A DNA stretch of 64,000 bases, from assembly GCA_946699065.1 (NCBI GenBank), contig CAMPDV010002002.1, positions 1 to 64,000 on the forward strand. The letters are read 5' to 3'. Under the pieces are notes generated by a model, which was given only the letters and a program-made list of their open reading frames with translations, was not told the origin of the DNA and searched no databases. Of the stretch, positions 1 through 64,000 are shown one piece after another. The translations under genes and the position numbers were made by a program. The stretch is from Loxodes magnus (Eukaryota; Ciliophora; Karyorelictea; Loxodida; Loxodidae). The stretch's first letter is position 1, and the number at the start of each line of letters is the position of its first letter.

Positions 1-3000
1 AATTCTATCTTCTTTTCTTACTTTACTTCTTCACTTTTCTAAATACTTATTACTTCTCAAACCATACTCCTTAAAACTGAAATTCTATCTTCTTTTCTTA
101 CGTTACTTCTTCACTTTTCTAAATACTTAATACTTCTCAAAACATACTCCTTAAAACTGAATTCTATCTTCTTTTCTTACTTTACTTCTTCACTTTTCTA
201 AATACTTATTACTTCTCAAAACCATACTCCTTTAAAACTGAAATTCTATCTTCTTTTCTTACTTTACTTCTTCACTTTTCTAAATACTTAATACTTCTCA
301 AAACATACTCCTTAAAACTGAAATTCTATCTTCTTTTCTTACTTTACTTCTTCACTTTTCTAAATACTTATTACTTCTCAAACCATACTCCTTAAAACTG
401 AAATTCTATCTTCTTTTCTTACGTTACTTCTTCACTTTTCTAAATACTTATTACTTCTCAAAACATACTCCTTAAAACTGAATTTCTATCTTCTTTTCTT
501 ACGTTACTTCTTCACTTTTCTAAATACTTATTACTTCTCAAACATACTCCTTAAAACTGAAATTCTATCTTCTTTTTCTTACTTTACTTCTTCACTTTTC
601 TAAATACTTATTACTTCTCAAAACATACTCCTTAAAACTGAAATTCTATCTTCTTTTCTTACTTTACTTCTTCACTTTTCTAAATACTTATTACTTCTCA
701 AAACATACTCCTTAAAACTGAAATTCTATCTTCTTTTCTTACGTTACTTCTTCACTTTTCTAAATACTTATTACTTCTCAAAACATACTCCTTAAAACTG
801 AAATTCTATCTTCTTTTCTTACTTTACTTCTTCACTTTTCTAAATACTTATTACTTATCAAAACATACTCCTTAAAACTGAATTTCTATCTTCTTTTCTT
901 ACTTTACTTCTTCACTTTTCTAAATACTTATTACTTATCAAAACATACTCCTTAAAACTGAATTTCTATCTTCTTTTCTTACTTTACTTCTTCACTTTTC
1001 TAAATACTTATTACTTCTCAAAACATACTCCTTAAAACTGAAATTCTATCTTCTTTTCTTACGTTACTTCTTCACTTTTCTAAATACTTATTACTTCTCA
1101 AAACATACTCCTTAAAACTGAAATTCTATCTTCTTTTCTTACTTTACTTCTTCACTTTTCTAAATACTTATTACTTCTCAAAACATACTCCTTAAAACTG
1201 AAATTCTATCTTCTTTTCTTACGTTACTTCTTCACTTTTCTAAATACTTATTACTTCTCAAAACATACTCCTTAAAACTGAATTTCTATCTTCTTTTCTT
1301 ACGTTACTTCTTCACTTTTCTAAATACTTATTACTTCTCAAAACATACTCCTTAAAACTGAATTTCTATCTTCTTTTCTTACGTTACTTCTTCACTTTTC
1401 TAAATACTTATTACTTCTCAAAACATACTTCTTAAAACTGAAATTCTATCTTCTTTTCTTACTTTACTTCTTCACTTTTCTAAATACTTATTACTTCTCA
1501 AAACATACTCCTTAAAACTGAATTTCTATCTTCTTTTCTTACGTTACTTCTTCACTTTTCTAAATACTTATTACTTCTCAAAACATACTCCTTAAAACTG
1601 AATTTCTATCTTCTTTTCTTACTTTACTTCTTCACTTTTCTAAATACTTATTACTTCTCAAAACATACTCCTTAAAACTGAATTTCTATCTTCTTTTCTT
1701 ACTTTACTTCTTCACTTTTCTAAATACTTATTACTTCTCAAAACATACTCCTTAAAACTGAATTTCTATCTTCTTTTCTTACGTTACTTCTTCACTTTTC
1801 TAAATACTTATTACTTCTCAAAACATACTCCTTAAAACTGAAATTCTATCTTCTTTTCTTACTTTACTTCTTCACTTTTCTAAATACTTATTACTTCTCA
1901 AAACATACTCCTTAAAACTGAAATTCTATCTTCTTTTCTTACTTTACTTCTTCACTTTTCTAAATACTTATTACTTCTCAAAACATACTCCTTAAAACTG
2001 AAATTCTATCTTCTTTTCTTACGTTACTTCTTCACTTTTCTAAATACTTATTACTTCTCAAAACATACTCCTTAAAACTGAAATTCTATCTTCTTTTCTT
2101 ACTTTACTTCTTCACTTTTCTAAATACTTATTACTTATCAAAACATACTCCTTAAAACTGAATTTCTATCTTCTTTTCTTACTTTACTTCTTCACTTTTC
2201 TAAATACTTATTACTTCTCAAAACATACTCCTTAAAACTGAAATTCTATCTTCTTTTCTTACGTTACTTCTTCACTTTTCTAAATACTTATTACTTCTCA
2301 AAACATACTCCTTAAAACTGAAATTCTATCTTCTTTTCTTACGTTACTTCTTCACTTTTCTAAATACTTATTACTTCTCAAAACATACTCCTTAAAACTG
2401 AAATTCTATCTTCTTTTCTTACTTTACTTCTTCACTTTTCTAAATACTTATTACTTCTCAAAACATACTCCTTAAAACTGAAATTCTATCTTCTTTTCTT
2501 ACGTTACTTCTTCACTTTTCTAAATACTTATTACTTCTCAAAACATACTCCTTAAAACTGAATTTCTATCTTCTTTTCTTACGTTACTTCTTCACTTTTC
2601 TAAATACTTATTACTTCTCAAAACATACTCCTTAAAACTGAATTTCTATCTTCTTTTCTTACTTTACTTCTTCACTTTTCTAAATACTTATTACTTCTCA
2701 AAACATACTTCTTAAAACTGAAATTCTATCTTCTTTTTCTTACTTTACTTCTTCACTTTTCTAAATACTTATTACTTCTCAAAACATACTCCTTAAAACT
2801 GAATTTCTATCTTCTTTTCTTACGTTACTTCTTCACTTTTCTAAATACTTATTACTTCTCAAAACATACTCCTTAAAACTGAATTTCTATCTTCTTTTCT
2901 TACTTTACTTCTTCACTTTTCTAAATACTTATTACTTCTCAAAACATACTCCTTAAAACTGAAATTCTATCTTCTTTTCTTACTTTACTTCTTCACTTTT

Positions 3001-6000
3001 CTAAATACTTATTACTTCTCAAAACATACTCCTTAAAACTGAAATTCTATCTTCTTTTCTTACTTTACTTCTTCACTTTTCTAAATACTTATTACTTCTC
3101 AAAACATACTCCTTAAAACTGAATTTCTATCTTCTTTTCTTACGTTACTTCTTCACTTTTCTAAATACTTATTACTTCTCAAAACATACTCCTTAAAACT
3201 GAAATTCTATCTTCTTTTCTTACTTTACTTCTTCACTTTTCTAAATACTTATTACTTCTCAAAACATACTCCTTAAAACTGAAATTCTATCTTCTTTTCT
3301 TACGTTACTTCTTCACTTTTCTAAATACTTATTACTTCTCAAAACATACTCCTTAAAACTGAAATTCTATCTTCTTTTCTTACTTTACTTCTTCACTTTT
3401 CTAAATACTTATTACTTCTCAAGACATACTTCTTAAAACTGAAATTCTATCTTCTTTTCTTACGTTACTTCTTCACTTTTCTAAATACTTATTACTTCTC
3501 AAAACATACTCCTTAAAACTGAATTTCTATCTTCTTTTCTTACTTTACTTCTTCACTTTTCTAAATACTTAATACTTCTCAAAGCATACTCCTTAAAACT
3601 GAAATTCTATCTTCTTTTCTTACTCTACTTCTTCACTTTTCTAAATACTTATTACTTCTCAAAACATACTCCTTAAAACTGAATTTCTATCTTCTTTTCT
3701 TACTTTACTTCTTCACTTTTCTAAATACTTATTACTTATCAAAACATACTTCTTAAAACTGAAATTCTATCTTCTTTTCTTACTTTACTTCTTCACTTTT
3801 CTAAATACTTATTACTTCTCAAAACATACTCCTTAAAACTGAATTTCTATCTTCTTTTCTTACGTTACTTCTTCACTTTTCTAAATACTTATTACTTCTC
3901 AAAACATACTCCTTAAAACTGAATTTCTATCTTCTTTTCTTACTTTACTTCTTCACTTTTCTAAATACTTATTACTTCTCAAAACATACTCCTTAAAACT
4001 GAATTTCTATCTTCTTTTCTTACTTTACTTCTTCACTTTTCTAAATACTTATTACTTCTCAAAACATACTCCTTAAAACTGAATTTCTATCTTCTTTTCT
4101 TACGTTACTTCTTCACTTTTCTAAATACTTATTACTTCTCAAAACATACTCCTTAAAACTGAAATTCTATCTTCTTTTCTTACGTTACTTCTTCACTTTT
4201 CTAAATACTTATTACTTATCAAAACATACTCCTTAAAACTGAATTTCTATCTTCTTTTCTTAAGTTACTTCTTCACTTTTCTAAATACTTATTACTTCTC
4301 AAAACATACTCCTTAAAACTGAAATTCTATCTTCTTTTCTTAAGTTACTTCTTCACTTTTCTAAATACTTATTACTTCTCAAAACATACTCCTTAAAACT
4401 GAAATTCTATCTTCTTTTCTTACTTTACTTCTTCACTTTTCTAAATACTTATTACTTCTCAAAACATACTCCTTAAAACTGAAATTCTATCTTCTTTTCT
4501 TACGTTACTTCTTCACTTTTCTAAATACTAACTTCTTTTATAAGTATACTCCTTAAAACTGAAATTCTAGTTTCTTTTCTTACTCTACTTCTTCACTTTT
4601 CTAAATACTTATTACTTCTCAAAACATACTCCTTAAAACTGAAATTCTATCTTCTTTTCTTACTTTACTTCTTCACTTTCTAAATACTTATTACTTCTCA
4701 AAACATACTCCTTAAAACTGAAATTCTATCTTCTTTTCTTACTTTACTTCTTCACTTTTCTAAATACTTATTACTTCTCAAAACATACTCCTTAAAACTG
4801 AAATTCTATCTTCTTTTCTTACGTTACTTCTTCACTTTTCTAAATACTTATTACTTCTCAAAACATACTCCTTAAAACTGAAATTCTATCTTCTTTTCTT
4901 AAGTTACTTCTTCACTTTTCTAAATACTTAATACTTCTCAAAACAATCTCCTTAAAACTGAATTTCTATCTTCTTTTCTTACGTTACTTCTTCACTTTTC
5001 TAAATACTTATTACTTCTCAAAACATACTCCTTAAAAATGAAATTCTATCTTCTTTTCTTACTTTACTTCTTCACTTTTCTAAATACTTATTACTTCTCA
5101 AAACAATCTCCTTAAAACTGAATTTCTATCTTCTTTTCTTACGTTACTTCTTCACTTTTCTAAATACTTATTACTTCTCAAAACATACTCCTTAAAACTG
5201 AATTTCTATCTTCTTTTCTTACTTTACTTCTTCACTTTTCTAAATACTTATTACTTCTCAAAACATACTCCTTAAAAATGAAATTCTATCTTCTTTTCTT
5301 ACTTTACTTCTTCACTTTTCTAAATACTTAATACTTCTCAAAACAATCTCCTTAAAACTGAATTTCTATCTTCTTTTCTTACGTTACTTCTTCACTTTTC
5401 TAAATACTTAATACTTCTCAAGACATACTCCTTAAAACTGAATTTCTATCTTCTTTTCTTACGTTACTTCTTCACTTTTCTAAATACTTATTACTTCTCA
5501 AAACATACTCCTTAAAACTGAATTTCTATCTTCTTTTCTTACGTTACTTCTTCACTTTTCTAAATACTTAATACTTCTCAAAACAATCTCCTTAAAACTG
5601 AATTTCTATCTTCTTTTCTTACGTTACTTCTTCACTTTTCTAAATACTTATTAATTCTCAAAACATACTCCTTAAAACTGAAATTCTATCTTCTTTTCTT
5701 ACTTTACTTCTTCACTTTTCTAAATACTTATTACTTCTCAAAACATACTCCTTAAAACTGAATTTCTATCTTCTTTTCTTACGTTACTTCTTCACTTTTC
5801 TAAATACTTATTACTTCTCAAAACATACTCCTTAAAACTGAAATTCTATCTTCTTTTCTTACTTTACTTCTTCACTTTTCTAAATACTTATTACTTCTCA
5901 AAACATACTCCTTAAAACTGAATTTCTATCTTCTTTTCTTACTTTACTTCTTCACTTTTCTAAATACTTATTACTTCTCAAAACATACTCCTTAAAACTG

Positions 6001-9000
6001 AAATTCTATCTTCTTTTCTTACTTTACTTCTTCACTTTTCTAAATACTTATTACTTCTCAAAACATACTCCTTAAAACTGAAATTCTATCTTCTTTTCTT
6101 ACTTTACTTCTTCACTTTTCTAAATACTTATTACTTCTCAAAACATACTCCTTAAAACTGAAATTCTATCTTCTTTTCTTACTTTACTTCTTCACTTTTC
6201 TAAATACTTATTACTTCTCAAAACATACTCCTTAAAACTGAAATTCTATCTTCTTTTCTTACGTTACTTCTTCACTTTTCTAAATACTTATTACTTCTCA
6301 AAACATACTCCTTAAAACTGAAATTCTATCTTCTTTTCTTAAGTTACTTCTTCACTTTTCTAAATACTTAATACTTCTCAAAACAATCTCCTTAAAACTG
6401 AATTTCTATCTTCTTTTCTTACGTTACTTCTTCACTTTTCTAAATACTTATTACTTCTCAAGACATACTTCTTAAAACTGAAATTCTATCTTCTTTTCTT
6501 ACTTTACTTCTTCACTTTTCTAAATACTTATTAATTCTCAAAACATACTCCTTAAAACTGAATTTCTATCTTCTTTTCTTACTTTACTTCTTCACTTTTC
6601 TAAATACTTATTACTTCTCAAAACATACTCCTTAAAACTGAATTTCTATCTTCTTTTCTTACGTTACTTCTTCACTTTTCTAAATACTTATTACTTCTCA
6701 AAACATACTCCTTAAAACTGAAATTCTATCTTCTTTTCTTACTTTACTTCTTCACTTTTCTAAATACTTATTACTTCTCAAAACATACTCCTTAAAACTG
6801 AATTTCTATCTTCTTTTCTTACTTTACTTCTTCACTTTTCTAAATACTTATTACTTCTCAAAACATACTCCTTAAAACTGAAATTCTATCTTCTTTTCTT
6901 ACTTTACTTCTTCACTTTTCTAAATACTTATTACTTCTCAAAACATACTCCTTAAAACTGAATTTCTATCTTCTTTTCTTACTTTACTTCTTCACTTTTC
7001 TAAATACTTATTACTTCTCAAGACATACTCCTTAAAACTGAATTTCTATCTTCTTTTCTTACTTTACTTCTTCACTTTTCTAAATACTTATTACTTCTCA
7101 AGACATACTCCTTAAAACTGAATTCTATCTTCTTTTCTTACGTTACTTCTTCACTTTTCTAAATACTTATTACTTCTCAAAACATACTCCTTAAAACTGA
7201 ATTTCTATCTTCTTTTCTTACGTTACTTCTTCACTTTTCTAAATACTTAATACTTCTTCTGAATTTCTATCTTCTTTTCTTACGTTACTTCTTCACTTTT
7301 CTACTTATTACTTTCAAAAATACTCCTGAAATTCTATCTTCTTTTCTTACTTTACTTCTTCACTTTTCTAAATACTTATTAATTCTCAAAACATACTCCT
7401 TAAAACTTTCTATCTTCTTTTCTTACGTTACTTCTTCACTTTTCTAAATACTTATTAATTCTCAAAACATACTTAAAACTGAAATTCTAAACTTCTTCAC
7501 TTTTCATACTTATTCTTCTCAAAACATAAAAACTGAAATTCTATCTTTTCTTACTCTACTTCTTCACTTTTCTAAATACTTATTACTTCTCAAAACATAC
7601 TCCTTAAAACTGAATTTCTATCTTCTTTTCTTACGTTACTTCTTCACTTTTCTAAATACTTATTACTTCTCAAAACATACTCCTTAAAACTGAATTTCTA
7701 TCTTCTTTTCTTACTTTACTTCTTCACTTTTCTAAATACTTATTACTTCTCAAAACATACTCCTTAAAACTGAATTTCTATCTTCTTTTCTTACTTTACT
7801 TCTTCACTTTTCTAAATACTTATTACTTCTCAAAACATACTCCTTAAAACTGAATTTCTATCTTCTTTTCTTACTTTACTTCTTCACTTTTCTAAATACT
7901 TATTACTTCTCAAAACATACTCCTTAAAACTGAATTTCTATCTTCTTTTCTTACGTTACTTCTTCACTTTTCTAAATACTTATTACTTCTCAAAACATAC
8001 TCCTTAAAACTGAAATTCTATCTTCTTTTCTTACTTTACTTCTTCACTTTTCTAAATACTTATTACTTCTCAAAACATACTCCTTAAAACTGAATTTCTA
8101 TCTTCTTTTCTTACTTTACTTCTTCACTTTTCTAAATACTTATTACTTCTCAAAACATACTCCTTAAAACTGAAATTCTATCTTCTTTTCTTACTTTACT
8201 TCTTCACTTTTCTAAATACTTATTACTTCTCAAAACATACTCCTTAAAACTGAATTTCTATCTTCTTTTCTTACGTTACTTCTTCACTTTTCTAAATACT
8301 TATTACTTCTCAAAACATACTCCTTAAAACTGAAATTCTATCTTCTTTTCTTACTTTACTTCTTCACTTTTCTAAATACTTATTACTTCTCAAAACATAC
8401 TCCTTAAAACTGAAATTCTATCTTCTTTTCTTACGTTACTTCTTCACTTTTCTAAATACTTATTACTTCTCAAAACATACTCCTTAAAACTGAAATTCTA
8501 TCTTCTTTTCTTACGTTACTTCTTCACTTTTCTAAATACTTATTACTTCTCAAAACATACTCCTTAAAACTGAAATTCTATCTTCTTTTCTTACGTTACT
8601 TCTTCACTTTTCTAAATACTTATTACTTCTCAAAACATACTCCTTAAAACTGAATTTCTATCTTCTTTTCTTACTTTACTTCTTCACTTTTCTAAATACT
8701 TAATACTTCTCAAAGCATACTCCTTAAAACTGAAATTCTATCTTCTTTTCTTACTCTACTTCTTCACTTTTCTAAATACTTATTACTTCTCAAAGCATAC
8801 TACTTAAAACTGAAATTCTATCTTCTTTTCTTACTCTACTTCTTCACTTTTCTAAATACTTATTACTTATCAAAACATACTCCTTAAAACTGAATTTCTA
8901 TCTTCTTTTCTTACTTTACTTCTTCACTTTTCTAAATACTTATTACTTCTCAAAACATACTCCTTAAAACTGAATTTCTATCTTCTTTTCTTACGTTACT

Positions 9001-12000
9001 TCTTCACTTTTCTAAATACTTATTACTTCTCAAAACATACTCCTTAAAACTGAATTTCTAACGTTACTTCTTATCTTACTTTTCTTACTTAAAAATGAAA
9101 TTCTATCTTCTTTTCTTACTTTACTTCTTCACTTTTCTAAATACTTATTACTTCTCAAAACATACTCCTTAAAACTGAAATTCTATCTTCTTTTCTTACG
9201 TTACTTCTTCACTTTTCTAAATACTTATTACTTCTCAAAACATACTCCTTAAAACTGAAATTCTATCTTCTTTTCTTGACTTCTTCACTTTTCTAAATAC
9301 TTATTACTTTCATACTTTAAAACTCTACTTTTACTTCTTCACTTTTCTAAATACTTAACTTCTACATACTCCTTCTGAATTTCTATCTTCTTTTCTTACG
9401 TTACTTCTTCACTTTTCTAAATACTTATTACTTCTCAAAACATACTCCTTAAAACTGAATTTCTATCTTCTTTTCTTAACTTCTTCACTTTTCTTCTTAT
9501 TACTTCTCAAAACATACTTTAAAACTGAATTTCTATCTTCTTTTCTTACTACTTCTTCACTTTTCTAAATACTTATTACTTCTCAAAACATACTCCTTAA
9601 AACTGAATTTCTATCTTCTTTTCTTACGTTACTTCTTCACTTTTCTAAATACTTATTACTTCTCAAAACATACTCTTAAAAATGAAATTCTATCTTCTTT
9701 TCTTACTTTACTTCTTCACTTTTCTAAATACTTATTACTTCTCAAAACATACTCCTTAAAACTGAAATTCTATCTTCTTTTCTTACTTTACTTCTTCACT
9801 TTTCTAAATACTTATTACTTCTCAAAACATACTCCTTAAAACTGAATTTCTATCTTCTTTTCTTACGTTACTTCTTCACTTTTCTAAATACTTATTACTT
9901 CTCAAAACATACTCCTTAAAACTGAAATTCTATCTTCTTTTCTTACTTTACTTCTTCACTTTTCTAAATACTTATTACTTCTCAAAACATACTCCTTAAA
10001 ACTGAATTTCTATCTTCTTTTCTTACGTTACTTCTTCACTTTTCTAAATACTTATTACTTCTCAAAACATACTCCTTAAAACTGAAATTCTATCTTCTTT
10101 TCTTACTTTACTTCTTCACTTTTCTAAATACTTATTACTTCTCAAGACATACTTCTTAAAACTGAAATTCTATCTTCTTTTCTTACTTTACTTCTTCACT
10201 TTTCTAAATACTTATTACTTCTCAAAACATACTCCTTAAAACTGAATTTCTATCTTCTTTTCTTACTTTACTTCTTCACTTTTCTAAATACTTAATACTT
10301 CTCAAAGCATACTCCTTAAAACTGAAATTCTATCTTCTTTTCTTACTCTACTTCTTCACTTTTCTAAATACTTATTACTTCTCAAAGCATACTACTTAAA
10401 ACTGAAATTCTATCTTCTTTTCTTACTCTACTTCTTCACTTTTCTAAATACTTATTACTTCTCAAAACATACTCCTTAAAACTGAATTTCTATCTTCTTT
10501 TCTTACGTTACTTCTTCACTTTTCTAAATACTTATTACTTCTCAAAACATACTCCTTAAAACTGAATTTCTATCTTCTTTTCTTACTTTACTTCTTCACT
10601 TTTCTAAATACTTATTACTTCTCAAAACATACTCCTTAAAACTGAAATTCTATCTTCTTTTCTTACTTTACTTCTTCACTTTTCTAAATACTTATTACTT
10701 CTCAAAACATACTCCTTAAAACTGAAATTCTATCTTCTTTTCTTACTTTACTTCTTCACTTTTCTAAATACTTATTACTTCTCAAAACATACTCCTTAAA
10801 ACTGAAATTCTATCTTCTTTTCTTACTCTACTTCTTCACTTTTCTAAATACTTATTACTTCTCAAAACATACTCCTTAAAACTGAATTTCTATCTTCTTT
10901 TCTTACGTTACTTCTTCACTTTTCTAAATACTTATTACTTCTCAAAACATACTCCTTAAAACTGAAATTCTATCTTCTTTTCTTACTTTACTTCTTCACT
11001 TTTCTAAATACTTATTACTTCTCAAAACATACTCCTTAAAACTGAAATTCTATCTTCTTTTCTTACGTTACTTCTTCACTTTTCTAAATACTTATTACTT
11101 CTCAAAACATACTCCTTAAAACTGAAATTCTATCTTCTTTTCTTACTTTACTTCTTCACTTTTCTAAATACTTATTACTTCTCAAAACATACTCCTTAAA
11201 ACTGAATTTCTATCTTCTTTTCTTACGTTACTTCTTCACTTTTCTAAATACTTATTACTTCTCAAAACATACTCCTTAAAACTGAAATTCTATCTTCTTT
11301 TCTTACGTTACTTCTTCACTTTTCTAAATACTTATTACTTCTCAAAACATACTCCTTAAAACTGAATTTCTATCTTCTTTTCTTACTTTACTTCTTCACT
11401 TTTCTAAATACTTATTACTTCTCAAAACATACTCCTTAAAACTGAAATTCTATCTTCTTTTCTTACTTTACTTCTTCACTTTTCTAAATACTTATTACTT
11501 CTCAAAGCATACTCCTTAAAACTGAAATTCTATCTTCTTTTCTTACTTTACTTCTTCACTTTTCTAAATACTTATTACTTCTCAAAACATACTCCTTAAA
11601 ACTGAAATTCTATCTTCTTTTCTTACTTTACTTCTTCACTTTTCTAAATACTTATTACTTCTCAAAACATACTCCTTAAAACTGAAATTCTATCTTCTTT
11701 TCTTACGTTACTTCTTCACTTTTCTAAATACTTATTACTTCTCAAAACATACTCCTTAAAACTGAAATTCTATCTTCTTTTCTTAAGTTACTTCTTCACT
11801 TTTCTAAATACTTATTACTTCTCAAGACATACTCCTTAAAACTGAAATTCTATCTTCTTTTCTTACGTTACTTCTTCACTTTTCTAAATACTTATTACTT
11901 CTCAAAACATACTCCTTAAAACTGAAATTCTATCTTCTTTTCTTACGTTACTTCTTCACTTTTCTAAATACTTATTACTTCTCAAAACATACTCCTTAAA

Positions 12001-15000
12001 ACTGAATTTCTATCTTCTTTTCTTACTCTACTTCTTCACTTTTCTAAATACTTATTACTTCTCAAAACATACTCCTTAAAACTGAATTTCTATCTTCTTT
12101 TCTTACTTTACTTCTTCACTTTTCTAAATACTTATTACTTATCAAAACATACTCCTTAAAACTGAATTTCTATCTTCTTTTCTTACTTTACTTTTTCACT
12201 TTTCTAAATACTTATTACTTCTCAAAACATACTCCTTAAAACTGAAATTCTATCTTCTTTTCTTACGTTACTTCTTCACTTTTCTAAATACTTATTACTT
12301 CTCAAAACATACTCCTTAAAACTGAATTTCTATCTTCTTTTCTTACTTTACTTCTTCACTTTTCTAAATACTTATTACTTCTCAAAACATACTCCTTAAA
12401 ACTGAAATTCTATCTTCTTTTCTTACTTTACTTCTTCACTTTTCTAAATACTTATTACTTCTCAAACCATACTCCTTAAAACTGAAATTCTATCTTCTTT
12501 TCTTACGTTACTTCTTCACTTTTCTAAATACTTAATACTTCTCAAAACATACTCCTTAAAACTGAATTTCTATCTTCTTTTCTTACGTTACTTCTTCACT
12601 TTTCTAAATACTTATTACTTCTCAAGACATACTCCTTAAAACTGAATTTCTATCTTCTTTTCTTACTTTACTTCTTCACTTTTCTAAATACTTAATACTT
12701 CTCAAAACAATCTCCTTAAAACTGAATTTCTATCTTCTTTTCTTACTTTACTTCTTCACTTTTCTAAATACTTATTACTTCTCAAAACATACTCCTTAAA
12801 ACTGAATTTCTATCTTCTTTTCTTACTTTACTTCTTCACTTTTCTAAATACTTATTACTTCTCAAAACATACTCCTTAAAACTGAAATTCTATCTTCTTT
12901 TCTTACGTTACTTCTTCACTTTTCTAAATACTTATTACTTCTCAAAGCATACACCTTAAAACTGAATTTCTATCTTCTTTTCTTACGTTACTTCTTCACT
13001 TTTCTAAATACTTATTACTTCTCAAAACATACTCCTTAAAACTGAATTTCTATCTTCTTTTCTTACTTTACTTCTTCACTTTTCTAAATACTTAATACTT
13101 CTCAAAACATACTCCTTAAAACTGAAATTCTATCTTCTTTTCTTACTTTACTTCTTCACTTTTCTAAATACTTATTACTTCTCAAGACATACTCCTTAAA
13201 ACTGAATTTCTATCTTCTTTTCTTACTTTACTTCTTCACTTTTCTAAATACTTATTACTTCTCAAAACATACTCCTTAAAACTGAAATTCTATCTTCTTT
13301 TCTTACGTTACTTCTTCACTTTTCTAAATACTTATTACTTCTCAAGACATACTCCTTAAAACTGAATTTCTATCTTCTTTTCTTACTTTACTTCTTCACT
13401 TTTCTAAATACTTAATACTTCTCAAAACATACTCCTTAAAACTGAAATTCTATCTTCTTTTCTTACTTTACTTCTTCACTTTTCTAAATACTTATTACTT
13501 CTCAAAACATACTCCTTAAAACTGAAATTCTATCTTCTTTTCTTACTTTACTTCTTCACTTTTCTAAATACTTAATACTTCTCAAAACATACTCCTTAAA
13601 ACTGAATTTCTATCTTCTTTTCTTACTTTACTTCTTCACTTTTCTAAATACTTATTACTTCTCAAGACATACTCCTTAAAACTGAAATTCTATCTTCTTT
13701 TCTTACTTTACTTCTTCACTTTTCTAAATACTTATTACTTCTCAAAACATACTCCTTAAAACTGAAATTCTATCTTCTTTTCTTAAGTTACTTCTTCACT
13801 TTTCTAAATACTTATTACTTCTCAAAACATACTCCTTAAAACTGAAATTCTATCTTCTTTTCTTAAGTTACTTCTTCACTTTTCTAAATACTTATTACTT
13901 CTCAAAACATACTCCTTAAAACTGAAATTCTATCTTCTTTTCTTAAGTTACTTCTTCACTTTTCTAAATACTTATTACTTCTCAAAACATACTCCTTAAA
14001 ACTGAATTTCTATCTTCTTTTCTTACGTTACTTCTTCACTTTTCTAAATACTTATTACTTCTCAAAACATACTCCTTAAAACTGAATTTCTATCTTCTTT
14101 TCTTACGTTACTTCTTCACTTTTCTAAATACTTATTACTTCTCAAAACATACTCCTTAAAACTGAAATTCTATCTTCTTTTCTTACGTTACTTCTTCACT
14201 TTTCTAAATACTTATTACTTCTCAAAACATACTCCTTAAAACTGAAATTCTATCTTCTTTTCTTAAGTTACTTCTTCACTTTTCTAAATACTTATTACTT
14301 CTCAAAACATACTCCTTAAAACTGAAATTCTATCTTCTTTTCTTACTTTACTTCTTCACTTTTCTAAATACTTATTACTTCTCAAAACATACTCCTTAAA
14401 ACTGAATTTCTATCTTCTTTTCTTACTTTACTTCTTCACTTTTCTAAATACTTATTACTTCTCAAAACATACTCCTTAAAACTGAAATTCTATCTTCTTT
14501 TCTTACGTTACTTCTTCACTTTTCTAAATACTTATTACTTCTCAAAACATACTCCTTAAAACTGAATTTCTATCTTCTTTTCTTACGTTACTTCTTCACT
14601 TTTCTAAATACTTATTACTTCTCAAAACATACTCCTTAAAACTGAAATTCTATCTTCTTTTCTTACGTTACTTCTTCACTTTTCTAAATACTTATTACTT
14701 CTCAAAACATACTCCTTAAAACTGAATTTCTATCTTCTTTTCTTACTTTACTTCTTCACTTTTCTAAATACTTATTACTTCTCAAAACATACTCCTTAAA
14801 ACTGAAATTCTATCTTCTTTTCTTACGTTACTTCTTCACTTTTCTAAATACTTATTACTTCTCAAAACATACTCCTTAAAACTGAATTTCTATCTTCTTT
14901 TCTTACGTTACTTCTTCACTTTTCTAAATACTTATTACTTCTCAAGACATACTCCTTAAAACTGAAATTCTATCTTCTTTTCTTACTTTACTTCTTCACT

Positions 15001-15860
15001 TTTCTAAATACTTATTACTTCTCAAAACATACTCCTTAAAACTGAAATTCTATCTTCTTTTCTTACTTTACTTCTTCACTTTTCTAAATACTTATTACTT
15101 CTCAAAACATACTCCTTAAAACTGAATTTCTATCTTCTTTTCTTACGTTACTTCTTCACTTTTCTAAATACTTATTACTTCTCAAGACATACTCCTTAAA
15201 ACTGAAATTCTATCTTCTTTTCTTACGTTACTTCTTCACTTTTCTAAATACTTATTACTTCTCAAAACATACTCCTTAAAACTGAAATTCTATCTTCTTT
15301 TCTTACGTTACTTCTTCACTTTTCTAAATACTTATTACTTCTCAAAACATACTCCTTAAAATTGAATTTCTATCTTCTTTTCTTACGTTACTTCTTCACT
15401 TTTCTAAATACTTATTACTTCTCAAAGCATACTCACTTAAAACTGTTACTTCTTCACTTTTCTAAATACTTATTACTTCTCAAAACATACTCCTTAAAAC
15501 TGAATTTCTATCTTCTTTTCTTACTTTACTTCTTCACTTTTCTAAATACTTATTACTTCTCAAAACATACTCCTTAAAACTGAAATTCTATCTTACTTTA
15601 CTTCTTCACTTTTCTTACTTATTACTTCTCACATACTTTAAAACTGAATTTCTATCTTCTTTTCTTACTTTACTTCTTCACTTTTCTAAATACTTATTAC
15701 TTCTCAAGACATACTCCTTAAAAATTTCTATCTTCTTTTCTTACGTTACTTCTTCACTTTTCTAAATACTTAATACTTCTCAAAACATACTCACTTAAAA
15801 CTGAAATTCTATCTTCTTTTCTTACGTTACTTCTTCACTTTTCAAAACTTAAAACTTCTT
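1..15860. repeat. 80-bp tandem satellite array
   Basis: About 198 head-to-tail copies of an 80-bp unit fill this stretch. Each unit contains TTCTTCACTTTTCTAAATAC and CATACTCCTTAAAACTG. The plus strand is strongly pyrimidine-rich, with only one to three G per unit. Variants sit at a few fixed positions: AAATTC/AATTTC; ACTTTA, ACGTTA, AAGTTA or ACTCTA; TTACTTCTCA or TTACTTATCA; AAAACATAC, AAGACATAC or AAACAATC. Blocks of variants recur: the CAAAGCATAC...CTCTAC...CAAAGCATACTAC run near 8700-8820 recurs near 10300-10440, about 20 units away. Units are deleted or shortened at roughly 7245-7560, 9055-9560 and 15430-15860. The left edge lies outside the window. Eighty is not a multiple of three and I see no codon pattern, so it is not coding. 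A centromeric, subtelomeric or germline-limited role is possible but not shown. Confidence 0.97.
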
Positions 15861-16240
15861 TTACTCTTAAAAATTATACTCAATAAATCTTAAATTCTAT
15901 CTTCTTTTCTTACTTTACTTCCTCACTTTCATAGATACTTATAACTTCTTTTTATCTCAAAGTTTTATTAACTCTATAAGCTGAAATTCTTTCTATTTTT
16001 ACTTCTTCACTTATGTAATATCTCTGATAATCTTATTTTTGCAACACTTCAGTTTTTTTTCTTTATTTTTCTAATTTCACTATGAATATCATTTTATTAT
16101 TATACTTATTTTTTATATAACTTTCATATTTTAACAAAAATTTACTTTTAATTCTTTGTTGCTTTTATGTATTTTGCAAAAAATTAGTTATTTTACTTTG
16201 ACTATTATTTATTTTTAAGCTTAATTAGTTTCGGACTGCA
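15861..16240. other. Decayed satellite edge and AT-rich spacer
   Basis: Two or three heavily mutated units with the same TCTTCTTTTCTTACTTTACTT core run to about 16015. After that the sequence is T-rich with no recognisable gene. This is the right-hand boundary of the array, where homogenisation appears to have stopped. Confidence 0.7.
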
Positions 16241-16244
16241 ACTT

Positions 16245-16510
16245 CTTCTCATTTTACGATCCCAACACTGTTTTCATGGGATATCGGGATATCCTGTTGC
16301 TTTCGAAAAGCAGCTTCCAGTAGCTCCATCGCTATTGGCAGCCAGGCTTCAACCCCCTACCAGGAGTGGATAATTAAGTGGAAGGCTTTTTTTTGCAAAG
16401 GTTGCTTTGACCAGGGACTTACTCACTTCATTGAAGGAGCTTGTTCCTATCTATAAAACCAGAAAGTATGATTCAGAAGGTCAATCTCAACTCCCACATT
16501 TTTAATTATC
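16245..16510 (+). repeat. Dispersed short repeat family 1, copy A
   Basis: A GC-richer block that matches the reverse strand of 45270-45560 through most of its length. Shared stretches include GGATATCCTGTTG, AGCTCCATCGCTAT, GCAGCCAGGCTTCAA, ATAAAACCAGAAAGT and AAGGTCA.TCTCA.CTCCCA. The two copies differ at perhaps a quarter of positions, so this copy is old. The partner copy has a clear target-site duplication and is described there as SINE-like. I see no obvious target duplication here. No coding potential is evident; short ORFs across it are chance. Confidence 0.75.
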
Positions 16511-16639
16511 ATTTCTTGCTTTTCTTAGCATATTTTTATTTTATTTATTTTATCATTATTTTTGAAATATTTCTTCTTAGTAGATTTTTTTTTTTTTGTA
16601 TTTCAAGATCTTTTTCTACTTTTATTAACTCTTAAAATC

Positions 16640-17500
16640 AAAAAATTTTTCATTACCCAAAAATCAAAAAAATTATCACAACCCAATTCAAAAAAAAATT
16701 AGCACAACCCAAAATCAAAACATTTCGAAACCAAAATCAAAAATTATATCCTTCATTTTTTTTAATCCCATTTTTTCTCAAAACCCTTTTCTATTTTGAA
16801 ACTTTTTTTAGAAAATTTGTTCTTTCTGACCTTTATCTATCCCAATTTCCCCCAGTTTGTTCCGTCCGAAAAAAGTCTTGCAGTGTAAAAAGCTGAGCAA
16901 AAAAACAAAATTAAATTTTTCACGATTTAATGCTTTAAATACTCTTATTCGCCTTTCATTTAGCTCTAAAAATCAAAAAAAAATACCAAAACCCAATTCT
17001 AAAATTTTAATCATGCACCAAAATCTAAAATTTTCAAATCAAAAAAAAACAAAAACTTGCAAAACCAAAACTTAAATCTTCAAACCAAAATACAAAATCG
17101 AAAGTTTTCAAACCCAAATCCAAAATTTTCATAACCAAAATCAAAAATTTCAAAACCAAAATCAAAAAAAATAGTCTCAAATGTTTTATTCCCATTTTTT
17201 TCAAAAACCTTTTATACTTTAAAAATTGTTCTTGAAAAAATTTTATTCCTTTCTGACCTTTTACTTATCCCGAAATCCCCCAGCTTGTTCCGTCCCAACT
17301 CAGCCCTATAGTGTAAAACGCTGAGCAAAAAAAGGCTTTGACAGTTTTTGCCATTTTCAGGCTTCTAACTCATAAAAATTTAATCTGCTGCACATTAAAT
17401 GCAGTATTCTACTTTTTTCCTATCGTAAAAACACATTTTGCAACTTAAAAATAGTAACAAACTTTATTAAATTTTAAAACAAATTTAAAAAAAAACTTCG
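16640..17500. repeat. A-rich low-copy repeats with an ~85-bp direct duplication
   Basis: The sequence is full of phrases such as AAACCCAAAATCAAAA. Within it, about 16820-16905 and 17245-17335 are direct repeats sharing TTTCTGACCTTT, CCCCCAG.TTGTTCCGTCC and GTGTAAAA.GCTGAGCAAAAAA. I recognise no gene. Confidence 0.65.
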
Positions 17501-17504
17501 CGCT

Positions 17505-17765
17505 ATCACGTAACTCAAAAAAATTCTAAAACTATTATATAAAATTAAAAAATTTTTAGCTCTAGCACATAACTCAAAAATTTTTCTAACACTTGAAAAT
17601 TTAAATTATTTAGCTGAGTACATACTTCGAAAAATTTTCCTAACGCCGGAAAAATTTAAATTTTTTTACTCTAGTGCATACCTCAAAAATTTTTCTAATT
17701 CTTGAAAATTTAAATTTTTTAACTGAGAATGTACCTCAAAAAATTTTCGAACACTTTAAAATTAT
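17505..17765. repeat. Short tandem repeat, period about 65 bp
   Basis: Four degenerate units share CTCTAG.ACATA.CTCAAAAATTTTTCTAAC followed by ACTTGAAAATTTAAATT. Alternate units carry CTGAG in place of CTCTAG. The block lies just downstream of the end of the minus-strand WD40 gene and appears noncoding. Confidence 0.6.
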
Positions 17766-17981
17766 TAGTTACTCTAGCACTTTATTTTAAAATTAAATTA
17801 AAAAAATATTAATAAAAATAACTAAATTCAGTAAAAAGACTTAGAAAAAAATACAAAATCTTACAATTTTTTTTCTTTAAATAAAATAATAGAAATAATA
17901 ATAAGAAGGAGAACATAATTTATTAGAATAAAGACTTAGGAAATTTTTAAATTGTTAAATGTAAAAATTAAATGTTTTATC

Positions 17982-19283
17982 TCAGAAAATTACACAGCCA
18001 GATGTAACATATCTTTTCTTATCCTCTTCACCCATGATGGAGCTGTCCATTGTACATTTCTGAAACTTTAATCCATAGTCAGCATATACTTTGTTCCAGT
18101 CAGTCTAAATAATTAATATTAAATTTGAACTTACCTGTTATTAGTTAGTTGTATCTACTTGATTCAATAACCTTCCTAAGTTCCATCTTCGAATGTTGTA
18201 ATCTTCTGATTCGCTAAGCCATCTATCTCCATTACTTGATACCAACCAATTGTTGTCCTTAGATAATGATAAACTACCCACAGTGTCCGTATGACCCAAT
18301 AGTACACATTCACACTATCCATTATTGATATTTCATATTCTTATTGTCTTGTCATAAGATCCAGATAAGATATACTTGTTGTTACTCGAGAATATTACCG
18401 AATAGACATAAGATGTGTGTCCCGATAAGACCATTGTACAAGACAGAGTTCGAGAGTTCCATAAACGAATAGTTTTGTCATCCGATCCAGATATGATGTA
18501 AGTGGAATCACTGGATATAGCCACAGCATATACATAACTAGTGTGACCACTCATGGTCTTACAGGTACCTGTCTTGACGTCCCATAGTCTCACCGTCTTA
18601 TCTCCACTTCCCGATACGATGAACTCTGAATCACTGGATATAGCCACAGATCATACATAATTTGTGTGACCACTCATGGTCTTACAGGTACCTGTCTTGA
18701 CGTCCCATAGTCTCACCGTCTTATCTCAACTTCCCGATACGATGAACTCTGAATCACTGGATATAGCCACAGATCATACAGAACTAGTGTGACCACTCAT
18801 GGTCTTACAGGTACCTGTCTTGAAGTCCCATAGTCTCACCGTATTAACATCACTTCCCGATACGATGAACTCTGAATCACTGGATATAGCCACAGCATTT
18901 ACATAACTAGTGTGACCACTCATGGTCTTACAGGTACCTGTGGCTATGTTATAGAGTCTTAGAGTTTTGTCATCAGATCCAGAAACTATTAAGTCACTGT
19001 TTGATGAGATGGCCACGGATGTGACTGAGTTGGAGTGTCCAGTGTAAATGTGAGGGTGTTCAGTAGAGATTGAGGTAAGGTTAGCGTTGGAGAGGTCGCA
19101 GTTGATAAATTTGGAGTTGCGAAGGTTAGTTAATGAGAGATTAGAGTTGGAGAAATTACAATTGGTGAAGGTGGTGTCAGAGAGATCAGAGTTAGTAAAG
19201 TCAAGGTTTTGCAAATCTTAATTAGTGAATTAGAAGTTCATGTAATTCAATAAAGTAAAGGAATTGGCTGCAGCTATTTGCAT
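17982..19283 (-). CDS. Pentapeptide-repeat / seven-bladed WD40 protein
   Basis: A protein of about 423 residues, read with TAA/TAG=Gln and TGA=Trp. Residues ~15-70 are pentapeptide-like (DLQNLDFTNSDLSDTTFTN...). Seven WD40 repeats follow to about residue 360, enough for a closed beta-propeller. Typical unit: GHTSYV.AVAISSDSEFIVSG..DKTVRLWD.KTGTCKTM. WD40 propellers are protein-interaction scaffolds; the partner is unknown. Four internal TGA codons fall at sensible Trp positions: HTSSV-W-S, GS-W-DKT, HTNYV-W-S and, most telling, RI-W-N at 18333-18335. The frame ends at TGA 17982-17984. The ATG at 19281-19283 is the first in frame before the pentapeptide block. A 30-nt GT-AG intron near the 3' end is likely. 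Blades 2-4 are almost identical at DNA level, so they were recently duplicated or converted. It looks intact. Confidence 0.9.
18105..18134 (-). other. Likely 30-nt intron in the WD40 gene
   Basis: On the minus strand this stretch starts CAG|GTAAGT, is AT-only in its interior and ends TTTAG. It lies between blade 7 plus a Gln run and a more polar C-terminal tail (TDWNKVYADYGLKF...). Its length is a multiple of three, so the frame is open with or without it; only a transcript would decide. Confidence 0.6.
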
Positions 19284-19383
19284 TTTTGGTTGGCTTTTGG
19301 AAATACTTAAGATCTACAACATATATTACTAATTCTTCTCAGATTTTATTTGAATTAAATCATAAAGAATTAATGATTTTTTG

Positions 19384-20395
19384 CAGATGTTGATTTTATT
19401 CAAAGGATTGCTCAAAATGGTATTCATGTCGATTTACTTGTTTTGGAATTCGTTGAGTATATTCTAAAGGTTTTGAATACTTTCAATTTTGAACTCTTAA
19501 TTTGGCTACTTTACGATTTAAGCTGGTTATAATTATTCTGAAATTTTTGGCTGGATTTATTATGTGACTTGTTTTCCTTAGATTTATTTTTTTATTTCTT
19601 CTTTGGGTTGTCTTACTTCTTAAGCCTGACTTTATTTTAGTTGGTTTTATTGATCTAAAAACTTTTTTATTACAACTGTGAAATCTTACATGTTGGCTCT
19701 TTATTCAGGATTCATACTCATGATCTCCTAAAAGGCCTTGAATGAAATTTCTGAAATTGATTTGTAGTTTTGACTTGCGTTTTAGTAACTCAAAGATTTT
19801 ACCCTAGTCATTTCAATTTACATGCTTTCAAATTCTTTTACTACCTCATCCAAAGTATTTAAATTACTATTGTATTCCTAACTTGTTACCATGTTTAAAG
19901 TCTTTATATGCTGATATTTCTCACATAGAGTATTTATCTTTCTTAAGACTTTCTCTATTTCATTTGCGATCTTCTAACTCTCATCAATTTCACTCTAGCA
20001 TAATATTTAAGTAACTTATTTTACTATTTTACTAAAGATCTATTGGAAATCTACACAAGTTTTCTTGATATTGATGATATTGGTCTTTTAGATGTTGGCT
20101 TGTCCCGATAAGTCTTAAATCAGTTGGATCAGATTGGCCTAATGCTCAAACTTATTTAGCTATTACTTAAAGTATTTTTTTATGTCGAAACTTTTTACAT
20201 TCTGTTCCTCTATACTTACTTTCTTATTGTGAATCTGACATTTAATTGTATCAGTTTCTTAAACCAGTTTTTAAAGACATTTAGTGCAACGAACACATCC
20301 ACATTATAATTCTTTTGGCTATCTTTGATTTTAGTCGAAAACTTTTTTACATTTTTAACAGACGGTTAAATCCATTACTTATAATTAACTTAAAA
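19384..20395 (+). pseudogene. Possible decayed coding region, unrecognised
   Basis: Stretches read like protein on the plus strand: ADVDFIQRIAQNGIHVDLL near 19385, DLLEIYTSFLDIDDIGLLDV at 20037-20100 and VGSDWPNAQTYLAITQSIF from 20123. The second and third lie in different frames, with a shift near 20110 that no obvious intron explains. I recognise no domain. The opposite strand and plain AT-rich spacer remain possible. Base composition collapses to A/T beyond 20395. Confidence 0.3.
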
Positions 20396-21389
20396 AAAAG
20401 TCTCTCAATAAATACCCAATATTACAATGAAAATAAAATTGAAAAAAAATAAATATTAATTAAAAATAAGAATTTATCAAAATTAATATTTAATTTTGAT
20501 AAAAAAATAATTTATAAGGAAAATTAAAAACATTGATAACTATTAGATAAAAAATATATTTAAAAAAATGAATGTGGAAACTAAAATTTTACATAAATAA
20601 TAAAATTAAAATAAAATATATTAATTTTAAAAATTTATAAAATTATAAATAAAACTATAATACTAAAAATAAAAACTTTAAATTATAATTAATTTTTTTT
20701 CAATAAATACAAAAACAATTACTATATTAAATAAATACAAATTAATTTTTTATAATTTTAAAAGAATGAAAATATATAAGATATGTATGTAATATAAAAT
20801 TTAATTATTTTAAAAAAATCTTATTATTTTGAATTTAACAATCAAAAATAATTTTTTTTTTATAAATATATAATGTAAATTATTAAAAAAATTTAGAATA
20901 AAAAATTTTATTCATCTGAAAAAAGCTTGTAAACTTAAACCTAAATTACAAAAAAATTTTCTATTATATAAAAAAATTTATTAAATACCTGGAAATTATT
21001 CAATACTAAACAATAATGAAATAAATTAAGAAAAATTAGATAGTTAAATTTATTTGTTTAAAAATTCAAATAATATTTAAATTTATAAGATATAATTTAT
21101 TTAAAAAATTAGAGAAATAAACCAAGATACAATTTGATAAAAAATTTATTATAATAATAAAATTAAACCATCTTAAGGATTAAACTTAAAATGAAATAAT
21201 TGTAAACAAAAATAATAAAAAAATTAATTAATATTAAAATAAAAAATAAAACAAAAAATAAAATATTATGTTAATAAATATAAAAAAGAAAATAATAAAT
21301 AAAAATTTACTTAAAAAAATAGAAAAAATAATAAAAAAAATATAAAACTAAATAAAATAAAGATATATTAAAATAATAATAATGTAAAC
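20396..21389. other. Extremely AT-rich spacer
   Basis: Almost entirely A and T with runs such as TTAAAAATTTATAAAATTATAAAT. I see no gene, repeat unit or RNA in it. It separates the plus-strand remnant from the minus-strand bZIP-like gene, whose 3' end is hidden somewhere at its right margin. Confidence 0.7.
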
Positions 21390-22185
21390 TAAATGTTAAG
21401 AGTTTTGGAGTTCTTCGGGATTCCAACCGATTTCGCTCCGCCTTTTTTTTAACGTGGATGTATACCACGGCCTTTTTTTGAATGTGGGTGGCTACCACAA
21501 TGAATTTTCCATGTTACCACTAAATAATTTCTATTTATAAATTCCTGAGTCGGTTATTCAAAGTTTGTTTAACATCCTTCATGTTTTTATTTCTTCTCTT
21601 TTTTTCAATTTTTATCATTTTTAACAATTTTTTAATAAGTGATATTTCGACCTACAACATCAACAATTTTTTGTCTATTTTTTTTTTATTCAACTAAGGC
21701 AAAACTAATTTTTCTATTTGTTCTATTCTTTTAATTAAACTTTTATCAACATTTTATTCTATATTTATTTCTTAATCTTTTGCTTAAGAAGGGAGGACTT
21801 CAATACTCATGTTTACCCCTTGTTTGAAATTATTTTAAGACTGAGTATAGAGCTATTGTTCTGTCACAATATTGTTTTATATAAGCTATTTCCTAAGAAT
21901 TAATAGTTCGTTATTTTGATCCTCAATGTTATTCATAAGCTCTCTAATTCTTTCTCCTTGATTATATGTTTCTTCTTCATATTTAGAAATTAATTTTTTC
22001 ATCTTTTCCATTTCAATTGAAAGCAAAGTGCTCTCATTAACTTGTCCAACCATTACTTTGCCTTCTGAAGAGGAGCTTGATAAGTGTTCCATTGATCTCT
22101 ACTTCTTCTCTAGTTCTTTGTTAGCTCTTCTTCTTGCGTTCCTTGCCTAATTTTTAGATAGTCGAATATTCTATTCCATTTCCAT
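21390..22185 (-). CDS. bZIP-like basic coiled-coil protein
   Basis: The ATG at 22183-22185 opens a single frame of about 260 residues. The N terminus (NIRLSKNQARNARRRANKEL) resembles a bZIP basic region, followed by EKKQRSMEHL. A Ser-rich linker then leads to a heptad-patterned helix (SIEMEKMKKLISKYEEETYN, then IRELMNNIEDQNNELLILRK). A longer Lys/Leu coiled coil follows. bZIP proteins dimerise through such helices and bind DNA with the basic segment. The zipper starts farther from the basic region than usual, so a cytoplasmic coiled-coil protein is also possible. Near the C terminus the peptide repeats itself (VVATHIQKKA, VVYIHVKKKA). No in-frame TGA is found before the AT-rich spacer, so the 3' end is a composition-based guess. 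Confidence 0.5.
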
Positions 22186-22189
22186 TTTT

Positions 22190-23244
22190 TTATAGATATA
22201 TTAAAATTAGAAAAATAATTCAATATGATTAAAAATGATAAAAAAAAGTAAACAAAAAAAGAAAATTTAATTTAACTGAATTAAAATAAAATTTTTAACT
22301 AAAATAAGAAAAACATATAATACTAATAAAGCCATATAATAACTAATTAAAAAAGCAAATATAATAATATTTATTAGCTTTATAATCATTCTATAAATCT
22401 TCTTGGTAGTTTATAAAATTCTACTAAGTATGCTTTATATTTTATCTTTAATTAATTTTCTTAATTGTATTGCTTAATTATTTTTTCAAAAAAACTGAGC
22501 ATAGTTATTATATAATAAATTTAGATTTTTTTCAATTAAATCGGAATTATAAATTTCTTCATTTATTCTATATCAGAATGCTATTTGAATCTATTAATAT
22601 AAATTCCTCATTTTATATAGATTTATTTTGTTTTAATTATTAAAATCCTAAAATTTAGCATAGAAATTTAGAATAATTTATTATTAAGCTTATTTTAAGA
22701 TATATTGGAAGAAAATATAAAAATAAGATTCATTTTATTTGGTTTTCTTAATTATCTAATTTAACTTGCATGTTTTATTTACAACTAACATTATCAATCA
22801 ATATATTTTATTTATATACCTTATTTAAGCTACGAAACAAAGTGTATGAGGATTATAATGATAATATAAAGCAGACGATATTTACTATCTGTTTTAAGAC
22901 TAGCTTTCATAAGAAAATAATTAAATCTACATAGACTTAAATAAATAAAGATAATTAAAATATGGAAATTATAAATAATCAGATTGATAAATAAATACTA
23001 AGCTTACAAATAGTAGCTTAAATTAATTAAATTCATAAAGTTATATCTATTTTTTATTTATTTTTTTATATTTTAGCTACTTTTAAATGTGATAATTATT
23101 TATTATGGAAGGCTTGTGCTTGACTTAATGATTTATTTTATTTTTAAATTTTAAAAGCATAAATAATAATTTTTAGTTATATAAGGGAAATTTATTTATC
23201 TAAATTTATTATATTCCTGTGAGAGTGATTTATTAATAGTGAAA
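22190..23244. other. AT-rich intergenic region upstream of the bZIP-like gene
   Basis: Nothing recognisable on either strand. It probably contains the promoter of the minus-strand gene at 21.4-22.2 kb, but I can point to no specific element. Confidence 0.5.
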
Positions 23245-23440
23245 ATGAATAATAATTTAACAACTAAAATTGAAATTTCAAATCTTTTTGAAGAATGGAA
23301 AGTAAATCAAGTAAGAAAAGAGGATCAAATAGTGAAAATATAAAGAAAATGTTTATAAGCAAGATAAAAATAGAAAATTAGGTTATATTTATACTCTAAA
23401 ATTTATTAGAGCTATTTGGCAACAAATAATAAATAAAGCA
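23245..23440 (+). pseudogene. Short gene-like fragment
   Basis: An ATG at 23245 opens MNNNLTTKIEISNLFEEWKV followed by NQVRKEDQIVKI, which looks like real protein. The sequence then dissolves into AT-rich codons with dense TAA/TAG. It could be a first exon, a fragment of a lost gene or chance. Nothing similar is seen elsewhere in the window. Confidence 0.25.
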
Positions 23441-23781
23441 AAATCTTTATTTTATTAACTTAATTTATTATTATAAAGTTTCTTTTCGATATTACGAAAA
23501 TACTTAGTAATATTTATTTTATTTTATTTCTTTATTATGCACTGATAGATATATGCTTCGCTATTAAATTAACATTTCGATATTAAAGTTAAAAAAAAGA
23601 TCCTTAATATTACAATTTAATTATCTATCAAGCAGTTTAATATTTTAATTTAATAATAGAGTTAATTTTCAAATAATTTCAATTATTCTTTTATTATTTA
23701 AAGTAACTCTTTTAATAGCTTACGTAGTTATTTAAAATTACTCCAAACCATATAAATCACTTTGGTACTTAACATGTATAA

Positions 23782-24540
23782 ATGAAAATTTCCTTCTTAC
23801 TGATATTGGCTATTATAGGCTTTTCTTAAAGTCACAGAATAGATAAGTTCTTTATGGAAAAGTAAAGTTATACTCAAGAAAGACTTAGTACCAAATCTAT
23901 GAGAGATACAAATGGAAATGTTTATGAAGTAGGGTTTTCATAAATTAGTTCTAATAATTAAGATTGCTGAATTAGGAAAGTAGATAGTTAAGGAGTTGAA
24001 CTGCACAAAACTTTCTTAGATTCAAGCCCAGCTGATTGTAGAGGTTTAGCATTGACTTTAGACAGCAATGATAGACCATATGCAGCGTTTTCGATTGATG
24101 GAGACTCATATGATGCAGGAAATATCACCAAAAAATCAGTTATGACTGGTGCTTTTTCAGGATCTATTTTTGATAGTTAGAGTTCTGGAGGAGGTCCTAA
24201 AGTTTCAGTTCTATCTGGATTAAGAACTGAAAACGGATTTATCGAAAAAGCTACATTTTTAAGAGCGTAGCTTTCTACAGGAAAAGCGAATTCGTACTTA
24301 GTTTAAGAAATAAGTTTCTGTGCAGATTAAGTTTCAGTCTACTCATAGAGTTGGTATAAACCTTTTGATAAAAATTCTTCAAATAATAAATTCATAGGTT
24401 ACCCAGAAGTAGGCTTGATAAAAGTAGGTACGAAAAGATTTTTCAGACATTATATTCATTTAGACAGAAATATGACGATAATTACATAGGCTTTAGTTAA
24501 AGATCCTTAAACATGTTCAATTTTCTTTTAGGTAGAAGTT
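23782..24540 (+). CDS. Secreted beta-propeller-like protein, 3' end unclear
   Basis: The ATG at 23782 begins a hydrophobic signal peptide (MKISFLLILAIIGFSQS). About 230 residues follow with the look of SBBP-type propeller repeats: NNQDC-W-IRKVDSQGVELHKTF, then DCRGLALTLDSNDRPYAAFS, and later GFIEKATFLRAQLSTGKANS. The Trp in DCWIRK is a TGA, and several TAA/TAG fall where Gln is reasonable (FSQSHR, SLVQEISF-like contexts). The protein is probably exported or surface-bound. After about residue 245 the sequence loses protein character and no in-frame TGA follows for a long way. The gene is therefore either truncated or ends at a site I cannot identify. No close neighbour suggests a role. Confidence 0.6.
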
Positions 24541-26970
24541 AGGCAATTAACTTAATTTGCTTTAATTAAATCCTATCTTTTAAGTACAAATTTAAATAAA
24601 AAGCCCAAGTTAATAATTAAATATTGCTTAAGGAATATAATTTAAATTTAAAGATTCGCTAAATGTTTATATATCTTAAGTATTTGTACTCTATGGTTTA
24701 TTTGTAAAATAATTATTCATTTGATATATTTAATTTATATATTAAAGTATAAAAGTATTAGCCCTTAGTATAATATCTTTATATTTTAATTAAGGAAAAT
24801 AGGTTAGTTAGATAGCTTTAATATTGCTAGTATGGTAGTATAATAACTAAGCTTCATACTAAATTCCTAGCTTTAAGTATAAATAGTATAATATTAATAA
24901 TATAGCTAGCTTTGGAAATAATAATAAAAATAAAGCTTAATATTAATTTAATATTATAACTACTAATTTAATAGTGTCTAGCTAATTTCTAAATTAGTAC
25001 TTACATTGATATTAGAATCTAAGAGCTTGTGCTTATAAGATAGTAAATAGTTATAAGTTAAGTTTTAAAGACTCTAATAAAGAGAATAATGAAATGGTTT
25101 ATTAAATATACTTGCATTTATATTACATTCTTAGAGTTATATTATATGCATTTATCTAATTTACAATTAATTACTCTAATCTACTTCTAAAGCTAATTCT
25201 ATCATTATATAAAGCAGATATCTAAACTATTTAGATATTATTAGTTATTATATACAATGCTACTTATAGTTACCTATAATTCATATAGCTATCTAATATT
25301 ATCTTACCTTTAGAAACTACTACCTATTTAGAATTTATTTACTTAATTGCTTCATTTTTATTTAGAATGTAATTCAATTCTTTTAAGCATGTATCTCATT
25401 AAGAAAATCTACTCTTTACATTTATTTAAGAATTTTAAGTTTAAAAGAGGGAAATTAAAAATATCAAGCTATAATACAATTAGGATCATCCTATTAAGAT
25501 AAAAATTAGAAAATAGCTAAACTTAATTCTAGAATCTAATGACTCTTATATTTTATCCTTTTAGCCTTAAATAGACAAAAAGCATATTTAACTATGCATT
25601 ATATTAGAATTTACAAAGCAAAATAATAACCTAAAAGATTTAAATTAATAAATTATAGCAATAGGAATAAACAAGCTTTAAGATTTATTATAAATTAACT
25701 AAGAAGATTAAGAAATTATTATATTTTATAAAATATACAATAGTCAATCAACTAAAGCTAGAGTTATGAATCATTATATATTAGTGTCTACTTCATTAGG
25801 TCTTTTACTAAATTATATTTAATTCTAAGCATATATCATTTTAAACTTTAAACATCTCTTTAATTAATATTTTGATTCATCATTTCTTTGCAAATAACTT
25901 TGAAGCATTTTTAATTAGAAGATATTAATAATCTATTTGCAAATATTTTATACCTAAAGCAGAATCTAATCTAGATTTAAATAAATTAGATATTAGTGCT
26001 TTTTTAATTTTATTCGAATTCAAAACTATGTAGATAAGACAACAATCTTTCCAAATATTTGGTAAATAAAAGATATATATAAAGTTAACTATTTTTTAGA
26101 GGTATTTTATAAATGAATAGAGCCATTTCACCCCCAAATTCTTAGTATAAATATACATTTTTAAATTACTATTTAATCTTATTATTTTTTATTCTCATCA
26201 CTTTATTCACTTTAATTTTAAGAGCCCCTAGTTTTCTTTAAATTACATCTAAAAGTTAAATCATTTATTTAAAAAATGAAAACAAAAAGATTTAATAATA
26301 ATTTAATAGTTATGTTTGTAATATATTTATTTTAACTTTAATTTTAATGAGAATCATAATATATTAGAAGAAGAAATAAGCATTTAATAGATGGTACAAA
26401 TAAATAGGTTTATAAAGATTTTAGATGATAAATTACTAGGTAATATTAACTAATTGATTAAAGAAATGTATTATATATTTATTCCCATAAACACATATAT
26501 AATTAGACCTAATTTTAACTAATATTTTAATTATTTAAAATATTAGTAATGATATATCAATAACCAGAATATTTAATTAAATCATATTTAAAATAAATTA
26601 ATTTAAATTTTATAATTTAGATTTAACTTAAATAAAAGATAAAGCATGATCAAATTAGTTGAAATAAATATTAATGAATATTATAATAGATATTTTATGA
26701 ATAATTTATAAAGATTATTAAATAAAAGTATTTCCTCTATTTTAAAATTAATGTAAGGTATCTCAGTTTTCATTGAAAAGATTAAAGTTAAAATTTTAAA
26801 TAAAATTAATGAAATGTTTCAGATACATTGAAATTATATCTTTCATAATAGCATTTTTACTTTAAGAATAAAAATCACTTTTTCTTAATAAAAAGAAGCT
26901 ATAAAATTGCTTAATCTATTTTCTATAGCTTAAAATGTAAAAATAATCTTTATTTTTTAAATAAAAACTA
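24541..26970. other. Very AT-rich region, possibly a decayed gene
   Basis: Short phrases such as AATATTAATAATATAGCTAGC recur up to about 25.4 kb, with no gene. From about 25450 to 26110 one plus frame reads plausibly (for example DHPIKIKIRKQLNLILESND and INQEDQEIIIFYKIYNSQS). With no stop codons and this composition, the frame may be an artefact. No domain is recognised. Confidence 0.35.
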
Positions 26971-27340
26971 TTTATAATAAACATCTGGTATAGATATAAT
27001 TATTTGGTGGTTATCTCTTTTTTAATGTAAACATTTTGTAATAAGATAAAGCACTTCATCTATTTATATCTCTTTTACAAAAAATAGAATTTATAAATGA
27101 TATGCTTAATTAAATAAATTTATTTCTAAACCTTAATCAATAGAATTATCACTATAAGGTATATTGATAACTTTGATAGACTTTGAAACTAAAATTAGAT
27201 AAAACTAAGAAATATCTTTAATTATAGATAAAATTTAAATTAATAAAATCTTAAATATAACTAGCAAGCATTGTCTAATAATTTGAAAATGAAAGAGATA
27301 TTTATCTCATAAGCTAACGAATAGAAATATATAATTATTA
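26971..27340 (+). pseudogene. Possible haspin-like kinase remnant (speculative)
   Basis: In one frame, about 26997-27130, LFGGYLFFNVNILQQDKALH followed by LFISLLQKIEF recalls the segment of haspin kinases that runs from the FGG block into the helix before the catalytic HRD. In another frame, from ~27135, SIELSLQGILITLIDFETK recalls the haspin 'G-hydrophobic-IIDF-SR' metal-binding segment. A FENERDIYLIS stretch follows. The expected HRDLHWGN motif is not visible between them. The pieces are in different frames, so if the assignment is right this is a dead copy. It could equally be chance in AT-rich sequence. Confidence 0.22.
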
Positions 27341-28530
27341 TTTTTATTTACAATACAACTAAGATTATATAATTTAATTTAGCTATCCTTTATTAAACTA
27401 GCATTTAATTAGACTTAAAGTTATTAAATATCATATTAACTATCTATTACAATTAGGATATAATATAGTTATAAGATTTTAAAATAACTAGTTCTAGTAA
27501 AAAGTTAAATAATCTTGCTTTCTATAAGTCTATTAAAGTTTTAGCTGACATAATAATTAAATGTAATTATAAAAGTTAGTTAGATGTTTATTAGTAGATA
27601 TAATAATTGCATAATTGTTTATTTTAAATAGAATATAATAATAAAGCTATAAATCTCCTATTTCAATAATTAATAGCTTAATATTATATTATATCTAATA
27701 TTTTAATTCTTTCTAATATTTTATTTTATTTATTCTACTATAAAAAAACTTAATCTATCAAACTGAAAAAACTAGAAGTAAAAGGAAATTAATAATTTAA
27801 GAGTCTATTTATTTATAATTTTAAGAAATAGTGAGATATTAAAATAAACTAAGCTCTAAGTAATTATTAATAAGCTAGTAGTTAGTTTAATAAGCTTAAG
27901 CTTTAGATATCTAGATATATAACTTAAACATTAAACAAACTTAATTATATTAATTAATACACTTATATTTAGAACTTAATTTTAGTGAAGTATCTGCTTA
28001 AATTAGAGAAAAAGGCTTTCTTTCTAAATTAAAGTGATTTTTAATTAATGAATAGAATACTTTAATAAGATTGAATAAATTTGAAATTTAGTTCTTAAGA
28101 ATCGTTAAAAGTAAGCAGTTGAAGTAGCTTCTATATAATAATTTAACTATTAAAATATCTATTTCATAAATGTTTAGCAGCTTAATGATATATACTCTAA
28201 TAGAATAAGAAACTTAATTATTATTAAATTAGCAACATTATTATATAGGCATTTAAAAAGCTAATTAAGGTTATTCATTTAATTTCAAAGAAGAATTAAA
28301 ATATAAGGATGTTCAAACTTTCTAGAGTAAAATAGCTTTTAGATATAAGTGCTATCAATCAAAAGTTTTATTTAATTAAACTATTTATTTACTAACTTGA
28401 TAAGCATAAAGGTTTAAGTTTTTAAGATAAAGAATGAATGCCTATTATAATAATAACAATATATAAGTAACCTTTAATTAATTACTTTCTAAGTTAGAAT
28501 ATTTAAAAAAACTAATATCCTATTAATAAC
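27341..28530. other. AT-rich region without a recognised gene
   Basis: Rich in TTAATAAGCT-like words with many TAA and TAG on both strands. I see no motif, repeat array or RNA before the tRNA-like gene at 28532. Confidence 0.5.
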
Positions 28531-28531
28531 A

Positions 28532-28605
28532 GACAGTGTGGCCGAGTCTAAGGCGCTCTAAGGCGCTAGTCTTTCGGGGCGTGGGTTCAAATCCCACCGC
28601 TGTCA
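28532..28605 (+). pseudogene. Degenerate tRNA-Leu-like gene, possibly AAG anticodon
   Basis: The acceptor stem GACAGTG pairs fully with CGCTGTC, including one G-U. The D stem GCC/GGC is present. The T arm GTGGG-TTCAAAT-CCCAC is perfect, with a good B box. The body matches the tRNA-Leu pattern GTGGCCGAG...CTAAGGCGC...GGCGTGGGTTC. Two parts are wrong: the D loop lacks the usual GG and is only 8 nt, and the anticodon arm consists of a tandem TCTAAGGCGC. Reading CTAAGGC as the loop gives anticodon AAG and a 3' stem GCTAG, but the 5' partner does not pair. At 74 nt it is short for a class II tRNA. It is most likely a pseudogene, although the arms that matter for recognition by processing enzymes survive. 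Confidence 0.75.
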
Positions 28606-28609
28606 TTTT

Positions 28610-29500
28610 GAATAAAAAATAGAGGATTAAAATGATAATAATTAAATAAGCTACCAAGCATAAGTAATAACTTACATAAAATAGTATCATCATATAAGCA
28701 AATATCTATTATCTATTAAGAACATAAAATGAAACTTTATGATTAAATTAACTTAACTTAAATACTTAGATTATGGATCTTCTATAGAAACTATATAGAA
28801 AGAATAGATATTAGTTATATTAGTAGTATTAAATAAATGAAGAAAAATAAGTTTAATAATTAAATAATGCTATTATTTCTAAAATTGCTAGATAATTAAA
28901 AATAACATTATTATCTACATAGCATTCTAACTATTTCTCTTTAAGAGAGTATTATTTTAAATGGTTATTCTATCTATTTAAAATACATTATAGTTAGCAT
29001 TATTAACAATTAAATAATTTTTAATAGTTAAATTTGTTAAAATATATAAATACAAATGTATTTATATTTATTACGAAATTAGTTAAAAACTTTATAAAAT
29101 AATTTAGAGTTTGAAAAATTTCATAAAATAAGGACTCTTAGATTAATTTTTAAACTAAGCATTCAAATCATACTAAAATTTTTTTAATTAAATAAATAGT
29201 TAAGGAATTTATTGAATAATTAAAGTAAATTATAAAATTTACGTAAGAGAAATATAAAAACGTGAACTGATTGCATTTTCTTACAGTAATGCTACTTAAA
29301 TCACTAGATTCATTCTAAAATTCATAAATTTTAAAATTAAAGCATATTTAACTTGAATTTTTATATTTATCTTTATAGAAGCAATTTTAAATTTTACCTC
29401 TAAAAAAATTTAGCTTTTATTATTTTTATTTATTATTAAATGGCTTCTAAGAAATAAAAGAACTTTTAACAAAACATTTAAACAGGAAAATTCTCTAAAA
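28610..29500. other. AT-rich spacer
   Basis: No gene, repeat or RNA recognised between the tRNA-like gene and the CCHC protein gene. Confidence 0.5.
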
Positions 29501-29522
29501 AATAAAAAGCGAAATAATTACT

Positions 29523-30176
29523 ATGAGTGAAAGTGAGAAATATGATTGATATGACGAACATTAACTACTTGGAAATCCAGAACTAAAAAAACTTCCGACA
29601 AAAACTCAAATAGAAATATTATCTAAGTCATTAAAAGAGTTTATGTTTAAAAATAGATACCTCACTGATAAAGTAGAAAAATTAGAAAAACTAATAACGT
29701 CTTTACTTGAGAAACAATATTAATCATCATAAGAAATAGAAGACAAACTGGAACAAAGAATTCTTTAAATTTAATAATAAATTCAGGTAACGCCATTTTC
29801 GATTTAACAGAATTAATCAGATCCTATGGAAATAGAAAATGAAGCCTCAAATTAAAATAAACAGTAAACGTTTATTTAAAATAAGTAGTAAATTTAAATT
29901 AAATAAGTGTTACAGGAATAATAGTTTAAAAGAAGAATAAAATGCTACGTGTGCAATAAATAACACCAATGAAAATACTGCTACTAACTAAGCGAAATTT
30001 AAAGAAAGAATAAATAAGATATTTTTAGAAAACTATTTAGGATATATCCAACATAAAGCGGAAAAATTTATAGAAAAAAATTCTTTAATTCAAATCTTAA
30101 TCCTTGGATAAATAATTAGGAACGCTAAGTGCAAGACCAAAACTATTCCGAATATTAAAGGATGGTGCACTAATGA
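29523..30176 (+). CDS. Coiled-coil / CCHC zinc-knuckle protein, LINE ORF1-like
   Basis: The ATG at 29523 and an in-frame TGA at 30174-30176 give 217 residues. Residues ~20-95 are a charged helix with heptads (KYLTDKVEKLEKLITSLLEK-like), then a Gln-rich linker. Near residue 143 lies CYVCNKQHQWKYC, a C-x2-C-x3-H-x4-C zinc knuckle whose Trp is a TGA. A basic tail ends with GKIYRKKFFNSNLNPW. Coiled coil plus zinc knuckle is the usual plan of non-LTR retrotransposon ORF1 proteins, which coat the element RNA. The neighbouring LINE ORF2 lies on the opposite strand and points toward it, so the two are not one transcription unit. The fragment at 44.6-44.9 kb shares the GKIYRKK segment. No internal disruption is apparent, unlike the other LINE pieces here. 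Confidence 0.6.
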
Positions 30177-30399
30177 AGTGCTACACCGCCTAACTAAGCC
30201 TAGTAGGAATTCAAGACAAACTAATAGAGACAAGCTGATAGAATAGGTCAGATGGCTGACTACTAAGGCTTTAGCAAAGCTTTTTAACTTAACTTTTTAA
30301 CTCTAAAATTAATTAATTAAAATATAATAGTTTCAATATTTAAGAATATTGAGACATAGTTGCAATAAATAAAGCTTAGACTAGAAATATTACAAATAT

Positions 30400-33300
30400 G
30401 TTGAAAGATAAAAGTTTGTAAATACCAATCAAGCTTCTTCTTGTTCTTCCTCTATCATATATTTTTATTTATTATCTTGATGAATTTTTTTTTTCTTCTT
30501 CTAGAAACTCTTCTAAAAGCTCATCTTGCAGTTTAAAGATTTCAATATGCTTTTTTAGTAATTTAGAATTAAAATTTTTGATTAATTTGTCTATTTTAGG
30601 AACTTGATTCTTTGAAAAATGTTTGTTTATATAGTTTTAGTCATAAAGAATTAGTTTCTTCTTGTCTTTTTCTTTGAAAGCTTTATGACTTTCAAGTTCC
30701 TTAATAATGTCCGCATAGTATTAGTAATCAAAAATATGATTAATTTCATCAAAGTCTTAGCCACATAAGCAAATAATACTATATCTAACTAACGTTATTG
30801 TGGCAATTACTAAGTTCTTATTGAAAATGATAAGAAAAAGTCCTCAGTTTATAGATAGAAATAGTCTCTCTAATATAGTGTTTATTATATTTGGTATAAG
30901 TAATTTCAGGAAATACACTTTAATTATTTTCTATTTAGTCTATAATTCTTTTAGCTGTTGGCATAAGTGTATTCCTAGAGAGACATTCCATTAAGAATTT
31001 ATGTTTTATTTTTTATTCCGTGAGTTTATAAAAATCCATATTGTTCTAAACATGTGACATGTCAAAATTATACAAATCGATACATTTCTTTATATGTTTC
31101 TAGTATGGTAAATTAAATTTAGTGTATTTTTCTAATAAAAAAGCAGTGTCTGAGTTAGGATTTTCTTCGCTGCATTATATTAATTTTTAATAAAAGTGCA
31201 TTAACTTTTGAGTTGCCATATGTGTAAAAGGAAGCCAGTTTAGTTAACAAAGCACGACTCATTGAATGTAAATTCTTAAGATCTAAACGCCTATCTTGAA
31301 ATAAGTCTTTACGATTTTGAAGCTGAGAGGGGATATTAATCCATATTTAGAAAATATTGCAGTAGCTTTTTAAATAGCTACTCTGTATTTGGTAGCTACT
31401 GCTGTACAATGTAATTTGTAATTTTATTTTATTTCTAACTAATATCCTAAATAGTTAACTTCATCTTTTTAAGCAATTGGAATTCCATTAAGCTTTAGAG
31501 TAATAGAAGGTTAGCTTTCTTTTTATTGATTTTTTTCAAGAATTCTATTGCTTCACATTTGACTACATTAATTTTAAGTTTTACTCAATCAAAAACTGTA
31601 GATGTAGCTTGTAATAATATTTAGACATTTTTCTAGGAAGAGGATATTTAGATTAATTCGTCAGCAAAGGCTAGTACTATGAAATTTTTAGATAATATTT
31701 GAAATCCTAATTTCTTCTGATTATCTTCTAAATATCTTATAACAATATCATAGTATAAAATTGCAAGTAAAGGTGCATGACTACTTCCTTATAGTAATCC
31801 ACTGTTATATTTAATTGTTCTTGTAAGATATCCATCAATTATAAACTTAGCATCAACATTATCATAAAAAGTTTTTAGTGCCATATTAGGTCAAAGATAA
31901 CCTAAGTCTTCTAAGATGATCAAAAAGTAATTTCCTAGATATGCTATCAAACATTTTTTCTACATCTATTAAAGTAGCAATTAATTACTTTTTATGGGAC
32001 CATCTACGATGCAAGTCTATGATTTACTAAATAGTTCAAATTTGCTAAGTAGTGGAGCGTTTACGAATAAATCCAAATTAGGCTGGATGTAAAGTGTTTC
32101 GTTCATAAATATAATTTTAAAGTCGTTATGTTAGTACTTTATCATAAATTTTAAGTAGACAGTTCAATAAAGCGATAGGTTGTCAATTACATCAATTATT
32201 TTTGCTTCCCTTTTTGAAAATCGGAAGAGTGTTTATTTTTTTCATTGCATTAAGTATTTTAAATGTTCTAAGCATGTTAACAATGAAACTTGTAATAATT
32301 TGAGGCAAATTTAACCTCCATATTTAATAAGCTCAGTTTTAGACCCTCATTACCTGTAGCTTTATTATTTGCAAGCTAAGATATAATTTTTTTAATTTCA
32401 AATCATGTAAAAGGAGGCATATTATAAATGACTTAATTCCTAGTTTAAGATAAAAGATTTATTTCTAAATATTCCATCTATTTTTCTATTTGAGAAGCCA
32501 AATTCTATCTTACTTAATTTTTAATGTTTATCAAAAACGTTAGTTTCCAAATTTTCAATAAATTGCTGTTGTTAGTTAAAGTTAAAATTCATCTAATTAC
32601 GAATTTTTTAGTTTATTAGATTCTTAGCTTGGTTAAACATTATTTAAGCATTTTTGTTAGGATCTTTATGTTTTTCCTTAGCTTTTTATTTTTTTCATTT
32701 CAAAAATTTGTGAAGATAACGCTTATAAGATTAAATTTTAAGATAGTAAAGTTTGGTAACTTCTTAGTTATGCCGTCCATACAAAGCTAATGCGTTCTAA
32801 TATGCAATATTATCCTTTTTTGCTTGAAAAAATAACGTAGCCAAGTAACTTGGCAATTGATAATAGTTTTTCCTTTGATTTTAAGATCCAAGCGCAATCT
32901 CAGCATCATAACTAATAAGATCGCAGATGAATTAGTACTAATTTTCAACATCGTTTTAATCAAGTTACTAGAATTGATAAAATTATCCCAAAAATAGATT
33001 TTAATAATAGCTTCTCGTTTCCAAATCCTATAATTTAAATATTTAAAGAGTAATCGTTATTTTTAATCTTATTCACTTCTTTTTAAATTATAATTTAATG
33101 TAATACTTAATGGAAAATAATCAGTATGCAAACCTGAATCTTGGATAACTTTATAGTCAACGAATCATCAGAATTTAAATGTTAATTTGCCAAGAAGTAG
33201 TAATTACAATAGCATTAATTATTCTTTCTATGAATAAATGTGTTGGACTCATTATCATTTAAAATTATTAATTCATTTGCTTCTATAAAGTCTAGTAATC

Positions 33301-33895
33301 TTTAAGTATTATTATTTATTTGCGATGAATTATTACCATAGTTAGGAATTAAGGCATTAAAGTCGCCACAAAGATAGTAAGGTTTTGGTCACTATTATTT
33401 ATGATATTATTAAGGTATTCATATGCAATGTCCTTATAAATATTTGACTTTTCATTTGTAGGCAAATAACATGATGCTATTATTAAATTTCCAACTCTCC
33501 CGCTTATAAAATGTCCAGGAAGATTTGAGAAATCTAATTCATTTTAACAAGAATCAAGTTACTTTTTTACTAATAGACATACTCCACCTGCACGTTTATT
33601 TGCGTTTTAGTAATAGGTACTTCATTGTTCTATAGCAATTGGGCAATATGTTTATTACGTTCATGTTTCGTTTATTGAAAAAATATCAAATTCATTATCA
33701 AGGATGAATTATTATAATGCCGTTTGTTTACTAGCTATTGAGCTTATATTTACATGTCCTATTTTTATTTTCTTAGATTCTTGCGCTCCACCAGGGAGCC
33801 CTCCCTAATATATGCAAATATATTTAGTCCCTTATGAATCTCTTTAAATATGTGCCAGTTCTTTTTTATACTCAGGGTGCTGGTGGAAATATTAG
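30400..33895 (-). mobile_element. Non-LTR retrotransposon ORF2 (APE endonuclease + reverse transcriptase), frameshifted
   Basis: About 1150 residues in several frames. The endonuclease (33.8-33.0 kb) shows KIGHVNISSI, FDIFSINETWT (Trp encoded by TGA), SGRVGNLIIASCYLPTN and CGDFNALIPNYG. The reverse transcriptase (32.4-31.4 kb) shows LPIFKKGSKNN, QFGFIRKRSTTQQ, LIDVEKMFDS, GLLQGSSHAPLLAILYYD, FADEL, WVKLKINVVKCEAIEF and NYLGYQLE. A C-terminal CLCG...H zinc segment lies near 30.77 kb, then a Lys/Glu-rich tail (IFKLQDELLEEFLEEE). The reading frame shifts at least in the endonuclease before CGDFN and just after KCEAIEF. The third catalytic Asp of the polymerase box is Glu (FADE). The copy is dead but not ancient. 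The clade cannot be fixed by eye; the APE domain and ORF1 type fit L1/Tx1-like or similar groups. Confidence 0.88.
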
Positions 33896-34107
33896 ATCAA
33901 AATGTAAATTACTTAAATCGAATAAGATTCTAGTAGTTTATTGTCAATAAATCTTTTTATTTAATTAAATTTAGGATATTCTTTAATTTTTTAATAATTA
34001 TTTTTTAAGAGGAAAATGTTTATAGTTAAACAAATAATATTTTTTTAAACCTTATATGTTTATTTTTTGGAATTTTTGTATAATAGTTTTAACATTTTAA
34101 TTAAAAC

Positions 34108-34159
34108 AAATATATATAGTCTAAAGAGCGCGTAGCACTTTAAGGGCGTACAGCTCTTA
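34108..34159 (-). repeat. Shared hairpin tail, copy 1
   Basis: On the minus strand it reads AAGAGCTGTACGCCC...GTGCTACGCGCTCTTTAGAC, followed by a TA-rich run. It can fold: AGAGC pairs with GCTCT, and a GCAC/GTGC-like inner stem follows, imperfect here. The same motif ends elements at 40.7, 47.5 (twice), 50.2 and 63.9 kb. In this orientation it is the 3' tail of the ORF1-like region at 34.6-35.5 kb and lies just upstream of the minus-strand ORF2. Confidence 0.7.
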
Positions 34160-34559
34160 TTTATCGTTAGCACATCTCAATCTCCTTAAGGATGTTTTTT
34201 GGAATAAAAAATTACTTACTTATTTTTCTCATTCTTCGTTTTATTCTTCATCCCATTCCTCATTGCCTTCCTTACTTTCTTTTTTTAGGTGTCGATATTC
34301 TATTTATCTTCTTTTTATAACCCTTTTTTGTATAAGTATTTTGAATTATTTTATATTAGCAATTGAACATTGATATTAATAGTTAATTCCGAGAGATTAA
34401 TGAAATAATAATAATATTAATGAAGAATGCTAAATTATCAGGTATTAGTTTCTATGTAAAGGAAATGTAACTCATCGAGATCTAGTATTTTCCTCTTGAA
34501 GATTCTTTAAGGTGCTATCCATAGCTTCGTCAGCTATTTCAATTATTCAATTATTCAAT

Positions 34560-35470
34560 TATTCACTTTTTCTCTTTGTTGTAGTCCTTTAAATTTGAAA
34601 CCGTTGTGTATCAAACGTATTTCCGAGTGACAATAGCAAACATTTATTCTTAGATTCTTGTCCTTTCCTTCACATTTCAGAGATTCTTATCGCTAAATTT
34701 CCATAATAACCGTCGTAAGTTTCTCTTTATTTTTTTGTCGAATTTTCCGTTTAGGAGAACAATTATCTCATCCATTTTTAAAGACTTCTTTCTCTTGCTG
34801 TTCTATAAGGATTTTGATGTCTCCCTTAGAGTTCAGATGATGTCCTATCTTCCTCTAGGAAGACTCAAGAAGATAGTTGTCTTCAGTGCTTCTTTCTGTT
34901 CCTGTTAAATCTGAAGCATTTCTTCTTTTTGATGGTTTTTGCGTTTTCTGATTTCCTTGATGATAAAAATCAGGTCTTCTCTTGCAAGGACTTGCATATC
35001 TAATTTTAGAGTTCCAGTTCAAAAGATCGAATTTCTTAAGTTTGTTAATCTAAAAAAATTTTTAATTTTTGGCTTCTCAGATTCTCCAGAAAGGTGTTCT
35101 TGCTTTTTTGGTGGCTTATGATGAATGATCTAAAGAGTTCCATCAACTCTTTTCTTCCTATCCCCTTCTTCAAAGAATCCCTTTCGAGGTTTTAAATTTT
35201 TCTCAATCTCTCCATGTCTTTTATTACAAATCTTAATTTACTTATCCTTCTATCTTCAATGTTCTTTATATTTTCAATCTTAATCTTCTACTTCCAAATA
35301 TTACCTTCTCGTTCTACAAAAATTCTTCTAATCGTGCTTGAAATTATAATTTTTCAGTATCTATTGCATTTCTAATGCTGTTGAATTCAGGTATTTCCAA
35401 AATTCCATTCTAGCTCTTCTTGAGTATCTTTGCATAGAAGGGTCACTTACCAAGCAATTGAATCAGCTAA
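34560..35470 (-). mobile_element. ORF1-like coding region ending at the shared tail
   Basis: A long minus frame reads as basic, charged protein: RARMEFWKYLNSTALEMQQI, then DQKNFCRTRRQYLEVEDQDW, IKICNKRHGEIEKN and KKQEHLSGESEKPK, followed by a Lys/Glu-rich part. ICNKRH resembles half of a zinc knuckle such as the CNKQH in the 29.5-kb protein. Several Trp are TGA. The sequence between its end and the hairpin tail at 34.1 kb is T-rich on the plus strand and noncoding. I interpret it as an ORF1-only retroposon inserted next to the LINE, rather than the LINE's own ORF1, because the tail separates them. The EFW-YL phrase recurs at 48.6 kb. It could be an unrelated basic protein. Confidence 0.45.
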
Positions 35471-35713
35471 AGTATGAATATTAAAACTTGAAAAGCATAA
35501 AAATTGTTTCTTTCATGTCTTTGTATTCTCCTAGATCCTACAATATGAGTTGATTGTTATGGTAGTTAGGAGGCTAAATTTTTGTCCAAGGAAATTTTTC
35601 TTTTTAACTCTTTATCTTCAAAATTTATTTGATAACTATGCTTACTTCTAGTAGATAAATTTTCCTTAATTAAGAATTATTATTTAAGGGTATAATTTTA
35701 TTTATAAATAATA

Positions 35714-37033
35714 ATGGAAATGTCCGAGGTTGCAAAATGTCAATCTTGCAAAGGAGATTTCGACGGATAGGATAAGATACCTATAATTCTTCCATGCTAA
35801 CATAATACTTGCTATACTTGTGCAATTGATCAACATTAGAAAAATAAAAGTATCAGATGTTTCTAGTAAACTTGCTAATAGGTTTTCAAAATTCATCCGT
35901 TAAATTTTTAGAAAGATGACTTATTACTAAAGTCTATTGAAAAAAAGATGAGACTAGAAAGCATAGCTCTGCTAGAAAGTTCATAAGCTAGAATTAAATC
36001 AGCTTAAACATAGTTGGTTGAATAATAGACTAATACTATATAATAGCTAACCTAGTATCTTATCGGTTTCATATTCAAGAAAAGTATTGCATTATAAAAA
36101 GAGAATAAATAGATGAATAAGGTTATCAAGCAATAATTAACTTATCTCAAGTTCTTCTAAAACTAGATGAAGGAGCAAGAAAATCAATAATAATTCTAGT
36201 AGTAGAACTTCAACTATCAGAAGATGGAATAGAGAACCTAAAATTTAGTAGCAGATTCATATGAAGTCTTATAGTAAAACTCTTAGGTTTCTGCAAAAGT
36301 ATTTGAAGAGTTAGCCAGCTTTTAAAATAACTTAAATTAGGCGACTTAAACTAGCAACTAGTCTTAGTTCTAGATATATTAGTTAAATTTATAAATATAA
36401 GGAATATAATAGGAGAATATTAACTTGTAAGACAATATAAACTTCTTAACGAAAGAGGTATAATCACTTACTAAATAATTGAATGAGAGTCAAAGTAAAT
36501 TGGGTATTTAGTAGTGATAGTAATAAGAAGATTTCAAGTAATACTAATAATATTAATGCTACCTACAAAATATAGCTTAGTCTAATTAATCCTAAGAATA
36601 ATTATAGTAGTTTTAATAACCTTATCTTATCTAAAAATAATAATACTCACAGCAGTAAAAATAGAATCAAGATCCATAAATCACAATAGTATCTCCAAAT
36701 AATAAAACAGTCTAAATATAAATTAGATAGGATATGACTATCGAATAAATAAAATAAAATATTAACGAAAAAACGAATTTAAGCTCATTGAGATTGGATC
36801 TTCTAAAGAATAATGAAATTTTAAATGATTAATATACTATATCTGAGTATAGAATAGTGAAAGATGAGAGAATCTAAATGAAATTGAGTAAGCTTTAATT
36901 AAAAAAATAATTCAGAAAGTAAATAAATATAAAGACAATAAAAATCAGGTAAATTTATGCTTAATTTGCAAATGATGAATGTAAGGTGATATTTGATGTG
37001 AAAACGAAGGATGTAAGGTTATATTTAATGTGA
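35714..37033 (+). CDS. RING-finger / coiled-coil / ubiquitin-like domain protein
   Basis: The ATG at 35714 opens about 439 residues. Zinc-binding residues C9, C12, C28, H30, C33, C36, C49 and C54 form a C3HC4 RING, with a slightly wide last pair (C-x4-C). RING domains usually recruit E2 enzymes for ubiquitin transfer. Residues ~60-320 form a very Gln-rich helical region; most Gln are TAA/TAG, with one TGA read as Trp (GIQQWQQQ). Residues ~322-394 form a ubiquitin-like domain: ITIVSPNNKTVQIQI, MTIEQIKQNI, LRLDLLKNNEILNDQYTISE, RIVKDERIQMKLSKL. No C-terminal Gly-Gly follows, so it is a fixed UBL rather than a processed modifier. The first in-frame TGA that could end it is at 37031-37033, already inside the minisatellite, so the true end may be earlier. 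Probably a ubiquitin ligase. Confidence 0.82.
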
Positions 37034-38060
37034 TATAACTTAAGGTAAATTGCCACCACATTTAATGAAGTTCGTAAGTTGATATTTAATTTGAAAATTC
37101 AGGAGGTAAGTGACATTTAGTTTGAAATTGAAGCTTGTAATTTGTTATTTAATATGGAAAAAGGGAGTAAATTGATATTTAAATTGAAAAATAAAGAGGG
37201 TAAAGTGCCATTATATCTACTGAAGAATGTAAGTTGATATTTAATGTGAAAATGAAGGAAGTAAATAGACATTTAGTTTTAAAATGAAGAAAGTAAATGA
37301 TATTTCATATGAAATGAAGATTGTAAGTTCATTTTTAATGTGAATATGAAGTCTGTAAGTTGAAATAAAATGTGTAAATAAAGAGGGTAATTTGATATTA
37401 AAGGTGAGAATGAAGGGAGTAAATAAATATTTAATTTGAAATTTAAGCTGGTAAGTGACATTTAGAATTAAAAAAAGAGGGTAATTTGACATTAAATGGG
37501 AATAAAGAGTGTATTTTCGTATTTAATATTGAAATGAAGAAAGTGAGTTGATATTTAATGCGAAAATTTAGGAGGTAACTGACATTTAGTTTGAAATTGA
37601 AGTTTGTAATTTGTTATTTAATATGGAAAAAGGGAGTAAGTTGAAATTTTAGCTAAAAATGAAGGGAGTAATTTACTATTCTACTTAAAAATAAAGATTG
37701 TAAGCTTAAATTAAATATGAATTTGAAGGGGGTAAGAAAACATTTAAAGAGAAAATGAAGCTTGCAAGTTGATATTTAATGTGAAAATAAAGGGAGTAAG
37801 TTTACATTAAACATGAAATTAAATTAGGTAAGCTGACATTTATAGTATAAACGAAGTTGGTAGGCTGAGATTGAATATAAAAATAAAGTGTGTAGGTTTA
37901 AATTTAATAAATATAGCGTGTAAGTTGATATTTAATCTAAAAATGAAGATGGTAATTTGACATTCAATGTAAAAATGAAGACGGTAATTTGATATTTAAT
38001 GTAAAAATGAAGACGGTAATTTGACATTTAAAGTAAAAACAAGAAGGTAAATTGGTGATT
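36965..38060. repeat. Degenerate minisatellite, ~32-38 bp units
   Basis: About thirty diverged units of the form GTAAGTTGATATTTAATGTG plus AAAATGAAGG. Units vary in length and in the TTGATATTT/GTGACATTTAG core. It begins at the 3' end of the RING-UBL gene. Short minus-strand ORFs at 37241-37492 are just the repeat read backwards. Each unit contains GTAAG, the 5' splice-site sequence seen at the candidate introns, probably by coincidence. Confidence 0.85.
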
Positions 38061-40460
38061 ATATTCAAAAGAACGTGATAAAATTTAAGTTATTAGTGTG
38101 TAAGAATTACTAGTAGTAAATAAGATGGTAATTAGATTAAAAATATTAAAGAAAGTAATTTATTTCTAGATCACTAGATACATGTATGTAATAAAATGAA
38201 GGGGGTAAATTTAATTATAGGAATAGGATGTAAAATTATTTAGAATCTTAAAGTAATCGAAAGGGAATGAAGAAAGCAAAGCAATCTTTAAAACTTAAAA
38301 ATTAATTAAAAATTATAATGTAAAAAATGGATTTATCTTCCTCTAAAAATGAAAACTAAACATATTTAAGCAAGAACTACTAAAAGGTGATATAGCGATT
38401 GTTCTCGGAGAATCAGATTCTAAAAATTTAAGTTTAAAAATTAAATTAAAAATTAAATTGAAGGATTCAAAAGAAATTTCTACACTACCTCCAAAAAATC
38501 GGAGATAAAACCTGAATCCAGCCTTGGATAGTTTTCTTTCCCTTAACTCTAACCTTTTTCTTAATCCTAATAACCTGGAGAGGAACAGAAACAAGCTCAG
38601 AAGACAGAACGTGAAATAACTCCAACCTCATAAGAGAAACCAAAAACAGATGAAATCTGTTCTTCATTAAGATATCTCAGATTTCAATACTTTTAGCCAG
38701 ATGAGTATGGAATAGCTCATCAAATTAGTACTGAACCTCCAGGAAGAGGTTTCGAAGCTGAAAAAATAATGACAAACTAATGGAGAATCTGAACAAGCGA
38801 GAGGAAATAAAATCAAGACTCATATCTCAGGAGAGAGATCTTAGCGCTTTTTGGAACATATCTCAAGTCAGGACAGCTAATCCGAGAATCAAGATTAAAA
38901 ATACAGAGAAATTGACGGTAAATTAGCACAGTTAGTAGAAAATCAGCAAGTATTGCAAAAGTTAATTGATTCAAGGGATAGAAATAAGACAAGATAAAGA
39001 TCGAAGAAATTAAAGTTTACAAGCCTTTATACAAGAGAGAAGTGAAATCCTGTTACTACTGTGGCTCAAGAGAACACTTGCGAAGGAAGTATAAGAAATT
39101 ACTGAAATTCAAGCAGAGTTACTGCCAAAAGCAAAGATAACTGTAGGAAAAAAGGAAGAAGCATCTACAGCTCAAGGTAAGAAGGAATAGAGAACAGTTA
39201 TGGATGAACGCTCTTGGGAATATATATAAGAAAAAAGGCAACTAGTAATGGAAGAGAAACTGGAGACTTAAAGAACAAGCAAGGCAGGATATTGGGTGGA
39301 GCTCAAACATTTAATTTTAGCCTCCGGAGTAACCTGAAGGCAAGCTAGAAATAGCTTGAAGTACTTACAAGAAGAACAAACACTTTTATTCATAATAATA
39401 ATAATAATTAAATTAAAAAAATGGGAATATTTTAAAAAACCTAAGTAAAGATACAACAAGAAAATAATAAATAAAAAAAGGAATATAGCAGGAATCTGAA
39501 ATATAAGAAGTTAAAATATAAATCAAGCAAATATAAGAAAATATTAATCGGTTTACTTGAAAATCAATCATTAATCTTATAAAAGCAATGGAGGATCTTT
39601 GGATATTGGAAAAAACTCAAAAACTAGTTAAATCTATAAGAAGAGAAATATATTAAAATGCTGATTTTGTAAAAAGAAGATAGCTGGTAAAACAATCCTA
39701 ATAATTATCAAAATTAAAAAACTAGAGAAAGAAAAACTCTGGAGAAAATGGATGCGAGAATATATTGGATGTAAGAAAGTAAGATTTATAGAAAAAAATT
39801 GTATCAAGGAATGAAATTTCATTAATCAATAATTGAAAAAATAACGTAATAATAAGACAGGTGATAAAAAGATCTACAGAAAGCATAATCCTAGGAAGCA
39901 AAGATATAATGTTTATAGACGAAAGAAAAGCTGTAAACAGAAGAGAAAGATAAGGAAGAAAGATATAAAAAAATTTAGGAAACAGCAAGAAAGGTTCTTA
40001 AGCTATATTTAACTAGAATTACTAAAATCATGTCGATTCTATTAAAAGAGGAATAACGCTAATCTATTAATTTAATATCTTTAATTATAATTAAATGATA
40101 AAAAAGACAAATGGGCTTTTAATTCTAAAAATTTAAAAAGAAAAATTATATGCTTTAACTTTCAAGAGATTATTTAGTAACTTAAATCTAGAAATTTCTA
40201 TTTTGAAATATATATTATATATTCCATTATTTTGCAGCATTTTTTCTTAATTTATTTAATTTTTATAAGAATCCTTTTTTATAAGAATCCTAACTTTTTT
40301 CTAATTTTAGATTTTTATGAAATTTTTTGTTTTTTTCATTAAATCTCTTTGAATTAATGAATTTTAAATTTTTATTTTAGTTATTTTTTTATGCTTAGTA
40401 TAACTAATTTTTAGATTTACTTTTATTTTTTATTTTTTAATTAAATAATTTAAATAGAAA

Positions 40461-40710
40461 GGAACAATCCTCCAACTAAGATTAACTTAATTTCTAGTAC
40501 CAGGAAATACCCCAGGAAAGAAGAAACGAGCAAGAAACTGAGAAGGAGTCAAGGAGAAAGAACTGGAGGCTTCAAAAAATACTATAGGTGAAAGATGTCG
40601 GATGATTAGGACTCTTGGAGCATTACTCCAGCCATGTTCTATTAGAAGATAGGAATTAAAAGGGAGTGATAACACTTGGATAACTTCAATAAGAAAGTTT
40701 TCAACTTTAA
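40461..40710 (+). repeat. Dispersed repeat family 2, 3' body, long copy
   Basis: Matches 63617-63850 in the same orientation. Shared stretches are GGAACAATCCTCCAACT.AGATTAACTTA, GGAAAGAACTGGAGGC, GATTAG..CTCTTG..GCAT.ACTC, CCATG..CTATTAGAAGA and AGGAAT..AA. It is slightly richer in GC than its surroundings. In both copies it is followed within 25 bp by the hairpin tail, so body and tail move together. Confidence 0.8.
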
Positions 40711-40721
40711 AAACTTAATTT

Positions 40722-40781
40722 AAAGAATTGTCGCACCAACGATTTGCTACGCGCTCTACAATCCAATTTATTTATTTATTG
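40722..40781 (+). repeat. Shared hairpin tail, copy 2
   Basis: AAAGAATTGTCGCACC...TTGCTACGCGCTCTACAAT followed by CCAATTTATTTATTTATTG. The stem arms AGA(A/G)..G and GCGCTCT are weaker here than in the 50.2-kb copy. The TTTA-type simple repeat at the end resembles the 3' end of many non-LTR elements. Confidence 0.8.
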
Positions 40782-40789
40782 TTTATATA

Positions 40790-41085
40790 GTCACTTCGAG
40801 TTTTTAACTGAGCTTTAAAAAATATATAATTTATTATATAATAAAAAATGGTTAACTTCAAGAAGGGTTTTTATACCACCTCCTCAAAGTAGGAGAGAAA
40901 ATCAGAAACACTTTTTCTACATCGTCTTCGTTTAAATTAATCAAATCTTCTTTATTACGAATGAAAATCAGACTCATAATCCAAGCACTCAGACTACACC
41001 GGACCAAATTCGCTGATCGAAGAAACATGATATAATAATACATTCAACGGAAAAAGGATATCAATATATCTATGATTGGACAGAC
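40790..41085. other. Spacer upstream of the second LINE
   Basis: Noncoding as far as I can see. A minus ORF at 40858-41043 has no protein-like features and is discounted. Confidence 0.4.
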
Positions 41086-41089
41086 TTCA

Positions 41090-41955
41090 CTAAAAGGAGG
41101 AGCATAAAATAATAAAGGAATGAAATGGTAATAAAAGTCGCAATCTAAGTAATAATTTAACTAAATAATGAACAATTTATTTCAGTCAACGTTCCTGAAG
41201 ATTAAATGGTAAGAGTCTACTAAAATGCCTATGATGATCTATCGGATATGGCGATCGCAGTTTATTTTAACCACTATCTGGAAAACACTGATTTAGTAGA
41301 GAAAAAGATCATAGACTAAATGTGATAAAAGTGTTTAGGAATCAAATATGGAGCGAGTACTGACAAATAATGGCCAAATTTTTCGCCAAATAAAACGGAA
41401 TAGTATATCTAGTCTTCAGCGATGAAGAAAGATACTAGCAATTCGTTTAATTCAGGCAATGAACATTTAAAGGCATTAAAATTCCTATCTAAGCAAGAAA
41501 CTAATTAGAATACTTTTACATTCATAGCTACCCAGTTTACTTCATAATAAACGAATATTCAAACATGAAGGAAGTAATGGAGAAAATGAGACAATATGGA
41601 AAATCTAGAGAAGAGGTATAGCATACGTACCCAAACACTACAATGCTAGCAGGTGGCAGTTTAGTGACTTAGATTTAAAGGATATAGATGAAGCAAAGAG
41701 GATACCAGAAGTAATAGACCTGAACGGAAACAAAATGAGAATACAGCATCCAGTAAATTTTATCTACTACCTATGCAAATTGAAAGGGTACACAAATCAA
41801 CAATGTAGAAGGGTGGAAGCAACAAAAAGGAAAAAACTACATACAAAAGAATTAGAGATACTTGAAGGAAAAGTTAAATTAACAATAAACAAACCAGAAT
41901 TAAAATCAAATCAAGCAAATAAGAGGATAATTGAAGAAGGAGAGTAAATGATTAT
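41090..41955 (+). mobile_element. LINE ORF1 (RRM-like + Cys motif), frameshifted
   Basis: Three frames together read as one ORF1 type. The first gives YQNAYDDLSDMAIAVYFNHY and ENTDLVEKKIIDQMWQKCLG. The second gives NGIVYLVFSDEERYQQFVQF, FKGIKIPIQARNQLEYFYIH and EVMEKMRQYGKSRE, which has the beta-alpha-beta look of the RRM found in many L1-like ORF1 proteins. The third gives RWQFSDLDLKDIDEAKRIPE and HPVNFIYYLCKLKGYTNQQC, a partial zinc-binding motif, ending in basic sequence at 41945. Frame changes lie near 41355 and 41615. The endonuclease domain follows directly downstream on the same strand. Confidence 0.65.
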
Positions 41956-43460
41956 AGAGGAAGCAAGGGAAGAAGAGAAGAAAATAAAACGAGGATAATA
42001 GGAAAATAATTAAAACAACTAAACAATTAAATAATGAAAAGTCTTTTATGCTAAATGAATAAATAAGAATTATTTTTCATCAAAATGGAATTGGACATAT
42101 GTAAGGCAGAGGGATAGAGAAATCTCCAAAGAACTAAATAAACTAGAAAGCAATCAATTATATAATAAGTTATAATATAAAACAAATCAGAGAAAAGGAT
42201 AGCATAAATGATGGTAAAAAAGCTAAACCCTAACGGAAGAAATAAGAAAGAAACAAAATAGCATAATGTAATATGTAAGGAAAAGTGTAAATTAAGAAAA
42301 ATAACAAAAAAAAATAGAACAAGTTCAAGAAGAAAAAGAATAAAATGCAAGATAAAAGTGAAAAGTAAGAAGCACACTGAAACAAACTTTAATTATAATT
42401 TACTATGCTAAGAAGCCAATATGAACAACTACCCAACAAAAATTAATAGGAAAAGGCAAAAGTTGAAGAATAGAATAGATAAGAAGAAGGAAAAGATAGA
42501 TAATAAGTGGAAAAAGATAAAAAAGGGGAAAGAACTAATAATAAAGAGAACATGGAAGAGAATGATAGATAGATGAAAGAAAGGTGGAGAAGGAAGATCA
42601 ATAAAAAGAAGAAAGTTGTGAAGAGGAAGCAGAGGAGATGGGTGAAAAAGAAGAATAAGAATAAATCATAAAAATAGGGAAAGCAAATGTTAGGGAGTTA
42701 GAAGTGCAAAAGAGGCACTAGACAAACTAAGGACTAAAAAAAGAATACACACAATGGCAATATAAGAGATTTAGATTGAGAATAAAAAGATATATGTAAT
42801 ATAGCATATAAAAACTTAATAAATGATGGATAAAAAAAAGGGAAAAGAGTAGCAATCTACATTAGAAATAACAAATGTAAGGAGATTAGAGAAATTTAGA
42901 ATGAAGTCAACCAGGTGACACTTTTTGGAGGAGCGAGAGTGATGGCCACTTAATAAATGAGAAAATTGGCAGTCATAAATATATATGCACCTGTGGCAAA
43001 TAACAACTAATAATATGAGCCATTCTATAACTTAATAAATGAATTTAAACTATAAACAATAGAAAAAGGACTTAATGTAATTATCATAGGAGATTGAAAT
43101 GCGCACATAGAGAAATGATTATTAAAGAAAACAAACTCAGCTGGAAAGAAAATGCTAAATTTCATGGAACAGAATAATTTAATATGCCTAGATCCAATTG
43201 AAATAGGGACTTTTGCTTATTAAAGCAATTAATGTAATATAGATTGATTTTTAATTGAAGAGATAATGAGAGAAAAGGTGATAAAAAGTAATTTTTATTA
43301 CTCATACGTGGTAGAGGACCATAGACCTGGTATTATTTAGGTAAAGATAATAGAAAAAATAGAAAAACATAAAAGATAACAAAAATAAATTACCTACTAT
43401 TAAAGAAAAAAGAGATCTAAGAAAAATTTGAAAGATTTATACTAGAAAATATCTAAGAAG
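41956..43460 (+). mobile_element. LINE ORF2 5' part: Lys/Gln-rich linker + APE endonuclease; RT missing
   Basis: A Lys/Gln/Asn-rich stretch (42.0-42.7 kb) leads into an apurinic-type endonuclease: KRVAIYIRNNKCKEI, NQVTLFGGARVMATQQMRKL, AVINIYAPVANN, VIIIGDWNAHIEK, ICLDPIEIGTFAYQS, CNIDWFLIEE and EDHRPGIIQVK. GDWNAH and the D-H pair of EDHRP correspond to catalytic residues of the family (GDFN and SDH). Several Trp are TGA. Coding character ends near 43450 with no reverse transcriptase, so the 3' two-thirds is missing. The copy is diverged from the 33-kb endonuclease and represents a different LINE lineage. ORFs on the minus strand here (for example 42051-42377) are shadows of the Lys-rich linker. 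Confidence 0.75.
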
Positions 43461-44555
43461 AAGAAATTGATAGCCTAAACGTTATGTATATCGTACTTAT
43501 ATTCAAAAAGAGAAATTAAAATTTCAGCTTTTAAAATTTAGAAATATAAAAACATAATAAATTTGCTTAAAACACTCCTATTTAACTGATTAAAATATAA
43601 ATTTTAAGCTTAATAAAGATAAGAAATGCTATTAAAAGCTCTATAAAATGTAAATAATTAATTCTTTTGGTACTTTTTTAGAAAATATTCTATTTTATTT
43701 TATATTAAAAATTTACATTAGCATGCCTAAAAAGTATATAATGTATAACTGCTACATCTTAAACAGATTATATTTTTTACTATAATAAATCTTTCTAACA
43801 TTTTTCTTATTGTTACCATTTATACAGCTTCTTAACATTTTTAAATAAGTTTGATATTAAAATTTTTTACTTAGATAAGATTTCTCAAATTCTAATAAAA
43901 ATATGTAAAGCTTAAAATTAAATAATGATAAAAGAATTAAACTTTATTGTATTTTCTGATTTATTTAGCTTATTTACTATAGGAAATTTTAAATTTTTTG
44001 AAAATATAAAATTTTGTATTAAAGGATTTTAGACAACCTTAACTTAACTATATAAATTTAAAAATTTGCGATTTTTTAACTAAAATAGTTTGTTGAAAAT
44101 AAAAAGAAAATTGATAAAAGATTTAATTATAAAGATACTAATATAATTTTTAATGATAGTGTAGCAGATAAATATTTTGAGTGAAAATAGATAAATAAGT
44201 TGATTTTATTGCTCATATTAATAATAAAATAGATAAAGATAAAAATATTCTAAGTAAATCCAAATCGTAAGTACATTCGAAAATATATTTAAATTTGCCT
44301 TTGCTCTATATAAGCAGAAATTACTTTTCCAGAAAGGATATAATGACTAATTTAATGAGTCAAAACTTATGTTACAAATTATTTGATAATTATCTAATAT
44401 TTTATAATATATTAAATCAAATTTAAATAATATAATATTATTTTTATTCTCATTTCTCTTTATTTTTCTGTTCGAATATTTAGTAATTAATCTGCAGCTT
44501 ATTCATAACTCTTTATTATAATGTCTCAAAATAATATTGTTTACATGCTAGTTGA
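43461..44555. other. AT-rich region without recognised genes
   Basis: No motif or repeat recognised on either strand, apart from general AT richness and scattered poly-T runs. Confidence 0.5.
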
Positions 44556-44559
44556 TATA

Positions 44560-44885
44560 TTCATCCATCATCTAAATTTGAATTGTTTAGCAGAGACAAT
44601 CAAGTTCGCCGCTTAAAAGAAGCTTTAAAGTTTGAATTTTCTTGATTGATTCTAGTCTTTAAATTCTTGAATCTTGCTCCCCTTGTCTTTCTTCTCACAC
44701 CTTATTTGGTTCTAGTTCCTTCTCCAAAATTTACCGGTTCGAAATTCGATTTTTTCCTGTAAATTTTTCCATTTTCTCTACATAAGATTTAGTTTTTCTT
44801 TCTCCTTATTGATTGTTGGATTGTCTCTTCCAAGATTTCTCTTAATTTTCTATAAAGCTGTACATTGGTTTCTTTAATACAACAT
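44560..44885 (-). mobile_element. LINE ORF1 fragment (basic C-terminal part)
   Basis: The minus strand reads KETNVQLYRKLREILEETIQ, RRKKNQILCRENGKIYRKKS, NFEPVNFGEGTRTKQGVRRK, RFKNLKTRINQENS and FKASFKRRTW. The GKIYRKK block with an upstream RKL..I helix matches the C-terminal region of the CCHC protein at 29.5-30.2 kb. The zinc knuckle itself lies outside the fragment. The surrounding sequence is AT-rich and noncoding, so this is a truncated copy. Confidence 0.5.
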
Positions 44886-45250
44886 TATATATATAAAAAA
44901 TGATATAATCTAGTCAACTGTTCAGTAATCAAATGAATTGTAAATTGCATTACGAGTTATCTAATAGCAAATGTAATCACGGATAAATATGGAAATACCC
45001 TTTATAGATAATTAATAATTATCATATACATAGCTATTTTTGAATAAAATACTTTCTTTATCGAAAGAATTATCAACTAAAAATCTGATATATGTGATTC
45101 TTTTCTTATTTATTATAAAAAAAAATTTACTAGAAATATTATTTTCCCCATTTTGTGACTGATATTACTTTTATATGAAAAAATGATATCATTTTTGCAT
45201 ATAATATAAGAATTATAATTTAAAATTTTATTAATTAAGAAAAAAAGGTT
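44886..45250. other. AT-rich spacer with a faint copy of the 47.1-kb block
   Basis: TTGCATTACGAGTTATCTAA at about 44947-44966 resembles CTGCATTACGAGTAATCTCG in the GC-richer block at 47.19 kb, and the sequence before it (GTTCAGTAATC) is also alike. Nothing else is recognised. Confidence 0.35.
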
Positions 45251-45598
45251 ATTAATCCTTAGTCTTAAAATTGAAAAGATGATGGGAGCTGAGAATGACC
45301 TTCGTGACAACACTTTCTGGTTTTATGGCTAAGAACAAGTTCCTTTCCTGTCGCTGAGAAAGTTCCTGGTCAGAGTTATTTTCTGAAGGGAACATTGTCT
45401 TTGAGATTATCCGCTCTTGGTATTGGCTTGAAGCCTGGCTGCTCATAGCGATGGAGCTCCCTAGCAGCTGTGCCTGGAGCACAACAGGATATCCCCGTTA
45501 CTCCATAAAAAGAGAGCGTCGGGTCTGTGCAATTGGAAAGGAGTTTCTGGTCCAAAAACTTTTATAGTTGAAATTAATTAATTAATCCTTAGTCTTAA
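45251..45598 (-). mobile_element. SINE-like insertion (family 1, copy B) with 18-bp target duplication
   Basis: The 18-mer ATTAATCCTTAGTCTTAA occurs at 45251-45268 and again at 45581-45598. It brackets 312 bp that are richer in GC than the flanks. The body matches the 16.25-16.5 kb block on the opposite strand. On the minus strand the element runs from ATTTCAACTATAAAAG to CATCTTTTCAATTTTAAGAC. A perfect 18-bp direct repeat is what target-primed reverse transcription by a LINE leaves behind. No gene, no clear tRNA-like A/B boxes and no hairpin tail are seen, so its RNA parent is unknown. Two short minus ORFs overlap it and are not convincing. The perfect target repeat argues for a fairly recent insertion. 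Confidence 0.85.
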
Positions 45599-45750
45599 TA
45601 AACCAGTAATAATTTATTAAATTTTATCTAAAGGAAAATTATTTTTTTACACATATTATATTGAAAAATTAAAACTACTAAAATTGATTCGTAAATTCTT
45701 ATAACTTATTAGAAATTTTAATTATTTTAAAGCACTTAAAAATATTTTTT

Positions 45751-46908
45751 ATGATGAGATCATTTAAATTTCTTAATAAGCTGAATTGGCTCACATTTTT
45801 AATTCTATTATTGATATTTTTGATTACTTCTGCTATTTTAATAACTTTTTATATATTTTTTTATTTACTAGAAAATGTGAAACTATCCAATTTCTTAAAA
45901 AGAACAGCTAAAAATTATAATTTAATCAGAAAACTGGGGGCAGATAAAGGAGTTAAGGGACATACTTTGGAGTCATCTTCCTTGAAAAAGGAAATTTGAT
46001 TTATCACTGTTAAAAAGAAAATTAAAAGCTATTTGGAGTTGATGAAAAGTGTATTTATACTCTGTGCTGTTATAAGAATGTTATTCTATTACTTTAAAAT
46101 GCTTTGTAGTATGTTCACATCGCCTAACGCTAATCATGGAAATAAGCTAGTTTCTTCAACTGTAATGAGAAGCTTATAGATATGAAAGAAAAAAATAAAC
46201 AAGAACGTGCATACAATGACAAGAAAAGTTTTACAGTCACCTATCTCTGTTTTTAATGAATCTAGTTACATAAACTTTAACCTGACTTTATTTGAATATA
46301 TTATGAAGAAAAGCTTTTTCCGCATTTATTTAAAAATACGAAAATAAGCTACAAATTATCCAGAATCTGACATTGAAAATTCTTCAATTTCAATTGGAAT
46401 TAATAATTATAATATTTCAGTAAGTAAAAAAGAAATTTCAATTTATGGATAATTACGACAACTAAATCATGATTTTCAACTAATTTTCGATTGAGAATGA
46501 TATAGGTGGGAGGATAAGAAGCTAGTTTTATTAAGAAGCAACTTTATGTTATAGAGATATGCCAGTGCACAGACATTTCCTGGTAAAAATTTATAAAGAC
46601 TAATAAAATACAATTAACCTACATAGCTTACATTTTATTCAAATTAATAATCAGAAATAGATCTTCAAGTTTAAATTTTGCACGGGAATTGGTAAAGTAA
46701 AAGACGATTACTTCTTAGAAAAAGCATATCAAATCAAACAGAGCCGTAAGTTGATTAAAAAGAAAGTTTCAGAAGCGATGACGAAAAATAAGAAGATGTA
46801 AGAAATCAAATGGTAAGAGAAGTTTGACATTAATAAACTTAAATTTATTTAAAAGAAATATCTGAAATAAATCAGAAGCATTATCCAATAACTCTCTTAG
46901 TAAAGTGA
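45751..46908 (+). CDS. Unrecognised membrane protein
   Basis: The ATG at 45751 and the TGA at 46906-46908 enclose 385 residues in one frame. Five internal TGA read as Trp, including FDWEWYRWEDKK. Residues ~14-42 form a strong transmembrane helix (LTFLILLLIFLITSAILITF plus YIFFYLL). A second hydrophobic segment near residues 100-122 (SVFILCAVIRMLFYYFKMLC) may span the membrane or lie on it. The remainder is polar: FNESSYINFNLTLFEYIMKK, SISIGINNYNISVSKKEISI, RWEDKKLVLLRSNFM, and a charged tail ending HYPITLLVK. I recognise no family. Coding is supported by low TAA/TAG density, higher GC than the flanks and the coherent hydrophobic pattern. It lies between a SINE-like insertion and the 47-kb elements, and nothing suggests an operon-like partner. 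Confidence 0.65.
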
Positions 46909-47129
46909 ATTATCTATTTTTATGATATTTTGCATGTTTTAGATTTTTAAATTTATTATTTTTCTACATATCAAACTTTACAATTTTTAGTTAGAAAATT
47001 TTTTAATTAATATAGCTTAATCTTTATCTCTTATTTGACTTATGTAAATTATTTAATTATAATTATACAATCCAAATTAAAAAAATCCCATTTATTATCT
47101 GTATTAAACTAATTTATTATATATATTAT

Positions 47130-47490
47130 AAAATGGATGTCGTCGCGTCAGTCAAATTAGTAGGTAATCTGGTTCAGTGTATACTGCATTACGAGTAATC
47201 TCGCACTAGATGCAAAAAGGGGAAGGGTGGATAAGCTCCGTTGAGACATACCTAACTTACCCTGAGGGTTCTCTCTAGCAGTATGAAAGTTTGACTGACG
47301 GACCTTCTAATTACCGACTTAATAATTATACTTATTTGGACCTTATTCAAGAAGACTGAAGCATTTGACTCAAGATTTTAGAATAATTTTTAATAAGAAG
47401 ATTCCCCATTTGGAGAAACTGACATGACTCATCGGACCTCTAGAATTTTAACAAGAAACATGAGAAAATTTTCTTAATATTAAATATTAA
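47130..47490 (+). repeat. GC-richer folded block, body of a retroposon with the shared tail
   Basis: The block is clearly less AT-rich than its surroundings. CGTCAGTCAAA near 47147 pairs with TTTGACTGACG near 47288, enclosing an inner ACTGC...GCAGT pair and a TGCAT...ATGCA hairpin, so the RNA could fold extensively. After a more ordinary stretch it leads into GAGAAAATTTTCTTAAT and the hairpin tail at 47495. The same order (body, GAGAAA.TTTT.TTAAT, tail) is seen at 63.6-63.9 kb with a different body. It may be a structured noncoding RNA or the 3' part of a retroposon. I match it to no known RNA family. Confidence 0.5.
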
Positions 47491-47494
47491 TATT

Positions 47495-47553
47495 GAAAGA
47501 GCTGTGCACCAACGAGAGTGCTACGCGCTCTATAATCAAATTTATTTATTTAT
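47495..47553 (+). repeat. Shared hairpin tail, copy 3
   Basis: AAAGAGCTGTGCACCAACGA followed by GAGTGCTACGCGCTCTATAA and TCAAATTTATTTATTTATTT. It abuts copy 4 tail-to-tail, forming a palindromic AAATTTATTT...AAATAAATTT junction. Confidence 0.85.
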
Positions 47554-48589
47554 TTATAAATAAATTTGATTATAGACGCGTAGCACCTCATTGGCGCGCA
47601 GCTCTTTAAAAAAAAATGTTTCATACTGACAAGAATGTTTCTTACTGATAAAATTATCAGATACTGATAAACCTTGTTCAATACTGGTATAATTATTCAG
47701 TACTGATAAAAATGTTCAATACTGATATAATTTTGGAATACTCGTAATCTTTAATATTTGATGGAGGTCCAAGGACATGGCAGGATTGTGTTTCATTGCA
47801 TCACCAAAGCAGAGGAAGACATGTGTCAATTATGAGTACTTAAATTTCCCACCTCTGATGAAGCTCGCAATATTATTTCTTTTTCGTTCCAGTATTAAAT
47901 CTGAACTAAGCCAGTGCCGAAGGTCTAAGAATCTTATGTCTCGAGGCCAAACCAAAGGAGAGGAAGACATAAAGTCGATTATGGGTACTTAACTTCCCCA
48001 ACCTCTGATGAAGATGACCTTGTTGTTCACCTTCGAACAACTATGGCGGTTTTAAAAAATATATATAATAAAATTTTATCCAGCGTGCCCTTAAAAAAAA
48101 TGTAATTTTGAATAATAAAAGTTAAAACATAAATTAATACACTCCTATATGAACTATAAAAAAATATGTAAAAAAAGGAATTTGAAAAATATAATAATTA
48201 TAAATTTTCTTAGCTATATGATTTATTTAATGCTTTTGATTAATTCTATTTAAAATTTTTCCAATATGTCAAATTTTTTTAATCTGAAGTTTATAATGCA
48301 TTATTAATATTAATTATTAAGTATAACTCTCTCGGACAAGCAACTATCTCCTACCCGCTCATAAGGAAATTTCAGTTAGATGGTATTTGCAAAATGGAAT
48401 AATGACATATATGAGCAATTTTTAAGCAAGGCTCTCTTGAATTAAAACCAATACTACTAGAATAAAATTTAAATGCTTTTCTTATTAAAGTTATCTTCTT
48501 TAAATTCATTTTTCTCTTCTAAATTCACACCTTTTCGCAAACTAAAAAAAAACAGATATTTACTCGAGCAAGTGGATACCTAAATTTTC

Positions 48590-48760
48590 AAAAATAATTT
48601 AAGAAATGCGAAGTGGAATTTTGGAGATACCTTACAGGCAGTTTATATGGAAGAGCGGTAATTATAAAAAAGATGATGAATCTTGTATGATTAGAGACGA
48701 CTAATATGGAAAAAATGATAAGTAAAAGAAAAAGATAAAACTTAAATTTAATAAAAATAT
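48590..48760 (+). CDS. Short protein-like stretch inside the inverted-arm element
   Basis: One plus frame reads FQKQFKKCEVEFWRYLTGSL followed by YGRAVIIKKMMNLVWLETTN. The DNA around GTGGAATTTTGGAGATACC resembles AATGGAATTTTGGAAATACC in the ORF1-like region at 35.4 kb (minus strand), which encodes EFWKYL. The rest of the element's interior is AT-rich. It is probably a fragment of an element-encoded protein; function unknown. Confidence 0.3.
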
Positions 48761-50171
48761 TGTAGATAAAACTAGTAATTTACTATCTTGAAGTAAAATT
48801 AGCTTGATAAAAAGGAAATAGAAAGTTAGGATGATTAACAAATAAATTGATATTATAAGATCTTATTAAAAAAGAATTAGAAGAAAATTTAGAATTCTAA
48901 ACAAGAATAATCAGAATTTAATCGGACTCAGGAGCTTTTATTATAATTTTTCAAAAAGCTTAAATAATGACGTTCCTATTAAAGAAAGAATACAGCTAAT
49001 TTATCATTATTAGTTTCAATCTTGTTAAAATTATGTAAATTTAACTGAAAAGTTCACTTATATCTTGTTATAATAGGAAAATTCAAACCATATTATCATA
49101 AGGTTAAAAGAAGTTAAATAATTATAACAGCAAGAAACCATAAGTCTATCAAAATTTATAAAATAGGATCGATTAAAACTTAAACAATAAAATATAGTCG
49201 AAATATAAAAGTTAATAAAGCTAATAAAAAGAATATGAAAGAAAGTTACTTTAAAAATAGAAAAAATAAAATAACCTTTCACAAAATAAATTTTTAGTTT
49301 AAAGCCAATATATAAATAATTTGTCTCAAATAATATTATCTTTTGTATTAATAGTTACTCTTTTTATTTTATAAAAACTAATTTTCAAGTTAGCGCACAG
49401 AAAAAACAATTGCGAATTGATTTGGATTTTTATCTATTATAAAATATTATCTAATATCTCTTTTTTTAACTTTTTATATGAATATAATAAATGAATCCTT
49501 ATTTTTACATTTTTATTCCTTTTTACTATCGTCAAACTTTATAGTTATTTAATATAAGTTAAATTTAAAAAATAAACTTAAAAGCATTCCATTTGTTTTA
49601 GTTTTATTCAATTTATTTTAAAGATTATTGTATACTACTAAATATAAAAAAATATGGAAACTTAGCATGAAGTTTAAAATACAATAAAATAAGTAGATTT
49701 ATTATATAATTATTATATATATTTTTTTTAAAACCGTCATAGTTGTTCGAAGGTGAACAACAAGGTCGTCTTCATCAGAGGTTGGGGAAGTTAAATACCC
49801 ATAATCGACTTTATGTCTTCCTCTCCTTTGGTTTGGCCTCGAGACATAAGATTCTTAGATCTTCGCCACTGGCTTAGTTTAGATTTAATACTGGAACGAA
49901 AAAGAAATAATATTGCGAGCTTCATCAGAGGTGGGAAATTTAAGTACTCATAATTGACACATGTCGTCCTCTGCTTTGGCGATGTAATGAAACACAATCC
50001 TGCCATGTCCTTGGACCTCCAGCAAGTATTAAAGATTACGAGTTTCTTAAATTATATCAGTATTGAACATTTTTATCAGTACTGAATAATTATACCAGTA
50101 TTGAACAAGGTTTATCAGTATCTGATAATTTTATCAGTAAGAAACATTCTTGTCAGTATGAAACATCTTTT

Positions 50172-50227
50172 AAAGAGCTGCGCACCAATGAGAGTGCTAC
50201 GCGCTCTATAATCAAATTTATTTATTA
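50172..50227 (+). repeat. Shared hairpin tail, copy 5 (right end of the inverted-arm element)
   Basis: AAAGAGCTGCGCACCAATGA followed by GAGTGCTACGCGCTCTATAA and TCAAATTTATTTATT. This is the cleanest copy: AGAGC pairs with GCTCT and GCAC with GTGC around a short loop. Copy 4 is the mirror image at 47554-47609. Confidence 0.85.
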
Positions 50228-50985
50228 TAGAAAAAGCTGATTAAAATGAAGTTTAATAGGAGAAATAAAGAAAGAATAAGAAATTGCTAAAAAGAGAAAG
50301 TAATTTTGATTAAGTTATTTGATTAAACTAGAATAGCTTATTAAATATATCTTGTCTTTTTATTTATTTCGATCAAATTCTTTGAATTAATATATTTGTT
50401 GAATTCCCTTTTATTATGCATGTTAAGGCTTACAATTTAATTTTTGAAAGCTTTACTTTTATTATTAAAATGAAAATTCGTAAACCATTTTATTTTTGAT
50501 ATCCACTTAACATATCATAAATATAACAGAATGTCTACTACTACATTAACTTTTAAAAGGATAACTAGGATATTTTGCTTGGTTTTTCAAAAATTTAATT
50601 AGATTTCTTCTTATTTTACATCAATAAGTATTTATTTTAAGATTGATTTACGAAGTGCCAACTAGTTAAGTTTATTTTATTATGATGATATGTATTTGCT
50701 TCATTTATATATATTTTCCTTTTTACAATTTTATGTTTCTATACTTCTTTAAATTATTAAGATTGGCTAATACTATCATTATTCAGATTAATTTCAATTT
50801 GACTAAATAAAAAAATCTTATAATCCCTTGCAACTTTATAAAAGTTTATTTGGAATTAGAAACCTTTTATTAAGAGTTTGTTATATAGATTATTAGAAAT
50901 AAATACAAATTTAATTAACTTATTTATTTTCCTTTCCTTAAAGAAGATTATTTAAAAGCTTTCAATTCATGTCTAGCAATTAAAG
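50228..50985. other. AT-rich spacer
   Basis: Nothing recognised between the inverted-arm element and the 3' end of the receptor pseudogene. Confidence 0.5.
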
Positions 50986-50987
50986 TT

Positions 50988-53660
50988 AAAATTACAATTC
51001 ACTTTCGTTTTTTCTTTTACTTTCTTCAAAAAATCTCTTTGTCTTTTCATTTTATATAGCTATTTTTATACATTTTTCTATTCTTAATTTATGTATTTTT
51101 TCTCTTATTAATTTATATATTCCTAAATAGTTAAATTTAGCAATATTAAATCAAGCATTTCAACTTTCTGATATTCTCGCACTCTTCATTGTTAAATAGG
51201 ACTAGTGATTTTATTTTAAAGTAGCTTTGATTTTTAATTTAATAGATTTAATCAGTACTATTTATGCCATTTTGATTTGCTTTTTGTATTCTCCAAAATT
51301 GTTCTAGATCTTACAATTCCCATTCAACTTACTCAAAGAATAAAAAGCTTTAAATAGGAACTTATTTCTTTACTTATTGCCATTTTTACTCTAACTTCTT
51401 CCTTTTTGCTTCTTTTATTCCCTTTATTATTCCTTTATCATTGCTATTATACCAAATAGCATTCCTACATATGTTATTATAATTGATATCACTATAATTG
51501 CTTTACCTATTTACTGTGAACTTTAGGGACTAACTGAAGAAATTTCTCGGTTTTATTACTAATCATCTAGTGAGCAAAAATTAAAGTTGAAAGAAATAAA
51601 GTTATTAACAAAAACTCTTATGAAGTCTGTACTAGATTAAGTAATTTGGATTCGAAAGGCTTACTCTTTATGATATACAGAAGCATACCTAAACTTAATG
51701 GTATACTTAGGATAATTTGAGCTAAAGCTGTTTAGTATAAGCTAATTAAAGCAATAGCCAAAAGTAATCTTCATAGTAAAAATAAGGAATAACAAATTAA
51801 AGCTGCTTTCTCATGTTTTAGTTCATCAAACAATTAAAAATACTTTTAAGTATATTTATCAAGAACTTCCTTATAATCAGAAGCTTGAGGATTTATTTTG
51901 CTTTTTAAGTAAACAATACTTTATTACAAAGTAAAAACGAACTATCAATGCAACTTCATTGATCTATATAAAAAAATTACCAAACAGAAATAGGCAGCAA
52001 ATGTGATTACTATGTATCATTAATTTTCAAAGTTGGAGTAAACTATTTGAAGAATAGAGGAATATGATATTTGAATTTAATAGCAAGTGAAGAGATAAGG
52101 GAAGTCGATAATGTAAGTATTTCTATCTAATGTTAGAAAATTATTTAGCGAAGAAATATCTTTACACTAGATTTAGTAATGTCTAAAAATAAAATGACAA
52201 GAGGAGAATAAAGTTTATTATTAAATTTTATAAAAATGCGTAGCTTTTGTATCCTAGAATTTATCATTTGATATCTTTAACGATTTGTTTGGTATAGTTA
52301 GAGTCTAAATTTTAATTTAACTTTTTTATTAAGTTTTGACTTTGTTGATAGTATAAAGCTGATAAAATTTCTGGTTTATTAACTTGAATATAAGCATTTG
52401 CTTAAAAATTTTCTATTATAAACATATATTAAAATAAATAGCCAGAAGAAATACTTCCAGGCATAACTAAGCTGACTGAAGATATTACTACTAAACCAAT
52501 AAATCCTGAATTTTGTAATTATTAACTTTATTAATTAGCTTCATTTTACTAGACTGATATATTAAAACTATCTATTGAAATTTCTTATGAGTTTCCCTTT
52601 TAATCTTCTTTATTTTCTTTAGTTTTTTCATCATAAATCTCTTAATTTTGATCTTCTTAATATTCTTTTTCTTGTTATATTTCGTTTTTCTCACAAGTAT
52701 GTTTATTGAATCTTCATAAGTTTAAAAGCATAAATTGCATTTACTTCCATCTTCTGAACATTCTTTGCAATTTTCTATTACTTTATTACATGGATTGCAT
52801 ATTCCGGTATTTAATTGTCTTACTTTGTTGCTCGACATTACTCTACACAAGTATTTTATGATAACTTCTAATTCACATTTTAAGCATTTATCTTGGTCAC
52901 TAAAATTACAGTTCTAATGAATTTCTTAGCAAAACTTACAAATTTTTATCTTTGTCTAAATAAAATCCACTTTAACATTCATAGCACTGCTTTAAATTCT
53001 GATGACATTTATAGCAATACTCTATCTCTTTATTGCAAGGTTTACAAACTTAATCTCATTTGTAATTTTATCCCTTTTCATCACATTTTACTGGATATTT
53101 GTTTTATGAAAGATATAAATTTTTATAATATAAGAAAACATTTTAATCTTAACTAATAGCACAATCTTAAACCACTTCTTCACAAGTAGTATATTTATTA
53201 TTTTAAAGTTTTTTAGGTGAAATGTATTTTTAGTATGCTTGTCCATCTTAGAAACAAAACTACCAATCTTTAATACTCACAAAACATAACTCAAAATAAT
53301 GAAAACTGTTTATAAAATAGTCAACTTCCCAAAGCAAGCATTAAGTTCCATCTTCAATACATTCGATACAATTACTTAATGCAGTACTATATAATTTGCA
53401 AATTCTATCACCTTCTTTATCTTATTCTGTAAAAGGACATTTAGAAAGACTTTAGTTTTAAGATAGCTTTAAAGGATTATTACACTAAATGCATGTTTAA
53501 TTGTCTGAGCAAAGACACAATTTTTATCTATAGCGTTGCACGGTCAGCATGAACCAACTTTCTCAAGTACACAATATAGATCACATATTGAGCATCCACT
53601 TCCGTCTTCATAGCACTCAATATAATTGCTTAATATTTCTCACATCCTAAAGACAAAATG
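50988..53660 (-). pseudogene. 5'-truncated, frameshifted copy of the LamG/furin-repeat membrane protein
   Basis: On the minus strand this follows the gene at 58.5-62.8 kb from about its position 59740 to its stop codon. The order is Cys-rich repeats (IECYEDGSGCSICD, CSDNQTCIQCNNPLKL-like, CDEKGQNYKWDQVCKPC, CYKCHQNLKQCYECQSGFYL), an acidic linker, membrane segments and a Lys-rich tail. DNA matches are long, for example CATTCCTACATATGTTATTA near 51460 and CATGTTTTAGTTCATCAAAC near 51820. The signal peptide, LamG domain and first Cys repeats are absent. Reading frames break at several places, including one near 53510 and one after FYLDKDKN. The stop region has TTG TAA in place of TAG TGA. I take it as a dead duplicate. 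Its inverted orientation relative to the intact gene suggests duplication with inversion or ectopic insertion. Confidence 0.85.
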
Positions 53661-54511
53661 GATGTAGAGAGTTGGTTTGATCCATTAAAATAACAAACAG
53701 AGGTCACTAAATAAATTGAAGATAAAGTTCTTTAAACAAATAAAAATAAGTAAACAAGATTCCTTTTTAGAAAATTAAAATAACCATTATAAAACCAAAA
53801 AACGCAAAAAGTATAAAACTAAATTTTTTTCATTTACATCAGCATTTCATTCAATTATAAATAAGCATGATTAATTTAATCTTAATCTATTAAAGTATAT
53901 TATTAAATCTAAGCTTATTATTTATCTCCTTTGATATTGCATTACTGCTAATAATTACATAACAGCAATATTTATAGTTAAAGATTCAATTTTGACTTCC
54001 AAGGAACCAATTATATAAGAAGCATTTCTAAAGCATATAAGGAAATCTCTTAATCCTCTCAAATCAAGATCTACTTTATTTATAATTTAATACTCTATAT
54101 CAATATCAATAACACTAGCATATACAAAAGTCTGATCTCATAAAAGAAATGATTAATAGATGATGCTTTAGTAAAATACTAAAAGCTTCCTTAATTTATT
54201 TGCTTATAGTTTTATATTAGTCATAAGATATACTAGGAGTGTAATTACTAAGCTACTAGAAGTTAGAAAGGAAAATTAATTAAGAAGTTAAGAGTTTCGA
54301 ACTTAAGAATTAGATAAGATAAGATTCTCACTTAGTTTTCTTACACTTATAATTAAATCTCATTAAGTCTAACTAAAATAAAATTTTAGAGTGATATTGG
54401 GTAACTTAAAAGCTAAGCTTCTCTATTTTGTTAATACTCATAATAGTGAAAAACAATTAAAATGCTTTTAAAGGAAAAATTAATTAAAAGCAGAAGAAAT
54501 AGTTATTTAGA
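53661..54511. other. Region between the pseudogene and the 54.5-kb gene
   Basis: No homology to the intact receptor gene continues here, which marks the truncation point. The last 100 bp or so may be upstream coding sequence of the next gene, but the three frames cannot be told apart. Confidence 0.4.
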
Positions 54512-55087
54512 ATGACAGTCCAAAGAAATATTAAAAGGGCTATTAATAGCATATTGCATATTAAAGAAGAATAAGACCAATTATAACAATTTTATTTAGA
54601 TGTAAATGCTTAAAGATAAAGAGCTTTTAAATAGTTAAAGCGAATAAAAATAATTACGAAGCTCTAATAATTGAGTGATCTTTCAATATTAATTAATCCT
54701 AAGATTATCTTTACTAAGCAACCTTACCTTCTAACTAGTTATCAAATTGATATTAATAAAGAAAAACTGAAGTATTTTGATAAATTTCAAAGTAGATAAA
54801 AGAAAGATAATTTAAAATCCAATAACAATAGATAAAAAGATCCCCATTCCTCTATAATAGATATTGAAATATTATTTTTTTAAGTAAATACAAATGATGA
54901 ATATAAAATAAAGATATAGCTTACTAAATGCTCCTTTTTTATATCAAGAGTTGCTATTATAAATTTGAGTTTATTGCTAAATTAGGAGAAAATTTACTTA
55001 AATACTCTGATTGAAATTAAATTAATAAATAGAAATAGATTAATTAATTATCACTTTATGCTGATGGTTGAGGATAAATTAATTTGA
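54512..55087 (+). CDS. Unrecognised small protein
   Basis: The ATG at 54512 to the TGA at 55085-55087 gives 191 residues with no internal TGA. It reads MTVQRNIKRAINSILHIKEE, QRAFKQLKRIKIITKLQQLS, NKEKLKYFDKFQSRQKKDNL, QKDPHSSIIDIEILFFQVNT, KIQLTKCSFFISRVAIINLS and ends YHFMLMVEDKLI. It is basic and helical in the first part and more beta-like later. No domain is recognised, and it could be the C-terminal part of a longer protein. It converges with the minus-strand gene that ends near 55135. Confidence 0.45.
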
Positions 55088-55134
55088 GCTAATTAAACTC
55101 TGGACTTATAAATATGTTATATCTTTATCTAAGA

Positions 55135-55826
55135 TTTTGAAATAATATAAAGTCGCTCATAGTCAGATTTCATCCGTGCTTGACTTTTAATCAAATTTGT
55201 CTTAAAATTTGTTTTTTATGGAACTAAGAAAAGAAGCTTGATATTTGAAAGTAGTTGATCATTTAAATCTTGTGTGTCCTAGTCGGATTTTTTCCCATTA
55301 AAATCAACTTTTAGTCCTTAAATTAACTTGATGAAATCTTACAAAGTTTCATAATCAGCACTTAATTGTTCGTAAAGATTGACTTACTTCTATCATTCTC
55401 ACTTTTCTAAAAATACGTTGAATTTTCTCTTTTCTTAAATTAGTTTGATTTAGAGTAATTAAAGAATGAGTGAGATAGATTTTATCTATATTCATAAGAG
55501 AATTACTTATAAGTTCTATTTATCTCTGAATAGTTGAAAATGCATCATAACCTTTATCTAAAACTGGAATTTTAGCTTAAATACTTCAATCTATTTCAAT
55601 TTTATGTTAACTGCTTTTCTTACAAAGTAAACTTGTTATATCAATAGCTTTTACCTTTCCTCTTTCTAACTTTATTAGCTTCCTAAATAAGTAATTAAGT
55701 AGTAGCTTTATCTTAGCGAATTCTTACATCTAAATCTATTGTAATTAATATGCTCAAACTACAAACTTGGTTACCAAGGTTTTCTATTTAACTTGCAAAG
55801 CTTTAATTGTATAAGTCTAATTTCAT
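55135..55826 (-). CDS. Unrecognised helical protein, possibly frameshifted
   Basis: The ATG at 55824-55826 starts MKLDLYNQSFASQIENLGNQ, continuing through VRIRQDKATTQLLIQEANK. The text continues in a second frame with VKAIDITSLLCKK, IPVLDKGYDAFSTIQRQIEL and NQTNLRKEKIQRIFRKVRMI. A third frame gives EQLSADYETLQDFIKLIQGL, KKSDQDTQDLNDQLLSNIKL and QARMKSDYERLYIISKS. Both changes need the same shift. The first could be a 16-nt GT-AG intron, but it is purine-rich. The second starts GTAAGT but has no suitable AG. The gene is therefore either spliced in a way I cannot resolve or decaying. No family is recognised. Confidence 0.45.
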
Positions 55827-55829
55827 TTT

Positions 55830-55998
55830 CTTGCTATTTTTCTAAGATTAAAATTTTCAGCTTTAGTAATGAAGCTAGGCAACAATATTAGATATTAGGT
55901 ATTAAATTACCTGCTAGTAATAATTTAAAAAATAGGTAAATATAGTAAAGAGAAAGAAGCTTGACGTAAGACATTTAAAAGTGAAGGAATAGAAATAA
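55830..55998. promoter_or_regulatory. Divergent intergenic region
   Basis: Only about 170 bp separate the start of the minus-strand gene at 55826 and the plus-strand ATG at 56000, so both promoters should lie here. No specific element is recognised. Confidence 0.35.
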
Positions 55999-55999
55999 A

Positions 56000-57545
56000 A
56001 TGAAGGCTAAGAGAACTTTTTATCATTTTGACACTAAGAAATTAACTTTACTTCTTACTATTTTGCCTAAAGTTAAGAAGCAAAAGGATGAACTAATAAA
56101 ACTGAGAATTAGAAATATAATGAACATTGATAAATCGCTGTTATTCACAAATGGATGATGAAAGAAGTAAGTCTTTCCTAATATTAGATAACTTATCTGG
56201 ATATTTACTGCATAAGAAATGGATTATTTATTAATCTGATTGTGCATCCCTAATTATGGTTAAAGTTATACTAAAGTGAATAAGCCTCTATTAATTATTG
56301 ATTATCCATTGAATTTCTAAAGGAGGTATAGTTAAATAGCCTGTTATGGTTTCTATCTGTACTAAGAATTTCATAATCTTAATTAAAGCTTTTATTATCA
56401 CTATCTTAGCTAATGTTTCTTCCATATAATACTGATATAATAGCCTTGCTTTATAAGCTATTCTAGTCTTTAAAGTATATTAAATATATAATAGAATGTA
56501 AGGGGAAATAGAGTTTTAACTAAAAGTAGAGGTTTGAATTTAACTATTAAAGGATTTAAAAGTCTGTTTAGTTAAGAGAATAAAAAGGAATTCAATTAAA
56601 TAGACTTGAAAGCTGATATCAGTCTTTCTAATTTAATATTATGGTTCTTAAGCTAACATTTGAATACAAAACTCTAGCTTTATATTATTTATTCTGAAGA
56701 GATCTAGGTTAGCCTATTTAATGAGCAATTCAAATTTTATCTAAAGTTCTAAAAGCTGACTGAGGTTAAGCGATTGATATCATTATAAAACTTCGAAGAT
56801 TTAAGAAGCTTTGTCAATTATTTAAAGGAAGCTAGCTTTGCCTATCATTTTAAAAAGATCCAGGAAAAAACTTAAAATAGAAGATATTTGTGCATAGGTT
56901 AGAATGAGATTGCTATAATAAGAAGACTAATTAATTTTAAAATGGATATACTTGAAAAAGAGCAACTGAGAACAATAACAAGACAGCTTTGCTTCGCTCT
57001 AAATTACTGGAATGCACTATAAGAAATTATAAGTAAGAGTAAGGAGTTGGAAAACTCTTATGACTTTAAAGTTCTACATTAAGGCATACCAATCCTAAAG
57101 TAATTCTATTTCATCATAAAACTAAGTTAACTCTTAATATTCTATTGAATACTAGGCAAATAAGTTTGGAACTTAATGAAAAACTTCAAAAAATAAACTT
57201 ATAATTGAATCCAAAGCAACCAAAATCCAAAAAATGTAGATACTTAAAATAAAGTAGCTTCTAATTAAGAAAACTGAAGTATTAAACCCTTAAATTGAAG
57301 AAAATCAAATTAACATAATGAAAATTAAAGAAAGAATAAAAAATAATATCTTTATGAATAAAATGAAGAATAAAAGGTTAATATACAGGTAAGAGCTAAT
57401 AAAGCTAAAACTATCATTCTATACCTTAAATCTAGAGACATATAAGAGATTTTTATCAATACCAGAAGAATATTTTTAAAAGTTAGAAAGGAAATCTAAA
57501 AAAGAAATAAACTAAGCTAAAAATAACAGAAATAAAGCGATATCT
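56000..57545 (+). CDS. Unrecognised protein of about 500 residues
   Basis: The ATG at 56000 opens a frame that stays protein-like for 1.4 kb without a shift. It reads MKAKRTFYHFDTKKLTLLLT, RGLNLTIKGFKSLFSQENKK, LKADISLSNLILWFLSQHLN, LTEVKRLISLQNFEDLRSFV, FKMDILEKEQLRTITRQLCF and ISKSKELENSYDFKVLHQGI. Seven TGA read as Trp, including a tandem pair (TNGWWKK) near residue 50. The Gln/Asn-rich part near the end leads to a 16-nt candidate intron, after which KLSFYTLNLETYKRFLSIPE continues in a new frame. The 3' end is unclear because no in-frame TGA follows before the convergent gene at 57.9 kb. The Leu-rich, F-box/LRR-like texture is suggestive but not diagnostic, and the function is unknown. Confidence 0.5.
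57389..57404 (+). other. Candidate 16-nt intron
   Basis: CAG|GTAAGAGCTAATAAAG|CTA has a textbook donor, an internal CTAAT and an AG end. Removing it moves the reading into the more protein-like downstream frame (LETYKRFLSIPEEYFQKLER). Introns of 15-17 nt are known in heterotrich ciliates, so the size is credible. Confidence 0.5.
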
Positions 57546-57860
57546 AATTATAGTCTATTTAAGCTGTCAAATTTATATTTCTTCCTTTAACTCTTCTAAC
57601 TATCTTATTACATTCAAATTAGTTTAATTTAGTAAATAATCACCTTTATATTTCTTCAATTTCCTTTTACTTTTTTTCTTATTTTTAAATAAATTGCATC
57701 ATTTCCTTTATTTATAAATATTCTAAAAGATAAATAAGACAAGGAGGAATTTAACTCCAAACCTGTCATTCTTATGTTTTTATGTTCTATTACATCTTAA
57801 TTTAGTCTCTAATTAATATTTTATGTTTATTACATTTATTTTAATATACATGATATATCA

Positions 57861-58331
57861 TCATTACAATACTTCATAGCAATTCATACAAATTATTAGT
57901 ATGAGTTTTTATTTTCCTAAGCCTATAATGTATTAAGTGTTTCTACTTTAAATTTTAATATTCTAAAACCTTTTTCTCTTCTATCTCTTTTTTAGAAATT
58001 CTCAACATTTTTTAATTATTTTATCTATATTAATTCTTTATTTAAGTACTTCATCTAAAACCAGCTCTCTATCCAACCTCATTGTAATATTTATATAATC
58101 ACTATTATAAACATATTCCCTATTATCTTTTGCTTTATAGTAAAAATAGCTTATCTCATCTAGCTATGTATAGTTATCTACATCATAGCTTTTTCTATTA
58201 CCCTCACTTTGTTTAAATTTATTTTTTATATCCATTTTATCATCCTTTTTGTGAAATGGAATGCAATTACTAAAAGGAGTTATTTAAGCTGCTATACCTT
58301 AATATTTCTATTTATCAAAGAGCTTGCTCAT
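57861..58331 (-). CDS. Unrecognised 156-residue protein
   Basis: The ATG at 58329-58331 and a tandem TGA TGA (the first at 57861-57863) frame MSKLFDKQKYQGIAAQITPF, then NCIPFHKKDDKMDIKNKFKQ, SYDVDNYTQLDEISYFYYKA, YVYNSDYINITMRLDRELVL and DEVLKQRINIDKIIKKCWEF, ending in a basic stretch. It is rich in Tyr, Asp and Lys, with low TAA/TAG density and G in first codon positions, so coding is likely. No domain or signal peptide is seen. It is divergent from the large receptor gene, whose ATG lies 172 bp away. Confidence 0.6.
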
Positions 58332-58502
58332 TTTAATTTATTTACTCAAGCTATTTTATTATAGATTTAGACTTAAAGTTGATGCAAAGTCTGATATATT
58401 TTCTTTTAAAGTATAATCTTAAGCTTTATAGTTTTTACCTATTTAATTTTAAACTAAAGTAATCTAATTTAATTTATTTCTAAGTAGATAGCTAAAGATA
58501 AA

Positions 58503-61500
58503 ATGTGGATGCTTCTAATTATCCTCATTTATCTATAAACTATTAATTCTTAATTCCTTTAACTCTTAGACGCTAATAGTCCTACGTAGTTTACCGGTTC
58601 TGCAATAATTGTTACTTTTGCATAGTTTTCTTATGATCCTGGAGTTGACTCATAAATTTCATGAGCTGTAACTGGGTGATTAAAAATAACAAGCTGTAGC
58701 CAAGAAACCACTAACAATATAATATAAATTTATACAGGAAATAAGTGAATATTTTTTTCAGCGGAATAGACAAGTAGTTAAAATAAATTATAATAGTCAT
58801 GGCATTTTGCATTCTATATAAGATATAATAATCGTAATATTGGATGTGGTATTTGATACTTCCAACTTTTTCAAATGAATGATTAAAAATAACTATCATT
58901 TTGTAATAGTATACAATACTATTAGTAAACAACTAACAAATGCAAAATTGCATCAAATACTCATTGACTTACATTAAACTCTTCATCTTATATTAAAATT
59001 GGAAAAGATGATTAATGGAATGAGGATTTTAAAGGATTAATGTAAGATTTAAAGTTTTGGGGATATAATAAATGATTTACTAACTAAGAATTTAGTACCC
59101 TTGCTTAACAAAGTTCCTGCGTTTTGACTTGTTATACGGGTTATTGTACTTCTCCTCTAATAGATTCATGTGTTAATAATTGTGATCCAAAATGCTTAGC
59201 TTGCTCAAGTACTGGACCTAATGATTGCTGAACTTGTAGAGAAAATTAATATTTAGACACAAGTGATTATACTTGCAAGTGCAACTCCGATTCTTGAAGT
59301 ACAAGTTCTAATCCCTTTACATGCTAGTTGTGTTCATAAACCATGATTAACTGTTAAACTTGTACTGATGGGTTAACTTGCCAATCATGCTTATCATCTT
59401 ATTATCTTAGATTAGATGGAACTTGTTAAGAGGATTGTTCTTCAAGTCAATAAGACTCAGATGGAGACTATATATGTGACTTATGTAATGTAGCTCTTCC
59501 TAACTGTCTTTAATGCAGTTTAGATGGAACAATATGCACGTAATGCGATTCAGGATAATTCCTTTTGAGTAACACTTGCTATTTATGTTTTGATTACCTA
59601 AATGATTGTGCAACTTGTTCTGACATTTCTACTTGCACTTAGTGTTATACTAAATATCTTTACTCTGGCTAATGCTAAGATTCATGTCCTTCTACTTAAT
59701 AAGATATAAATGAAGATAGAATTTGTGAACCATGTTCTTAAGCTTTACCTAATTGTTTAGAATGTACATTGGATGGTTCGTAATGCAGTAAATGTAGTGA
59801 TGGCTATTACATAGAAAATGATTTTAAATGTCATTAATGTTAAGATATTAATTGCAAAGCATGTATTAGCTAAGGAACTATTTGTAATGAATGTTTTAAT
59901 CCATTAAAGTTAGAATAGTCTTAAAGCAAATGCTCAACTAACTGTTCAAGTACAGAGTAAGACAAAAATAGTGATAGAAAGTGCTAACTATGTAGTGTTG
60001 CTCTTAGTAATTGTAACGAATATACTGAAAATGGAATTGAATGCTTGCTTTGTAAAGCTGGATATTTTAAAAAAGATTTTCATTAATGCGAGTTATGCTC
60101 TGCGAACATTTAAAATTGCTAGCTTTGCTCCTAAAATGGATAATAATGCTATAATTGCTTTTCACCTTAAAAACTCTAAAATAATAAATGTGTAGATGAA
60201 TGCTTAAAAAATTACTACCATGATACTAAAAATATTTGCTAGTTTTGTGATAAGAAATTATCATAAAATGAATGTGTAGATGAATGCTCTAAATATGAAT
60301 AAGACATAGATAAAGATAATATTTGTAAACAATGCAGTTTAGAAATAAAGGATTGTGAACTATGTCACGAGAATAATGAAAAGCTAGTATGTGATAAATG
60401 CTTCAGAAATCATTTTCTATAAGGAAATAAGTGTGTTGCGTGCGAAGAAATAATATAAGATTGTGCTACTTGTTAAGATGAAAATATTTGCTTGTAATGC
60501 AAAAGTTTATATCTTTCATAGAGCAAATGTCATGCAAAATGTGATTAAACAGAATAAGATTATGAGTGAGATTAAGTTTGCAAACCTTGCAATTTATAGA
60601 TAGAGAATTGCTTTAAATGCCATCCAAAAATTAAGCAATGCTGAGAATGCTAAAGTGGATTTTATTTAGACGAAGATCATACTTGCAAGCCATGCTAAAA
60701 AATTCATAAGAATTGTACTTCTTGTGAGTAAGATAAATGCTTGAAATGTGAAATATAGAAGTTATCATAAAATATTTGTGTAGAGTAATGTCCAACTACA
60801 GAATAAGATAAATATAAGAGAGGAATTTGTGAATCCTGTAGTAAAGTAATTGATAATTGCAAAGAATGCTCAGAAGATGGAATTGCTTGCTATTCATGTT
60901 TTGATACTTATGAGATTTCAATGAATAATACTTGTGAGAAAAAAGAAATATAAAAAGAGGAATAAATAGAAGAATAAGAAGAAGGCACTAATTCAGAGAA
61001 TTAAGATGAATAAAATCAAGAGAGTAAAGAAGATGAAGAAGAAATCTCAAAAGAAATATCGATAGATAGTTTTGATATAACAGATTAATAAAAAGAAACT
61101 ATTTAACAAAACTAATAAATACAAAATATAGGATCAATCGGTTCAGGAGTTATCTCTTCAGTCGGTATATTTGTGTTTGAAAGATCTTATTCAAGATATT
61201 GATTTTAATATATGCTTATAACTGAAATTTTTTAATCAAATGCTTACATTCAAGTTAACAAACCAGAAATTTTATCTGCTTATTACTATCAACAAAGTCA
61301 AAACCTAATCAAAAAGTTGAATGAAAATTTTGACTTTGAAAATTCCAACTAAACAGTTAAAAATGCCAAATGAAAGAATGTAGGATACAAAAGTTATGCC
61401 TTTTTATAAAATTAAATAGTAAATTTCATTATCATCCTATCAGTTTTATTTTTAGACATACTACTAAACCCAGTGTAAAGATATTTCTGCACTAAATAAA

Positions 61501-62812
61501 TTTCCATTATTAGATAAAAATACTTACATTATAGATTTCCCTTATCTCTTTATTTGCTGTTTAACCTTTAAATATCATATTCCTCAGTTCTTCAAATAGT
61601 TTTCTCCAACTTTGAAGATTGACTATGCATAATAAATACATTAGCTGCCTATTTCTGTTTGGTAAGTTTTTTATATAGATTATGGAAATTGTGCTGATAG
61701 GTAGTTTCTACTTTATAATAAAGAATTTCTTTAATTTAAAAAACAAAACAAACGATTAAACTTTAACTTAGAAGGAAGTTCTTGATAAATATACTTAAAA
61801 GTATTTTTCATTGTTTGATGAACTAAAACATGAGAAAGCAGCTTTGTTGTTTAATCCCTTATTTTTGCTAAGAAGATTACTTTTATCAGTTATCTTAGTT
61901 AGCTTACACTAAACACCTTTAGCTCAGATCATTCTTAGTATATCACTAAGTTTAGTTATGCTGCTGTATATCATAAAAGTAAAGCCTTTTGAATCCAAAT
62001 GACTTAGCTTAGTTCAGGCTCTATAAGAGTTTTGGTTAATAACTTTATTTTCCTTAAATTTCTATTTTTACTCAATAGATTAATAATAAAAGCGAGATAT
62101 TTCTACAGTTGAGATTTAAATATCTCGGGAAATAGGCATAGCAATAATAGTGATATCAAGTATAATAACATATGTAGGAATGTTATTTGGTATAATAGTA
62201 ATGATAAGAGAAATAATAAAGGGAATATAAGAAGCGAAAAGGAAGAAATTAGAGTAAAAATAGCAATAAATGTAGAAGCAAGTTCCTATTTAAAGTCCGA
62301 GAAATTTCGAATAAGCTGAATGGAAACTATAAGATATAGAAGAAGGTTTGAGTTTAAATAAAACAAAGTTAGATAACCTAAGTAGAATTGATTAAGTTAA
62401 TGAATTTGAAAGGTAAAACTATTTGTAAATTTAAAGTTCCAGATCTCTTTTGGATAAAGAGGAATGTGAAGGGAATCAGAAAGATGAAATATTTGATATA
62501 ATGGTATTATATTTAATTATATAGAAATATATCAATAAATAAGATAAAACAAAAGAAGAAAGAAAAATTTAAACCATTCAAGAGATACAATATCCTTAAG
62601 AAGATTCTTATTAATTATAATCAACTTTATTAGCAAAATCCTTAGTAGATAGTTAATAAAAAAAGAGCTACTAGCCAATATAAAAATAGTAAGTAGAATC
62701 AAATAAATCAAACAAAAGGATAGGAAAATAGCTTTAAGTGTTAAGATATAAAAATAAGAAAAGAAAGAGATTTTTAAAAGTGAGAAAAAGAAAAAACGAG
62801 AGTGAATAGTGA
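58503..62812 (+). CDS. LamG / furin-like cysteine-repeat multi-pass membrane protein
   Basis: About 1430 residues after one 17-nt intron. The signal peptide is MWMLLIILIYLQTINSQF. Residues ~25-200 form a LamG/concanavalin-like domain (GNKWIFFSAEQ, SWHFAFYIRYNNRNIG, YIKIGKDDQWNEDFKGLMQD, LKFWGYNKWF). Residues ~205-810 hold many furin-like repeats (C..C...NC..C...C..C..GYY). An acidic linker follows. The C-terminal third has about six membrane helices (FIIILSVLFLDILL, IVLIGSFYFIIKNFF, LFLLRRLLLSVILVSL, IILSISLSLVMLLYIIKV, EFWLITLFSLNFYF, IAIIVISSIITYVGML) and a Lys/Gln-rich cytoplasmic tail. Large proteins of this plan are common in ciliates and are presumed surface receptors; the ligand is unknown. 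At least a dozen Trp are TGA, and the gene ends at TGA 62810-62812. It appears intact, and a dead inverted paralogue lies at 51.0-53.7 kb. Confidence 0.85.
61662..61678 (+). other. 17-nt intron in the LamG/furin gene
   Basis: GTAAGTTTTTTATATAG sits after ...NTLAAYFCL. Removing it joins that frame to IMEIVLIGSFYFIIKNFF and onward to the conserved membrane region, and it makes the distance from ATG to TGA a multiple of three. Both sides are strongly protein-like in different frames, which makes this the best-supported tiny intron in the window. Confidence 0.75.
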
Positions 62813-63614
62813 TTTTAACTTTTAAACTAAATGATTTGAATTTAAAGTTATTAAAATAATAATCTTTAAATATAAGAAAAGAAAGTTGTTAATTCAAAGT
62901 ATATTCATTTATAGTGATATATAAACTAACTTTAATAAAAAGTTCATATTTGTAAATAAGCTTGTAAGAATATCTAAGTGATTATAAGAGTTTTATTTAT
63001 AGTTAAATTTAATTTCTTATGAATAATGAAAGTGATCAACTAGCTTATAATTTATAGAAGCATAGAATTATAAAATTGTTAGAAGGGGAAATAAATAAAT
63101 GCTAGTTGGTACGTAAAAAATCATACTAGACTTAAAATAAAACTGATACAATACAAATCGATTTAAAGCAAACAATTTTTACTGTAAGATAAGAAGATTT
63201 GCAATAAATCTTTTGAAAAAAGAAATGAAAATATTCCAAGTATATCATGTAAAGTTATAATATTAGCAGATATAAAAAGCATATTTATGATATTCTAAAT
63301 GATTAACAAAAAGTAAAGGGTACTATTATTCATTCAGTTTTATCTTAATCAAGCTTATTATGAGATTAAATGATAAATCTATCTTAACACTCATAAAAAT
63401 AGAATATTTAACAAATATTTTTATTTATAATCCTAGTAAAAATAAATATAAAAGGTAAGGAATGTCTAATAAATTATTTCACTTAAATAAATAATTCAAT
63501 GGAAGTTCTTCTGTATAATTTAAATACATCGAAGTATTTATAACTTTTATTAGCTTTAATTAATCATTTAGAAATTAAATAAAGGCTTTATTATTGTATA
63601 TATATTTTAAATCA
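62813..63614. other. AT-rich 3' flank of the receptor gene
   Basis: No gene, repeat or RNA recognised. It probably contains the 3' UTR of the plus-strand gene. Confidence 0.5.
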
Positions 63615-63915
63615 GGAGGAACAATCCTCCAACTGAGATTAACTTAGCATAAGTATCATGAGTATTTCAGGAGCAACAAACTGAGTAAGAATCTCGGCAA
63701 GCCAAGAGGAAAGAACTGGAGGCATTTAATAACGGTTATTGAAAGGTAAGAGACGATTAGGTCTCTTGTTGCATCACTCTGACCATGCCCTATTAGAAGA
63801 CAGAATTTCCAAAGGAATGAAGCAATGAAGAAACTTCCAATGAGAAATTTTATTAATTGAAAGAACTGCGCACCATCAGGAGTGCTATGTGCTCTATAAT
63901 AGAGTTTATTTATAT
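63615..63915 (+). mobile_element. 5'-truncated retroposon copy (family 2 body + shared tail, copy 6)
   Basis: It begins with GGAGGAACAATCCTCC, a small palindrome, and follows the 40461-40781 sequence in order, including AAAGAACTGGAGGC and CTATTAGAAGACAGAAT. It then runs through GAGAAATTTTATTAATTG into AAAGAACTGCGCACC...GTGCTATGTGCTCTATAAT and GTTTATTTATATTAA. Only the last ~300 bp of the longer 38.4-40.8 kb element is present, as expected when target-primed reverse transcription stops early. I found no convincing target-site duplication. The stem has several changes, so it is older than the 50.2-kb copy. Confidence 0.8.
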
Positions 63916-64000
63916 TAATTTTTAATTTTTAAGAGTTAGTTACTCTTTGCTGATTATTTCTTTTAAGATTTTTTAAATACAATATAAAATGGCTGGCTTC

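Follow-up and report, generated by a model that had tools for sequence, protein, structure and literature searches.

A WD40 gene of Loxodes magnus read with the karyorelict nuclear code, in which UGA is both tryptophan and stop

The window analysed in this study, the whole stretch of 64,000 nucleotides at bases 1-64000 of contig C2002, belongs to the Loxodes magnus assembly of 705,730,643 bases and 7,843 contigs that formed the scope of our genome-wide tests; the published macronuclear assembly of this species is given as 706 Mbp, with abundant tandem repeats and LINE-like elements, in the parts of the report drawn on here (PMC11441545). Positions 1-15950 of the window are occupied by an 80-bp satellite repeat, present in about 193 copies with 95% matches and a GC skew near -0.85. 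Further along lie an inverted pair of segments (47716-48300, minus strand, and 49590-50085, plus strand), which look near-identical by eye in translation and are flanked by copies of a 38-bp tandem repeat, as well as two genes for Cys-rich proteins on opposite strands (52000-53560, minus, and 59298-61200, plus), similar to each other by eye and both without Pfam matches.

The gene of main interest is found on the minus strand at 17982..20375, where in-frame reading and Pfam define 797 codons, beginning with the ATG at 20375, and a TGA stop. The preliminary description had chosen this frame correctly, but took in only its C-terminal part, the full frame running from 20375 to 17982. The product is organized as a Cys-rich N-terminus, a Gln-rich middle, a pentapeptide-like block and seven WD40 stretches (Pfam WD40, 1e-72), the RING-like character of the N-terminus and the pentapeptide-like block being recognized by eye. 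The frame holds 4 internal TGA codons, together with 31 TAA, 14 TAG, 16 CAA, 7 CAG and 8 TGG, and two of the TAA codons, at 19232-19230 and 19220-19218 (minus strand), are read as Gln where the pentapeptide-like block begins; each of the other five frames across this stretch contains 17 to 32 TGA codons. Under table 11, no closed ORF of at least 150 aa exists in the whole 64,000-nt window. The scarcity of TGA relative to the other frames, the lack of table-11 ORFs, the WD40 match and a drop in GC past the last codon indicate that the WD40 frame is not a product of chance. A 30-nt candidate intron bounded by GTAAGT and TTAG is present at 18105..18134 on the same strand. The gene stays in frame with or without its removal, and 30 nt exceeds the 25 bp that, in the portions of the Loxodes report used here, 93% of reported introns do not surpass (PMC11441545).

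The inferred stop of the WD40 gene is the TGA at 17982..17984 (minus strand), assigned from composition and from the distance to the next in-frame TGA, which lies 82 codons downstream. Upstream of it, the closest sense TGA is 117 codons away, the closest TAA 52 and the closest TAG 41. GC content falls from 33.7% in the coding sequence to 15% across the 60 nt past this TGA, values to be compared with the 33.5% (coding) and 18.6% (3' UTR) reported for Loxodes in the sections consulted (PMC11441545); the decrease past stops is seen here in DNA only. It had been proposed that both homology and composition stop at this TGA. Composition bears this out, but homology does not, as the last of the Pfam matches listed for the protein reaches only to residue 749, about 50 codons short of this TGA.

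The internal TGAs had all been described as lying at Trp-compatible positions. Their existence was confirmed, and their positions were evaluated by aligning the translation to PDB chains with TGA masked as X. The codon at 18333..18335 (IRI[TGA]NINNG; all four are on the minus strand) is the only one that matches the Trp of the WD motif, as judged from the WDR5 alignment. The TGA at 18774..18776, in V[TGA]SVAISS, and its near-copy at 18651..18653, recognized by repeat comparison, share a column at which 2ymu carries Trp in some of its blades but R or N in further blades, other matches having different residues again. As these two sit in near-identical tandem repeats, the gene offers about three independent cases rather than four. 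The fourth TGA (18726..18728, SGS[TGA]DKTVRLWD) falls in a variable column with Asp, Tyr or Arg among the matches shown. A clearly Trp column is thus absent at three of the four sites, and the WD40 gene, with one diagnostic Trp site and two near-copies, fits the code but by itself argues only weakly for TGA being read as Trp.

The same pattern had been claimed for three further genes of the window, and the TGAs were indeed found in two of them. The RING-UBL gene (35705..37033, plus strand), which shows a ubiquitin-family match and a weak RING match below cut-off, contains by frame reading an internal TGA at 36515-36517 and a final one at 37031-37033; the internal codon lies in a Gln-rich linker and is uninformative about Trp. 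The LINE copy, which looks degenerate, carries its TGA in INET[TGA]T (33661..33663, minus strand), within a stretch that weakly matches Exo_endo_phos (E 0.0077, below cut-off). The LamG case could not be confirmed, with no Pfam match to this domain in the pieces scanned, which represent part of the window. Long WD40-repeat arrays with a 126-bp unit are found elsewhere in the genome, on contigs C1503, C119, C9, C620, C272 and C1832. In two 4-kb array pieces, only three of the 42 columns contain TGA. In the arrays of C1503 and C620 TGA is confined to variable columns, so these arrays are neutral on Trp identity; of the 84 cells in their two invariant Trp columns, 83 are TGG and the remaining one is Cys.

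A stronger test of the meaning of TGA comes from the dyneins. The search for Dynein_C domains gave 46 match rows, and the 20 regions fetched cover 30 of these rows and 20 genes, the remaining 16 rows lying outside the sample. The domains were aligned with TGA masked, and their columns were compared to the five PDB dyneins with alignments shown. Six columns, which are Trp in all five PDB dyneins (in four of five for column 241), account for 30 of the 38 sense TGAs: TGG, TGA and other codons are found 13, 7 and 0 times at column 116, 16, 3 and 1 times at column 130, 17, 3 and 0 times at column 144, 9, 9 and 2 times at column 154, 16, 4 and 0 times at column 218, and 4, 4 and 12 times at column 241. 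The other 8 TGAs fall outside these columns, at variable or unaligned places. Less than one TGA would be expected by chance in six of 307 columns (binomial p 2e-44), although the genes are paralogues, and p values therefore overstate their independence. On the level of sequence, this distribution argues decisively that UGA encodes Trp inside genes of the Loxodes magnus genome.

The reading of TAA and TAG as Gln, also put forward in the preliminary description, is confirmed by the same alignments and by eRF1. At Dynein_C column 67 the 20 genes have 13 TAA, 3 TAG and 4 CAA, and at column 14 they have 6 TAA, 6 TAG, 3 CAA, 2 CAG and 3 other codons; Gln codons, in this reading, fill 37 of the 40 cells, and 28 of these 37 are TAA or TAG. 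Two eRF1 genes, of 436 codons each, were found about 35 kb apart on contig C196 (18213-21581 and 53113-56481; L002 and L003), and both encode the glutamine of the GGQ motif by TAA. Both copies also read RAQNIKS and FLCENTF, the human counterparts being TASNIKS and YLCDNKF. A further eRF1 candidate (L001) was rejected, as by eye it reads like Pelota/Dom34.

These results are best explained, with a probability of about 0.97, by the karyorelict nuclear code already in print (NCBI table 27), which reads the WD40 gene as an ordinary gene whose last UGA would be a stop near the poly(A). In table 27, UAA and UAG stand for Gln. The idea that the WD40 gene is instead a decayed pseudogene, its internal TGA, TAA and TAG codons being true nonsense mutations, might draw on the numerous WD40 arrays of the genome and on the degenerate appearance of the LINE within the window. 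We consider it very improbable, as the coding frame is poor in TGA (4, compared with 17-32 in the other frames) and the WD40 domains are intact; as a general account, decay is contradicted by eRF1 and the dyneins, which use the same codons at conserved Gln and Trp columns.

Under the karyorelict code, UGA should also be the only codon at gene ends, and these were defined by homology. In each of the 20 dynein genes the homologous C-terminus is followed by TGA (12 were read in a single frame and 8 in the frame of the last stretch); in the 12 single-frame genes the stop was called as the first in-frame TGA past codon 285, so that the identification of the true end rests on the agreement with PDB chain ends. 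In L067, for instance, this rule gives 307 residues, and the five PDB chains also end two residues past the residue aligned to 305. With the two eRF1 genes, which likewise end in TGA, the codon closes 22 of 22 homology-defined ends, none having TAA or TAG, in what is a small sample of the genome. The claim that TGA serves as both Trp and stop in this genome is thereby upheld. The counts also bear on a code of the Condylostoma type, in which UAA and UAG are stops as well. Such a code has in common with the present data that UGA means Trp, that UAR means Gln and that sense use of stop codons is lost near transcript ends, but we find it hardly credible here: none of the 22 ends is TAA or TAG, and in 4 of the 12 single-frame dyneins a sense TAG stands 4 codons ahead of the stop. 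The Condylostoma magnum code is table 28.

The karyorelict code leaves the question of how one codon is given two meanings, and in this regard the position within the gene is informative. Among the 12 single-frame dyneins, 7 have sense TGA, the last one 84-191 codons upstream of the stop, and the closest TAA lies at 54 codons; TAG is found as near as the 4 codons already mentioned. At the conserved dynein Trp located 13-20 codons upstream of the stop (14 codons in L067), all 20 genes have TGG, as against 26 TGAs in 97 cells of five other dynein Trp columns (Fisher p = 0.006, computed on paralogues). Sense UGA is scarce close to stops and UAG is tolerated, which is the published pattern, observed here within one invariant Trp column; for Loxodes, a depletion over the roughly 20 codons before the stop has been described for UGA and UAA in coding use, but not for UAG, in the sections of the report used here (PMC11441545). 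The exception to the depletion of UAA is a TAA 14 codons ahead of the stop in both eRF1 copies.

An alternative is that local sequence context, rather than position, separates stop from sense UGA. The base following 23 stops (20 dynein, 2 eRF1 and the WD40 gene) is T in 13, G in 7, A in 3 and C in none, and after the 14 sense TGAs tabulated (the other 28 lie outside the table) it is A in 5, T in 4, C in 4 and G in 1, a difference that speaks for such an explanation. Among the sense TGAs, however, 5 of the 14 are followed by T or G as well, and in Condylostoma, whose stops show a weak flanking-base bias with U preferred, the bias was rejected as a sufficient signal in the portions of Swart 2016 consulted (PMC4967479). 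We therefore regard context as an improbable explanation. On position, our data agree with Swart 2016.

The karyorelict code would be implemented by tRNAs, and the genes found are consistent with this. A pattern made of a UUA or CUA anticodon loop and a T-loop gave 249 matches in the genome and none in the reversed control, and the four loci checked with ARAGORN were all tRNAs (tta at three loci and cta at one). These tRNAs are the predicted readers of UAA and UAG as Gln. They lie partly in tandem arrays, for example at C214:232620-237622 and C130:557669-566519 (L087-L093). Searching for tRNA-Gln with a sequence query gave no match and is uninformative. From a general tRNA family search, 63 of 42,786 candidates were scored, and the 30 loci scanned contained tRNA-Lys and some tRNA-Ala; the tRNA-Lys genes, too, are tandemly repeated in this genome.

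For UGA, the preliminary description had pointed to a Trp tRNA with a UCA anticodon. No such form of the Trp stem-loop of Loxodes was found: a UCA anticodon within the short-stem arm described below has 0 matches genome-wide, the query being that same arm, so that a divergent UCA tRNA would lie outside its reach. Instead, a short-stem tRNA-Trp(CCA) is present. The tRNA-Trp genes, located by DNA query, are of two kinds, both with the CCA anticodon, which differ in having a 5-bp or a 4-bp anticodon stem. The normal 5-bp kind is represented by two exact arms on contig C110 and a variant (L038), a further relative (L037) giving no tRNA by ARAGORN. In the other kind U27 and C43 are unpaired, leaving a stem of 4 bp, and the loci drawn adopt a tRNA structure. 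The exact 23-base short-stem arm occurs in 72 copies, all on contig C148, and 66 of the 72 belong to one tandem array with a 241-bp unit (C148:157308-173043; L041-L064 and L094). A short-stem tRNA-Trp in Loxodes has already been reported (Swart 2023, as cited in the parts consulted of PMC13092985 and PMC12005148), and we found no mention of the array, or of how many copies it has, in the portions of the literature on Loxodes tRNAs that we drew on. According to the sources consulted in part, the nonstop code of Blastocrithidia also relies on a short-stem tRNA-Trp(CCA) for reading UGA as Trp, but there UAR is Glu and UAA is the stop, in contrast to the Gln and UGA of Loxodes. A reading of UGA like that of Blastocrithidia would also involve an eRF1 substitution that weakens UGA recognition; the motifs of both Loxodes eRF1 copies are those given above.

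The excess of 72 short-stem arms over two exact normal-stem arms and few variants raises the possibility that gene dosage contributes to the choice between sense and stop. This excess of gene copies might make Trp the default reading of UGA, with termination only where the transcript end aids eRF1. We hold this to be a doubtful proposal, since tRNA arrays are common in the Loxodes magnus genome and the assembled copy number may be wrong.

All together, our results place the WD40 gene within a code whose main mechanism is already in print for Loxodes magnus. In the parts of the Loxodes report used here, table 27 is the code of the organism, in which UGA serves as the sole stop and means Trp where it is far from the poly(A) tail (PMC11441545). 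UAA and UAG would be read as Gln by the tRNAs with UUA and CUA anticodons, and the last UGA, lying near a short 3' UTR and the poly(A) tail, would act as a stop because the release factor eRF1 wins there. The codon meanings, the TGA at 22 gene ends, the scarcity of sense TGA near stops and the tRNA genes come from the present analysis; that the balance is tipped by the transcript end and a poly(A)-bound protein is taken from the literature. The passages of Swart 2016 consulted propose translation as the default at ambiguous codons, with proximity to the transcript end letting eRF1 win, an effect probably mediated by poly(A)-binding protein (PMC4967479). How the cell tells the two kinds of TGA apart had been presented as an open question, but a published and partly tested answer exists (Swart 2016, Seah 2024, both drawn on in part). 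The karyorelict and Condylostoma codes had been named as analogues. The former, known from Loxodes and Parduczia, is the code itself: UAA and UAG are Gln, UGA is both Trp and the single stop codon, the stops examined have no sense UGA in their vicinity, UAG is tolerated there and coding composition is alike, so that nothing sets this genome apart, the TAA before the eRF1 stops being an exception to a statistical depletion. The code of Condylostoma magnum resembles it in a double meaning settled by position, according to the parts of the literature consulted, but differs in its UAA and UAG stops, absent from the gene ends defined here. With the exception of the LamG case, the preliminary reading is supported. 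The window and the genome provide an independent confirmation, from DNA alone, of the published code, and illustrate that in ambiguous stop/sense codes the position in the message can decide termination.
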